From Aplectana chamaeleonis (lineage: Eukaryota; Nematoda; Chromadorea; Rhabditida; Cosmocercidae): a stretch of 64,000 nucleotides of DNA. Below the pieces are notes generated by a model. That model was not told the origin of the DNA, ran no database searches, and saw only the letters and a list, made by a program, of their open reading frames with translations. Where the stretch lies: positions 62,001-126,000 of the forward strand of contig JAPDOI010001317.1 of NCBI GenBank assembly GCA_029168955.1, read 5' to 3'. The position numbers and the translations under genes are program-made. The first letter of the stretch is position 1; the number at the start of each line of letters is the position of its first letter. Positions 1 to 64,000 of this stretch are shown piece by piece.

Positions 1-299
1 GGTTTGCAACGAATTGTGAGGTTTCCTATAAAGGCAGTGCTCAGATGAAAAAGTTGCCCACTTTGGCGAAAGCGTTAATTTTGGGTCCCTCTAAGAAGAG
101 TAAGAACGGAAATGCAACGAAAACCGGTCGGGAAGTGGGTGAAAATCTCGTGGGATGGCCATACCATTGGACCACCCCGCCCACGTCCTATAAAGTTGTC
201 CTGCTTTCGTTTAACCGTAGAAACAGGCAGCGAAATTTTGAATATTCTTTATCGCGAAAGGTTCTAACATCCTAGCATGTACATTGACCCCTCTTATTT

Positions 300-926
300 T
301 TAACCCATTCACGACCACGCCTAATTTTGGGTGACTGCACGTTCGGACCGCGTGCAATATTGCGTCTCCGTATAACGTGTCCCACCGGTGGGACACGCTG
401 GCTTGAATAGTGTCCCACGGGTAATTGCTTTCACTTTTTTTGTGTCTATATTGTAGCTAGAAGCGATGATCGAACAGAAGCAGAGTTTGAGCTTCCGAGG
501 ACTTTCGTTATCGAGAAACAATTACTCAAAACCAAAACTGGGTCAACTGAGCTGCAACGCTCTCAGAAAAGTTAACGAGTTTCCAACGAAAGAATTCTAC
601 TAAGCAACCTAAAAACTAGCAATAGAAGGAAAAAGAAATCATAGGGTGCTTTTAAAGTTATTTTACAGCCGTTTTTTCCTCTACGTCAGCTCACCTGATC
701 TTGGAAAAGTTCAAATATGCTGCTGCATTTGACCTACTGACAGACCGTGAGGTTCTTATTCAGGTCTTGGGTAGGTCAAGACTATGATCATATGTAGGTT
801 CGAAAGTAACTTGTTGTGGCGGAGAGTTCGATTTTTGAAAAGGGTGTCCCACCGGTGGGACACGCGGTCCGAAAGGGTAGTTAACGTGTGTCCCACCGGC
901 GGAACACGTGGTCGTGAATGGGTTAA
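300..926. mobile_element. piggyBac-like nonautonomous element (MITE)
   Basis: Both ends read TTAA followed by an inverted repeat: left TTAA then CCCATTCACGACCACG, right its reverse complement then TTAA. A TTAA target duplication and a TIR starting CCC are the signature of the piggyBac superfamily. The 627-bp interior has no transposase ORF, so it would depend on an enzyme supplied elsewhere. The interior holds two copies of a perfect 20-bp palindrome and one diverged copy. I infer a MITE; the family name is unknown to me. Confidence 0.75.
378..399. repeat. 20-bp perfect palindrome, copy 1
   Basis: GTGTCCCACCGGTGGGACAC is its own reverse complement. It recurs at about 844-863, and a diverged form (CCGGCGGAACAC core) lies at about 887-905, all inside the TTAA element. 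Repetition within one short element suggests a subterminal protein-binding site or a hairpin; neither is shown. Confidence 0.8.
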
Positions 927-1972
927 ACAGTTGTTTGTACAGGGAACAGAAAGCAAAGCCACTAACCTAAAAATTTCGATGCGCGACACTATTTTCGCGA
1001 CGTCAGGTTTGATGCGTTGTACGCATTCTTCCGAAACCCACAAACAGGCACATTTAATTTTTTCAAAGAATCCTTTCTACAGTTTTTCTCCGGAATTTGA
1101 GTGACTTGAGATTTTTTTGTGGGGACTTTTCCCTATTAACCTCTCTTTAGTGGACCTACCTACACAAAAACATGGAAAACTCTGACACGGTTTTTTATCG
1201 TGAACAATGCCTCTAACATGTTAGCGTACGGTCTAGCGTACTTCACATCCAATTCCTAACCGGCAGTTAGAAATAATTTGCGCTATGTGATTTTCTTTTG
1301 AATTCCGCGTTTTCAGCACTGTCAAAAATTTCAAGTGGTGAGACAACCTCCACCACCTGTGAATGAGGCTTCTTTGATAATCTGAGGGTGAGAAAGTTTT
1401 CGATTCTCCTTGGAAAATTGGAACTCTTGGTGTGGTCGGAACATTAGCGTGGATTGTCCCAAAATCTGCCCGAAACGATGAAGATGATTGTATCAGAAAA
1501 TCGGACGAGTTTCTAATCTGAATTCGTACAAATTCAGAACAAATGCTCTACACGTAATGAGACCGCTCTGTCGGAAAATACTATTGCATTCAGGAAAACT
1601 CTTGCTAAATATTCTACAAATTTTCACCGGATCACTTAAAAGGTTCTAGGCAAGACTGATTAATGGGACTCGTCCCTATCGGTCTTGGGTAGAGGCAGAG
1701 GATGCGCTAGCTTGAGCTCACCCATGGCAATGATCATATGGAGTCAGATTCTACCGCTACAATGTATAGATATTCGATTTTGAAAAAAAAATGTTAAACG
1801 AGCGAGCAAAATTGTTTCTTAATCGAAACACTTTGGAGCAAACGGAAGAATGTAAGAATTCTTTCGAAAAATTGGACGAGCGAAATTACAAATAAAATTC
1901 ATCCGGCGAATTTTCAAACGAACGAAAAAAAATGAAGAATCTTTCGAAAATTTGCCAAAAATTCCGTTGTTT
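927..1972. other. no recognisable gene
   Basis: The ORFs here are short and without recognisable domains. I saw no strong repeat or RNA structure, only AT-rich unique-looking sequence. Confidence 0.5.
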
Positions 1973-2105
1973 TACAGTCGTTCTCGGGGCCAAATTCGGG
2001 TCCGCGACTGCGGACCTCGCTCCTGCATCACGCAATACGATGATTATCGGGCTAGGAGAAAGATTAAACGTGCTGGGTCCAAGTGGTCTCAGCTTGATTA
2101 TCATT
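1973..2105. mobile_element. partial TIR element (CAGTCGTTCTCGG family)
   Basis: It begins TA then CAGTCGTTCTCGG, followed by GCCAAATTCGGGTCCGC. This matches the left ends of the complete elements at 47058-47246 and 43216-43497. The right TIR is missing; the segment runs into the next element at 2106, so this is a truncated copy. Confidence 0.55.
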
Positions 2106-2263
2106 TACAGGCTATAAAACGGCGAAATTGACTTGGTTCCTAAGCATGCTGGTGCGGAGCGGAGGTTAGAGACGGTGGGAGAGCGTAGGGCAGACGGAGG
2201 CCGAGGCGTCGCACGCGCCGCTCGCGCCTCGAATGATGTGAATTTCGACGTTTTTAGAGGGTA
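2106..2263 (+). mobile_element. TA-flanked MITE (CAGGCTATAAAACGGC family)
   Basis: TA target dinucleotides flank imperfect TIRs: left CAGGCTATAAAACGGCGAAA, right ending TTTTTAGAGGG. The conserved interior contains GCGGAGCGGAGGTTAGAGAC. Related copies lie at 13535-13684, 22826-22958 (reverse), 51483-51630, 57075-57240, 61139-61297 (reverse) and 62335-62515. The 61139 copy interrupts another element and so confirms the TA target. No ORF; a Tc1/mariner-type nonautonomous element is inferred. Confidence 0.75.
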
Positions 2264-2806
2264 CCTATCGCGTGATGCAGCAGCCGTTCTCTGTCAGAGA
2301 GAAGTGGAGGCCCCGCGGTCAAGAGGCGGGCGCAGTAGGGTAGGTGGAGATCAAGGCTCGTGATCAGAATTACGGTATCCTGGCGGCAGAAGACTAAAGG
2401 CCGGTCCTCTTGATGAGACTAGTATTCGATTTTCGGACGACGCGGGCGCACGTTTCCAGAAATGCTCAACTTCTCTCCGGTGGGTAATCTGACTAGAAGG
2501 ATTTTGTCTCTTGTTAGTTGTTTTGTCTAGGCTGACCTTATTGTAGAGTTTTCTAGTAAAAATATTATTAATAACAGTTTCAACAGGATTCGCATTAACT
2601 AGGACTAGGAATATTACATGAGAGTTCTAATTCTAGCGTAAGCAGTAGAAATCAGCACAAAGGGAAAAAAACTTCATTGTTCAAATGAAAATGTATAAAG
2701 AAATATCTAGAGATTATGGTAGTCGCTCCTATGTGTGATTGTATCAATTATGGGTTACGGTGGCGGGTAGACAGGTCAGTAGACAGTATACTTTGACCGA
2801 GTCGAA
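2264..2806. other. no recognisable gene
   Basis: No coding-like ORF, RNA gene or clear repeat seen. Confidence 0.45.
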
Positions 2807-3135
2807 TGATTCGAAAAATCATTCGATTGAAAAAGTCGACTTCGAATTATTCGAAAAGTCGAATATTCGAAAAAGCCACTTCCCGAATTATTCGGAAAAT
2901 CGAACATTCGAAAAGTTCAAAATCTCGAATCATTCGAAAATTCGAATATTCGAACACTTCAAAATTCTGAATTATTCAAAAAGTCGAATATTCGAAAAGT
3001 TCAAAATCCCGAATTATTCGAGAAGTCGAATATTCGAAAAGTTTAAAAACCTAAATTATTCGAAAAGTCGAATATTCGAAAATTTACGGAAACATTCGAA
3101 TGAATTCGATAGTCGACTTTTTCGAATAAATTGAT
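2807..3135. repeat. AT-rich minisatellite (TCGAATATTCGAAAAG)
   Basis: Repeats of the palindromic core TCGAATATTCGA separated by AAAAGTTCAAAATCCCGAA-type spacers, about 8 imperfect units. The same unit recurs at 8650-8946 and, in related form, at 22980-23115 and 25445-25690. The open frame across it (2739-3134) is a product of the repeat and not a gene. Confidence 0.8.
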
Positions 3136-4133
3136 TTTCCAAAACATTCCATTGACCCAGGAGCAGGTTGCGCGCCAAGGATGCACACTGACGCAAATCG
3201 TAGATGAGTTTCGAAATCAAGGTGGACCGAAACTATCAATGATGACTCACTCATGTGTCACGCGAGTCGAAAAGAGTCCTCATCATAAGGGCGTTCAGAG
3301 CTCATTCGCGGCGTGACGCGACGCTGTAACTAAGGCTCCGGCATAGTGACAAAGGTGCGAGCGACGAGAGCGAGCGAGAAAATGGGGCGTGGCCTTAAAA
3401 ACTGGCGGCTTAGTCGCCGGCGACCCCGCAAAGTTTGATTTTGATTAGAGCTGCAGTTTAGAGACTTTCATTCCATCATTTTGCGCTGCCGAGATGTCGT
3501 ACGTTTTTGCCGTGGCAGTGTGGAGCAGGCCTGTGCGTAACTGAATTTCGTAATTTCGTAAATCGTAAATCGTAATTTCTGAAATTCCTCGTAATTCGTA
3601 AATCGTAACTGATAATGAGTAATAAGCCCCCCACACATGACCCAAACCTCATTCGATGTGGAAACACCGTAGCATTTCAGTGATGAGGTGTTTCCATATC
3701 GAAGTAGGCAGGAGGTTGGGTTTCAAAGTGGCATTTTTAGAGCAGCACTTTAATAAATATTCAGTACACATACGTGGGATCCACACCTGTGCCAGGTTTC
3801 GCCCAACTTTTGAATACGAAAGCATAGGGAATCATCGCTCTACCAAACACAGTTCAGTGGTGCCAAGGAGGGCAACAGTGTGATGAGAAAAAATTTACGG
3901 TTGGATAGTTTTAGCCTTAACCTTTGAGGAAGGATGCTTGATAAGGGGCCATCCCAAAGGGGATATACATTTACCAAACCACTTCTTCACACAGAAAACG
4001 AGTACGCTCTAAATTTGTTAAGCGTTGCTCTGAACGGAGTTATAAGCGTTCCTCCGCATAAGCGTAAGTTTGTTGCGGTGGAGACGGCGGTCTTCTTCTT
4101 CTTCTTCTTCTTATCGGCCACAGCAGTTTCTTC
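3136..4133. other. intergenic; small low-complexity tracts
   Basis: Contains CGTAAATCGTAA-type low-complexity sequence at about 3548-3612, which recurs at 6178-6300, and a CTT microsatellite at about 4090-4112. No gene recognised. Confidence 0.5.
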
Positions 4134-5062
4134 TCATAGGCGTAGAAAGGCAGCTACATTACACGGCTTGTTCCGCATATCACAAGCAGACAGAGAAGTA
4201 GGTCTGGCGGAGCATGAAAATAATTGCAATGAATCATGTCCAGTATTCTGACAGTCAGGACATTTATCTGGGACCGACTCGTCAATCCTGTGTACGTAGG
4301 CTTTGAGGTATGAAGAGTGACCGCAACGTAGACCTGCCAGTGACGCGGGAGCGCATGGGCAGATCTTCCTCACTATCATCAACCATAGGAGGCACGGCAC
4401 CAAGGATCGGGTTGGAAGGGGCGCAGGTCAGGTACTCAGACACAAATCTAGTGAGCTCGATTTGTTGTAGCCTCTTTCGTGTGAGCTCAGAGGTGGCTCG
4501 TCTTTGACGATCCAATGTGGAAATAGCAGCATGGAGTGGTGTGCGAACATTACGGTGATGTGGATCAGATGACAGAAGTGGGTAGTTGGGATGTGCGGCG
4601 TTCTTAATAATGCCAATGTGGAACTGTTGAGGTTGCAGCTGGCAGTGTTGTTTGACAGGAAGTACTGCACATTCTTGATGGAGATGGGACATGGGCGTTG
4701 ACCTTGAGCAGCCAGTGATGACACGTAGTGCAGAGTTCTGTACACGTTGAAGCTTGTTCCAGGACGCCTCTGACAGATGTCTGGTCCATAACGGAGCCCC
4801 ATATTCCAGAGTTGGCTGTATCATGGTCTTTACGTTGTGCGTAAACTTCCTTTGTGCTACCCCAGGTGGTGCCCGCCAGAGCACGGAGGATGTTATTTCG
4901 CGTGTTGGCCGTAGCAGCTCGAATACGTGTGTTTTCGTGAAAACGCGATGAAGGGTACAGGAACACACCAAGTAGACGAGGGTGCTTAGATAGGGGCAGC
5001 AGATTCCTTCCCCATAGAACCTTGGGATGCAGTTTGTGCTCAGCATTTGCAGTGATGCACAA
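4134..5062 (-). pseudogene. non-LTR retrotransposon, C-terminal reverse transcriptase part, frameshifted
   Basis: Reading the minus strand, three frames in turn give one familiar protein. First comes RLLGVFLYPSSRFHENTRI and NILRALAGTTWG (about 5000-4880), then LEYGAPLWTRHLSE, NKLQRVQNSALRVITGC and LPVKQHCQLQPQQF (about 4830-4610), then LAGLRCGHSSYLKAYVHRI with DKCPDC...HDSLQLFSC (about 4350-4200). This order is that of the thumb/post-RT region and the terminal CCHC-like cysteine motif of Jockey-superfamily-like elements. At least two frameshifts and loss of the 5' half make it a dead copy. The clade is not resolved by eye. Confidence 0.75.
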
Positions 5063-5504
5063 ATGCGGTCTGAGTGGTGAAGGTTGATTAGGATTATGAA
5101 ATGCAAAATGGTGAGGGCTCCCTCAAAATCTGAAGCTTTCAAAAATTAGGTTCTCCATCTTCTTTTTTTTGCGTTCAGAATTTGCTCCTCATTATTAAAA
5201 CATTTCAAAACTCTTTGAAAAAGAAGGAGACTCTGCAACCATAATTTCTTAGAAATGTTTCAAACCCAATTCTCAAATTACCCCCTCTCCTCTCGTAGCC
5301 TCTGGGGACACCGAAGGTTAATTTGGGAGTCCCCGTAAAAATCTTTTTTCGAATAATGTTTAGAGGTTAGTAGAATAATTTCCCGATTCTCCGGCAGATT
5401 TGAATTCACGAAGTTCCTCTTTTTGCTTGAATCTTTCAACCGCTAAAGATGGATGCGTAGGGAAGTTTGTTTTTGATATTCCGCAAAATTCTGCAATGAA
5501 GTTT

Positions 5505-5905
5505 ATATTGGGTTCCAACCTTTATTTGCTCCATGAGCCAGCCAAGCCCTTAGAGCCGAGCCCCATATTTACTGTGTATTTATATCGGAATGGAATTGCT
5601 GTGCGCAGTTGCAGACGACCGCTTTAGAAGTTTACAGACAGCTAGAAGATAGTGGTGCTGGAACGAATATAGATCATGTCAGGAATTCGCGGTCACAGCA
5701 TGACTCTGTTTGCAGTACGTGTTGCAACAGCGGTTGTCTGCAACTGTGGACCGAAATTTTAGTCCGATATAGACTGCAGCTCCAACAAAGGTCTGCGTCT
5801 CTGGTGTTCATCATGTGACAAGGGCATTCCATGGTAGTAAATTGGTGTGAAGCTACCGACCTGGCTCGGCTTGGGGCAAGGAAAGGTTGGAACCAAATAA
5901 TAACT
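5505..5905. mobile_element. fold-back element
   Basis: The arms TTGGGTTCCAACCTTT (about 5509) and AAAGGTTGGAACCAAA (about 5890) are inverted. Inside them, CAGTTGCAGACGACCGCTT (about 5607) pairs with AGCGGTTGTCTGCAACTG (about 5730). No ORF of interest. Nonautonomous fold-back/MITE inferred. Confidence 0.55.
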
Positions 5906-6177
5906 TTGGGTCCGTCAGAGTGAGAAGGGGAGCGATTGGTCATTCCTAAAGCTCGTTATCAACAATTATAGTTCTCCATGACTGACCTACTGCTAACTTC
6001 GACCGGCCGGGCATGCACGGGTACGGGTTCACCGAAAATTGAAATTTTGAAGAGTAATCAAATATTAGGAGTGTGTTAAATTTAAAAGTATTAGTTGTGT
6101 TGTATTGAAAGTGTTAAATTTATATTTGTACTAGACCGCAAATTCGCATTGCTCATTTAACCGCGTTTTCACGTTTT

Positions 6178-6300
6178 ATTACGATTTGTTACGATTCGTT
6201 ACGATTTTAGTCCCAAATTTCGTAATTCGTAAATCGTAAAAAATTTGCCAAAAACACCCGTAATTCGTAAATCGTAAACCGTAATTCGTAATTACGCACA
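6178..6300. repeat. CGTAATTCGTAAATCG low-complexity repeat
   Basis: Irregular runs of CGTAATTCGTAAATCGTAA, also seen at 3548-3612. The two stretches probably belong to the same dispersed repeat. Confidence 0.55.
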
Positions 6301-6320
6301 GCCCTGGTGTGGAGGAAAGA

Positions 6321-6522
6321 GGTACTCTATCGGGATAGGCGACCCACTAGAGAGAGAAATTTCATGAGAAATGTTTATCCCACGGAAGCCGTCGAATGAA
6401 TTAGACTTTTTCAAACACACTGAACTGTTCGATGTTACCATCCGAGCGGTAGGTCATGCCCGAACAATCGCTAATTTCATTGTGTTCTTCAGTGGGTCGC
6501 CTATTCCGAAAGAGCACCAGGA
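6321..6522. mobile_element. ~200-bp MITE with 28-bp TIRs
   Basis: Left end GGTACTCTATCGGGATAGGC pairs with a right end whose reverse complement starts GGTGCTCTTTCGGAATAGGC. A close second copy is at 12602-12795, with a similar interior (CACACTGA[A/G]CTGTT). It sits directly 5' of the non-LTR fragment. No ORF. Confidence 0.75.
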
Positions 6523-8106
6523 AGGAAGACCACCTCCGTGCAAACCGACGTCAACCTCTTTCAAGAGGGTTTTTGTCATGGGAGAGGTACTGGCTGGTCG
6601 CAGCTCTCCTAAAGATTCTGCTACAAAGGGTCGGCGTCGAGAGGAATCCAAGGCCCGCTCAGAAGTACCCATGTGCTACTTGCAGCAAGGATGTCACCTG
6701 GAATGGAAAAAAGTGTCCAATGCTTTAGATGTCAGAGGTGAGTGCACCTCTCCTGTTCGTGCCTCAGTTCTGTGAGGCATCACGATCCTTCATTCCGTTG
6801 TGTTCAGTGTTCTGCCCCAGCAACTCTAATTCCTCATTCTCCAACCGCCCCCTCTCTATTGTACATATTAACCTCAACAGCCTTCGAGCCAGGCTATCTG
6901 AACTCTTTCTTTTCGCACGCACTCATCATCCTGGTGTTATGATGGCTCAGGAAGTCAAGCTGTCTCCTTCCGCTACCGCTCGACATCCTTCCATTCCTGG
7001 CTATACTGCTTATCATGCTCCAGGGTCATCTCTCGGCGGAGGAGTTTCTACTTTTGTATTATCAAATCTAGCCTCATCCCATACCAAACACCCCCAAGGA
7101 CGGTGCTCTTCAATACCTACCTATCCATCTCCCTCTTGAAACACCTATATCTCTTTTAATATCTCTATCCCTCCTACCACGTCCTGTCCCCAATCTTACG
7201 ACCCTACTCCTTCACTCAAACAGTTGTACGACTGCTCCCTTTCACCCTCTGCTGTCTTCGCAGGCGATCCTCTAGTCCAGACATATCCCTTGTATCTTCT
7301 TAATCTCTCTAGCGCCTGCTCTTGGTCGACCGCTACAACTCTGTCCAGTTATCATATCTCCGTCTTTGTTCATGTCGATCTCTAATTCTAGCTCCTTATT
7401 CAGGTATCAGTCGTATATCTTATCTTAATATTTCCCTTGCAGAATGGCGCTTGCTCAGGGAGGTAGCACTTCCCATGTGGTTGACTACGCATGGAACAGA
7501 AACGTGCACCAGAAAGAACGTCACTTGACCGACGCGATTCGCAAGGCCATGAAAGCAGCCATTCCGGAAGGCCGAGTCAAGACCTTTTTGCCAATTTCAC
7601 CAGGGAAATCTTGAAGCTAAGGACAGGGGATGCAAAGAGAGTCGCAGATCACCTGGATCCGACAATCGTTGAGCTGGATAGCGAGCTTAAGCGAGATCTG
7701 GACAAGCACAGGAAGGAGTGTTGGGAGAAATTCACGGAGAAGATGAATTTCAAGAGTGACGGAGCATCAACTTGGAAAGTTCTAAAGAAAATTTCAGGCA
7801 AGAGCACCTCCACCAACTATTCTACGATCGAGTTCGAGAATGGAGCCTTCAAATCGGGAAAGGAGGCTGCTACTGCTCAGAAAGAATTTTTTCATAACTC
7901 AGGCTAAGAGAGGGAAACAGAATCGAGTGACCGTAAGATAGCTCTGTAAGTTACCACTTATGAATGAAGCAGAAGCTGTGACCCCCGCGCAAATTGAGAA
8001 GGTGGTCAAAGAGATGCACAACTCGAAGGCTGTAGGGCCGGATGGTATTATTCCAGCGGTCTTGAAGAAACTGCCGAGTGAGATTATGCCAATCCTGTAT
8101 ACTTAA
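6523..8106 (+). pseudogene. non-LTR retrotransposon, 5' part (zinc finger, endonuclease, start of RT)
   Basis: Broken frames on the plus strand give the expected order. A cysteine motif with RVGVERNPRPAQKYPCATCS and NGKKCP comes first (about 6620-6730). An APE-type endonuclease N-terminus follows: LSIVHINLNSLRARLSELFL, then GVMMAQEVKLSP, then IPGYTAYHAPG...LGGGVSTFV (about 6860-7060). Next is the linker CWEKFTEKMNFKSD...WKVLKKISG (about 7710-7800), and finally an RT beginning, TPAQIEKVVKEMHNSKAVGP then DGIIPAVLKK (about 7981-8080). It stops abruptly at a TAA at about 8106. Frameshifts and loss of the YxDD domain make it inactive. It may be the same family as the minus-strand C-terminal piece at 4134-5062. 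Confidence 0.75.
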
Positions 8107-8200
8107 TAAATATAATAATATACTATACTCAATGTTATGTTACATAGATAATATACTATACTATACTTATACGTATATACTTGATAATTCGTAATTTTTT
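8106..8200. repeat. TA-rich simple sequence
   Basis: Repeats of ATAATATACTATAC type directly follow the truncated RT frame. This could be the microsatellite-like tail of the retroelement or later slippage. Confidence 0.5.
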
Positions 8201-8231
8201 CTTATATAGCCAACCGTCTCGTAAATATATA

Positions 8232-8518
8232 AGGTGCGTCCGAATAAGAATGGCTACCCATGCGGCCGGCGTGCTTGGCAGGCGGTCGTCGCGTTCGCCG
8301 CTTTCGGACGAGCATGCGAAAAGTCCTCACCGCCATCGACTACGAACGGGGCCGGCACCGGCTGGCAGCAAGCCCTGCTCCGGATCAATCAGCTCTGTAG
8401 ACGGGGAGAGGAGACGGCCGTCGTTGAAATTCAACACTCGTCCGAGGGCGGCACATGCGATGGCCGCCTGCCAAGCAGGCCGGCCGCGTGGGCCGCCATT
8501 CTCATTCGGACACACTTT
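8232..8518. mobile_element. GC-rich MITE with ~60-bp inverted arms
   Basis: The left arm GTGCGTCCGAATAAGAATGG, followed by GGCCGGCGTGCTTGGCAGGC, pairs with a right arm containing GCCTGCCAAGCAGGCCGGCC then CCATTCTCATTCGGACACAC. The overlapping ORFs on both strands are shadows of the inverted repeat. Confidence 0.75.
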
Positions 8519-8649
8519 AGAATAATTTGCTTCTCTATTCGACAGTTTAGTTCAGTCCCAAAAGAAGGATAGAATATGCTAGCTGAAGTAATTTAGCTTT
8601 TTTCTGGAAAGTAGTGGAATGACAAAATATTTTTCTGACTTAATCAAAC

Positions 8650-8946
8650 AGTCGAATAAAAAATTCGAAAAATCATTCGACAGTCGATTGAAAAGTCGAC
8701 TTTTTATTCGAAAAGTCGAATATTCGAAAAGTTCAAAATCCCGAATTATTCGAAAAGTCGAATATTCGAAAAGCTCAAAATCCCGAATAATTCGAAAAGT
8801 CGAATATTCGAAAAGTTGAAATTCCCGATTTATTTGAAAAGTCGAATATTCGAAAACTTCAAAATCCCGAATTAATCGAAAAGTCGAATATTCGAAAACT
8901 CTAAAATTCCGAATTATTCGAAAAGTCGAATATTCGAAAAAAATCT
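8650..8946. repeat. 42-bp AT-rich minisatellite
   Basis: Units carrying CGAAAAGTCGAATATTCG repeat with spacings of exactly 42 bp (cores at 8709, 8751, 8793), about six units in all. The core TCGAATATTCGA is palindromic. It is the same family as 2807-3135, and its period equals that of the unrelated CRE satellite at 27.5 kb. Confidence 0.85.
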
Positions 8947-9485
8947 GAAAATGTAAAAGTATAGTAGACAGTGCGGGAGCGCAATGTCGATGTGAGACGG
9001 CTCAAGGCTCAGGGCCTCATTGTTCTCTTCGATCCCGTCGGGAGCCGGGCCATTCGACATTTTCCACGTCGTTCCAGTGTTCTAGTGTCCATTGGCGACA
9101 CGACTTTGTGTCGTGGGAAGGAACTGTCTGGGAAAACCAGCCAGTTCCAATTCTTGCCGGCCCTCTTCTCAGAAAACGACTCACCGTCTGCACGCCACTA
9201 TTTGATCGTTTTATTTTGTAGTGTCCACATATGAACAACAGCTCTATTTATAATTTTCTTAGAATTTTAGCGACGCCTCCCTAGTCATATCAGTCGTTTT
9301 TCTCCGCCCCATACCCAGTGTACCTGTCTTTATAGCGGTTATTTTTGCTTTTTTCTTTAAAGCTGAATGCTAGCCGGACATTTTCATACAATAGATGCGG
9401 GCTATGATGACTAAGGTAATTCCCTCTTCAATCCTCCATCAACCCCTTATCAACCTCACAGTCCTTCGTTTAGTGGGAAGCCGTC

Positions 9486-9628
9486 TTAGGGGTCGTTTAT
9501 ACTCCCGCCGCGGAGCGGCGCGGCACAGTGCAATCCTATGGTATTGATAACGCGGCGCCGCAGATCGATATTAAAGGAATGCGCTTGGCAGCGCCTCTCG
9601 GCGGTGGAAGTATAAACGACCCCTTGAG
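9486..9628. mobile_element. GC-rich MITE (GGGGTCGTTTATAC ends)
   Basis: Left GGGGTCGTTTATACTCCCGC and right GGAAGTATAAACGACCCC are inverted. A partial copy of the left end is at about 13488-13530, immediately before another MITE. Confidence 0.7.
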
Positions 9629-9928
9629 GACGGTGGTGGCGGCGCCGCGAAGCTGCTTGGCGAAGTCAACTTCGTTGGATTTCGTTTTCAAGGAAGCAAG
9701 GATATCTGTGGCGCCAGAGTATCTCCACTAACGGGAACATTTCCCTCCACAGTGGGGCTCAACCCATTATTTTGGGTTTTTTCCATTTCCTTACAGGCCA
9801 TGTTTCATTTTATTATTCACCGTTTGGCTTTTTCGAAAAGTTTGCCTTGTGGCTGTTTCAAAATCTGAGCCCATAGGAGGCCCCGCATTGAGGCCGAAAT
9901 TGACGAGACTGTGATCACGAAACGCAAG

Positions 9929-10072
9929 TATCGTCCATCACTGGATGAGGGATCGCCGCGAAGCTGCTTGGCGGGAAAAATTGGGCGATCAATAGCCACT
10001 CTCTCTTCGTTTTCCCGCCCGCAATTTTTTCCGCCAGCGTCGCGGCGATGTCTCATCCAGTGATGGACGATA
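9929..10072. mobile_element. palindromic MITE, copy 1 (TATCGTCCATCACTGG ends)
   Basis: Starts TATCGTCCATCACTGGATGA and ends with its inverse (CATCCAGTGATGGACGATA). The arms are long and GC-rich, containing GATCGCCGCGAAGCTGCTTG. The whole element can fold into one hairpin. TA at each end suggests a Tc1/mariner-type target. Copy 2 is 60 bp away. Confidence 0.75.
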
Positions 10073-10132
10073 CTGTAAAGGTTCGTTTTGAGTGTTCAAA
10101 GAATGAAGACCTAACTGGGGCTATATTTCGAA

Positions 10133-10279
10133 TATCGTCAGTCACTGGATGAGGGATCGCCGCGACGCTGCTTGGCGGGAAAAATTGCGCGATCAATAGC
10201 CACTCTCCCTTCGTTTTCCCGCTCGCAATTTTCCCGCCAAGCAGCGTCGCGGCGATCCCTCATCCAGTGATGGACGATA
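10133..10279. mobile_element. palindromic MITE, copy 2
   Basis: Same family as 9929-10072, with near-perfect arms (GATCGCCGCGACGCTGCTTG and its inverse). Related partial arms (TTTTCCCGCCAAGCAGCGTC) occur at about 10917-11020, 44057-44200 and 47270-47395. Confidence 0.75.
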
Positions 10280-11149
10280 CATCCGTTTCGCCTTAGGTCG
10301 GTTGGTATCGAACCAACAATGGCTATCCGGAGAAGAGAGAAAAATACAATAGGTGTTTTGCTGTCCTTGTACCAGATCGCAGTCGAGCCACCCTCATGGC
10401 ATTGATCGAGAAACATATGGGAGACAGTTCAACAATTTATTCCGATAGTTGGAAATCCTATGATGCCATCTCGTCTTCCTCCAACTGTTGCTCTCAGTGA
10501 ATAAGGTGGGTCGTGAACATTTCATTGACCTCCTGAGTGGAGCAGACACTTACGAAATGGAATCTCCAAAAAAAAGCTTTAAAACCCGTTTAACGTTCGT
10601 TGTGTCACAGCACGATGAGTTTTCCCTCATCATAAAAGTAAATTCGTTTTCCGCAGAAGATCTCCGGCCAAATACTTGTTCACGACTCTGATTGTCCACA
10701 TTGTAAACTAATACTACGCGTCGTAGTATATCCTTTTTGCCTATTTCAGTTGTTGATTTCACAACCCAATGTCACAACCTTTTTTTAAATAAATTTTGGG
10801 CATGACCCATTGACACATCGAAGTGTTCAACATTTACGCAGGATTTACGCCCACCCGGAGTTCCAACCTCTTGAAAAATTGGAGTTTTTCACAACTAAGT
10901 TCACGTCTCTCAAATAGGAAGCCGCGCTCAGCAATCGGGCGCAGAATCATTCGATCGATAGTAATCTTCCTTACGTTTTCCCGCGCGCAAATTTTCCCGC
11001 CAAGCAGCGTCGCGACTTCCTACTCAAATCACACGAGCCATTCGCACGATTTCTCCGTACCCAGGAATCCAACTTCTCGAAAAAATGGAGAATGTTTACA
11101 TCAGTCTTAGAGATTCACGTACCCCCACAGTATAAGTGTCTACAGTTGT

Positions 11150-11755
11150 ACTGACACCAACTAAGGCCCCGGTCATAGTTGGATGAGCCGACGCCTCCAG
11201 CCCGGTCGATACACACAGAATGCATTGGAAATGGGATGCAAAAATCACTCGGTGTATCCCCCCCGCACCCCCCAACACCCACCCGGTCGATACGTATGAA
11301 CAACATGGTGAGGTGAAGCTGAGAAAATCACTCGGTGCATCCCCGCTTTCTTCCCTTTCGCACCCGCACCCCCGGTCGATACGTATGTTTAAAATGATGG
11401 AGTGAGGTTGAGAAAATCACTCAATGTATCCGACGCGGTCGATATCCATGCAATACGTGGATGAGAAAATCACCGGGTGGGGGGGTCGAAGATAAAACAT
11501 TGCGTATCACTAGAAAGCTAACCTCACTGCTACCTCCGTGACTTCACCATACTCGCCTTCACTATTTCTCTGAACAGGTGCAATCCTGTTGGCCACGTAA
11601 TCATCGTCATATCTAGTTGGATGCATCGAGTGATTTTTCTCAACCTCACTCCATCATTTTAAACATACGTATCGACCGGGGTGGTGTTGGGGGTGCGGGG
11701 GTGCGGGGGATGCAGATGCAAATAGCACCAACTATGACCGGGGCCTAAGCTCTGC
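11150..11755. mobile_element. fold-back element with internal tandem repeats
   Basis: The outer arms CACCAACTAAGGCCCCGGTC (about 11154) and GACCGGGGCCTAAGC (about 11737) are inverted. Inside, a CGGTCGATACGTATG ... GAGAAAATCACTCGGTGCAT segment repeats imperfectly about four times (11200-11480) and returns inverted at about 11625-11690. Similar CGGTCGATA...GAGAAAATCAC material is seen near 61520. No gene. Confidence 0.6.
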
Positions 11756-11912
11756 TACCGCCGCAGTGACCTGTTGAGTTCGATTATCACAGCGCGGAGC
11801 GGTGGCTTTTTCGTCGGAACCTCCTTATCACTAGTTATATTTCACCGAGGCCCACCGCTCTGCTTCTGGTATTGATCGAAATCAACAGGTCACTACGGCG
11901 GTACCAGAGTTT
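11756..11912. mobile_element. fold-back element
   Basis: CTCTGCTACCGCCGCAGTGA (about 11752) pairs with TCACTACGGCGGTACCAGAG (about 11891). The inner arms GAGCGGTGG and CCACCGCTC also pair. No ORF. Confidence 0.6.
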
Positions 11913-11948
11913 ACCTACACCCTATCTTGGGAAAAGTAAGCCGGGTGG

Positions 11949-12396
11949 GCAGGGTTGAGCAGGCGGTTGCGCTAATTTTAGACGGAGCTACGACCCCCTC
12001 TGTTGACAAAAAAATTGATTTTTTTTTCGACCCCTCTCCCGAAATGAAAAATTGCTTGCCCTTTTTTCGAGTGACGAATCTGGATAAATTCAAACCTGTG
12101 GTAATGAGAGACAGTTTTCAATTTTTCTCGAGAAAGAAGAAATTTTTCAAGGAATAAATCTAAAAAATGTTAGACACTATTACAAAAAAATTTGACGAAA
12201 CCTAAAAACAACAATGCATACTTCTCACACGCTACTGAGTCTTACTACCTCATTTTAGCTTAGCAAATGGTTTGGAGATAAATCTTTTTTTTACCAAAAT
12301 TTTTGCGACCCCTCCAAACTCTAATTGTTTTTTGAAAGTTTTCTTGAATTTTCACGGCCCCTCGTTGTGCCGACTTGCAACCCTGCTCGACCCTGC
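11949..12396. mobile_element. ~450-bp MITE (GCAGGGTTGAGCAGG ends)
   Basis: The left GCAGGGTTGAGCAGGCGGTT and right AACCCTGCTCGACCCTGC are inverted. A full second copy at 60851-61448 shares the interior (for example ATGCATACTTCTCACACG). The second copy carries a nested MITE and this one shows the empty site. No transposase. Confidence 0.8.
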
Positions 12397-12601
12397 GGGT
12401 GGGTGACCGCGAGGCGCGGTTGATGCGGATCATAAGCGAGTACTCCTAGTCTCGCCGAAGACATTTCTTTTATTGTCTAGATTTCTTCGTACAGTATACA
12501 GTCCAATCGGTCATAAACTATCAAAAGAAGAGCTGAAAGTCGTCGGCGAGACTAAAGAAATTCACATTTTATCTACTTTAATCTACGCGATGCGGTCGCC
12601 C

Positions 12602-12795
12602 AGTACTCTTTCGGAATAGACGACCCAGTAGAGAAATTTTATGAGAAATGTTCATCCCACTAGAGCTGTCGATTGATTTAGTCTTTTTCAAACACACTGA
12701 GCTGTTGGATGTGACCAAACGAGTGGTTGGTCAATCCCAAATAATTGCTGATTTCACTGCATTCTTGAGTGAATCGTCTAATCCGAAAGAGCACC
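12602..12795. mobile_element. ~200-bp MITE, second copy
   Basis: Same family as 6321-6522: GTACTCTTTCGGAATAGACG at the left, and AATCCGAAAGAGCACC at the right. Confidence 0.75.
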
Positions 12796-12894
12796 GGTCG
12801 ACACCCGATTTACTTTTTCCAAGATAGGCTACACTTCATCTATTTTTCTCAAAAGTTGTATTGCACGTCCCATTGCACGCTCAAACGGTGATCT

Positions 12895-13032
12895 GAAATC
12901 GGCATTGATGGTGAAGAGACTTCGCGTTCACTGTTGAAAGCTTTCGCAAACTCGGTGCCATATGCTATACGCTCACCGAGTTTGCGCAGACCTTCAACAG
13001 TGAATGCAAAGTCTCTCCACGCCGATGTTATA
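12895..13032. repeat. inverted repeat around ACTCGGTG
   Basis: Left GGCATTGATGGTGAAGAGAC...TTCACTGTTGAA...AAACTCGGTG is mirrored by CACCGAGTTTGCG...TTCAACAGTGAA...GTCTCTCCACGCCGATG. The whole forms an imperfect 138-bp hairpin. A related palindrome with AAACTCGGT is at 38948-39050. Confidence 0.65.
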
Positions 13033-13534
13033 TGCATTAACTCAGTCGATCACCAATCTGCGAGGGATCCGCGGCGAGGATGGCTCTGCCGACCGCTTCC
13101 GCTACATATTGGCAACCGGCGGTGCTATTTTCCTGCTTTGTAGTCCAGGCAGATCCTCAACTGCTGACTCCGGGAGAAGGACGGTGTGTGAATGAAGACA
13201 CACCGCTTTCCACTTCTTTTATACTCTACCCTTTATCTATTGAGTATCATCAATTTTGTTCACGAGAGCCGAATAAGGGCTGTATAACATCAATCCTAAG
13301 ATTACGGTAGCCCCGTTCTGGCGCACTTAACTTACGTTCTTGTCAGTCGATAAACACCACCCATGATGTGGATGAAAATCAGCACCGAATTGGTGAAGAT
13401 GTTTAGAATTCCCTCCATTCTAACTTGGTGCCTTTATTTGGGATTGTACAGGTTCCCCATTTCATCCGCGCTCGCTTCTGCCGTGGAGGGTCGTTTATAC
13501 TCACGCCGCCAAGCGGCGCGGCACACAGCTGACT

Positions 13535-13684
13535 TACAGGCTATGAAACGGCGAAATTCACAGGGTTTCTACGCGTGCTGGTGCGGAGCGGAGGTTAGAG
13601 ACAGTGAGAGGGCGGAGGGCAGTCGGAGGCTGAGGCACCGCTCGCGCCTCTAATGATGTGAATTACGAAGTTTTATAGAGGGTA
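13535..13684 (+). mobile_element. TA-flanked MITE, second copy of the 2106 family
   Basis: TA, then CAGGCTATGAAACGGCGAAA, ending TTTTATAGAGGG then TA. The interior GCGGAGCGGAGGTTAGAGAC is conserved. It lies against a partial copy of the 9486 family (13488-13530) and probably landed in it. Confidence 0.75.
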
Positions 13685-15910
13685 CGACAGTCGATTGGGC
13701 TTGGAAATGATATGGATATCATCTAAGGAATCAGACGTAGAGTCCGAACCCATTTCGGTTAGGAATGGTATCAACGAGCGCGTTCGATCGGTTCATATCA
13801 AGAAGACGAGCACATCGCGCCCAGTCAGAGCTGGCGGATCGGCCGAGTTACGTACCGAAAGCGTGACAAATGTGCGCAGAATTGTACCTAATGAGTTCGT
13901 TTGCATCCGTGCGCAAGCTACTTAGTCGATATGGATCGCTTGCGATCAAACCCGGCCTACGAAAATATCCCATGCGTCAGGGGTCATATGTTGCACACCA
14001 GTTAGGAATAGGAATAAAAGAGGAATAGATTTAGAGGAAATAAACTAGGTTGGGGTCTTACGGCTTTTCGCCCAGCTAGAACGGGAGCTCAGCACACCCA
14101 GAGAGTTTCGAATATATGCTTTGCTGTTTTATTCCTTTTACGTTTCACCAATAGACCTTTTATAAAAGAGAAATCTGCGGTTGCGTCAATGAAACACTCC
14201 GAGTGGGAAGAGATGCGACCGAGTAGCAAGGAATCCCCCCATCCGCCCGTCACGTAGCCAGGAACCTCTCCTTACACCTGCCGAGAAGCCAGGAACCTTC
14301 CCGTCTGCCCATCGGACGGACGGTAACCTTCCTGTCTACCCGCAGAGTAGCCGGAAAGATGTCCGATGGAGAACTCGTCCCATAGCGGGAAGGTTTTGGA
14401 CTGCTCAGAGTTCCGTATAACGGTAAAACGGCAATCATCTCTAGAGCAGATTCATTTATAGGGCGAGGCTGTGGACGCCATATGATATCAGCGGGAAATC
14501 ACAATCTACATTAAAAGATCTTGAAGATCACAAAACCATTTATCTTGAAGATCTCACAGGCATTCACGAAAGGGCACGACAGAGGACAATGACGAACAAC
14601 ATCAAATGCGACATCTCCAGAGAATAAAATCATTAATATTAATCGTAATGAAGCTCATCAAGTGAAAGTTATTCAGGAGTCTTATATCTATAATGTCGTC
14701 AAGGAAGCAGAAAGGAGTTTGACTTTGATACAAAATTAAAGAATGTAACAAATACAAAGGGGTAGTGAATGAAACCCCGAGCTGTTCCTATACGAATGAT
14801 ATCTGAAACGTCCAAACTACTCGGTAGTCCTCCTTGCCGTTCGATTAAGGGTCCTTTCCAGTTTGTGCCTAAAATCAAAACCGTACTAATTGCCCATCTC
14901 CATCAGAGGCTACCATGCCCTGTACCTGTCATATCGCTATCATGGAACAAATCAGTCATTTCAACAGAGCTAGCGGGAAGGAGGTGGTGCAAAGGCAGTT
15001 ATTTCGGTGATCTGTCCAGAACTTGCATCTTACAGAGAACATTTTTCCTCAACCCAATGATTTGAATATGATTAATACCATAGCATACTGAGCCGACTTT
15101 GAATAAAATGGTGCACCAACCAGCGGTCATCCTGATTCTCTTGCCATTGTTGCATGGTTTGTTTGGGTAGAAAAGTCACTTTAGCAGCCCTGGAATGGAG
15201 AGGGCTTGTGATTGACGTGCAAATAAACCTATCTTTGAATTTTCTGATCTAAACGATAATTTAAGGTCTGCTAGACAGAAATTACTAGACGGTGCAATCG
15301 GTGTAAGTGTCTATGGTATGAATTTTTGACGCTCTTTTAGCAAACAGGATGGGGTAACCGTCGCGGCTCGATGAACGTTTCGACCGCGTACGTTCAAAGA
15401 ACACAGTGGTAGTGGGTGCGAACGTATGGAGGAAACTAAATTCAAAATCGGGTCATGGTCTCCATGTGACCAAACCGCAAAAGGACGAAGGGAAAAGAGG
15501 AGGAGCAAAGATCCGTGATCAGGGAACACCTCGGGTAGTGACAGCTCAACCCCTTTCGGAGAAAAGAGAAACGTTAGAGACGTATAGAGTAGGCTCTCAC
15601 TCGACAAAGAAATCCTCCCATCGAGGCCCTTCGCTCCAACCCGTTCCTACCCCGGCCATTTGTGCGGTCTGGGCACTTCAACACCTTCACCATTCCACCC
15701 GAATTTTGCGGTTTTCAATATCATAGTCATTTTACTGATGTTGAACTCCTTCGAATCCGTGTTCAAATGAGTATCCGTTGATTTCTTTTCGTTAATACCC
15801 TCATTGGCCCTCATGCAGCTATTTCATAACATCTCCATGTGCGACTCTCCATAAACCTTGGCATGATGATAATTCAATGTGTCTTGTTGAAGTTAACACA
15901 AGGTTGTCAA
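13685..15910. other. no recognisable gene
   Basis: About 2.2 kb with only short ORFs. At 14230-14420 there are loose repeats of GTAGCCAGGAACCT type. I recognise no domain, RNA gene or complete element. Confidence 0.45.
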
Positions 15911-16087
15911 TATTCTTTATGGCCGACGTTTCGGAGTAACCTCCTTCTTCAAAGCCAAATCCGAGAGCCAAAGTTTTCCCTGTGTGGGTATGAGGGAGGA
16001 TCTGTTTTCCTCTCTCATACCCACAATGGAGAAATTTCGGCTCTCGGATTTGGCTCGAAAAAGGAGAAACGTCGGTCATAAAGAATA
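15911..16087. mobile_element. fold-back MITE (TATTCTTTATGGCCGACG ends)
   Basis: Left TATTCTTTATGGCCGACGTT and right AACGTCGGTCATAAAGAATA are inverted. Inner arms with AAATCCGAGAGCCAAAG and CTCTCATACCCACA also mirror one another. The interior loop is very short, so the element is nearly one long hairpin. Confidence 0.75.
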
Positions 16088-16391
16088 CTAACAACATTGT
16101 GCGTGACTTGAACAAGAAAGCAGTACTGGATTATTGCACACCTCAAAGTAGACAGAAGAACCTCTGCTTCCAGTTCAGTCTTAAAACCTTTTTCTTATTC
16201 TGCGCATATATGTGTGACTCCTTTGAGTCTCTAGTTGTTCTCCTCAGCCCTTCTATCTCTAACAAATATTAGGACTGAGCGCGCAAAAGTTTCCACACAC
16301 AGTACCGGCCGCGTACAAGAACATTTTCGACCGCAGGCAAAGATCAGAATAGGCCTGAGCGCTCGCAAAGAACGCTGTAAACAGGATTACA

Positions 16392-16646
16392 TACAGGCCA
16401 TAAAACGGCCAATGTCTCACCGTCGACTGCGTACCACGCGCTGCGCGACCGCACGTGCGTCGGAAGCAGACGAGTTTTGGCCGCCGCGCGACGAGTTTCG
16501 GCCGTCGCGCGGCGGCTAGAACTCGTCGCGCGGCGGGGAAAACTCGGCGCGCGGCGGGCAAAACCCGTCTGCTTCCGACGCGCGTGCGGTCGCGCAGCGC
16601 GTGGCTCGCAGTCGACGGTGAGACATTGGCCGTTTTATGGCCTGTA
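16392..16646. mobile_element. GC-rich palindromic MITE (CAGGCCATAAAACGGCC ends)
   Basis: TA plus CAGGCCATAAAACGGCCAAT at the left is matched by its inverse plus TA at the right. The arms run about 95 bp. The centre contains CGCGCGGCGG-type tracts. The TIR resembles that of the 2106 family (CAGGC[T/C]AT[A/G]AAACGGC), so both may use one transposase source. Confidence 0.75.
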
Positions 16647-17034
16647 ATCGTGCGAGCGTTCCGACCGCACTTACTCTTTGCATGATTCTAACCTCGTTCC
16701 GTTCGTACCGCGCCCAACATTTTCAAAGAGCGCAAAAATCGCTACGATTTAGGTTCGAACGAGCGCAAATATATTCAGCCGTCAGGAAAAAAGGTATGAT
16801 GTATGGCAGCCGCGGACATAATGAACTCGACGCCTGATTTCTCAAATCTTTTGCAGAACTTGTTGGCCGACAGGTTCAAACAAATCCTTCGTCGAACGCG
16901 GTCGCGCCACGTTCGCATTGAGGCGGCGTGTTCCTATCCCGACGAATGCAGTCTTCAGCTCTTACCTTTCTTTTCCTTGTTGAACATATCAATCACTTCC
17001 CTTATCCTTCTCTTGCTGGAGCATTGGTTGTATT

Positions 17035-17545
17035 CAAAGGCAGTGTTCACGATAAAGAAAATGTGTTCCAGTTTCCACTAGGAATGGGTAGTGGAGGGGC
17101 ACACTGTAACGTTGACGTCGAAAGAACGCATGAAAACGAGCCAGGAAAAGCTCCAAAAGAGCCCGAAGTCGCCACTTCGAGCGCAAGACAAACCCTAAAA
17201 GAGCAACACACGCCCACCGACGTGAACAAATGAATGCTCGAGATCGTGAGATGAGCGATGATTTCAAATCATTAGCCCCGTTCTTCCCTTCATTCTCAAC
17301 TTCTCTCTTTACTCAGGTCAGCTCGCATACATCGGCTGCAAAAGACGGAAGTTACAAGCCTCGGACAACTCGTCCACCATGTTTCCTTAGCTCATTTTTT
17401 GAGAGACCATAACTCCGTTCCCAGAAGGTCTTGTACGATTTCAGAGGCATCATTGAAATCAGCATGGTGCCGTTTTCAAGATAGGCGGAAAACAGGTATT
17501 GATTTTGCGGCCCCCATTCATATTCGTGGCTTCTTCTCTTCATTC
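17035..17545. mobile_element. TTAA-family MITE, right end lost
   Basis: Starts AAAGGCAGTGTTCACGATAA and shares its interior with the complete element at 46280-46772 (for example GTGGAGGGGCACACTGTAAC, and AATCATTAGCCCCGTTCTTC). The left target reads TCAA, not TTAA, and no right TIR is found, so this is a decayed copy. Confidence 0.7.
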
Positions 17546-18529
17546 TGTCATTCTTCAATCACATAATCTCCCTGACAAAATTTATCCTCTCGTTATTCTT
17601 TGAAGTTTCAGTTTTAAATATTGAGATCGGTGCGTAATAGCTTGTCCTTAGCGTAGCCTAGTTCACCTGATGCGGCCTCGTTGTATGTAAACAGGAAGTT
17701 AAGTGCTCATTTGAAGATATTTCTCATCTAGTAGATTTCTCAGAAAACTCAGCTTACGAGCACAGAATGCGTAGCTTCGTCATAACTTGTTTCAGAAAAT
17801 TTCAACTTCGATGTTTCAGAGTTTAAATTTCCTCCATCGCGACCACTAAACCCATTTCTGAGTTTTTCCATCGAGACAGTGCAATGATGTCGCAAATTTT
17901 CTTATTTGTGTAACTTCGCCTCACTGAGAAGAAATTTGATTGATCGTACTCGACTCATTTGTTGATTTAGAAGAACTTATTGATCAATTGAATTCCGCAG
18001 CTAAAAACGAAAATCCCGTCCACAAAGAACAATTCCGGGAACGGTCATTATGAGGCGAGTGGAGCTGAGGAATACGGCGCCCCATTGCGAACGTGAGTTC
18101 GACGAAGGATTTGAGTGTCCGAACCGGTTGGCCAATAAGTTTTATATTTTTCTGCAGTTCTTATGTTATCTTGCTCTGCTGATTTTTTTCTTCGTTTTTT
18201 TTGTCTCTACACACTCTACCTTTGGTGTTCCCATTAGTTCTGATTTGTGTTCACTTGTTCCTATGATGAACAGCATTGTTTTAGCAAAACTAACCGCAGC
18301 TATTACGCTAGTACACATTGAAAACGGCGGTGTTAACCGTAGGGTTGTCGAAGACGTGTACAGATTGTTGAGCAAAATGTACTGGGATTCAGTTAGATGA
18401 ATAGCAATGTGGAAAGTGTGTAGCGGGCTCAAAAGGGGTGAGGGAGCGCGGTGGAGAATAGGTTGGCTTCAGATGGAGTGCTCGTAAAGACACTTCTTCT
18501 GTCTTCTGTACATAAGTATCTAAAAATTA
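17546..18529. other. no recognisable gene
   Basis: A short ORF at 18050-18400 has a hydrophobic stretch and a possible acceptor (TTTTTCTGCAG at about 18148), but no family is recognised. Confidence 0.4.
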
Positions 18530-18945
18530 AGTGGGGACCGTGTTGAGGATGTGTTAAGTTTTCTAAGACGTCTTTGAAATGTTCGGAAAAGTAGGCAGGG
18601 CTTCGAGAGTGCGCTCAAATGGAAAGGAAGTGCCTGGTAATAAAAAAGTATGGGGACCGTCGTTCGAGATGTGAAGGGTTCCCAGAGACGTGCTTGAAAT
18701 GATCCGAAAAGTGGGCGAGGCTTTAGGAAGAGTGCGAACAACTGCAAAAGGAGTGCGAAGTTATAAAAAACGTAGTGAATCGTCTTTGGAGATAAAGGAT
18801 TTCGAAGACTGCTTCAAATGTTTCGAAAAATTGGTGGATCTTCAAAATGAGTGCGCACAGCGGCGAGAAAGTTTGTAGTAATTCCAAAAAACGAGTGGAG
18901 GTTATGGTTCTAGGTGTGTGAGGGTTCTGAAGACGTGAGTGGAGG
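18530..18945 (+). repeat. diverged ~120-bp tandem repeat
   Basis: Four imperfect starts, at about 18531 (GTGGGGACCGTGTTGAGG), 18650 (TGGGGACCGTCGTTCGAG), 18770 (GTGAATCGTCTTTGGAG) and 18892 (GTGGAGGTTATGGTTC), are each followed by a GAAGACG-like and a TTCGGAAAAGT-like segment. In one frame the third unit reads DFEDCFKCFEKLVDL. This may be decayed coding repeats, possibly linked to the ORF at 19192. Confidence 0.55.
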
Positions 18946-19191
18946 CATCACGGATGCCAGTCATAATTTTTTTCACCACGGTCTGCTTTCCAGCACCTCA
19001 GGAAAATATTGCTCCATTACCAACTTGAGTGCTCTATATACTGTGCTTCGAAATTTCGGTGCATTATTTAGATAAGTTCACATTTCGCTGTACCTTTTCT
19101 ATACATGTTTCGGAATATTTGAAGATACAACCGCATTAAAATATGGATTACTTTTTCATATTTCGACATGAAAACATCGTGAACTATTCTT

Positions 19192-20127
19192 ATGTGTGAT
19201 CGACTGCTCAGGTACGATTCGCTGTCAATCTTTGTCGGAGGTGTTTGGTGCAGCTCGCGCACGAAAGGCAGGGGAAGGAAAATTTCTGACAAAAGCGACT
19301 TGGGCTCGGTTGACGACAGTGAATTTGACATGCCGTCGACTTCAAAGAAGCGTGCCAAGACTCTGTCGGAGTCGTTTAAAAAAGGAAACGGAAGTGAGTT
19401 GGATGAAAATGTTACGTCGACAACGGTCACCCAGGCCAAAGCAATCTCTGAGGGTCAAATAGGCTCTGTCGAGGGACCAAAAAGGGGAGAGCCGTTTGCC
19501 GAAATGAATGGTAGTGCGGAGGCGATCGCTGTCTCGAAGGACGCGAAGAACGCTCCTGATGAGGGTACCAGTGACGCGCGAAATGCTGGGGGCGAATTGG
19601 GCTCGGTTGACGACAGTGATTTCGGCACGCCGTGGGCTCCAAAGAAGCGTGCCAAGACTCTGTCGGAGACGTTAAAAAAAGCAAACGGAAGTGAGTCGGA
19701 TGAAAATGTTACGTCGACAACGGTCACCCAAGCAAAAGCAGTCCGTGAGGGTCAAATGGGCTTAGTCGAGGGACCAAAAAGGGAAGAGCCGTTTGCCGAA
19801 ATGAATGGTAGTGCGGAGGCGATCGTTGTCCCGAAGGACGCTCCCGATGAAAGTACCAAAGCTGGAGCTATGACAACCAACGAGCGGCCGGTTTTCCTAA
19901 ATTGGTCCGATATGCCCGCTTATAATAATTCAATGGCAAGTAAAAAAGTTCACATTTCAGATTGTTACTTTTTCAAAACTTCTGGTCATATTGGAAAAAT
20001 ATCATGGACGTGCATGAGAGGGGAAAATGGCGCCAGCACACAAGAAAAGCGAACACCACATCGGAGCGAGAAACACGTTGAAAAAGAAGAGAAAGAATTG
20101 AAAAATATCATGTCAAATAGGTTCTGA
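19192..20127 (+). CDS. hypothetical hydrophilic protein (probable exon) with 99-residue duplication
   Basis: A 311-codon open frame whose first ATG may not be the true start; a splice acceptor could lie just upstream (GTGCAG near 19250). I do not recognise the family. Residues about 37-118 (LGSVDDSEFDMPSTSKKRAK ... EPFAEMNGSAEAI) are repeated from about 136 (LGSVDDSDFGTPWAPKKRAK ... EPFAEMNGSAEAI). The DNA offset is exactly 297 bp. The modules differ at scattered positions but keep the frame and the acidic/KKRAK/Ser-rich pattern. That suggests a disordered protein, and KKRAK could be a nuclear signal. The C-terminus is Lys/Glu-rich (EKEEKELKN). An ATTAAA lies about 100 bp downstream, inside a MITE boundary. 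No signal peptide or membrane segment. The coding status is an inference. Confidence 0.55.
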   Translation: MCDRLLRYDSLSIFVGGVWCSSRTKGRGRKISDKSDLGSVDDSEFDMPSTSKKRAKTLSESFKKGNGSELDENVTSTTVTQAKAISEGQIGSVEGPKRGEPFAEMNGSAEAIAVSKDAKNAPDEGTSDARNAGGELGSVDDSDFGTPWAPKKRAKTLSETLKKANGSESDENVTSTTVTQAKAVREGQMGLVEGPKREEPFAEMNGSAEAIVVPKDAPDESTKAGAMTTNERPVFLNWSDMPAYNNSMASKKVHISDCYFFKTSGHIGKISWTCMRGENGASTQEKRTPHRSEKHVEKEEKELKNIMSNRF

Positions 20128-20226
20128 TGTAAATGTTGCATAATTTTGTATGTCACTGTTCCTGTGAAAAAGATGAGTTTGTTGAATATTTATCCTCTTA
20201 ATGCTTGTTGATGTACTATCAAGTGA

Positions 20227-20677
20227 TTAAAGGCAGGGTTCGCGATAAAACCGCTTGTTGTGCTCTCCCCATCAAAAGGTAGGTCTGGGCATCACAAACG
20301 TGAAAATAAGTAAAAAACTGAATAAAAAACGCTCAGGGACAAGTTATTTCTTGGTGTCCTCCCGCCTCCAGCTATCGGGATTTCTATAAAAGCCTGTTTT
20401 GTTAACTTCAATTTTCCTTCTAAAGTAATTTCTGAGCACTTCTATAGCCTCCTGACTACTTTAACAGCATAATAAAAGGCGGATAAACACGCAATAACGA
20501 AAATATCGTTAATTAGGGGGCCGGCCGACACCAGTAATTAGCCGTTATACCTTGTTTTTCTGCGTTTTTCCCGCGGAATTCCGGGTTTTTTCACTAATTT
20601 TCACTTTTGTTATGACCAAATCTACATTCTCATGAAGAGAGCCCAAAAATCGTTTTTATCGCGAACTCTGCCTTTAA
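20227..20677. mobile_element. TTAA-family MITE, complete
   Basis: TTAA, then AGGCAGGGTTCGCGATAAAA, ending TTTTTATCGCGAACTCTGCC then TTTAA. This is one of four copies in the window with TTAA at both ends (others at 24542-25025, 46280-46772 and 56055-56726). No ORF. Confidence 0.8.
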
Positions 20678-21285
20678 ATAGCGAATAAACTCGTGATAAT
20701 CAAATTTGTGTTTCTATGCAATACGCATGCAGGGAATCCCCCAACTGTGATCTCCACTACTGGCTGTTATGCACTATAATGGCCAGTGATGGACATCACG
20801 ATTGGAGGATCGCCTGCTGGTGTATTGCGCTGTTTTCCGCCCCCTCCCATCGGACGAGCGCCATGATTTCATATTTGCTCACGGTCCGAACCCAGTGCCG
20901 TGATGCAGATTTACCTTCCTAACGCGCACACTTTCGTACTGACCGTGCGGTCGCAGCGCTTAGAACGCTCGCAATGGTGCGGTCGGAACGTCGCCCATCT
21001 CGCCATCGATCCTATTGTTGCGCGCAGCCGGTCGTAATGTTCGACCGAGTAAACGTCTACTGCGTCGATAGTTCTTTCTTCCACTCCTGTGTATCTCATC
21101 AGACTTTGCTGTAGCATTGTTGTACATTGTTCGCCATTGTCAAGAGCTTAGCGCTCCCGATGCAGATTGACGCAGTCCAGAGGGTTGAAGGGAGGAAAAC
21201 ACTTGTCAACCACAAACACCCAGCTCGCTGTGCTACACCGAAAGAGTGGACTTCGATCTACGACTCTAGTAATAGTATCGGTTAT
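20678..21285. other. no recognisable gene
   Basis: Contains scattered GTGCGGTCG motifs (about 20945-21000) also seen near 16300-16900, probably a dispersed repeat. No gene is supported. Confidence 0.4.
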
Positions 21286-21720
21286 ACTAGCTTTATTCGG
21301 GAGTGCACAAGCCCCCTTTTACACCCACACTCGCTTCTACAGTATTGCACCACGGCGGCGCGGTCTGATTGAGAAAACGTTTGTTCTCTTTATTTTCAAC
21401 AAAAAGGTTATTCTTTCTGAACATTTATTGTCTGTTTCGAATCGATGGCTTATCCATACACTACCCATTAGGATGACATTCAAATTTTTACCGAAACAAG
21501 TGGATTGTGGAAAATTTCGAAAAAAATATTCTTCTCTGAAAATGAGCGGCCATCATGCGGACAATCGGACGGTGGTCATGCGAAGGTCGATGCCTGCAAC
21601 ATGGGGTGGGAGAGATTGGATGAGGGAAGGCCACGACAGACCGCGACGCCGTGGTGCAATACTGTAGAAGCGAGTGCGGGTGAAAGGGGGGCTTGTGCAC
21701 CCCCGAATAAAGGCGGTATA
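21286..21720. mobile_element. fold-back element with ~70-bp arms
   Basis: CTTTATTCGGGAGTGCACAA plus CCCCCTTTTACACCCACACT on the left is mirrored on the right by GAGTGCGGGTGAAAGGGGGG then CTTGTGCACCCCCGAATAAA. The two arms enclose about 285 bp without a recognisable gene. Confidence 0.75.
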
Positions 21721-22181
21721 CTTGCGTAGGCTATCCCCTCAAGAATGACTAAAAACTGACTTTTCTCTGGCTGTCGGTATAATATCTTTTTCCTTCTCAG
21801 TTGGAAGGCACAGCACGTTGGAGAGGAACGTGTTTGCTTGCAGCGATTGCCAACCGTAATGGGGTAGCTTTTCAAGCTTATCTAGCTCATACGTGAGGTG
21901 ATGATCAGAAGGATGCTGCTGAAACAATTATCATTCGAAAGTGCAAAAATTTGAGCATTACATAAAAATGCATTATAAATGACCTCCATAGCAACTGGCA
22001 AAGGCAAGTCTTTCGTGTGACTGATTGTCCTAATCATATCGTGAGTAACATATTCGATGTCGGTGATATTTGCCATGAAGTTCTCATTAGTTGGCGCAGC
22101 AAAGTCTTCTTCGTTACCGCTATCAGCCTCCTAGAATTTGTCCAGATTTCGCAAGATAACCGAGTTGATCACAAAACTCAC

Positions 22182-22317
22182 GGGTCAGGTAAGACTCGAG
22201 CCTGCATCGCAGCGCTTACCGGGCGAGAGGGTTACCATCATCATTACAATTACAAGTGTAGTGGTAACATTCTCGCCCAAAAAGAGATGCTATGCAGGTT
22301 CGAGTCCGGCCTGACCC
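22182..22317. repeat. 136-nt hairpin/inverted repeat with a B-box-like arm
   Basis: GGGTCAGG, then GACTCGAGCCTGCAT, then GGGCGAGAGGGTTACCA pair in order with TGGTAACATTCTCGCCC, ATGCAGGTTCGAGTC and CCTGACCC. The loop is about 24 nt. The right arm contains GGTTCGAGTCC, which matches the pol III B-box/TψC consensus. No D-arm or anticodon arm fits, so it is not a tRNA. A mini-MITE or a miRNA-precursor-like hairpin are both possible. Confidence 0.65.
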
Positions 22318-22319
22318 TT

Positions 22320-22825
22320 AATTTTGTGTTCAACTCAGCTATCTTGTGATCATACACCATACCAAGAAAGGCATGAGACAAGCATTCGAAAAAGTCAACC
22401 CTCATTACGGCGATTGAAGTCGCACGGGAAAATTTCATGCCAAGGGGTCGCAACATGGGCGGCGCCGAAAACACCCTTGAAAAGCTAGGATAACATAGAA
22501 AGAGAGCTGTTAAGCCGAAAGCTTCTATATCTCTGGCTGCATTGAGATTTGCAATGCAGCCGTTGAGCCATTGAGCTTGCAAGAGCTTTCCGATTGAATC
22601 GAATGCGTTGTATCAACGCTAGACACAAGGGTGGTTTCAGCATCATTCAACTCCTTCTCAAGCCGCAATGGAGAGCGGACCCTGATTTTTCGAGAACGTG
22701 TTCAGAATAATTAACGATTGCCTTGTTCAATGATTGCTCTAGAAATTCTTCTAACTACACCATGTTTTGCTTACATCCCGATGTTTTAGAATACCATGTT
22801 CCGTATGTTGTGGCATTATCGTGTG
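22320..22825. other. no recognisable gene
   Basis: Short ORFs only; no repeat or RNA structure recognised. Confidence 0.4.
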
Positions 22826-22958
22826 TACCCTCTATAAGCTGTCAAAATTCACATCATTCGAGGCGCGAGCGGCGCGCGCGTCGCCTCGGTCTCCGTCTGC
22901 CCTACCCTCTCTTACTGTCTCTAACCTCCTCTCCGCACCAGCACACGTAGGAACTATA
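22826..22958 (-). mobile_element. TA-flanked MITE of the 2106 family, reverse, end truncated
   Basis: TA, then CCCTCTATAAGCTGTC at the left end. The interior on the minus strand carries GCGGAGAGGAGGTTAGAGAC. The far TIR is degraded. Confidence 0.65.
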
Positions 22959-22979
22959 CTTATTCCAAATGCAATTCAT

Positions 22980-23115
22980 TTCGAAAATCCGACTTTTCGA
23001 CTATAGTCGGATATCACACTTTTTCGAATATTCGACTTTTCGACTGTAGTCAGATATCGCACTTTTTCGAATATTCGACTTTCCGAATAAAAAGTCTACT
23101 TTTTTATCCGACTAT
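22980..23115. repeat. AT-rich minisatellite (ACTATAGTCGGATAT type)
   Basis: About three units of TTTTTCGAATATTCGACTTT with TCGACTATAGTCGGATATC. Related to 25445-25690 and, through the TCGAATATTCGA core, to 2807-3135 and 8650-8946. Confidence 0.75.
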
Positions 23116-24046
23116 GAAAAACATTGTGGTGCAAGTGACTGTTTTTTTTACACGAAAACACACCGATTTCTTACTCAAACACTCGCGGGCGTTCTGGCAG
23201 CTCAAGGCGTCACTTTTCAAACCAAAATCAGACCGATATGGCTGGGTGGCGGTTGTTAAGGCGTGTCTCATAGTATTTGCCGGCGGTTTCGTGGTGAGAG
23301 CTTAGATTTGGAGGAGTTTCCGTAGCAATATGCCGCTAGCGTGATATATTCTCAAATATAGATGTGAAAAAGGCAGTCGGTAAAGAACACGTTCGCCGAT
23401 CAGTCAGAGCGGTCCTATTCGCTTGGAAGGATATTAAGTTAACTCCATATTTAACCTTGTTTTTGAAGCTGATTATTACGTTAGAGAATCTATCACATTT
23501 TGATTTGCTATGAAATATCACATATTCAGAGTTTTACTACCGTATAGAGAAGTGCCTCTACAGTTTGGGAACAGTGTTAAGACATAGAAGTTTGAAGAAA
23601 GTTGCTAGAAATAATTCTTCCTGGGAGAATCTGCTCTTTGCCGACGGGTCGCGAGATGCCTCACAAGAACATGAGATTCCCAGGGTTTTGGAGGCCTCTA
23701 GTCTATTTTTATCGCGAGAATTCACGTAAACTAGGGCCCCAGTTAGTGAAATTTCAGCTACGAGACCTTCACGAACAACGGAAATTCTTCCCGAGAATGC
23801 AAAAAAAGGTGGAAGATTCTCGCATTGATCGATCCATCCTGTACATCAGTACTATAGGGTGATCTCCTCTGCGATCGACCGCACTGCCGTTTCTTCCCAC
23901 GGCCTGCAGCATCCCCGCGGTCAAAAATATCCTTGGCACGGTCTTCCAGAGAGCGGTTCGGAATCACCCTTCACGATCAGCCACAGAGTATCGATTAATC
24001 GGTTCAAGAGTTGACTGGACCAGCACTACGAACGGCATCCATGCGT
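23116..24046. other. no recognisable gene
   Basis: Only short ORFs and no strong repeat. Confidence 0.4.
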
Positions 24047-24543
24047 TAGGCCCTAGTTATACACCGGCGGGACGCTGCGGAAACAGCAAGACAACTATCA
24101 CTTATATGCGCCCTAACTGCGCTCAGGCATGCCAAAAGGAATAGTAGTCGCAGAAAAACGCGCCGGAAGGCCGCACAGAGCAGTTATACAAGCCGCGGCA
24201 CCGTATAATGTATCCCTGCGGGACCCGCCCTGTTGGAAATTTGCCAATTTCCACCAGCTGATTATTTTTCCGATTTAAAATTGTTAAAACATTACCAAAG
24301 CGACATAACGAGCACTGTAATGACGAGAGGAATTCATTATTAGTGCTATTCTGCAAATAAAAAGTGTCAGAAGCGAAAAAAACCGATAAAATACCATTAA
24401 AAACGCCTGGAAATTTTTGTCAGCAGTATTGCATCAAAGACGCCGAAGACGCAACATTGCAGACGAATCCCAGATTCACGCAGCAAGCGGCGGCAATGTC
24501 ATCGCGAGACGTTTTCATTCCGCTGGTGTATAACTAGGGCCTT
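24047..24543. mobile_element. MITE with GGCCCTAGTTATACACC ends
   Basis: Left AGGCCCTAGTTATACACCGG and right CTGGTGTATAACTAGGGCC are inverted. The right end abuts the TTAA that begins the next element at 24542, so the two sit back to back. Confidence 0.7.
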
Positions 24544-25025
24544 AAAAGCAGTGTTCACGATGATTCTCGTTTCCAAGTTTTCCACTCAAAACAACGCTTT
24601 GGCAGCCAAGTGTTACCAAATCGCGAAGAAACGGCGAGAAACGCACTAATTCGTCTTATTTCAATGACATTATTCTATGGCCTGGAGTAGTTGTCTGGTT
24701 GGACGAACATGTTCACGGTGGTTGTCACCGGTAAAAAATGGGACTAATCGAAAATAGAAGAATATTTTGGGCAAAACTGTATTAGTTAGGGCCCGAAGGA
24801 AAGAACGGAGCACCACAGAATGGACAATCGCAAAAGGCGGGCCCACAAAAGATTTCATTGTCACAACGAACAGTTCCATTGATAGGCGGGCTGATACTTG
24901 AGGATTTCGTGCCCTTCTGGTGCGTTTTTCTCGTTTTCTTTGTCATTTAAGTTCTACTCGGGTGCCAAAGAGTCAATTTAGCGATTAATCTCAAAATCGA
25001 AGATTATCGTGAACACTGCCTTTAA
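24542..25025. mobile_element. TTAA-family MITE, complete
   Basis: TTAA, then AAGCAGTGTTCACGATGATT, ending GATTATCGTGAACACTGCCT then TTAA. Interior 480 bp, no ORF. Confidence 0.8.
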
Positions 25026-25444
25026 GCGTAGTCAACGCAGGATGAGATTGCTGTTCAACACAGGTTGAGGCTAAGCCCATAAATTCACTTTGCTACCCAT
25101 GGGCGGAGTTTTGAGCTGTTGATTACGAAAGGGAAAACTGGACAGACGCACAGAAGGGTGCCCACAACGATCCATCGGTTTACTTATCCCACGAAAATAT
25201 GGTGGCTCTATAGTTTGGACACGCACCGTAGTCGTTCAACAAATAGCAGAAGTCTGTCTGCAACATAAGTATGATTTCTTTAAAAAATCGCTTCAATCTA
25301 ACTTACACCCACAAAGTTTCTTCCAAAAACAAATATAGTTAAATATTATGTTTAAATGAATAACTGAAATTGAATACAGATTCCTGGATGAGCGTAATTA
25401 TTTTGGAGGAGTGTGATTGACAAGCAGTTTTTTTTTGTGGTCAG

Positions 25445-25690
25445 GTTGTAATATCCGACTTTATGACTATAGTCGGATTTTGAACTATTCGAATATCCGA
25501 CGCTTCGACTGTAGTCGAATATAACCCTTTCAAATAGTCGACTTTTCGACTATAGTCGGATATCGCACTTTTTCGAATATTCGACTTTTCGACTATAGTC
25601 GGATGTCTCACTATATCGAATATCCGACTTGTCGAATAAAAAGTCGACTTTTTCATCCGACTGAAACAGTCGGATACTCGTCCGATTATT
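25445..25690. repeat. AT-rich minisatellite (second array)
   Basis: Imperfect units with TTTTCGACTATAGTCGGATA and CTTTTTCGAATATTCGACT; same family as 22980-23115. The reverse-strand ORF over it only reflects the repeat. A short decayed end of the 2106 MITE family (GAATTCCGTCGTTTCATAGC) follows at about 25722. Confidence 0.75.
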
Positions 25691-25749
25691 CGATTCGGAA
25701 CAGGTATAGTAGGAACCTAGTGAATTCCGTCGTTTCATAGCCTATGTCA

Positions 25750-27221
25750 ATAATCCGGGTTGGAAATTTTCCAAACGCCTCAGAGATTTACAGGAGAATT
25801 AAAAACGTGGGCTGTTTTGAAGCCAAGCACTGAAGTGAAGAAGGATATCCGTATAGCACTTTTCAGGGTGTTCGGAGAATTTTTTCCTGATCCAACTCAG
25901 AATATTATGGGGCTTTTTTTGGTGCTGATAACGAATCTGAGGCCCATCGTCGATTTTTCAGAAATTCTGGCTAATTCGGCTTCCCAATGGGAGAAATTTG
26001 GCTGGCCAAGCGCGACTTCTGACGAATTCCTGAATGCTACCACGAAATAGCCCCAAAACTTCTTCATAGGGTTATTCCGGCTGCTTAACACAAATCTGTG
26101 GTCCGTTCTCTGAGAAAATCGGTACCGCTGGTTTCGCGATAGCCCCGAGATTCTCGCTGGTATCGCGATGGGGTATCGGCAGTTGATTGGTACGCTGTTT
26201 TTTGACGATTTCTCACAAAAAAAAATTGCTCCATCCGAGTTACAGACTTTGTTTTCATTTTTTGTTGTGTCGAAAGCCATGCTTTTTTGAACGGTCGACT
26301 TGTCGAATTACTCGAAAACCACACTTTCTTACGTTCTCGGTCTTCGCTGGAGAATATAAAGACGCTTCGGAAATAACGTCGAGTGTTTTTTTTTCTAAAA
26401 TGGCACATGGCTTACTATCAAATAAGGCATATAGACGTGGCGATGGACACATCACTTATAGCTGCTTCGAAATTGAAAGCGCGTTTCCCGTGTTGATTGT
26501 GTTAAAGCTAACTTTTCCAAAATATCTTGTTCCAGAGTAAGCAATGTGTCACCTAAAAAGGGCTTTTGATGCTGATTTCAGATATCTCTTTATATCAAAG
26601 AATGGTCTATTTTGAACAGAGTGTTGAAAAGAAGCATAAAAACTCCTTTTTGTGCTCAAAACGCAAATGATATCAGCGGTATTGCACTTCATCCTGGCAT
26701 CGCACCCGTAAATGGCGAACACTTCTCTAAATGCTGGGTCGTCTTGGAACAAAACGATTCAAAAACTGGAACTTTGACAGAGCAGCAAAAACCATCACTG
26801 TGAAAATCTGTAGACATATGCACAGCGTTAACGGTTCTCGTAAGATTCTGTCTAATTTTTAACGCAGCTGTCATGAAGACTACATAAACTGAATTATTGC
26901 CCGATTAAAATGGGTGAGGACGTCTGAATTCAAGTATCAAAGCTAGGTGTTCGCAATTTGCGTTTGATAAGCATGAAATCGCTCCAGCCGCGAAGCGGCT
27001 GGTGAGGTTTGGTTTTGCCTGGCACTTGTGATCACTTAGAATTTGGTAAAGTAGTTAATAAAACCTGTAAAACAAATTTTCTAGAGATTTCCTTCTGGAT
27101 ATAAATGAGAGAGTCTAGAAGACACCCGCTGACAAAATTTGAGCCAAATCGATTGAAAATTAACAAAGTTAGATCGGCGGAAGCTTAGCTAAAATTCGCG
27201 TTTTTTCTTGTAACGCGTCCC
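25750..27221. other. no recognisable gene
   Basis: ORFs up to 127 codons show no recognisable domain. A small hairpin AGCCGCGAAGCGGCT is at about 26986-27000. Confidence 0.4.
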
Positions 27222-27262
27222 TCGTGTCCTGTTCCTCGTTCCTCGTTCCTCGTTCCTGCCAC
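27222..27262. repeat. 7-bp microsatellite (CGTTCCT)
   Basis: About four repeats of TTCCTCG lie about 220 bp left of the large satellite. Confidence 0.7.
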
Positions 27263-27890
27263 TAGCCACTGCCAGTGGTCGCAGGCGATCAGTTGGGCAG
27301 GTAGGTAAGTTGGTATGTGGACAGATATGATTACCTACTGTTTAACATTAACTACTTCACCTTTTACTACTTATCATATCAAGTGATATTATCAGTTGGT
27401 AGACCAAATCGCTTAAACACGTCGTAGGCTGTACTTTTCTGTAGGGAAGGGACAGGGGGAGAGACTAACAAGTTTGTTACTTTCTGATGACGTCATCAAA
27501 GTGCATGGGGAATGTGATGACGTCATCAGGGTGTCATGTAAAGTACATAGGGCATCTGATGACGTCATCAGGGTGTCATGTAAAGTACATAGGGCATCTG
27601 ATGACGTCATCAGGGTGTCATGTAAAGTACATAGGGCATCTGATGACGTCATCAGGGTGTCATGTAAAGTACATAGGGCATCTGATGACGTCATCAGGGT
27701 GTCATGTAAAGTACATAGGGCATCTGATGACGTCATCAGGTGTCATGTAAAGTACACAGGGCATCTGATGACGCCATCAGGGTGTCATGTAAAGTACACA
27801 GGGCATCTGATGACGTCATTAGGGTGTCATGTAAAATACATAGGGCATCTGATGACGTCATCAGGGTGTCATGTAAAGTACATAGGGCAT

Positions 27891-29230
27891 CTGTGACGTC
27901 ATTAGGGTGTCATGTAAAGTACATAGGGCATCTGATGACGTCATCAGGGTGTCATGTAAAGTACATAGGGATCTGATGACGTCATCAGGGTGTCATGTGA
28001 AGTACATAGGGCATCTGATGACGTCATCAGGGTGTCATGTAAAATACATAGAGCATCTGATGACGTCATCAGGGTGTCATGTAAAGTACATAGGGCATCT
28101 GATGACGTCATCAGGGTGTCATGTAAAGTACATAGGGCATCTGATGACGTCATCAGGGTGTCATGTAAAGTACACAGGGCATCTGATGACGTCATCAGGG
28201 TGTCATGTAAAATACATAGGGCGTCTGATGACGTCATCAGGGTGTCATGTAAAATACATAGGGCATCTGATGACGTCATCAGGGTGTCATGTAAAGTACA
28301 TAGGGCATCTGATGACGTCATCAGGGTGTCATGTAAAGTACATAGGGCATCTGATGACGTCATCAGGGTGTCATGTAAAGTACATAGGGATCTGATGACG
28401 TCATCAGGGTGTCATGTGAAGTACATAGGGCATCTGATGACGTCATCAGGGTGTCATGTAAAGTACATAGAGCATCTGATGACGTCATTAGGGTGTCATG
28501 TAAAATACATAGGGCATCTGATGACGTCATCAGGGTGTCATGTAAAGTACATAGGGCATCTGATGACGTCATCAGGGTGTCATGTAAAATACATAGGGCA
28601 TCTGATGACGTCATCAGGGTGTCATGTAAAGTACATAGGGCATCTGATGACGTCATCAGGGTGTCATGTAAAGTACATAGGGCATCTGATGACGTCATCA
28701 GGGTGTCATGTAAAGTACATAGGGCATCTGATGACGTCATCAGGGTGTCATGTAAAGTACACAGGGCATCTGATGACGTCATCAGGGTGTCATGTAAAGT
28801 ACATAGGGCATCTGATGACGTCATTAGGGTGTCATGTAAAATACATAGGGCATCTGATGACGTCATCAGGGTGTCATGTAAAGTACATAGGGCATCTGTG
28901 ACGTCATTAGGGTGTCATGTAAAGTACATAGGGCATCTGATGACGTCATCAGGGTGTCATGTAAAGTACATAGGGATCTGATGACGTCATCAGGGTGTCA
29001 TGTGAAGTACATAGGGCATCTGATGACGTCATCAGGGTGTCATGTAAAGTACATAGGGATCTGATGACGTCATCAGGGTGTCATGTAAAGTACATAGGGC
29101 ATCTGATGACGTCATCAGGGTGTCATGTAAAGTACATAGGGCATCTGATGACGTCATCAGGGTGTCATGTAAAGTACACAGGGCATCTGATGACGTCATC
29201 AGGGTGTCATGTAAAATACATAGGGCGTCT
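27891..29230. repeat. ~1.0-kb segmental duplication inside the satellite
   Basis: Marker variants recur about 1005 bp apart: CTGTGACGTCATTAG at 27891 and 28897, GGGCGTCTGATG at about 28220 and 29225. The offset equals 24 units less one or two 1-bp deletions. Confidence 0.7.
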
Positions 29231-30354
29231 GATGACGTCATCAGGGTGTCATGTAAAATACATAGGGCATCTGATGACGTCATCAGGGTGTCATGTAAAG
29301 TACATAGGGCATCTGATGACGTCATCAGGGTGTCATGTAAAGTACATAGGGCATCTGATGACGTCATCAGGGTGTCATGTAAAGTACATAGGGCATCTGA
29401 TGACGTCATCAGGGTGTCATGTGAAGTACATAGGGCATCTGATGACGTCATCAGGGTGTCATGTAAAATACATAGAGCATCTGATGGCGTCATCAGGGTG
29501 TCATGTAAAGTACATAGGGCATCTGATGACGTCATCAGGGTGTCATGTAAAATACTTAGGGCATCTGATGACGTCATCAGGGTGTCATGTGAAGTACATA
29601 GGGCATCTGATGACGTCATCAGGGTGTCATGTAAAGTACATAGGGCATCTGATGACGTCATCAGGGTGTCATGTAAAATACATAGGGCATCTGATGACGT
29701 CATCAGGGTGTCATGTAAAATACATAGGGCATCTGATGACGTCATCAGGGTGTCATGTAAAATACATAGGGCATCTGATGACGTCATCAGGGTGTCATGT
29801 AAAATACATAGGGCATCTGATGACGTCATCAGGGTGTCATGTAAAGTACGTAGGGCATCTGATGACGTCATCAGGGTGTCATGTAAAATACATAGGGCAT
29901 CTGATGACGTCATCAGGGTGTCATTTAAAGTACATAGGGCATCTGATGACGTCATCAGGGTGTCATGTAAAATACATAGGGCATCTGATGACGTCATCAG
30001 GGTGTCATGTAAAATACATAGGGCATCTGATGACGTCATCAGGGTGTCATGTAAAATACATAGGGCATCCGATGACGTCATCAGGGTGTCATGTAAAATA
30101 CATAGGGCGTCTGATGACGTCATCAGGGTGTCATGTAAAATACATAGGGCATCTGATGACGTCATCAGGGTGTCATGTAAAGTACATAGGGCATCTGATG
30201 ACGTCATCAGGGTGTCATGTAAAATACATAGGGCATCTGATGACGTGATCAGGGTGTCATGTAAAGTACGTAGGGCATCTGATGACGTCATCAGGGTGTC
30301 ATGTAAAGTACATAGGCATCTGATGACGTCATCAGGGTGTCATGTAAAGTACAT

Positions 30355-30840
30355 AGGGCATCTGTGACGTCATTAGGGTGTCATGTAAAGTACATAGGGC
30401 ATCTGATGACGTCATCAGGGTGTCATGTAGAGTACATAGGGCATCTGATGACGTCATCAGGGTGTCATGTAAAGTACATAGGGCATCTGTGACGTCATTA
30501 GGGTGTCATGTAAAGTACATAGGGCATCTGATGACGTCATCAGGGTGTCATGTAAAGTACATAGGGCATCTGTGACGTCATTAGGTGTCATGTAAAGTAC
30601 ATAGGGCATCTGATGACGTCATCAGGGTGTCATGTAAAGTACATAGGGCATCTGTGACGTCATTAGGTGTCATGTAAAGTACATAGGGCATCTGATGACG
30701 TCATCAGGGTGTCATGTAAAGTACATAGGGCATCTGTGACGTCATTAGGGTGTCATGTAAAGTACATAGGGCATCTGATGACGTCATCAGGGTGTCATGT
30801 AAAGTACATAGGGCATCTGTGACGTCATTAGGGTGTCATG
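30355..30840. repeat. 82/83-bp dimeric higher-order repeat
   Basis: Full units alternate with a deletion unit (CTGTGACGTCATTAG). The deletion units start at 30363, 30488, 30571, 30653, 30735 and 30818, so most spacings are 82 or 83 bp (41+42, or 41+41). The 1-bp deletion and the CATTAG change always travel together. Confidence 0.85.
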
Positions 30841-31445
30841 TAAAGTACATAGGGCATCTGATGACGTCATCAGGGTGTCATGTAAAGTACATAGGGCATC
30901 TGATGACGTCATTAGGGTGTCATGTAAAGTACATAGGGCATCTGATGACGTCATCAGGGTGTCATGTAAAGTACATAGGGCATCTGATGACGTCATCAGG
31001 GTGTCATGTAAAGTACATAGGGCATCTGATGACGTCATCAGGGTGTCATGTAAAGTACATAGGGCATCTGATGACGTCATCAGGGTGTCATGTAAAATAC
31101 ATAGGGCATCTGATGACGTCATCAGGGTGTCATGTAAAGTACATAGGGCATCTGATGACGTCATCAGGGTGTCATGTAAAATACATAGGGCATCTGATGA
31201 CGTCATCAGGGTGTCATGTAAAGTACATAGGGCATCTGATGACGTCATCAGGGTGTCATGTAAAATACATAGGGCATCTGATGACGTCATCAGGGTGTCA
31301 TGTAAACTACCTTGGGCATCTGATGACGTCATCAGGTGTCATGTAAAGTACATTGGGCATCTGATGACGTCATCAGGGTGTCATGTAAAATACATAGGGC
31401 ATCTGATGACGTCATCAGGGTGTCATGTAAAGTACATAGGGCATC

Positions 31446-33710
31446 TGATGTCGTCATCAGGGTGTCATGTAAAATACATAGGGCATCTGATGACGTCATC
31501 AGGGTGTCATGTAAAGTACATAGGGCATCTGATGACGTCATCAGGGTGTCATGTAAAGTACATGGGGCATCTGATGACACCATCAGGGTGTCATGTAAGG
31601 TACATAGGGCATCTGATGACGTCATCAGGGTGTCATGTAAGGTACATATGGCATCTGATGACGTCAGCAGGGTGTCATGTAAAGTACATAGGGCATCTGA
31701 TGACGTCATCAGGGTGTCATGTAAAATACATAGGGCATCTGATGACGTCATCAGGGTGTCATGTGAAGTACATAGGGCATCTGATGACGTCATCAGGGTG
31801 TCATGTAAAATACATAGGGCATCTGATGACGTCAGCAGGGTGTCATGTAAAGTACATAGGGCATCTGATGACGTCATCAGGGTGTCATGTAAAATACATA
31901 GGGCATCTGATGACGTCATCAGGGTGTCATGTAAAGTACATAGGGCATTTGATGACGTAATCAGGGTGTCATGTAAGGTACATAGGGCATCTGATGACGT
32001 CATCAGGGTGTCATGTAAAATACATAGGGCATCTGATGACGTCATCAGGGTGGCATGTAAAGGACATAAGGCATCTGATGTCGTCATCAGGGTGTCATGT
32101 AAAATACATAGGGCATCTGATGACGTCATCAGGGTGTCATGTAAAGTACATAGGGCATCTGATGACGTCATCAGGGTGTCATGTAAAGTACATGGGGCAT
32201 CTGATGAGACCATGAGGGAGTCATGTAAGGTACATAGGGCATCTGATGACGTCATCAGGGTGTCATGTAAGGTACATAGGGCATCTGGTGACGTCATCAG
32301 GGTGTCATGTAAAGTACATAGGGCATCTGATGACGTCATCAGGGTGTCATGTAAAATACATAGGGCATCTGATGACGTCATCAGGGTGTCATGTGAAGTA
32401 CATAGGGCATCTGATGACGTCATCAGGGTGTCATGTAAAATACATAGGGCATCTGATGACGTCAGCAGGGTGTCATGTAAAGTACATAGGGCATCTGATG
32501 ACGTCATCAGGGTGTCATGTAAAATACATAGGGCATCTGATGACGTCATCAGGGTGTCATGTAAAGTACATAGGGCATTTGATGACGTAATCAGGGTGTC
32601 ATGTAAGGTACATAGGGCATCTGATGACGTCATCAGGGTGTCATGTAAAATACATAGGGCATCTGATGACGTCATCAGGGTGTCATGTAAAATACATAGT
32701 GCATCTGATGACGTCATCAGGATGTCATGTAAAATACATAGGGCATCTGATGACGTCATCAGGGTGTCATGTAAAATACATAGGGCATCTGATGACGTCA
32801 TCAGGGTGTCATGTAAAGTACATAGGGCATCTGATGACGTCATCAGGGTGTCATGTAAAATACATAGGGCATCTGATGACGTCATCAGGGTGTCATTTAA
32901 AGTACATAGGGCATCTGATGACGTCATCAGGGTGTCATGTAAAATACATAGGGCATCTGATGACGTCATCAGGGTGTCATGTAAAATACATAGGGCATCT
33001 GATGACGTCATCAGGGTGTCATGTAAAATACATAGGGCATCTGATGACGTCATCAGGGTGTCATGTAAAATACATAGGGCGTCTGATGACGTCATCAGGG
33101 TGTCATGTAAAATACATAGGGCATCCGATGACGTCATCAGGGTGTCATGTAAAGTACATAGGGCATCTGATGACGTCATCAGGGTGTCATGTAAAATACA
33201 TAGGGCATCTGATGACGTCATCAGGGTGTCATGTAAAGTACATAGGGCATCTGATGTCGTCATCAGGGTGTCATGTAAAATACATAGGGCATCTGATGAC
33301 GTCATCAGGGTGTCATGTAAAGTACATAGGGCATCTGATGACGTCATCAGGGTGTCATGTAAAGTACATGGGGCATCTGATGACACCATCAGGGTGTCAT
33401 GTAAGGTACATAGGGCATCTGATGACGTCATCAGGGTGTCATGTAAGGTACATATGGCATCTGATGACGTCAGCAGGGTGTCATGTAAGGTACATAGGGC
33501 ATCTGATGACGTCATCAGGGTGTCATGTAAAGTACATAGGGCATCTGATGACGTTATCAGGGTGTCATGTAAAGTACATAGGGCATCTGATGACGTCATC
33601 AGGGTGTCATGTGAAGTACATAGGGCATCTGATGACGTCATCAGGGTGTCATGTAAAGTACATAGGGCATTTGATGACGTAATCAGGGTGTCATGTAAGG
33701 TACATAGGGC
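31446..33710. repeat. 630-bp (15-mer) higher-order repeat blocks
   Basis: Variant markers repeat at exact multiples of 42. TGATGTCGTC is at 31446, 32076 (+630) and 33252 (+1176). The GTCAGCAG unit is at 31824 and 32454 (+630). TGATGACGTAATC is at 31950, 32580 (+630) and 33672 (+1092). Confidence 0.85.
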
Positions 33711-34020
33711 ATCTGATGACGTCATCAGGGTGTCATGTAAAGTACATAGGGCATCTGATGACGTCATCAGGGTGTCATGTAGAGTCATAGGGCATCTGAT
33801 GACGTCATCAGGGTGTCGCGTAAAGTACATAGGGCATCTGATGACGTCATCAGGGTGTCATGTAAAGTACATAGGGCATCTGATGACGTCATCAGGGTGT
33901 CATGTAAAGTACATAGGGCATCTGATGACGTCATCAGGGTGTCACGTAAGGTACATAGGGCATCTGATGACGTCATCAGGGTGTCATGTAAGGCACATAG
34001 GGCATCTGATGACGTCATCA

Positions 34021-35196
34021 GGGTGCTGTGTGAAGTACGTAGGGCATCTGATGACGTCATCAAGGTGTCATGTAAAGTACGTAGGGCATCTGATGACGTC
34101 ATCAGGGTGTCATGTAAGGTACGTAGGGCATCTGATGACGTCATCAGGGTGTCATGTAAAGTACATAGGACATCTGGTGACGTCATCAGGGTGTCATGTA
34201 AAGTACATAGGGCATCTGGTGACGTCATCAGGGTGTCATGTAAAGTACATAGGGCATCTGATGACGTCATCAGGGTGTCATGTAAGGTACATAGGGCATC
34301 TGATGACGTCATCAGGGTGTTATGTGAAGTACGTAGGGCATCTGATGACGTCATCAAGGTGTCATGTAAAGTACGTAGGGCATCTGATGAGGTCATCAGG
34401 GTGTCATGTAAGGTACGCAGGGCATCTGATGACGTCATCAGGGTGTCATGTAAGGTACATAGGGCAACTGATGACGTCATCAGGGTGTCATGTAAAGTAC
34501 ATAGGGCATCTGGTGACGTCATCAGGGTGTCACGTAAGGTACATAGGGCATCTGATGACGTCATCAGGGTGTCATGTAAGGTACATAGGGCATCTGATGA
34601 CGTCATCAGGGTGTTATGTGAAGTACGTAGGGCATCTGATGACGTCATCAAGGTGTCATGTAAAGTACGTAGGGCATCTGATGACGTCATCAGGGTGTCA
34701 TGTAAGGTACGTAGGGCATCTGATGACGTCATCAGGGTGTCATGTAAAGTACATAGGACATCTGGTGACGTCATCAGGGTGTCATGTAAAGTACATAGGG
34801 CATCTGGTGACGTCATCAGGGTGTCATGCAAAGTACATAGGGCATCTGATGACGTCATCAGGGTGTCATGTAAGGTACATAGGGCATCTGATGACGTCAT
34901 CAGGGTGTTATGTGAAGTACGTAGGGCATCTGATGACGTCATCAAGGTGTCATGTAAAGTACGTAGGGCATCTGATGAGGTCATCAGGGTGTCATGTAAG
35001 GTACGCAGGGCATCTGATGACGTCATCAGGGTGTCATGTAAGGTACATAGGGCAACTGATGACGTCATCAGGGTGTCATGTAAAGTACATAGGGCATCTG
35101 GTGACGTCATCAGGGTGTCATGTAAAGTACATAGGGCATCTGATGACGTCATCAGGGTGTCATGTAAAGTACATGGGGCATCTGATGACATCATCA
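34021..35196. repeat. 294/588-bp higher-order repeat (7-mer within 14-mer)
   Basis: The marker unit with TGTGAAGTACGTAG recurs at 34021, 34315, 34609 and 34903, exactly 294 bp (7 units) apart. Copies 1 and 3 share AGGACATCTGGTGACG. Copies 2 and 4 share GATGAGGTCATC, GTACGCAGGG and GCAACTGATG. The true period is therefore 588 bp, duplicated once. Confidence 0.9.
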
Positions 35197-35830
35197 GGGT
35201 GTCATGTAAGGTACATAGGGCATATGATGACGTCATCAGGGTGTCATGTAAGGTACATAGGGCATCTGATGACGTCATCAGGGTGTCATGTAAGGTACAT
35301 AGGGCATCTGATGACGTCATCAGGGTGTCATGTAAAGTACATAGGGCATCTGATGACGTCATCAGGGTGTCATGTAAAGTACATGAGGCATCTGATGACG
35401 TCATCAGGGTGTCATGTGAAGTAAATAGGGCATCTGATGACGTCATCAGGGTGTCATTTAAAGTACATAGCGCATCTGATGACGTCATCAGGGTGTCATG
35501 TAAGGTATATAGGGCATCTGATGACGTCATCAGGGTGTCATGTAAAGTACGTAGGGCATCTGATGACGTCATCAGGACGTCGTGCCAAGGTCGTGCCAGG
35601 TGCATAAAGCATCTGGTAACGTCATCAGGACGTCGTGCCAAGGTGGTGTCAAGTGCATAGGGCATCTTCTGACGTCATCAGGACGTCGTGGAAAGTTTGT
35701 AGCGCTTCATTTGTAGCGTGCGCAACAAGTTTGTTGCTCACTGATTATTATAGCAATCCATGCTATTCGAAAAAATATTGAAGATTTTTCAGGGATATTA
35801 CTTCGTAATATCACTAAAAAGTGAACAAAT

Positions 35831-36426
35831 CCATCAAAAATGGGTCTTCAAGTCAAAAGAGGTTTGGTTGGCGTCAGAAACGTTCCAACAAAAAGGGAAC
35901 AATAGGTTAGTAGAATGGAGAGTCTACAAAAAGTGAACAATATTTTCTGAGACTGATTTTCCTGGCCGATACTTCTTAACAGCAAAACAAACCGTTGCGG
36001 TGTTCTACACGAAAGCACTCTGTGGTTCCAAAAATGGTCTAGATTACGCGAGAACCGTTTAAATGTATGTGCCTGTAAACCTAATACTTACCATCAGAAT
36101 AGAAGATGATGCCAAAAACACAGACGGACGGTTAGCTCCAGTTGCTACGAGAAGCGAAACCAAAGTACAGCATCTAATGAGAGTATTTTCTTATATTCTC
36201 GTCAAAATTGAAGTCCATTTTTGGAAACCGTTGAACTCTTCCTCGTGAAATACCACAACGGTTTGTTTTTGCTGTTAAGAAGTATCGGCCAGGAAAATCA
36301 GTCTCAGAAAATATTGTTCACTTTTTGTAGACTCTCCTCACTCTACTTACCTATTGTTCCCTTTTTGTTGGAACGTTTCTGACGCTAACCAAACCTTTTT
36401 TGCTTGCAAGACCCCTTTTTGATAGA
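35831..36426. mobile_element. fold-back element with ~185-bp arms beside the satellite
   Basis: The left arm (35831-36020) includes CGTTCCAACAAAAAGGGAAC and CTGGCCGATACTTCTTAACA. Their reverse complements follow in reverse order at 36240-36426. The 220-bp centre holds a short, unremarkable ORF. The element starts about 140 bp from the satellite's right edge. Confidence 0.85.
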
Positions 36427-37221
36427 ATTTTATTCGGATTACGTATGGGTTTGAAAAGCTAAAATACCAAATCGTTCGAGTACTATTCCTACGCAAAGGA
36501 TTCCGAAGAAAACGTAAGATGGGTGGCAGGCAAATGCTGGAAAGCTGTATCATCAGCTGTATCGGTGTGTTGCTTAACAAACAACTATTCGATATCCACT
36601 ATGGGGAGGGCAATTATATTTGGCTCATCTCGGAGGCTTCGCAGCGAGGTCGCGTAGGTGTCTTGAAAAACACCTACGCGGTGTCAACGCTCAGCCGACG
36701 CGGCCATCGGCTCTTCAACGAGCTGCGATTTGCTATTTGCGTGCAGGCAGGGCGATTGGTATTGAAGGCACCGCAATGACCCCATGTAGGTGCCTATAGG
36801 GCACCTACACGGCCGCGTAGCGGTGCCGTCACCACAGGTTTTCTCAGAGTTTACAGATTTTTTTTTACAACGGCATTTAACAGCGGATATACGATAAATT
36901 GGTCAGTCTCACACCAGTTAAAAGACATTATCCGTATTGTAACGTATGTCTAGCGACAAACAGACCCCAGATTCGCGTTAAGCGCCCTAAATAGCCCCAG
37001 TCGAAAGTTTTAGGCCAAGTTCAAAAACGTTTTGATTGCCCCAAGAATTTCTCGATACCTTCACCTTTCCACTGAGCGAACTAAATGCTTTCTTTGAAAT
37101 TCCCGGGGGCGTTTAGAGAATTTCGGGCACGAATCATGTATGTACTGTCACAAACCTACAACAACGAAAGCATGGCTTTCCGGATTGTAGGGATGAGGGC
37201 AAAGCAGTACCTAGTAAGTGC
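36427..37221. other. hairpins, otherwise no gene
   Basis: Two strong small hairpins share the arm GTAGGTG: CGCGTAGGTG/CACCTACGCG at 36651-36680, and TGTAGGTGCC/GGCACCTACA at 36785-36809. They may be the ends of one GC-rich element. No gene is recognised. Confidence 0.6.
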
Positions 37222-37310
37222 TGAGTGGAAACGTACGTCTCTACGTAGGCGAAAGTTGCAAATGGATGTTGTTAAAGAGGACCCGAAGTCACTACTATGC
37301 GAAGAATGAA
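37222..37310 (+). pseudogene. RTE-like retrotransposon C-terminal scrap
   Basis: In frame, EWKRTSLRRRKLQMDVVKED and PKSLLCEE parallel the segment WKRPPGRRRKFWTDVVKEDL of the RTE-like copy at 59.3 kb. Only about 30 codons are alignable. Confidence 0.6.
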
Positions 37311-37414
37311 TAGCGACAGACCACTGAACTATGATCAAATCGGTGCCAAGGATGGTGGCTTATGAGTGCGACTTACTATAACAACGGCACCATTCATTGA
37401 AGATGTTTGGACTA

Positions 37415-38345
37415 CCAGGCCGTCCAATAATTGCTGTCCGAAAATTTTCAAGATTCTATAATTTTGCTTAGAAGTGTTGTAATACCAGGCAAGTGTAAAA
37501 ACCTTCTAGAAGGTTCTCCAAAGTTCTACGCTAGGGTATATAAGGCGCAGTCGCCGCGTCTAGCTACCAGTACAAGCTAAAATGGACCAACGTCGAATTC
37601 GTACGTTCGTGTACTACGAGTGGCTGCTGGGCAACGACACGGGCACTGCGGTCGCCAACATCTGCAGAGCGTGCAAGGAGGATGCAGTGTCCTAACGCAC
37701 AGTCAGCCGCTGGTTCAATCGCTTCGAGAGCGGCGACACGAGCCTCGAGGACAGGGAGCACAGCGGGAGGCCTTCTACGGTGGATGATGACGAAGTCCGT
37801 CGCTGTATCAAGGAGAAGCCGGAAGCCACGACCCGTGAACTGGCGACGACGCTCGGCTGCAGCAAGTCCACCATCCACAATCGACTCAACTTACTCGGCT
37901 ACCACAAAGTTCTGGCCCGTTGGATCCCCAACCGTCTGACGGACGCCAACAAGCAGAGCCGCGTGGCCGTCTGCCAGTCTCTCCTCCTTCGTCCGCATCG
38001 CAAGGAGTTTCTCGAGACCCTGATAACTGGGGATGAGAGCTGGGTCCCCTACGACAACGTCACCCGCCGTGCCGTCTTGATCCCACGCGGAGAAGAGCCG
38101 CCGACGACGCCGAAAGCCGACCTGCACCCGCTGAAGATCATGCTCTGCTGCTGGTGGGACACCAAGGGCATGCTGTACTTCGAGCTGCTCCCGCAAGGCA
38201 GGACGGTCACCGCCTCTATCTACACCGATCAGCTCGAGAAACTAGCCGCCACCATCCGAGAAAAGCGTCCCCGACGGGCCTCGGTCCACCTGCCGCACGA
38301 CAACGCGCGCCCCCACGTGGCGAAGGAGACCCTGGACAACCTGGT
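37415..38345 (+). pseudogene. mariner-family transposase, internal stop and 3' truncated
   Basis: A TA at 37413-37414 precedes the likely left TIR start (CCAGGCCGTCCAATAATTGC). The ATG is at 37582. The protein shows both N-terminal helix-turn-helix regions (TVSRWFNRFESGDTSLEDRE; TTRELATTLGCSKSTIHNRL), the linker WIPNRLTDANKQSR, then TGDESWVPYDN (first catalytic Asp), WWDTKGM and HDNARPH (second Asp). A TAA at 37693 breaks the frame after EDAVS. The frame leaves the family at LDNL (about 38342), before the SPDLAPSD region, so the third catalytic Asp is gone. High GC in coding third positions contrasts with the AT-rich surroundings. Dead mariner copy; the subfamily is not assigned. Confidence 0.92.
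37537..37545 (+). promoter_or_regulatory. TATA box of the mariner copy
   Basis: TATATAAGG lies 37 bp upstream of the transposase ATG and is followed by GCGCAGTCG. Similar TATA/GCGCAGTC pairs are on the minus strand near 53970 and, weaker, near 40550. Confidence 0.55.
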
Positions 38346-39867
38346 ATTTACGTCATAAAAATGATATTCGTTAATCGATACACCATATCTGTCATCGTTC
38401 CAAGCCCTCAGCGTTTCCTTCTGTTGAGGCGAAAGCGCTGCCGGCTCCTGACGTCTTACCGAGGTTTGGCAGAAACCCTCTACTGGACCAATGTCACTTA
38501 AGGCAACTTGCTGTTGTGAAAGATCGACTAAAAGGTAAAACTGGCACTGAGCTCTGAAAGGTCCAACCCTGGAAACTTTCCGCAGTTCACAAATTTTGCA
38601 CTCATGTAAGTCGTCACACTTTACCCTACCTCCGTGGAAAACTTGGTGGCGGTGTAGCATTTGCTCGGCGTTTGAGGGGTCTCGGCTGACCTAAATTTGA
38701 TCCAGTAATTATCCAAGAAAACAAATGATATCATAGCTATTGAATTCCTGCAAAATGCTGTAGCGCCCACATAGTTTGCGTTTTCGCTGCCACCAGTTTG
38801 TTCGCGTTCTTCTTCGAACGCACGCTATTTCGCAGCTCGACGAGATCGTACATTGTGTCATCCATCATCGCATCTCTGCCCGCTGAAAAAGCGAAATCAT
38901 TGGATTGAAGTCGGGAAATGGAAAATACAGTCAGAACGAACTGCACTGATACTTTGCGTTTCTTATAGTCCGTTGGCGCAAACTCGGTTCGCACGTGCTA
39001 TAACACACGTGGACCGAGTTTGCACCAACGGAGAGTAGGGTACGCTAAGTATCAAGACGTTGCGCCTCGACTGTACATATGCTTCATGCATCTAATTAGG
39101 AAGCATTACTGAGCTTCTAAACACGAATTCGATCGATAGTGATGAGACCGAGTTCATACTTCCCGCTATGAGCGGCCGCGACAGCGCCTATCAAGCATAT
39201 CGATTTTTGGTCGATATTGATGGTAAACACTGCGTCGCGTCAGAAAGATTGGAGTCCTAACAGGTACTGGAACTTCACTGGAACCCGGATATTCTCCTCA
39301 CTCACATTGGAAAAATAAAAACTAACCTTCCTCTTACAGGAAAATAAGACCGAAATTTGATATTTGACTCACGGGCGGCCTTCCTTTTTTTGTCACTCCC
39401 GTCAGCTTTCATCTTAATCTCTTGCTTGATTTTGTTGTCCATTGCTGGGTTTGGCGCCTTTCCCAACGCGCGGAGAACCTAATTTGAGATGACTTTTCGG
39501 AAGCATGCCGATGGAATGCTAGTTACTGACTCCCTGGCTCCCCATAGTTCAACCCTTTCATTAAAACAAATTATGTATGTATAGTCAATCTCTGGATTGC
39601 GGGAATGCGCGCCCCAGCATGTTGGGCGCGCTTCGAGCATCTGGGATGACCCCGTCATGGATATAAACGATCAATATTGTTCAGTGCTGATGTTAACCAA
39701 CACTTCCCCAATTCTCCTTTCTCAGCTATCATTTTTCGTTCCTTCCCTCACACTCACTTTTTTCTTCCTATTTTTTCTTGGTGTATTGACTCTATAGTTA
39801 CCCAGTTTTCCCCTTTCTTGCCCATTTCTTCTTTTCATTGGTCGTTTTTATCATTTTTTTGTTTCAG
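38346..39867. other. mostly unassigned; one palindrome
   Basis: An imperfect palindrome at 38948-39050 has arms GTCCGTTGGCGCAAACTCGG and CCGAGTTTGCACCAACGG. The rest shows only short ORFs and pyrimidine-rich sequence (39700-39866) that could be the 3' part of an intron. Confidence 0.5.
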
Positions 39868-40295
39868 AATTTGCGTTATCAGACGAACTAAAGAAAGAAA
39901 ATTGTGTGCAAAGGAAGGAACGACAAACGAGAGCTAAGAAAGAAGAATTGGAGGAATGCCAGCCATGGAAAAGTGGCGATGAGCGATATCAATCGTTTTT
40001 GTCCATAACGGGGTCGCCCTACACGCTCAACTCGTTCGCTTCTATCTGCGACAAGGCTTCACACCATCCGCAGATTGGCGATCCTATCTTTTTTGGAACG
40101 GAATTTCGGTCTGCAGTTGGGGGCAGCCCCCCGCAGCACAAGGATCTCATCCAGTGGAGGGGGCTGGCGCAGCTGTCCAGGGGGGCACCCCTCCGGGCAC
40201 AGGCGCTTGCCCCCCCCCCAATCGGGGGGGCTACCGCCGGAGTGACAATTTGGCTTGATCGGAGCCCCCGTCACTGCCCTGAAGCCTACCTGTGA
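39868..40295 (+). CDS. possible exon, charged hypothetical protein
   Basis: A strong acceptor (TTTTTTTGTTTCAG, ending 39867) is followed by an open frame reading FALSDELKKENCVQRKERQT then RAKKEELEECQPW. The composition is typical of a coiled, charged segment. After about residue 45 the frame enters GC-rich low-complexity sequence, so the true exon probably ends earlier (no clear donor chosen). No family recognised. Upstream exons are not identified. Confidence 0.35.
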
Positions 40296-40365
40296 CTGCC
40301 CTGAAGCCCCCTGTGACTGCCCTGAAGCCCCCTGTCACTGCCTTGAAGCCCCCATCACTGCCCCG
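40268..40365. repeat. 21-bp tandem repeat (TGACTGCCCTGAAGCCCCC)
   Basis: Four to five copies of a 21-bp unit with minor changes, directly followed by the CRE triplet. Confidence 0.8.
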
Positions 40366-40371
40366 GAGCCA

Positions 40372-40423
40372 TGACGTCACGGCTCCGGAGCAGTGACGTC
40401 ACGACACCGGAGCAGTGACGTCA
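40372..40423. promoter_or_regulatory. three CRE octamers at 22-bp spacing
   Basis: TGACGTCA occurs at 40372, 40394 and 40416, exactly 22 bp apart (about two helical turns). The first sits in a near-perfect palindrome (CCGGAGCC ... GGCTCCGG). It may be a bZIP-responsive cluster or a chance GC-rich repeat. Confidence 0.55.
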
Positions 40424-40429
40424 CCCTCC

Positions 40430-40560
40430 CCCCCCCCGGAGAGCGTCTCCGCTTTCCTCCAAAAATATCCCTTTCTGACAGTGACCGAAGTCGCCGTCCA
40501 GGGCCGGCCCTGTTGGGCCGAATGCGGCTCTCCATGAGGTGAGGCGCCTTTTATACCGGT
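40430..40560 (-). promoter_or_regulatory. TATA-bearing dispersed module, copy 1
   Basis: On the minus strand TATAAAAGG (40555-40547) is followed by CGCCTCACC, GGAGAG and ATTCGGCC. This is clearly alignable with the module at 53880-53975. It could be an LTR, a retroposon 5' end or a promoter of an unidentified unit. The minus-strand ORF across it (40855-40421) is GC-driven and unrecognised. Confidence 0.5.
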
Positions 40561-41672
40561 CGAGCACGTGATAGATGCCTTCTCTGGTCTCTATTGTCGT
40601 AAACGACCTTCTACGACTTCTTCCCATCTTTTCCCTCTCTTCCTCACGGGGGGACAAGCGCCGTAGGAGAGCAGGGGCCTCCCCTGAAGCCCCTCTCGGG
40701 GGAGGCCTGCGCTGTCGCTCCCCCAAGTCGAAAACGGGCTCTATTGTCCGGCGCTTGCCCCCCCCGCAGAGTCTGAGATAATTGCGCTTGGACGACGAAT
40801 AGTCGTGACGGGACACCGTAGTCTCAACAAGATTTGCTTGCGGCGCGCGCTGCAAAGTGCTTGCCAGTAACTGCCGACTGGATTTTACCTACGGTGTGGA
40901 TAGTATGTACAGGAAGCGAATTGAGTACCTCTACGAAGTTTCTGGTCTTATTCTGCTGGTATATTCGGGTTCCCAAACACCTCGTATGATCTGTTGTTTA
41001 CATTGAACCTTCCCCTCAGAACGTAATGAAAATTGGGGGAGAAATCGTTTTCGAAATATGGTGGACAGACACCCGGAAGATACTCAGTTTTCAACAAATG
41101 AGATACTGCGAATTCAAAATCGGTATTCGACTCTTCCCTCCCGCAAGTCAACATTGAGATGAGGTCATTTCGGAGTGCAAAGCTAGTTGGTAGGGGGGGG
41201 GGGGCATCCAAGATTTTTTTAAATGAACATCCAAACTTCTCCCGATGCCAGATACCTCATAACGTTATCAGTCATCGTTTTTCTACAAATTTTCATAGAA
41301 ATACTTCAATTTCTGATGTCGGTATCATTCGCTCATCACTTCGCTTCTGATGTGAGTGCACCACCCCAACTAGGTTTGCAACCACTTTGGAGCAGAGGTA
41401 GCCACCCTCAAAACCTATTTTGGCGGAAGTCGTTGGGTTTTTAATGAAAGAATGCGAGAGCAATGTACCGTAAACCAAAACAGGTCCTGTAAATTTTTAT
41501 ACACCCACATTTTGGTTAGTTTTGGCATTTTCTGAAGACATCTAGGAGGAAAACATTGTGGTAGAAAGTAGTCGAAAATCCTTCTTCGATTTGTGCACTT
41601 CTCTTCAACTTTCGAGGAAATCAATAATTGATCAATTTCCTAATTCCCGAGAAAACTTGGTAAATTGTGCAG

Positions 41673-41839
41673 ATATCGAAGGGACAGAGCTCTCTACACA
41701 CCGAGGGAGGAGTTGTCTCGCCTTTGGCGGCACTAATTCCACTCGGGACCACTTCGATTGCGTTGAGCAGCGGGGCGTTTCGAACTGCAAAAACGCAACA
41801 ACTCCTCCTCTGTGTGTAGAGAGGCCCTGACCCGATATC
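41673..41839. mobile_element. fold-back MITE (ATATCG ends)
   Basis: GAGCTCTCTACACACCGAGG (about 41687) mirrors CTCCTCTGTGTGTAGAGAGG (about 41806). Outer ATATCG repeats and inner GTTCGAAACGCC-like arms add to the hairpin. Confidence 0.65.
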
Positions 41840-42014
41840 GAAAGAGACTTTTACTAGGTAGGAGACCGCGCGCACCACGGCTAATCTGCGCAACCAACCG
41901 TGCCCTAAGCGGCTAATCAAATCAGTATTTGAACCGGGGTTTTCGTTATGAATGAACCCGTATAAAGGCATGGTCCACGCCGAAAAACATATATTATTTT
42001 ATCATGTTTTTGTA

Positions 42015-42171
42015 TATCCTCTGGTTCCGAGCCAGATTTACGCTGTTCCCTCGCGCGCTTGTGCGGAGCGAGGGTAGAGACAGCGAGGAATTGTGGGGAA
42101 AAGGAGACGCAGCGTACGCACGCAGACGCACGCGACGAACGGAAATAAATCACACTCGGAAACAGAGGATA
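42015..42171. mobile_element. MITE with TATCCTCTG ends, copy 1
   Basis: TATCCTCTGGTTCCGAGCC at the left, CTCGGAAACAGAGGATA at the right. The interior GAGGGTAGAGACAGCGAG is conserved in copies at 43802-43955 and, partially, 51117-51250. Confidence 0.75.
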
Positions 42172-43215
42172 GCTTAGCCTCTTTAGTGAACGAAAATGTC
42201 GAAAAGGCCGCTCAAAAACCTTGATTCGTGAAGAAAAACCAACCTGAATACGCTTTTAAATTGAATTTGAATTTGGTGCCAAAATCGTTTTTGAAGTTTT
42301 TCTGCGTTCGGAGGCCTGGTCACTGTCATTTTTTAAGTTTTCCTGCATGAGGTGTTTGTGCCATTAATGTCTTCCATGTTGTTTGACGGTCGCATCAACA
42401 TTCAAGGGAAGAGTGCTAGACGATCGACCCCAGAGCAGCTTTCAGGTGGCCATAACTTTTAAGGTGCGCATTTTTCAGAGCCTCAAGTTTTGTAGGTGAT
42501 GTCAGCTAGCCCAAGTGGTTTGATTGTACACAAAAAATTGGAAATTATTTTCAGCGCGCACGATACCTTCAAAGAAATTGAAGATGCGTCATGTCTGCGC
42601 ACCAGTATAATAACTTCTTTTTTAGTACCAACCTTGCATCTATAATGAAAAAAATCAATTTCTGTTGAAGGGGCGACAAAAAAATCGAGTTCATGGCATG
42701 GGCCAGCAGTTTGGACACGCGGTCCCTCAAGTGTTAAGCAGCACAAGTGGTTCAAGGTTTACAGCTTTAGAAATTCCAGGGAAGCAAAATAGTGGCCGCC
42801 GTTTTTGGTTCGGAGGATTTTGCTTTCGTATTCTTTAAATAGGAGGCTCAAGGACTTTTGTCAAATCAAGTTTCAAAGTGTGCAACTTCGTTTTGGAAAA
42901 TGTACATAGTTAGGTAGATCCCATCGTTCGTGTGCGTGAGGGACGAACATCCTTTGCAGTCCACAGTGACTCATTTTGTGAAAATTGAGTATATACACAT
43001 CATGCTTCTGTCCAACATCCATTTCGAAATGATTTGACGCCACAATTCCCAGCACATTTTGAAGGAGAGCTTCAATGAAAATTACAGACTAAACGAGGCG
43101 CTTGGGGACCAGCAGATATGTACCAGTATCACAAGATTGGAAACTTTGTACGGGTATTTAATACGCACCATATACAGGAGGCACGGATCGCACTGATATT
43201 TTGCGTTCCTCATTG
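42172..43215. other. no recognisable gene
   Basis: Short ORFs only; no repeat recognised. Confidence 0.4.
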
Positions 43216-43497
43216 TACTGTGCTTCTCTGGGCCAAATTCCGGTCCGCAATTGCGTCTCGACACGCTTTGCGGCCGCACGCGCTCGGGTCAGTCGAGTTT
43301 TCAGCGCCGAAGAGGACTCGATGTGGCTTTTTTATACAGTTTTCTTCAATTCTTTCAGTTTCCATTTTCCAAAACCCACCCAGAGTCAACAGATCGGCGC
43401 CTGTGTCGCTGGAAACCCTTTCAATCCAAAAGCTCGCGGCCGCAAAGCGTGTCAGGACGCAATTGCCGACCGAAATTTGGCCCAGAGAAGCACAGTA
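43216..43497. mobile_element. TA-flanked MITE with ~38-bp TIRs (CTGTGCTTCTCTGGGCC)
   Basis: TA, then CTGTGCTTCTCTGGGCCAAA, is mirrored by TTTGGCCCAGAGAAGCACAG then TA. TIR-proximal GGTCCGCAATTGCG matches the 47058 element. The overlapping ORFs on the plus strand are not genes. Confidence 0.8.
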
Positions 43498-43801
43498 CGT
43501 TGGTTCAAACTTGGTGCATGTACGTCACAACCTAACACACGCCACAACATATCTAGAAAAAAGTAAGCCCGGTGTGCGACCGCATCGCACGACTAAGGTA
43601 GATCAGAGTGAATTTCCTTAACCTCGCCGACGACTTCTTAGCTTTTCTTCTGATATTTTGTAACCGACTGGACTGTATACTGGCCGAAGAATTCCGAACA
43701 GTGAAAGGAAAGTCGTCAGCTGGCTAGGAAAACTCACTTACGATCCTCTTCAGCAGCGCCGCGCGGACATCCACCCTGCTTCCTTTTTCCAAGATAGGCT
43801 G

Positions 43802-43955
43802 TATCCTCTGGTTTCGAGCCAAATTCACTCTGCTCCCTCGCGCGCTTGTGCGAACAGAGGCTAGAGACAGCGAGAAAGTGTGGGGAGTAAACGCAGCGTA
43901 CGCGCGCAGACGCACGCGATGAACGGAAATAAATTTCACTCGGAAACAGCAGATA
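43802..43955. mobile_element. MITE with TATCCTCTG ends, copy 2
   Basis: Close to 42015-42171, with the right end changed to CAGCAGATA. Confidence 0.7.
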
Positions 43956-44056
43956 CATATGTGCACTGAGTTTGCGCCAGCGCACAAAAAGGAATGCAAA
44001 GTATCAGTGTGAATCCCTGTATACCTCGTGTCAATTATGAATTGTTCCATATCTAT

Positions 44057-44200
44057 AGGGAGCCGCGACGCAACTGTTACGTCGCTATTTTGAGAGCGGA
44101 GCGGTTGTTCCTCCGCTTTTACCACTGTGCTTTCTGCTAAACAATCACTCGGTTTCTATGGTAAATATATCATAGCAGCGTCGCGGCTTCCCCAAATTTT
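44057..44200. mobile_element. fold-back related to the GCAGCGTCGCGGC family
   Basis: GGGAGCCGCGACGC at the left and GCAGCGTCGCGGCTTCCC at the right are inverted. Similar ends occur in the 9929/10133 elements. Confidence 0.6.
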
Positions 44201-46279
44201 GATATGGACGACACACATAGCGGGAAAAATACAAAAAGGTAGGTCCACCTCACTCAATCGCATGTCTTCTCCTGTTTGAGTTTTTTCTTCCCTTATTTCT
44301 CCTGATGTCTTAACAGAAAAAAATTCAATACATACAGTCTTCCCTGAGCGAAAGCCCAAAATTGACTGAATATCAAATAAAGAAAAATATCAAGATTACG
44401 AACCAGTGCTGTTTTGACCTCGCTGGCCGGTTGAGCCAACTGAAAAACGAAATTTTTGGCTAGAAGTGTCGCAAGGTAAGAGAACTGTTGTAGAGGAAAA
44501 AGCGTCTCGGGAAACAACATCGAGTTGTTCATCAAGATGTCACATCGTACATTGGGCCTCGTCACAGTTGAGTAATGAGCTGGCCGTCCTAATCCCAAGT
44601 CATTGACAGGTTCGTAAAACAGGAACTATCCTAGACGAGGGGGGGATCGGCACCCATGGGTCAGGGCTGATTGGAAACTGACGACCGCAGATGGCCGCGC
44701 GCGTTCTGAACCCCGTTGGCCTGTGATCCAGGGCTGGATTTCATGGACGGCAAATCATGGGCTACAGTTGGGTTTGTAGCGGAAACAGCACGCAACTATT
44801 GGAGGCAAGGTAGTTATCCACCAAACACTACAGGTGATCCAATGAGAGTGCAGTCTCTTGCCCCAGTCATAGTTGGTCGATCAGATGTAGCCAGTCCGGT
44901 TGATAATCATGAAAGAGGGGCGAAAAAACACACTCGGTGTGGCCGACACGACCCATATGCACATGATATACGGTAAGAAATGAATGATATGGTGGGTATA
45001 CCCTCGAAACAGGTGTCTGCGGACCACTCGGCAGCCCGCGCCTGTCACGCGCGCCGATCGATCACCACATTTCTCGTTGGCGCACACGACGCAGCGCAGG
45101 CTATCTAAGTGTCTACAGCCATCTTTCTCGTGGTTACCCCAACATTGCCAATGACTAAACAAATGTTTAAAACGTTTTTTCGATGAGATCGCAGCTTGAA
45201 ACTATTTGGCAGGAGCCATTAGAGAAATTGAAATGATTCATCCGTGAAAATGAAAGTTTGCACTGATAGTATAATATGGCTGATCGCGTTATCAGTCATT
45301 GTTTTCGTAAAGACTCCATGCAAATACTTCGACTTCTGAAAGCCGTGTCATTCATTCTCCAACTGAACACTGAGTGCCCCCCCCCACCCCAAAAATAGTT
45401 TCAGACCGGGACCGCTACTTGTCAAACTCTATCAGAACATAGCAGTACCAATCCACGTGGTGAAGGTTGCTAACAAGGGAAGTACTATTAGTCAGCCTGG
45501 CCGTTCCCGATGAAATGTGCTTCTCTAGAACCGTTTTCAACGTAGAATCCGATTATGATCCTCGCGGCTGCCTAAACCCACTCTGGGAGCAGTTATAGGC
45601 GTTTGTCGGCAGATATTCGTACCTATTGCAGCTTCCAAAACGCGCATTAGTTTTTGTAAAATCCGGGAACTGACCTCATAATTGTGTACGGCGCTCAAAA
45701 CAACACCCCTGAGCAAAGTTTGGATGAAGGCACATTTTCCAAACTTTGCCCACCAGATTGTCAGCGTTTTGGACTTGATTTTCGGATGGGCGTTTATTTA
45801 TACCATTTAGATTACGGTGGGTATACGGTAGTTCGGTCAAAGTCTCAGATTTGACTCAAAATTTGTATGCGGGGGTTATTCGGGGTGGTTAATATGAACT
45901 TAATGTCCATTTGTCGATTTTCAAAATACTAAGGTAGATTGCCCCTAAATGGCATGGTACCTACCGTGACCTATAGTAAACTTTAAAATTCGAACGAATG
46001 GACTCCAGATTCATGATCAGCACTCTAGACTACCCCCACATACAAGTTTTGGGCAAGATCCAAAAAAAATTCAAAACACCCTAAAAATTCCATGGGGGTA
46101 CCCTTACCTTGCCGCGAAGCCTTGAAAAACGCCCATAACTTTTTTCAGACTGGTTCTAGGCAGCTGCGAAGATTACCATCGGATTCTACTCCAAAAACGG
46201 TTCTGGAAAAGTTCATTTCAACCGGGATGGCCAGGCTGACTAAAAGTAGTTCCCTTGTAGGTAAACATTTCAGAAACGT
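44201..46279. other. no recognisable gene; diffuse repeats
   Basis: Segments at about 45280-45400 resemble 41255-41370 (GTTATCAGTCATCGTTTT), and 45680-45760 resembles 50810-50880. These look like decayed dispersed repeats. No gene. Confidence 0.45.
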
Positions 46280-46772
46280 TTAAAGGCAGTGTTCACGATG
46301 AAATAAGTTTTCGAAATTCCACTAGGATTGGGTAGTGGAGGGACACTCTGTAACGTTAACGTCGAAAGAACGCATGAAAACGAGCCAGGAAGAGCCCCAA
46401 AAGAGCCCGAAGTTGCAACTTCGAGCGCATTGAAAACCCCAGAAGCGCATCACACGCCCACCGACGTGAACAAATGAATACTCGAGATCGTGAGATGAGC
46501 GATGATTTTCAATCATTAGCCCCGTTCTTCCCTTCATTCTCAGCTTCTCTCTTTACTCAGGTCAGCTCGCATAGTTCGGCTGCAAAAGACGGAAGATACA
46601 AGCCTCGGACAACTCGTCCACCATGTTTCCATAGCTCAATCTTTGAGGGACCATACCTGCGTTCACAGAAGGTCTTGTGTGATTTCAGAGACACCATTGG
46701 AATCAGCATGGGGCCGTTTTCAAGATAGGCGGAAGAACAAAAAAACGCTTTTCATCGTGAACACTGCCTTTA
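46280..46772. mobile_element. TTAA-family MITE, complete
   Basis: TTAA, then AGGCAGTGTTCACGATGAAA, ending TTTCATCGTGAACACTGCCT then TTAA. It has the same interior as the truncated copy at 17035-17545. The ORF inside is part of the element. Confidence 0.85.
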
Positions 46773-46789
46773 AACTAAATCCAGCGTTC

Positions 46790-46949
46790 AGAGGCCGGAC
46801 TCATCAAAGCATTTTCAATGGTAAGTTAGCGTTATGGGCTAACAGCGATCGTTATAAGTGAGTCAGCAAGCTTGTGAATAACTGATAACGGTTGCTGTGA
46901 GCCGATAACGGTAACTGACCATGGAAAGTGTTCTGATGAGTCCGGCCTC
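46790..46949. mobile_element. fold-back MITE (GAGGCCGGACTCATCA ends)
   Basis: GAGGCCGGACTCATCAAAGC and its inverse (TCTGATGAGTCCGGCCTC) lie 160 bp apart. The interior GCGATCGTTATAAG and GATAACGG arms continue the fold. Confidence 0.75.
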
Positions 46950-47057
46950 AGGAGAGAGCAGAACTGTCTAGAGCACCTTTCATAGATTGCCGACCCACGT
47001 CGGACGACTGGGTACCGTATGTTGGATATCTATCTATCCTATTCTATTCATTTCACC

Positions 47058-47246
47058 TACTGTCGTTCTCGGAGCCAAATTCCGGTTCGCATTTGCGGAC
47101 AAAGACGATGAGAGTCGTACTGGGACTTAATCCCGGCACGATTAACCTTTCTCCCAGCCCGATTATCATCGTGTCGCTCGTGTCGCGTCACGCAACAGCC
47201 GTAGCCCGCAATTGCGGACCCGAATTTAGTTCCAACAACGACAGTA
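47058..47246. mobile_element. TA-flanked MITE (CTGTCGTTCTCGGAGCC)
   Basis: TA, then CTGTCGTTCTCGGAGCCAAA, is mirrored by ACTAAATTCGGGTCCGC-type sequence and ends ACAACGACAG then TA. Related to 1973-2105 and 43216-43497. Confidence 0.75.
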
Positions 47247-47269
47247 TCGTCAGTGTCTCACAGGTAGGA

Positions 47270-47395
47270 AGCCGGGCTCAGCAATCGGGCTTGAAATCAC
47301 TCGATCAATAGCCATCCTCCCTTCGTTTTCCCGCGCGCATTTATCCCGCCAAGAAGTGTCGCGGCTATGTACCCCTAATCCAGGGATTGTCGATA
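47270..47395. mobile_element. partial palindromic MITE of the 9929 family
   Basis: Contains CGATCAATAGCCATCCTCCC, then TTCGTTTTCCCGCGCG and CCGCCAAGAAGTGTCGCGGC. The left arm is shortened. Confidence 0.6.
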
Positions 47396-48474
47396 TCTTA
47401 GTTTATCATATTTTATAACGAGTCGTCCGAAGTCGGTCGGCCAACTATAAAAGAGGCTTGAGTGCCATTTCTCGTGTTGATAATATTGCTGTTCTCGGCA
47501 CTATCCTAGACGAAGGGGCCACTCAGGATTCAAGAGAGACATCGAATCAACCATCGACTGAAAAGTTATCAATCAAAGTGTTTTTATACTGTTTTCATAG
47601 CCACAACGACTGACGGCAGTATCAAGCATCTTTCATCATAGTTTTGGTTCATTTCTCCGCTAAGCCGCTGGAGGCCCCTCCTAACCACTGGTGGCCCCGG
47701 ATGGCGGCTCGGCGAGCCGTCGACGGCCGCGTTGCGTGTGGGTGCGCCAACTATTTTTGGTAATTTCTGGTTATTTGTTGGTTATTGCTCTGTTATTCCC
47801 AGCTTGTTTCTCAAAAAGCAAAGAAAGTCGCTGCGGAGCATTCTTCTGAAACGATTTAGACTTCGTCATCCTTAGTCAACTGCTTTCCATCCAGGAAGTG
47901 CTGCATCGAGCGGAACAGATAGTTGCTTAGTTACTTCTGTGCCTGCCAGGTTTTTAGGGTTGAAGTCGGAATCGGAAGGGGTAAAGCCTCATTCATACTT
48001 GAAGTCGACGCGACCAACAATACTGCCGCGATCTGAAATCGCTCCGTCCTCCGATTTCCTCGGGCGGGCGTAATTTTTCGTGAAATAGACGGAAAATTGC
48101 GGACCGCGCCGCAGGAGTGAAAAAAAGCATTTTTCTCGGCATTTCTACTTATTTTTTGTGACATTGTTGGCTTTACCTTCTAAAAAAAGAGTTTTGCATA
48201 GTTTTCAAACAAATAATGGTTCCAAAAAAACGATGGGGTGGAATTTGCTGGAGCAAAAACTTAGAACTACATACGACTAAAGTTACTAATTGCTAGAAGC
48301 TCTGCATGAAATGTGATTTCTCGGTATCCTTATTATATTTTCTCGTCTCTATCATCGTAAATGTGTCATAAATACACGTTTTCTCTTTCACATACCGTAT
48401 TTTGTGCCAGTGAACTGTGACGTCTGCAATTTTGCGCCACATACGCAAGGTTGTGACGAAAGATTGCGGACTAG
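47396..48474. other. no recognisable gene
   Basis: Only short ORFs and no clear element. Confidence 0.4.
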
Positions 48475-48710
48475 TCGCTTCGACTAGACGAATCGCTTCC
48501 ATTATGGAAGCGACGCGATTAGTCGAAGCGACCTAACAAAATCAAGCAGGTCGCTTCGACCAGCTATGAAATACCCCAGTCGCTCGCCGATCGCGACTGA
48601 ATTTGCAAACTGCTCCAAAACTGGCTCAGTAGGAGAACTGTTGGCGCGATGGGTTTTGTAACTGTTGGCAGTGCCGCGACTAGTCGAGGCGACCTGCTAT
48701 GAATGAGCCT
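48475..48710. repeat. inverted repeats of TAGTCGAAGCGACC
   Basis: ACTAGTCGCTTCGACTAG, then GGAAGCGACGCGATTAGTCG, then GGTCGCTTCGACCAGC and GCGACTAGTCGAGGCGACC form several overlapping hairpins. It ends at ACCTGCTATGAATGAGCCTT, and is probably a small GC-rich TIR element that landed next to the mariner fragment. Confidence 0.6.
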
Positions 48711-48782
48711 TAAGATCTGGGATATATGGAGGGTGAGGGAGAGCTTCCCGGTCTTGAGAACTTCCGTGGGATGACCACTGTT

Positions 48783-49048
48783 CACTTCTTCACGACAATG
48801 CTCGACCACACGTATCTCGGATAACCCGACAGAAACTGCTGGACCTGGGCTGGAAAGTTCTTCCTCACCGTCCATATAGCCCAGATCTTGCCTCTTCGGA
48901 CAACCATCTGTCCCGCTCGATGCAGCACTTCCTGGATGGGGAACAGTTCACTAACGATGACGAAGTCAAAATGGTCTTAGAAGAATACTTCGACTCGGAA
49001 CAGCAAGAGTTTTACGAGTCGGGAATTCTTGATCTGGCCAATTGGTGA
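48783..49048 (+). pseudogene. mariner transposase C-terminal fragment
   Basis: The frame reads [20 protein letters not shown], then [20 protein letters not shown], then [10 protein letters not shown] and finally GILDLANW and a stop (TGA 49046-49048). HDNA and SSD hold the second and third catalytic Asp with 34 residues between them, the mariner DD34D spacing. The N-terminal two thirds are missing. It differs from the 37.4-kb copy, so at least two mariner lineages are present. Confidence 0.85.
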
Positions 49049-51116
49049 CGAAGGATCCTTTATTGTGATGGAAATTATTTTGTTGGGTGAGCCTTGTTTG
49101 TCTTTGAAATCAGAAAGCTAGTTGGACAGTTCGACCACAACCGGCTACCCGAACAAGCAGAAGCGGAGTGTCTCAGACAACTTTAACATCGATCCAGGTG
49201 CTGCAGGTCGCTGATGCTGTCAGAGACGCAGAGGGCGGCGCGCTGCTTCTTTGGACTCTACGCTTGCCATCTCGTTTGGAACAGGGTATAGCCGCGTTGG
49301 TTGACCATGGTGGCCATCATGGGGACAGAGAAACCACTGTAGAACAGGGACGAGCGGGAATCCGCGTTCCGTGTTCGAAAAACCGCAGTTCCGCGCTTTT
49401 CGCACCCGATTCTCTAAAACTGCGAGGGCCGTAACGCACGGAAATCTTCAAAAAGCCGCATCTTTTTGGGTTTTGAGCGTTTCGCACCCGATTTCCGTAT
49501 CCCGGAGAGTAATCATGCGCCAAAACCCGGATTACATTTTCAATCCTATAAAACGACTACTTACGAGCGAGTTTGATGAGACTGCAGCGATAGAATTTCG
49601 GTCAGTCTTTCTTCTGAAGAATTGGAAACACATTACTGAAAATTACGATTTGAGACCATGTAGGTATAAACTAAGGGGACACTAGATTCAGGAATCGATT
49701 AGAAGTTCATGAGGTTAACGATTTGCCACTGACGAGAACTAAAGGAGTTTCATGAACTTCCAATCGACTAGGTTCAAGTCTGAGCATGAGCTCCCTCCAT
49801 AGCACATGAGTTGATTGTTCTGCAGAAGAAACCGCATCCACACATCTCACCGAGACTGAGAGTGGCATGAACAGCACCGTCGAATAGAACTGTAGAAGAA
49901 AAGTGAGTGTCACCAACGACCCTATGAAAGAGGCTGCGTGATAAGGCTGTTTATAGATGTTTCCGCAAATAATATCCTATCATATTTCCATGGTGTTATC
50001 ACTAACAACTATAAAATAGATACATTTTATTCAGCTATGGGGTACTCGATTCTTTTTACAAAGAAGTAACAATTATAGCAATGACATTCTACTACAGATT
50101 GAAGTAATCACAACAACAACATCAAATCAACAGAATAACAACAGCGAACTTTTAACAAACCCCACACAAACGCTAACAACAATGATAAAAGATAACATCT
50201 ACCGTATGATCAACCGCCGACACTCAGCTTCAGAGACAGAGAGACAAAAGAGCAGCATAGACTTCTCCAACTATGGACCCCCTCCAACTGGAACTAGTTT
50301 CGGAAAACGATCTGTTGTACGCAGGTTGACGAGGAGATAGAATAAAACAATTTAAAGTTTTGAAATTTCACTCATAGCACCTACATTGATCAAAAAGCTG
50401 CCAAAAACCCAAAATTTTCCCCTAGGCCTTTCCCTTTCCTAGTTGTACACCAAAAGCCCCGCCTGACCGTTACCCCATATCAGGCGAGATGGCCATTTTG
50501 ACATGCTGTCTCACGGACACTTGTGCGACACCATGATCCCATCCATTGATGCGATAGAATGCTTTCGAACATAGTCGTCGCCGCGTCCGTTGACGCTTTC
50601 TCGCAGTGACACACTGCCGACGCGGCGTCAAAACGCTGCGCTGACCACTCGTCGCCCTTCACGCCGCGTTGGTCGTCGTCGTCGTTGACGAATACAATCG
50701 ATACTGTACCACCGAGCGTTGTTTGACGCTGCGAGCAACGCCACGAATTGAACTCTGTAGACCCCTTTACTAAAATCATACCCACCGTAGTCTTACGGAA
50801 AAACGAAAAGCGGACCTCATTATCATGTTCAGCGCCCCAAAAGACCTCGCTGGGCAAAGTCTGGGCCGTAAATTTTTCTGATCCCAGAACTTGAAAAAAA
50901 ACTAACTTTTGACCACTGTTAAATTACCCAGATGTATTGAGTGGAACTCCTAAACCTCGGATTGTTTCTTTTTATTTCCCCTAAAAACCCTCACTAGAAC
51001 AATTTTTCAAAACTCCGGTCTTAGTTTGAGAAGGTCCCTAGTAAGTCAGAGCCGCACCACCTCGCCATAAGAAAGAGTTCTTGAACATGTGCAGTACGTC
51101 TTCTGTTTATCGTATC
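49049..51116. other. no recognisable gene
   Basis: Only short ORFs. An AACAACAAC-rich stretch lies at about 50105-50180. Minus-strand LYPVPNEMASVESKEAA (about 49300-49250) resembles the end of the mariner relic at 54420 (VYSVPNELSIRDSKEAML), so a scrap of that family may be here. Confidence 0.4.
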
Positions 51117-51250
51117 TATCCTCTATTTCGGAGCCGAATGTACCGTTTTTTTCACTTGGCTGTGAACAGCGAAAAAGTATGACGGAGAAGGAGACGCAGC
51201 ACACGCGCGCAACCGAACACAATCTAGGGTAATTATTTCACTCCAAAATA
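51117..51250. mobile_element. partial MITE of the TATCCTCT family
   Basis: TATCCTCTATTTCGGAGCC at the left, and GGAGAAGGAGACGCAGC inside, match 42015 and 43802. The right end is degraded. Confidence 0.55.
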
Positions 51251-51482
51251 AAGTACACCTATGTCGTGAAGGCGTCACTACGCCAAATGTGTACGTGAAA
51301 TCGCAGATTGCAATGTCAGAAAGATACCGTGGTACTGTGTACGCGGCGTCAAAACTTACAAAATTGAGCTTGAGAGTAGGATTAGCAAACGATGCTTCTC
51401 TGCTCCATAGTAACTCACTCGCGAAAACACGCGCCGCGTATCGGTGAGTGTCGCGCGCAGCGCACACGACATTAGACAGGGA

Positions 51483-51630
51483 AAGACTATGAAAAAGCGA
51501 AATCACCGTGGTTCCAACGCCTGCTGGAGCGATGCGCAGGTTAGAGACAGCACGAGAGCTGATGGAGGCAGCAGCGTCGCGCACGCTATTGGCGGGAATT
51601 TCGATTTTTTACAGTGGATATACAGTTTAC
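51483..51630 (+). mobile_element. TA-flanked MITE of the 2106 family
   Basis: GACTATGAAAAAGCGAAATC at the left, GATGCGCAGGTTAGAGACAG inside, and GAATTTCGATTTTTTACAG near the right end, followed by TA. Confidence 0.65.
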
Positions 51631-51634
51631 GGCA

Positions 51635-52107
51635 ATGTTAAAAGGACATGGTGCGGTTGCGGTCACACACTAAAACTACGGTGGAAAACGCCAAATTTCA
51701 TTATCGGTCAACACTACAGCTGATTTTCTTGGTGAGTTACGGTTTTTCTTTTTTTCTTGTTTGCTTCCACATTATTTTTGTTTCTGACTCTTATAATATT
51801 ACGAATAGGGGCTTTTCTCAGTGTTCGAGAGGAATTCGCCTTTCTTTTTCGATATAGAAACAGAATTTTGAAAAGAGAAGCCCGAACAAACTGCTAATTT
51901 CCTTCACGCACTAAGAACAGCCCCTATTCGCAATATTTAAACAGTCAGAAACAAAAATAAAACCGAAACAAACAAGAAACAAAGAAGAACCGTAACTTAC
52001 CCGGAAAATCAGCTGTGCTGTCGATCGATAATGAAATTAGGCGTCTTCCACTGTATTTTAGGGTGCGACCGCAACCGCAGCATGTCCTTTTAACATTGCC
52101 GTCAACT
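51635..52107. mobile_element. long fold-back element downstream of RRP36
   Basis: Arms of about 190 bp: TTAAAAGGACATGGTGCGGT, CCAAATTTCATTATCG and AATAGGGGCTTTTCT on the left return inverted on the right as AGCCCCTATTCGCAAT, CGATAATGAAATTAGG and GCAGCATGTCCTTTTAA. The ~80-bp centre has no gene. The right edge is 45 bp from the RRP36 stop codon, so RRP36 transcripts could run into it. Confidence 0.85.
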
Positions 52108-52151
52108 GGACTCTGTTTCTCTCGAGTGGGACATCCTAGAGCGCAGAGCCC

Positions 52152-52303
52152 CTACTGATAACCATACATCTGCTCAAATGATGGCTTCTTCCTAGCTTCT
52201 TTACGAGCCTCCTTCTTCGCCTTCCTTTTCATGTAGTTATCCAGCTTGTTGTTCTTCTTCAGCTGCTGGAACTTCTTCTCCATCTGCATCACCCGCACTT
52301 GGG
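52152..52303 (-). CDS. RRP36: RRP36-like gene, last exon
   Basis: Acceptor CTTGTTTTAG, then QVRVMQMEKKFQQLKKNNKL, DNYMKRKAKKEARKEARKK and PSFEQMYGYQ, stop TAG at 52154-52152. The EKFxxLKxxxKLxxxxxRK pattern is that of the RRP36 C-terminus. I see no AATAAA in the 45 bp before the fold-back element. Confidence 0.92.
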
Positions 52304-55300
52304 CTAAAACAAGAGAAACTCAATACCAAGCAATTCTGCGTATTTACGGAAGACCTATCGGATTCGATGGGAACGCCTTCAGACTTGTCCAAATATTATG
52401 CTACTTTTGCTATTTTTTTTCGAATTCGCCCCCAGCAAAGCTTTCTGCCCACGGAAATTAAAAATGGCACTCACCTTTCGTCTTGAATATCGGCTTCTCT
52501 CCCTTCATCATTCGATCAATGTTTTCTTGACGCAATTCTTTGTAAGCCTCCTGCTTCAATCTTCGTTCCGCTTTCGTTCTTTCACGGTTATCCATTCGAC
52601 GAATAGCCTATAATTTACATGCGTACCTCACGTTTCGAATTGGACTAAATGGTTACAAAGCTTTCAGATTTCAAGAGAACACATCTTAAAATTACTTCAT
52701 GAATCTTCTCTGCCATACTGGTATCTCCTCGTTTTTCACATTCAGCTGCTTCCTTCGAAAGCTCCTGAATAATTACAATTATCACTTTAGGTTGCCCAAA
52801 TTTTGGAAACACCTAGACAGAAATGTAAAATTTAACTCTCCAATTCTGTTTCAAAAATCATTATAAGCGCCGTTGGAGTCAGTCTCAAACGAGTCAGCCA
52901 TCGGAGCCCAAAAAAGCAACGCTCCCTCTGCGTCTCTAACAAGCGCGCAACGTACGCAAATCAAGTATGCGACGCAGCATCTCTCTTGCCGTGACCCACA
53001 AAACAGAGCTCTTCGATTTTCACGTACTCGTTTCTTTTTCTACTTCCTCTTTCTTTCTTCTCTACACAAACTGCAGTCGAACCAAAAGGTCAATTAAAGA
53101 CAGCACACTTTGTGATCGTTTGTATCAAGTCATATCCTTCCAGCCGCTAGCTGTTACCCATATACAGAAGCACACTACCTGTCACTCAAGAAGAGTATCC
53201 GCATCTAGAGCGAATATCTGAACGAAAATAATGAAAAAAACATGAAGTGTGATTCTTTGAATCATGATAATTTTGCATTATTTTCGCTCAAACGTGTTAC
53301 TCGATCTTAATGCAGATACACTTATTTACGTGGCAGGTAGTGGCTTTCAGGATACAGGAAACAAATAGCTGGAAGGATACGGCTTGATACAAACGAGCAG
53401 TTTCATGAACTGTGCGGTCGTTAATTGACCTTAGGTTTGACCGCAGTTCTCAGGCATTGTGGGGTTTGTAACGCGCAGCAATCGCGGGTCATAATCTGAA
53501 CCGCTCCCGTTAGAAACGAAAAAATGAGCGAAGCGGGTGCCCCATATCTGCCGTTTGCCCCGCTATTTGCCCTAGGTTTCAATCATGTTCGGTTCCGCCC
53601 GCGATATCCGCCGATTCACTGCCGTTTGCAGCTTTCGACCATGCTAGATTAGATTTACAACGGCAAAGGAGGTCGTCGCCCTATTACAGAAGCACGTGGC
53701 GCTAGGGGCGGCGTCCCATCATTTGATAGGAGCGGGTCTCCCCCAAGAAGGACACGGTCCATGTCGCGACCCGCGTGAGGGAGTCACCCCCACCGCGGTC
53801 CGCGACAGGGACGTCATCCACGCTACGGTCGACCGCGAGAGAGCTTCCCTCGCTGAGGACCGTTGGGGAGACCCCTCAGCGGTCAAAAATCGTCCAGAGA
53901 GTGACTCGTAGCCACTTTCCAGGAGCGGCCCGAAAGGCCGACTGCGCTCTCTCTGGGATGAGGCCCCTTATATACGTGCTCTGCTGCTGATATGGGCCTG
54001 GTCAATTGTGGAGTCATCTATAACGTGATTTGGCAGATAAAACGAGTGCATACCCTGTCAAATCGTGCACGAACGCAACACCGAGCCTCTTTGCAGCAGT
54101 GACGTCATCGCCAGCCAAACGGCGGAATCCGAGGTTTGGCAGGCGCTGAACGCAGACCGGAATGGTCATGCGGGATCTCTGCCGTTTGCCCCGCACAGGT
54201 CGAAATGGGACGTTTCAGTGCGCGTTAGAAACGCCAGAATGTCTGAGTTTGTGTAGAGTGGAAAGAAGAAGAAAGCAGAGAAACAAATGAGTACTTGAAA
54301 AATCGGAGGATTCTGTTTTTTTTTGGATTCAGGTAAGGCAAATGTTGCATAGCGCACGTGATTTTCGCACGTTGCACGCTCGTCAGACACACAGGGGGAG
54401 CATTGCTTCTTTAGAGTCTCGGATGGATAACTCGTTTGGGACAGAGTATACAATCAAACGCAAACGCTCGGGAAAAAAATAGATCATGCCCGCAGCACTC
54501 AGAGCTGCTCATCGAAAATCTTCCGGAAGTGCGTTTTGAGATCGTAATAGTGGCGTTCAATTTGTTTCTCGTCCAGGTAATGAGCGAGAAGCGGAAACAA
54601 GGCATGATCAGTAGGCGAGGCGAGAGGTCAGGCAAATACGGCGGATGGGCGACTGAAGTTCAGCCGAGATTCAGAATTTTCTTATGAATGGTTGAAGACC
54701 CACCCATAAGGGCGACTCGTGGAGCAGGTGAATCTTACGCTGCTTTTCCTCTACCTTCTTCGCGACGACATCAAGTAGGGTGCAGTAAGAAGCACCTGTA
54801 CATAGTTACTCCTCCTGGCAGCACCTCACAGTAGACCACTCATTCCTTCGCGGTACCCGAAAACATGTCAACAACACTTTCTCTCCTTTGTCGCCGGGTT
54901 GCGGTGTTGGAATGCCAGTGTATTTCGTTTCAAGCTACTGGCGCTTGAGGATTTTTGAAAGAAAGCACCCGCTCCTCGTCCATTGTGACCACTTGCCGAA
55001 GCCAATGGTCGTTGTTGCGGAGTGAAAGATGAACCAAGTAGGTGTCCGTGCGCAGCTGCATCTGATGCTTCGTCAAATCGTGTGGCAGCCACATACCATA
55101 TTTCCAAGAAAAGCAGCGCCTGTTAGATTTGCGTTCAGCAAGGGTCAAGACGCTTTGTCAGCCACCGTGTCGTCTGTCTCGGATCTTCTTCGGTGGCGGC
55201 ACGAAAACCTCGAAGCCTAAAGAAGCAGCATGGCCGGTAAGCGACTCACCGGTGATGCTGTGCTCGCCCTTGTGGGAACAATGAACCATATGGAGACCAT

Positions 55301-58300
55301 GACAAGGGAGATCGTATCCTTGATTAGTGAGTGCATGGTTAATCTTACGAGCAGTTTCGAGCGCAGGTGTCCTGGCAGAACTCGTAGAAGATTTTGACTC
55401 GTTTTACCGGTAGAAGTCGATTTCATGCAAAGAAGAAGTCTTGAAGATTTGCACTGGTCGAAGCAAAACAGAACGATCCAAGGGCGCTCACAGTCTCTCC
55501 GAGCTGATCGTGATCCAATGTCTTGCCAGGCTGACTCGAGGGGCTTTGGTGGGATTGACCGTGGAGAGAGAAAATGTCGGGGAATCATCAGACAGGGTGG
55601 GCAGACATTGAATTCCAATCATATGTTATCCATGGCGGCCACATTCAGCCTATTTAACAGAGAGGTCAGCTTGGCAACGACTTTTGACAGAGACGCTGGT
55701 GGGCAGGTCACCGAAACGTGTCGTTAAACCCGCCATTGACCCTCGGTCCGTCCGACACCAGTCTGGGAAGTTTTGCCGAGAGAACAGATTTTTCAGGTGA
55801 ACTCCGGCTCAGGGAAAGGACAACTCATACTTCTACACTCACCTCTCTTTCCTCTTTTCGCAAATCACCCAAGAATTTATAATTGTCGTCGAAGCAGCGC
55901 TCTTTAAACAGACCAGATCGATTATCGAATCGTGGATCCCACCGCCTGAAATGCTAATAATCCGGAAATGCTGTTTCACCTTATTCACACAAATTTCCAC
56001 CATATAGGGTTCACATATACTCATCTCCGCTCAGATGCAGCATGCACGAACGTTTTAAGGCAGTGTTAACGATGAAAGCCCGTATTCTACATTTCAGGGT
56101 TTTTGCGCATGTAAGCTAACGGGGTGGAGGATAATAGCGAAACGTCCCCACAAGACCCGCTTAATTGGGAGAAAAAAAGCTATTCAAAGAAACCTCTGAA
56201 AATTTTAATTAAAGTTGTTTTGTGCAGCTCGGCAATTCGAAACACCGGAAATGGCTAGACCCTTTGAACTTCTCAAAGGCAGGATTTACGATAGATTTTA
56301 ATTTTGAATCATCACGGTTTTCGGAAGGTCTGATGCCCTATATATCAAGGCATGCTCAAGAAAGACGCGAAAGCAACGTTTTTGTTCTAAAGATAGGCTA
56401 CCATTGCTTACTTTGACTTATGAGCGTGGAGGAACTGACCACTATAAAGGATGATGCCTATCAGTGCAATCAGGCGATCACCTCACCTATCAGCGCTTCC
56501 ATGACTTGATCACTTCTGTAATCTGAGTGTTTATTTGTTCATATCGAGGGGGCAGAAATGGGGCACCAGGCGGTTCTGGAACTCCAAAACGCTTGTTTGG
56601 TGCCGTTATTTTGCCACCCCTGGCTCGTTTTCTACCGTTCTTTCGGCACTGGGAGCCTAGGATCCTTCTCGTCTATCATTTCACTCGAGAAAAACAGAGG
56701 AATATCATCGTGAACGCTGCTTTTAAGAAGAGGGTTGAGACGTTGCCCCTCGTCCCATGTGTGTACATACAGCCAGGGCGACCCGGGCGCTCATGACGTG
56801 TACAGTGCGTAACGGATACGACCACGCTACGCACCATGGACTCCCGCCTAATGGCTTTTTTCGATTTCAATCGTGTCTGATTTTTCATCTTCTTTGATTT
56901 TCCTTGTCAAGTGGATAGGATGCCACTATTTTTTGTTTCGCTAGAGGGCGGCTCCCTAGTCCTTCTCGAAGGTGTTCATGCATGCCACCCCTGTCAAGAT
57001 TATTTAGTCGAAGTGATTATTACGCATTTCCAGGAGCACTATTGCATGCCCAATTCGAATCTGCCCTTCAAATCTGCGAAGACGTTACCTAAACGACGTC
57101 ATAGGTTGTACAAAAACGAAATACCCATGGTTCCTTCGCGTGCATGTGCTAAGCGGAGGTTAAAGGCAGAGAGAGTACAAAGCTGAGACGGAGGGAACCG
57201 CATCGCGCAAACGAAAGCGCGATGAGTGATGGGATTTCCCGTTTGCGTACAGATGATATACGGTTTTAGGCTTTCAACCTGCTGACGCAGCACTGCTGCG
57301 TGCTAGTAGTGAATTCTAAAGTAATTTTGTGCAATTTGTATAGATCAGCATTAAGGGGAGTAAGTTTATTGTGTTCCAGAATGCTTTTTTTCTGTTTTCT
57401 GGAGATTGATATTTCTTCGAAATATATTTCATCAAAAACTATTTTCAACCTAAAGACCCACTTCTTTCCGGCCGAGATGTTTTGGTAAACGGGTCTGTAT
57501 GGCTGCACCGGCTTTTTGGACGAGATTTCCTTTGGTCGATGTTGTCCACGATACTGAATAAAAACATTTTCACACATTTCACCCCAATATCAAGTGCCTG
57601 AATATAAGAACGAACTTCATGCTTCTTCTCCTCAATTGCTTTCTTCCTCAACTTCTCCTTCTTCTCATCCTCTGCCTGCGTACCGAAATACGCCTTGTTG
57701 AACAATTTCAATCCCAATTTTTCCTTCATCTCCCGCACTTTTCCGAGAGGTAAATCCGCCATTTCTAAAAACAACTTTATGTACTCGAAACTCGTGTAAA
57801 ACCATCTGAAAGTCGGCACGATACATAAAATTTTATCTTTTTTTTAATTAAAATTTGATTACTATTAGGAAAATTCCCTTCAAAATGGTTTCACATTGAA
57901 AAAAAAAGAAAAGAAAAATCATGCTCGATTCAATGTTTTATTACGATGTTTAATGTTTCATTTTGAACATTTTTGCTGGAAATCTCGATATGGCCGCATC
58001 TCTGTAACTTTCTCCAGAAAAAGGTAATACTTACCAGCTCGAAAAGCAGCCACCTCTTCCTCTTCGTCTCCACCGTCTTCCTCCTCATCGTTTAACTCCC
58101 CGATTTCCGGTCGATGCAAATTTCCACTACCTTGATCTGACCGCTCTTCAAAGTCACTTTCCGAATCCTCTTGCACCTTGGAACACAGAAAAAATCAACA
58201 AACGGACCTTCAAACTAGGCTACAGACTAAATCGATGTCTTACAGTAAAAAAACATTTCTATTGACTAAAAGTGCCTAGTTTTGCTTTTATCTTTGAAAA

Positions 58301-61300
58301 AATATACGTTGCACGCATAAACCAAGAGACAAGGAGTGCAGCTTATGCCACTTTCAAACTCTCCAAGGCGGGTGCATCGAAGTTCTGAGCGAACACCACA
58401 GGGGTGGGAGAAGGATGGTGAAACTTTTGACCCAAAAAAAAGAAAATTTGTAAATTTGGGTATTTCACATACGAAGAGGGGGTTCGTCAAGACTTACCGA
58501 CATTTCTAGAAAATTTTGGATAACGTACGTCACAATGCTTTGCTGGACCTTGCTCCAAGAACAGGTGAAATGGTTACAGTCATACTGATGGATGAATTCG
58601 CTCACTGAGGCCGACCCCCACAAGGCATTTTGGAGCCAAATGTATTTCTCAGCCCTTATTTTTCGGACCCGCCTCGTTAGCATCTGCAGCAGGCTGTCAT
58701 CTGTTCCTATCTTGCTGAGTAACAGATGACAGTTTTGTCTACCACGACAGCATTGTGTCCGCCCTCTTCACTCCGATCAAAATTTCTACCTGTTTAGATA
58801 TCTTCTGAATCTTCTTCTTGCCGACCTTGGCGGTGGGACTGGCTTCTTCATCATCACTATCGTCACTAAACGCCACTCGGGAACTGCCGCGCCCTGTTGA
58901 CCATTCCACGACCTTTTCCTCTCCCTCATTAGGATCATGCTGAAAGAATTCACCCATTAGAGAAAACTACTACAACTTTGAGAAAGCGTAGAGATACTTC
59001 ACCTCAGAAGAGGGAAACACTGAATTTATAGGCATGACTTACTTGACTTAATCGGTTGGCTTTCGCCTGACGCGGTCATTCCGCATCTTCACCGAGGTGT
59101 GCCGTCCTAGTAGTCAGCCGTGTCCATTTTTCACGGTCTTCAGCCACTATTTGAACACATTCCATCCAGCTGTCACTATTCCATTTCCTGCGAAACGAAA
59201 CATCGCGCCTGAACTGTCTTTCGATGCCGAGTGACTTTAAATCCTCTTTAACCACATCCGTCCAGAACTTTCGCCTACGCCCAGGTGGCCGTTTCCAGAC
59301 AGGATTTGGAAGCATTTTTAAAGCGTGTTGTACGAGACGATCCGGGGTTCTTCTTAGTATATGCCCGAGCAGTCGAAGTCGACTTTCCATTGCTGCTTGA
59401 GATGGCGTTAGGAGATGCTGGCACCTCCCTCGTGTCAAGCGTTGATGTACTGCGTCGATTTCCTTGTAAAGGTCTTCGTTATGGCATACACGCGGCCAGA
59501 AATATCCAAGCAAACGCCTAAAAGCTTCCTCTTCGTGCAATCCAACCTTTCCATCTGCGTTTTCGGTGCTGCCCACGTCTCCGATCCGTACATCATGATA
59601 GGGCGAATAGCGGATAGGTAGACGCGCAACTTGACTTCCTTCGCGATGGTGGTAGACCACAAACACTTGATTAGAGAATTGAATGCAGACGTAGCTTTCG
59701 CACATCGTTGTCGAATATCCGCTGCATAACTACCATCGTTCTTCAGCAAACAGCCCAAATAACAGAAATCGTCCACCAGTTCGATACGTTGTCCGTCCAC
59801 ACAAACTCCAGTTGAAGGCCTCTGAGAGACCCACATCTGCTTGCATTTGTCGGGACGAAGACGAAGTCCATAGGCTGCGGCATACTTCGAAACGAGGTTC
59901 ACAATCCTTTGCAGTTTTGCGTTGTTTTCAGCGAATAACACAATGTCGTCGGCGTACTCCAGGTCGACAAGGGAGCGTCCTGATGGTGTTAGGATCACAT
60001 CCGCAGGAAACTGTTCTGCAACTCTACGCATGATGTCATCAACGGCGAAGTTGAAAAGAAAAGGTCCTGCAACGGCTCCTTGCCTTACTCCTGTTTTCAC
60101 CTCGAAAAAACCCCCTTATAGGCATACAAACAAAGAAATTTCAATGAAAAGTCTAAAAATTGAATGAGAACAGGAATTTCCAGGCAGAAGCACGTTTTTT
60201 TTCAGTATTTTGTTCAGTGCTCCCTGAACATTCTTACCTGTCTTTCCACTTAAAGTGGTAGTTCCCGAGTCAAATGAAACCACCACTGATTTCTCGCACC
60301 CACAGATCGTCTGCCGCGCTGACTCCCGGCTCGCGACTTCGCAGCGCTTAGGCATTATTCATAGTCCTCACCGCAAGCGCGGCAAGCGCGTGACGAGCGG
60401 TGGACTATAAAACTTTTCACCGCGCGGGACGAGCGGGAAGCCACTATGAAATCTCCAGCGACACCGCCATGGCGGTGCGGGTAAAAGTCGGGCCTTAATT
60501 GGGACTTGTACAGAAATTCTTGGCATGCATTTGAGTATGCGGTAGCGCAGGATAGTCCCAGAATTATTTATAATGGAGTGGACTCAAATCGAGAAGCAAG
60601 TACTGATTGAAACGGTAAAACCGCCACGGCGGTTTGGGCGGCGCCGCTATGGCGGTGCTGATGGACTATGAAAGTTCTTCCCGCTCGTCACGCGCGTGCC
60701 GCGCTTGGGGTGAGGACTATGAAAGATGCCTTACTCAAAGCGGAAAAAGTCAACTGGTCCTCCGCGGTGGCAATAATAGGTTCCGCTCATTGACAGCCGA
60801 CAGGCTGTAGTCGGATCGGTAGACAGATACTTAATTCAAGGAAATGGGATGCAGGGTTGAGCAGGCCGTTGCGCCAATGCGCGAAGCTACGACCCCCCCC
60901 CGTTGGACAAAATTTTGAGGAAATTTCACGTTACCCTCCCAAGACGAAGAATGCTTTAGCTTTTTTTTCTGAGTTACAAATTGGGAAAAAAATTGAACCT
61001 GTGGTAATAAAGGACAATTTGAAATTTTTCTTAGAAATGAGACATTTTCTAAAAAAACAAACCTACGAAATTTTTGAACAATAATCTGAAAAACAGCAAA
61101 TAAAAAATGCATACTTCTCACACGCGACTGACTCTTACTATCCTCTATGAAACTTCGTAATTCACATCATTCGAGGCGCGAGCGGCGCGCGCCATGCCTC
61201 AGCCTCCGCCTGCCCTCCGCTCTCTCACTGTCTCTAGCCTCCGCTCCGCACCAGCAAGCGTAGGAACCATGTCCGTTCCGCCCTTTTCTAGCCTGTACCT

Positions 61301-63294
61301 AATTTTAGCTCATCGAATGGTTTTGAAGACAAATCCTTTTTTCTCCGGAATTTTCAAGACCCCCCCCCAAATCTTCATCTCTTTAACAAAAATTGTCCGC
61401 AATGTTTACGACCTCCGTTGCGCCAAGTCGCAACCCTGCTCAACCCTGATGGGATGAGAGAAATCAAGAATCTGACCCCCTCTGACGGGCTAATATAGGC
61501 TGCGGCTACCCAGGTCGATATCCATAGAATTCATGGGCAGGGATGACGAAAAAAAACTATGAGACTGGCCGACGCTGGCCCGATTGATAACTCCACTAGC
61601 ATGATTCCATCATAACTAACATCGGACAATAGGCTACTTCATCATTAATTATGGGCCGGCTACAGCCGATCAGAGCCGGTTTCAGCGAATGTTTTTTTTT
61701 GAGCCACGCCTTCCATACATGCTTTAGCGTCCACAATTGAAGCCGGTTTCAACAGAGGCGCCCACAGTTAGAACTACGCCTTCCATACATACCTAATACC
61801 TCCGTTACCTCCGTCATAGACGGCAGAAGGCCGGACTGAGCTGTCCTCTCCCGTCCCTAGTGATCCAGCGCCATCCTCTCCTGTCTCTAGTGGTCGGCTG
61901 TATATCAATCGAATAGGCTGACGCACTCGAGCGCACTGCGGACGGCGCAGTCCGAACACATCGGGGATGTTCAGCAATGTGTTGCATACGTATAGACCAG
62001 CACGAACACGGACGGAACAGGGCTGACCAGGTGGGCGACATCGAAGGGATTTTTCTACCTGAATGTTCAGTGCGTATCGACCGAGCTGGCTACGGCCGAT
62101 CGGCCGACTATGACGGGGTCCTTAGCGCCCACAATTAGAGCTGGCTTCAACAGTTTTTTCTCGTCCTCCCTCGTCCACGTTTTTGATATGTATCGAACAG
62201 GGCGGCCGCTGTTGTCCACTCCTGGATATTGAACGGTTTTTTCGTCCTACAGTGACCAGGGCGATAAACTGTCAAGAGGAAAGGGTCTGTCCCTCCAAAA
62301 GTCTAGGCTAATCCGTGAAAATAGGTAACCATCAGCCTATGAAGCTGAAGGCATAGGTTGCAAAAAAAGCAAGATTCCCATGTTTTCTTCGCGTCCGTGT
62401 GTGGAACGGAGGCTTGAGACTGCGGTAGAGTGAAGGAGAAACGTAGGCAGCAGCATCGCGCGCACTCGCACGCGAGATGTGAATATTCGATTTTTTCAGA
62501 GGATAGGGGCGTAATACTCATAATTTTTTCTTGACTCTTTCTTGAATGTTTACCTGCTTTTGAGTCTTCTGTGCCTTCTTTTTCTTGCCAGCCTTTGGGG
62601 TGAAACTGACTTCTTCATCTTCACTGTTGTCACTGACAACAAGCCGAGAGCTTCCACGCCCCGTTGACCATTCCACGACCTTTTCTTCTTCTTCATTGGG
62701 ATCATTCTAAAAAGGTGTTCCTTCAGAAAACGAAATTGTGACTTATTTGAGAAACACTTGAACAGTAGTGTTTCCAAGAAATGACCAATTTTTACCCCCT
62801 CCCCCTTTTCCACTAACCTTTCGCCTGGACTTCTGCTGAAACGCAGGCCTTATACCAGAACAACTCGGAGATGGATCAGTTTCATATTTATCAACATTCG
62901 CTTGTTGTGTTCTCCTCGTATTCAACATTGGCACCTAAATGAGCCAAATGACAGCCACAGCTCTTTCTATATTTCTCAAATCTGGTTTTATACAAAAATT
63001 TGGCCCTTCAGGCTAGTTACTTCTGAGAATCTGGAAGTGTCGGGATATCCTCGGATGTCTAGTTGTCTAGAAGTGGATGAAAACCGTGAGAGTCATGATC
63101 CGATGTGACATCCGAGGAGGCATTCAGGAGCCTTTTTTTTCCAACGACTCCATCTGTTTTTATCCAAGAAACTGCCTCTCGTGTTCACCTACCATAGCAC
63201 AATCATCCTCCTCTTCTTCTTCCTTGACCATATCACTCACATCCACCACGTCATCTTCAGCCGCATACATCTCATCCTCAGATCCACCGAGCAT
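52152..63294 (-). CDS. RRP36: RRP36-like rRNA-processing protein (whole gene, exons listed separately)
   Basis: Minus-strand gene of eleven exons: 63294-63193, 62934-62818, 62706-62554, 58939-58790, 58176-58035, 57764-57598, 57553-57462, 55945-55843, 52764-52696, 52607-52475, 52303-52152. All junctions keep phase and give about 459 residues. Known RRP36 proteins (about 260 residues in human) act in the nucleolus in the 90S pre-ribosome and in early cleavages leading to 18S rRNA. Family hallmarks in order: acidic stretch; EMADLPLGKVREMKEKLG; HRPKEISSKKPV; RWDPRFDNRSGLF; FLGDLRKEERE; basic coil RMDNRERTKAERRLKQEAY; KKFQQLKKNNKLDNYMKRKA; end QMYGYQ. The acidic N-terminus is longer than usual because of the first four exons; their membership rests on phase and on an exon duplicate. 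The start is uncertain: 63294 is the first in-frame ATG, but the frame stays open to about 63372. Confidence 0.87.
52475..52607 (-). CDS. RRP36: RRP36-like gene, exon 9
   Basis: Acceptor AATTATAG, then AIRRMDNRERTKAERRLKQE and AYKELRQENIDRMMKGEK, donor AAAG|GTGAGT. Basic coiled-coil-like segment corresponding to the RRP36 C-terminal helix. Confidence 0.9.
52696..52764 (-). CDS. RRP36: RRP36-like gene, exon 8
   Basis: Acceptor AATTATTCAG, 23 codons (ELSKEAAECEKRGDTSMAEK IHE), donor GAA|GTAATT, phase 0 at both ends. Confidence 0.83.
53116..53396. mobile_element. fold-back element in an RRP36 intron
   Basis: TCGTTTGTATCAAG ... ATATCCTTCCAGC is mirrored by GCTGGAAGGATAC ... CTTGATACAAACGA. Inner GTCACT/CGAAAATAATG arms also pair. 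Confidence 0.75.
53880..54107 (-). promoter_or_regulatory. TATA-bearing dispersed module, copy 2, with one CRE
   Basis: On the minus strand TATATAAGG (53974-53966) is followed by GGCCTCATCCCAGAGAGAGC then GCAGTCGGCC, alignable with 40430-40560. A TGACGTCA lies at 54100-54107 in the context CAGCAGTGACGTCATCG. Nature unknown: LTR, retroposon head or promoter. Confidence 0.5.
54420..55150 (-). pseudogene. decayed mariner transposase in an RRP36 intron
   Basis: Minus-strand frames give LPHDLTKHQMQLRTDTYLVH-like sequence, then RQVVTMDEERVL (aligned to the first catalytic region TGDE, here MDE), then KRNTLAFQHRNPATKERK, and a far C-terminus like ERLRLIVYSVPNELSIRD. Multiple frameshifts and stops. 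Too decayed for a subfamily call. Confidence 0.6.
55217..55735. other. ORFs on both strands, unrecognised
   Basis: A plus-strand frame from 55230 (MAGKRLTGDAVLALVGTMNH) is interrupted at about 55397, and a 133-codon minus frame overlaps it. No domain recognised. It lies inside an RRP36 intron and may be retroelement debris. Confidence 0.3.
55843..55945 (-). CDS. RRP36: RRP36-like gene, exon 7 (DPRF motif)
   Basis: Acceptor TAGCATTTCAG, then RWDPRFDNRSGLFKERCFDD and NYKFLGDLRKEERE, donor GAG|GTGAGT. RDPRF-like plus [Y/F]xFLxDxRxxE is the most characteristic block of RRP36. Confidence 0.92.
56055..56726. mobile_element. TTAA-family MITE (long form) in an RRP36 intron
   Basis: TTAA, then GGCAGTGTTAACGATGAAAG, ending ATCATCGTGAACGCTGCTT then TTAA. 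A second left-end-like sequence (CAAAGGCAGGATTTACGATA) at about 56274 suggests two overlapping insertions or an internal duplication. Confidence 0.7.
57075..57240 (+). mobile_element. decayed MITE of the 2106 family in an RRP36 intron
   Basis: GTCATAGGTTGTACAAAAAC, then CCATGGTTCCTTCGCGTGCA and AGCGGAGGTTAAAGGCAGAG match the family interior. The ends are diverged. The very similar element at 62335-62515 shares its variant head (CATAGGTTG). Confidence 0.6.
57462..57553 (-). CDS. RRP36: RRP36-like gene, exon 6 (SSKKPV motif)
   Basis: Acceptor TTTTTATTCAG, then YRGQHRPKEISSKKPVQPYR and PVYQNISAGK, donor AA|GTGGGT in phase 2. This gives KK-R-WDPRF when joined to exon 7. The weak donor is supported by the phase match and the protein family. 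Confidence 0.87.
57598..57764 (-). CDS. RRP36: RRP36-like gene, exon 5
   Basis: Acceptor TGTTTTTAG. The split codon gives Glu, then MADLPLGKVREMKEKLGLKL and FNKAYFG, the conserved N-terminal RRP36 helix. It ends HEVRSYIQ at a GC donor (CAG|GCACTTG), followed by a 44-nt intron. Confidence 0.85.
58035..58176 (-). CDS. RRP36: RRP36-like gene, exon 4 (acidic)
   Basis: Acceptor TGTTCCAAG, 47 codons plus one base (VQEDSESDFEERSDQ ... EEEVAAFRA), strong donor GCTG|GTAAGT. Confidence 0.85.
58790..58939 (-). CDS. RRP36: RRP36-like gene, exon 3b (duplicated exon, downstream copy)
   Basis: Acceptor AATTCTTTCAG, 50 codons, donor CAG|GTAGAA. The sequence HDPNEGEEKVVEWSTGRGSS ... KKKIQKISKQ parallels exon 3a across its whole length. 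Confidence 0.8.
59076..60107 (-). pseudogene. RTE-like non-LTR retrotransposon, 5' truncated, one frameshift
   Basis: From 60107 the frame reads KTGVRQGAVAGPFLFNFAVD, then DLEYADDIVLFAENNAKLQR (the YADD catalytic motif of reverse transcriptase), KYAAAYGLRLRPDKCKQMWV, FCYLGCLLKNDGSYAADIR, and IRPIMMYGSETWA. A frameshift near 59530 moves to a second frame: RLLGYFWPRVCHNEDLYKEI, then RLRLLGHILRRTPDRL, then KRPPGRRRKFWTDVVKEDLK, ending HLGEDAE and a stop at 59078-59076. This is the RT and C-terminal domain of RTE-like elements. Endonuclease and early RT are missing. It sits in the large intron between the duplicated RRP36 exons. Confidence 0.88.
60348..60733. mobile_element. GC-rich fold-back MITE (TAGGCATTATTCATAGTCC ends)
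   Basis: TAGGCATTATTCATAGTCCT with CGCAAGCGCGGCAAGCGCGT is mirrored by GCGCGTGCCGCGCTTGGGGT and GAGGACTATGAAAGATGCCT. Inner CCGCCATGGCGG and CCGCCACGGCGG hairpins. Confidence 0.75.
60851..61448. mobile_element. GCAGGGTTGAGCAGG MITE, copy 2, split by a nested insertion
   Basis: Left GCAGGGTTGAGCAGGCCGTT and right GTCGCAACCCTGCTCAACCC. The interior aligns with 11949-12396 except for a 157-bp insertion at 61139-61297. Confidence 0.8.
61139..61297 (-). mobile_element. nested TA-flanked MITE (2106 family)
   Basis: Host element reads CTTAC-TA before and TA-CCTAATTTTAG after. The empty copy at 12240 reads CTTAC-TA-CCTCATTTTAG. The insert (TCCTCTATGAAACTTCG ... CTTTTCTAGCCTG) therefore duplicated TA on insertion. 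Confidence 0.85.
61500..62240. repeat. dispersed repeats with GGCTACAGCCGATC motifs
   Basis: CTGGCTACGGCCGATCGGCC, GGCCGGCTACAGCCGATCAG and duplicated GCGCCCACA[A/G]TTAGA and CCACGCCTTCCATACAT segments point to overlapping decayed elements related to 11150-11755 and to 44860. No gene. Confidence 0.45.
62335..62515 (+). mobile_element. MITE of the 2106 family, variant head
   Basis: AGCCTATGAAGCTGAAGGCA, then GCATAGGTTGCAAAAAAAGC, interior GGAACGGAGGCTTGAGACTG, end ATTCGATTTTTTCAGAGGAT. Pairs with 57075-57240. Confidence 0.6.
62554..62706 (-). CDS. RRP36: RRP36-like gene, exon 3a (duplicated exon, upstream copy)
   Basis: Acceptor CCTTTTTAG, 51 codons, donor CAG|GTAAAC. The sequence NDPNEEEEKVVEWSTGRGSS ... 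KKKKAQKTQKQ is a paralogue of the exon at 58939-58790. Both are phase 0 at both ends, so both can be included or either skipped without a frameshift. Confidence 0.75.
62818..62934 (-). CDS. RRP36: RRP36-like gene, exon 2
   Basis: Acceptor CTCATTTAG, 39 codons (VPMLNTRRTQQANV ... FQQKSRRK), donor AAAG|GTTAGT. Phase 0 at both ends. Membership of the gene is inferred from phase. Confidence 0.6.
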
Positions 63295-63373
63295 CCTGTG
63301 ATCGATGCTAGTTCCTTTCACTGCTTCATCACGTTTCCTTCTTTCCTTTTTTGAGATTCCATTCTTCACTTTA
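63193..63373 (-). CDS. RRP36: RRP36-like gene, exon 1 (start uncertain)
   Basis: Acidic: SEDEMYAAEDDVVDVSDMVK then EEEEEDDCAM, donor ATG|GTAGGT after 63193, phase 0. The upstream acceptor-like TTGCTTTAG ends at 63374. It could be a trans-splice site or a cis acceptor. With trans-splicing, translation would start at 63294. Confidence 0.6.
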
Positions 63374-63399
63374 CTAAAGCAACATAAATTTACTTACCC

Positions 63400-63720
63400 G
63401 GAACCCCACCAATATACGCCACAGTATTGGCCTTATTGTTACAGCTCAAATTTTCCAGGTTTATTAAAACACTGCAGCTTTTATCGAACTGCTGAACAAA
63501 TTCCAGTCAGGCGTGACTCGATAATTCCATCATCGATGTTGAATTCAAGACGGCGATGGGTCCAGTCCACGGCAACAGAAAAAGGCGATCGTGCGGTTGC
63601 GTATTCAAACTGAGCATTCTGTGAGTTGCGCCATAATCGACGGCTAAGTTGTAATTTTTTCCCGAATTTCGAAGAGAAAGCATTGAAAATGTTGAAAAAC
63701 CTACACTCACAAATTATCAG
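63400..63720 (-). other. coding-like segment upstream of RRP36 exon 1, unresolved
   Basis: One minus frame (about 63680-63493) reads LWRNSQNAQFEYATARSPFS then LEFNIDDGIIESRL and a stop. The W...F...F...DDGII pattern loosely recalls the C-terminus of lipoate-protein ligases. A second frame (about 63480-63395) reads SVLINLENLSCNNKANTVAY. I could not join them with credible introns. It may be the 3' end of a neighbouring gene or non-coding. Confidence 0.25.
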
Positions 63721-64000
63721 TATACCTTAAAGGTGGCATACACACTCGTACACGTAACTGAAATAACTACGGAATCAGAATGGTATGGCACAGAACACAA
63801 CGCCTATGCATTTTGAAGCGTCGAAAACGACCCACAATGCCGCTGCATGAGTGAGAAGTTCGCTCCGTTCCTCTACCTGCCCGCCCCTGTATTTATTGTT
63901 CTCCTCCAAAACAGGGGTGCTGGGCTATTCCCATCGTCGGTAGCGTTTGTAGATGGTACAATAAATGCAACATGTAAACCACATACATCGACGACGATAG

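What the first reader, a model, noticed from the sequence alone, without database searches (positions are those of the whole stretch)
27485..35695. Large satellite built from CRE/ATF palindromes
Seen: about 195 head-to-tail 42-bp units, most with an intact CTGATGACGTCATCAG. Known: TGACGTCA is the symmetric binding site of CREB/ATF bZIP dimers. Inferred: close to 200 high-affinity sites in 8 kb could form a transcription-factor sink, a super-responsive enhancer, or a protein-coated chromatin domain. The octamer stays mostly intact while other positions vary, which either reflects selection or recent homogenisation.
Basis: partly seen in the sequence, partly recalled or inferred. Interest (0 to 1): 0.9.

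Follow-up and report, generated by a model that had tools for sequence, protein, structure and literature searches.

The report
CRE-studded repeat inside a mobile element
The 8-kb block of about 194 copies of a 42-base repeat, most holding the CREB/ATF docking site TGACGTCA, is the core of a jumping element that looks like a rolling-circle transposon and has spread this site widely through a nematode genome.

Summary
The window holds about 194 head-to-tail 42-bp units, with 179 TGACGTCA and 146 exact CTGATGACGTCATCAG. It is not a free-standing satellite. It is the central repeat of a dispersed, non-autonomous, Helitron-like element (window 26979-36427) with a terminal hairpin, 12-bp subterminal inverted repeats, a microsatellite, a 145-bp repeat, a 603-bp palindrome, no target-site duplication seen, and A|T junctions. 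An exact 31-mer of its terminus occurs 804 times in the 1.04-Gb assembly. TGACGTCA occurs 349,376 times there, against 20,142 for its reversed control; 135,132 sites carry the exact 14-mer context. Nearest precedents: oyster HINE central repeats, and Caenorhabditis Helitrons that spread heat-shock elements. Evidence for constraint is mixed. Octamer singletons are not depleted, but octamer variants are under-represented among amplified variants, and the octamer is more intact genome-wide than one tested spacer window (92.9% vs 80.5%). The adjacent CATCTGAT is equally intact in the sample. bZIP binding is untested. Rated a new variant of a known kind; the CRE load is the surprising part.

The parts
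26979..36427 (-). Whole non-autonomous Helitron-like element; its own 5'->3' reads on the minus strand: A|T(T)CTATCAAAAAGG ... GGCTGGAGCGA|T
   Evidence: Similarity between sampled copies stops at the same bases. In the 9 copies with both ends read, the flanks share at most 1 bp: 6 from the script; for L030, L031 and L032 the script's end match was off (it printed 0, 2 and 0), and I read the junctions by eye.
26981..27002 (-). Terminal hairpin next to the element's 3' end (10-bp stem, loop TTC)
   Evidence: Folds as DNA at -12.9 kcal/mol, z -4.9. Both arms present in 20 of 21 left ends listed, several with 1-3 changes; half lost in L030.
27003..27014 (+). Subterminal inverted repeat, 3' side (consensus AGAGGTTTGGTT; window copy TGAGGTTTGGTT)
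   Evidence: Exact or with 1-2 changes in the 21 left ends, which were chosen by flank similarity; inverse copy at 36387-36398.
27216..27257 (+). Microsatellite (CGTTCCT)n
   Evidence: TRF, period 7; length varies between copies.
27331..27482 (+). One copy of a ~145-bp repeat, tandem in other copies of the element
   Evidence: BLAST of sampled copies: over 30 tandem copies in L037, L040 and L043.
27485..35576 (+). Central array of 42-bp units with the CRE palindrome
   Evidence: Block duplications inside it (units 101-108 = 116-123; 93-99 = 136-142).
35556..35690 (+). Edge units of 53 bp (GGACGTCGTGCC...), resembling the related unit subfamilies L050 and L051
   Evidence: TRF; comparison by eye with L050/L051.
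35794..35812 (.). Internal hairpin GATATTACTTCGTAATATC
   Evidence: Found with up to 3 errors in 12 of 21 sequences searched (window and 11 loci); in the other 9 it was not matched or the right end is outside the stretch. Folds with z -3.8.
35827..36429 (.). 603-bp near-palindrome forming the element's 5' arm
   Evidence: Self-BLAST inverted match, 74.5% identity over 620 columns; -206.9 kcal/mol, z -26.6 against 20 shuffles.
36387..36398 (+). Subterminal inverted repeat, 5' side (AACCAAACCTTT here)
   Evidence: AACCAAACCTCT exactly in 7 of the 10 outer right ends listed.

Best explanation
The array is the central tandem repeat of a non-autonomous, rolling-circle (Helitron-superfamily-like, HINE-like) transposon in a strongylid-type nematode. 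Shown: hundreds of copies of the terminus; the same modules in sampled copies; no target-site duplication in the copies read; array length from 5 to at least 119 units in sampled copies and 194 in the window. Inferred: a Rep/helicase supplied in trans mobilises the element, and unit number changes by slippage, unequal exchange or aberrant rolling-circle copying, which gives the block duplications. Inferred, weaker: the CRE octamer is not a random passenger. It is kept in the units that get amplified because a bZIP (CREB/ATF) dimer binds it and drives transcription or opens chromatin on the element, as HSF-1 does on heat-shock elements in Caenorhabditis Helitrons. Side effect, inferred from the 17-fold excess: most perfect CREs of this genome now lie in repeats, so they are either silenced or titrate and rewire CREB/ATF. 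My estimates: TE central repeat 0.9; rolling-circle kind 0.8; octamer maintained by selection on the element 0.35.
For: Left flank is a high-copy repeat (3258 first-look candidates, 40 scored, 145 matches). The terminal 31-mer occurs 388 + 416 times, control 0. In 16 of 20 fetched 10-kb copies the 42-bp array lies in the same order and orientation. As a converse check, the 3 array clusters listed on contig C1 each have the terminus within about 5 kb. Hairpin, subterminal inverted repeat, microsatellite, central repeats and missing duplication match HINE descriptions (PMC4067079 and PMC7492417, passages). The genome has 42 matches to Helitron_like_N PF14214. TGACGTCA: 349,376 against 20,142 for the control word. 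Octamer intact in 68,135 of 73,352 contexts against 57,400 of 71,343 for spacer window 19-26. Amplified to singleton variants: octamer 30:34, other positions 205:92, Fisher p 0.0013. Precedent: Caenorhabditis Helitrons with dense heat-shock elements (96 in one copy) bound by HSF-1 (PMC6927752, passages).
Against: The 3' end reads GCGA, not the canonical CTRR, and junctions fit A|T rather than the TT of Helentrons. No autonomous partner with the same ends was found: the one 3' side checked (L049, C65) lacks them. No empty site was recovered in the single try. The sampled copies were the best flank matches, so other subfamilies are under-sampled. Singletons hit the octamer as often as the spacer (p 0.72), and variant-by-array events give p 0.09, so arrays are not visibly protected once inserted. 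The whole 16-mer palindrome shows no clear effect (p 0.08). The neighbouring CATCTGAT is as intact as the octamer. The spacer control window includes a variable subfamily position (25), and arrays share ancestry, so the p values overstate independence. No occupancy or expression data.
Confidence: 0.8

Rival explanations
1. Neutral passenger: the CRE palindrome only happens to sit in the founder unit. The element is a HINE-like transposon whose internal repeat grows by slippage, and homogenisation alone keeps the octamer.
For: Octamer singletons equal spacer singletons (6.25 vs 5.96 per position, permutation p 0.72). Window 40-47 is as conserved as the octamer. Other arrays in the window (2802-3082, 8704-8940, 22979-23086, 25450-25635) are also built of palindromes without a CRE.
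Against: Amplified variants are depleted in the octamer; all variant cells are fewer there too (p 0.0135). Related subfamilies with diverged spacers still hold TGACGTCA: 0 of 8 octamer columns vary, 14 of 34 others do, but those loci were found by the octamer and so are biased.
Confidence: 0.5
2. Structural role: the 16-bp palindrome is kept because it forms hairpins in the single-stranded intermediate and seeds unit amplification; protein binding is irrelevant.
For: Each unit folds as ssDNA into two hairpins (-4.9 and -5.1 kcal/mol for the two strands, z -1.9 and -3.2). Palindromes recur in other repeats of this window. Passages of PMC12628747 say stem-loop motifs in Helitrons take part in such amplification.
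Against: The second hairpin (ATGTA..TACAT) is not conserved: positions 25, 29, 30, 34 and 35 are among the most variable. Of 29 cells changed on both sides of a palindrome pair, 10 restore complementarity, while 434 are changed on one side only.
Confidence: 0.2
3. Genuine regulatory or sink satellite selected by the host: the arrays act as a CREB/ATF decoy or chromatin domain.
For: About 17-fold excess of TGACGTCA genome-wide over the control word.
Against: Dispersed element copies with decaying units: L051 shows several broken units beside three homogenised intact ones. No data on binding.
Confidence: 0.1
4. Assembly artefact or contamination.
For: None found.
Against: Many loci on large contigs with different flanks; varied units, not clonal copies.
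Confidence: 0.03

Closest known systems
HINE central repeats of Crassostrea gigas (PMC7492417, passages seen)
   Same: Non-autonomous element with subterminal inverted repeats, 3' palindrome, microsatellite and a central satellite-like array, dispersed, no target-site duplication.
   Different: The main oyster clusters have 140-180 bp units in short arrays; here 42 bp and up to 194 units. Target there is oligo-T; here the junctions fit A|T. The term 'transcription factor' does not occur in that paper's text.
HSE-bearing Helitrons of Caenorhabditis (Garrigues et al. 2019, PMC6927752, passages seen)
   Same: Nematode Helitrons carrying dense clusters of one transcription-factor site (96 heat-shock elements in one quoted copy; almost two-thirds of C. 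elegans HSEs lie in Helitrons).
   Different: Here the site is the CRE palindrome; 349,376 sites genome-wide against 18,766 HSEs quoted for C. elegans (different motif definitions); no occupancy or expression shown here. A word search of that paper found no crh-1, atf or bZIP.
DINE-1 / HINE of Drosophila and mites (PMC4067079, passages seen)
   Same: Subterminal inverted repeats, 3' stem-loop, tandem repeats in some copies, no coding capacity.
   Different: The subterminal repeat lies about 29 nt from the 5' end here (2-4 nt in mite HINEs); TT target there; no autonomous partner linked here.

Membership tests
Canonical Helitron | 5' TC end | tested here: met
   5' end T(T)CTATC in 8 of 9 copies, TTTATC in 1.
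Canonical Helitron | 3' CTRR end | tested here: not met
   Ends GCGA before host T.
Canonical Helitron | 16-20 nt palindrome near the 3' end | tested here: met
   10-bp stem, 3 nt from the end; the canonical distance is about 11 nt.
Canonical Helitron | Insertion between A and T, no target-site duplication | tested here: inconclusive
   Junctions of 9 copies fit A|T and share at most 1 bp (6 by script, 3 by eye); no empty site recovered.
Helentron/HINE | Subterminal inverted repeats of 11-15 bp | tested here: met
   AGAGGTTTGGTT / AACCAAACCTCT; the 5' one lies about 29 nt in, further than in mite HINEs.
Helentron/HINE | TT or oligo-T insertion site | tested here: not met
   A before the 5' T(T)C and T after GCGA.
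Helentron/HINE | Central tandem repeats and microsatellite | tested here: met
   42-bp, 145-bp and (CGTTCCT)n.
Helentron/HINE | Autonomous Rep/helicase partner with the same ends | tested here: inconclusive
   42 PF14214 matches in the genome; only one 3' side inspected, without these ends.
HSE-type TF-site Helitron (Caenorhabditis) | Dense TF motif inside the element | tested here: met
   179 TGACGTCA in the window copy; the motif is a CRE, not an HSE.
HSE-type TF-site Helitron (Caenorhabditis) | Factor occupancy and induction of nearby genes | not testable with these tools
   No ChIP or RNA data available.
Classical satellite DNA | Long free-standing arrays, not part of a mobile element | tested here: not met
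   The sampled arrays lie next to or between element ends; arrays outside elements elsewhere in the genome were not excluded.

The most novel reading that the evidence does not exclude
A Helitron-like lineage has taken on the CRE palindrome as a working part. Copies whose units keep TGACGTCA are the ones that amplify, because CREB/ATF binding helps them be transcribed or copied. As a result, over 90% of the perfect CREs in this nematode genome are now transposon-borne or in related repeats, rewiring or buffering cAMP/CREB signalling.
Probability: 0.25. Interest if true: 0.85.

Novelty: new variant of a known kind. Interest (0 to 1): 0.6.

Why it matters
Helitrons that carry one transcription-factor site in tandem are known for heat shock in Caenorhabditis. 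The same design with a different factor, in another nematode group and at about 18 times the quoted site number, would suggest that tandem factor sites are a recurring part of nematode rolling-circle elements rather than a Caenorhabditis oddity. About 330,000 perfect CREs above the control in one genome also make a natural test of whether a genome can hold that many sites for a central signalling factor without silencing them.

Tried and rejected
Array as coding sequence: all frames run open over long stretches because the unit is 14 codons, but a query built from three of its frames found no relatives among 8000 scored candidates. RNA gene: no Rfam match; no tRNA. Unit elsewhere: 0 exact matches of a 25-mer in GTDB contigs and 0 in IMG/VR. 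Published motif: 0 papers hold TGATGACGTCATCA, 0 hold TGACGTCA + transposable element + CREB + satellite; some searches gave one paper each, judged from the listing as not relevant. Empty site: one joined flank gave only its own two halves plus a 38-base partial hit. Coding remnants inside two longer copies: L033 no open frame over 103 codons, L039 a nested retroelement-like ORF. Species name: only placed near Nippostrongylus/Heligmosomoides by a mariner ORF.

An octamer-independent test of the related subfamilies (flank of L050) was planned and never answered. The bZIP gene search did not complete. The right-flank copy search did not complete.

Rows dropped before counts: 12 of 30 rows were opposite-strand readings of the palindrome and were dropped, leaving 18 arrays (window, L002 and 16 of the 20 ten-kb loci; 4 had no array). 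L001 was left out as an overlap of L032, L003-L008 as overlaps of L002; L009-L028 (3-kb cuts) were not used in the unit counts. In one search only the 11 arrays with at least 20 units were used and gaps were skipped; arrays of at least 14 units with gaps counted.
Full report
What is there. The window holds 192.8 copies of a 42-bp unit at 27498-35576 with 95% matches. A cyclic alignment counts 194 units with edges, 179 TGACGTCA and 146 exact CTGATGACGTCATCAG inside the stated coordinates, against 4 and 0 in the rest of the window. Fifty-nine unit types occur among 192 full units, the commonest 50 times. Blocks of 7-8 units are duplicated within the array, as expected from local unequal exchange or slippage.

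What it belongs to. The left flank (27240-27482) is a high-copy repeat: 145 matches from 40 scored of 3258 candidates, best 99% identical besides itself. I fetched 20 of the matched copies with 10 kb each, so the sample leans towards close relatives of the window copy. In 16 of 20 the 42-bp array lies in the same order and orientation; in the other 4 (L037, L038, L040, L043) only the 145-bp repeat is seen in the stretch. The ends are sharp. Read on the minus strand the element runs A|T(T)CTATCAAAAAGGGG ... subterminal AGAGGTTTGGTT ... 603-bp palindrome ... hairpin ... 53-bp edge units ... 42-bp array ... 145-bp repeat ... microsatellite ... AACCAAACCTCT ... hairpin CTCCAGCCGC-TTC-GCGGCTGGAG ... 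CGA|T. The two flanks share at most 1 bp in the 9 copies read: 6 from the script, while for L030, L031 and L032 the script's 3' end match was off (it printed 0, 2 and 0) and the junctions were read by eye. The exact 31-mer of the terminus occurs 388 + 416 times with 0 control matches. As a converse check, the three array clusters listed on contig C1 (the list shows only the first 100 places) have the terminus within about 5 kb. Array length in sampled copies runs from 5 to at least 119 units, and 194 in the window.

Kind of element. Subterminal inverted repeats, a 3' stem-loop, a microsatellite, central tandem repeats and no duplication are the features given for HINEs (PMC4067079 and PMC7492417, passages). 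Three details do not fit: the 3' end is GCGA rather than the CTRR of canonical Helitrons, junctions fit A|T rather than the TT of Helentrons, and the 5' subterminal repeat lies about 29 nt in. I therefore call it Helitron-like and do not file it under canonical Helitrons or Helentrons. The assembly holds 42 matches to Helitron_like_N, several in long open frames, so a trans source is plausible. A link by shared ends is not shown; the one 3' side I read (L049) lacks them. The 603-bp palindrome at the 5' arm is unusual and unexplained.

Genome-wide scale. TGACGTCA occurs at 349,376 sites; its reversed word, equal in composition, at 20,142. Of the first 56 listed sites on C1, up to 2.55 Mb, 13 lie in four clusters that I read (L001/L032, L050, L051, L052); the other 43 give about 17 per Mb, close to the control. 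So roughly 94% of perfect CREs are in excess of the control. In the 157,833 bases of sampled sequence outside the element that I scanned there were 11 (70 per Mb, 3 of them in one minisatellite), a higher background than the C1 figure. Exact TGATGACGTCATCA accounts for 135,132 sites (control 3). What holds the rest is only sampled: L050, L051 and L052 are related tandem arrays (42-bp spacing between octamers in L050 and L051) whose spacers differ (9-11 of 42 positions among the window, L050 and L051 units) while the octamer is kept in the homogenised units. Those loci were found by the octamer, so this is not evidence of constraint by itself.

Is the octamer constrained? For: genome-wide it is intact in 68,135 of 73,352 contexts (92.9%), against 57,400 of 71,343 (80.5%) for spacer window 19-26, the only spacer window tested genome-wide. 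In 17 of 18 arrays divergence per site is lower in the octamer than in positions 13-42 (exception L033). All variant cells are fewer there (permutation p 0.0135). Variants that have spread within an array (2 or more units) are rarer in the octamer: 30 amplified to 34 singletons, against 205 to 92 elsewhere (Fisher p 0.0013, 11 arrays, ends trimmed); without trimming 32:35 against 221:100, p 0.0017; with another filter 35:45 against 246:153, p 0.004. The ten eight-base windows with the lowest ratios all overlap the octamer. Against: singletons are as common in the octamer as in the spacer (p 0.72), counting variant-by-array events gives p 0.09, the full 16-mer shows p 0.08 and CATCTGAT is as intact, the spacer control includes the variable position 25, and related arrays are not independent. 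My reading: new mutations are not removed from existing arrays, but units with a broken octamer seem less often amplified. That fits selection or biased copying at the level of the element. It is suggestive, not proven.

How it most likely works. Inferred from architecture and literature: rolling-circle transposition disperses the element, and internal repeats expand by slippage, exchange or aberrant rolling-circle copying (PMC12628747, passages). TGACGTCA as the CREB/ATF site is textbook knowledge and was not tested here. The nearest functional precedent is the Helitrons of Caenorhabditis that spread heat-shock elements bound by HSF-1 (PMC6927752, passages; first seen cited in PMC9071541); a word search of that text found no crh-1, atf or bZIP. 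By analogy the CREs would drive element expression or open chromatin; a neutral passenger is at least as likely on present evidence.

Host. A mariner-like ORF at 37696-38355 is 88% identical to a Nippostrongylus brasiliensis protein and 91% over 45% of its length to a Heligmosomoides polygyrus protein.

Noticed in passing
window 40355-40424: A separate 22-bp minisatellite holding three TGACGTCA; a similar piece occurs at C1:99001-99060 (L053). Its spacer is unlike the 42-bp unit.
   Followed up: partly
window 2802-3082, 8704-8940, 22979-23086, 25450-25635: Four arrays of 42-43 bp units built of palindromes around TTCGAATATTCGAA or CGACTATAGTCG, similar to each other, without a CRE.
   Followed up: partly
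window 35827-36429: 603-bp near-palindrome whose inner end (TTCTATC in most copies, TCCATC here) resembles the element's 5' end; an inverted duplication or a fixed foldback insert.
   Followed up: partly
L050, L051, L052: Related CRE-bearing tandem subfamilies (42-bp spacing in L050 and L051) with diverged spacers; L051 shows several broken units beside three homogenised intact ones.
   Followed up: partly
window 37696-38355: Mariner-like transposase ORF (PF01359), 88% to Nippostrongylus brasiliensis.
   Followed up: yes
window 59438-60115: Reverse transcriptase fragment (PF00078); non-LTR type is recalled, not tested.
   Followed up: no
L039 1587-4207: Nested retroelement-like ORFs (540 and 386 aa) inside one copy of the element; type judged by eye, not tested.
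   Followed up: no
window 51623-52108, 9918-10290, 53069-53448, 16392-16646: MITE-like palindromic inverted repeats of about 250-490 bp, among many in the window's self-comparison.
   Followed up: no
window 19295-19841: A 297-bp tandem duplication (1.8 copies, 90% matches), inside an open frame of 314 codons.
   Followed up: no
L037, L040, L043: Copies of the element in which the 145-bp repeat has expanded to over 30 tandem copies and no 42-bp unit is seen in the stretch.
   Followed up: partly
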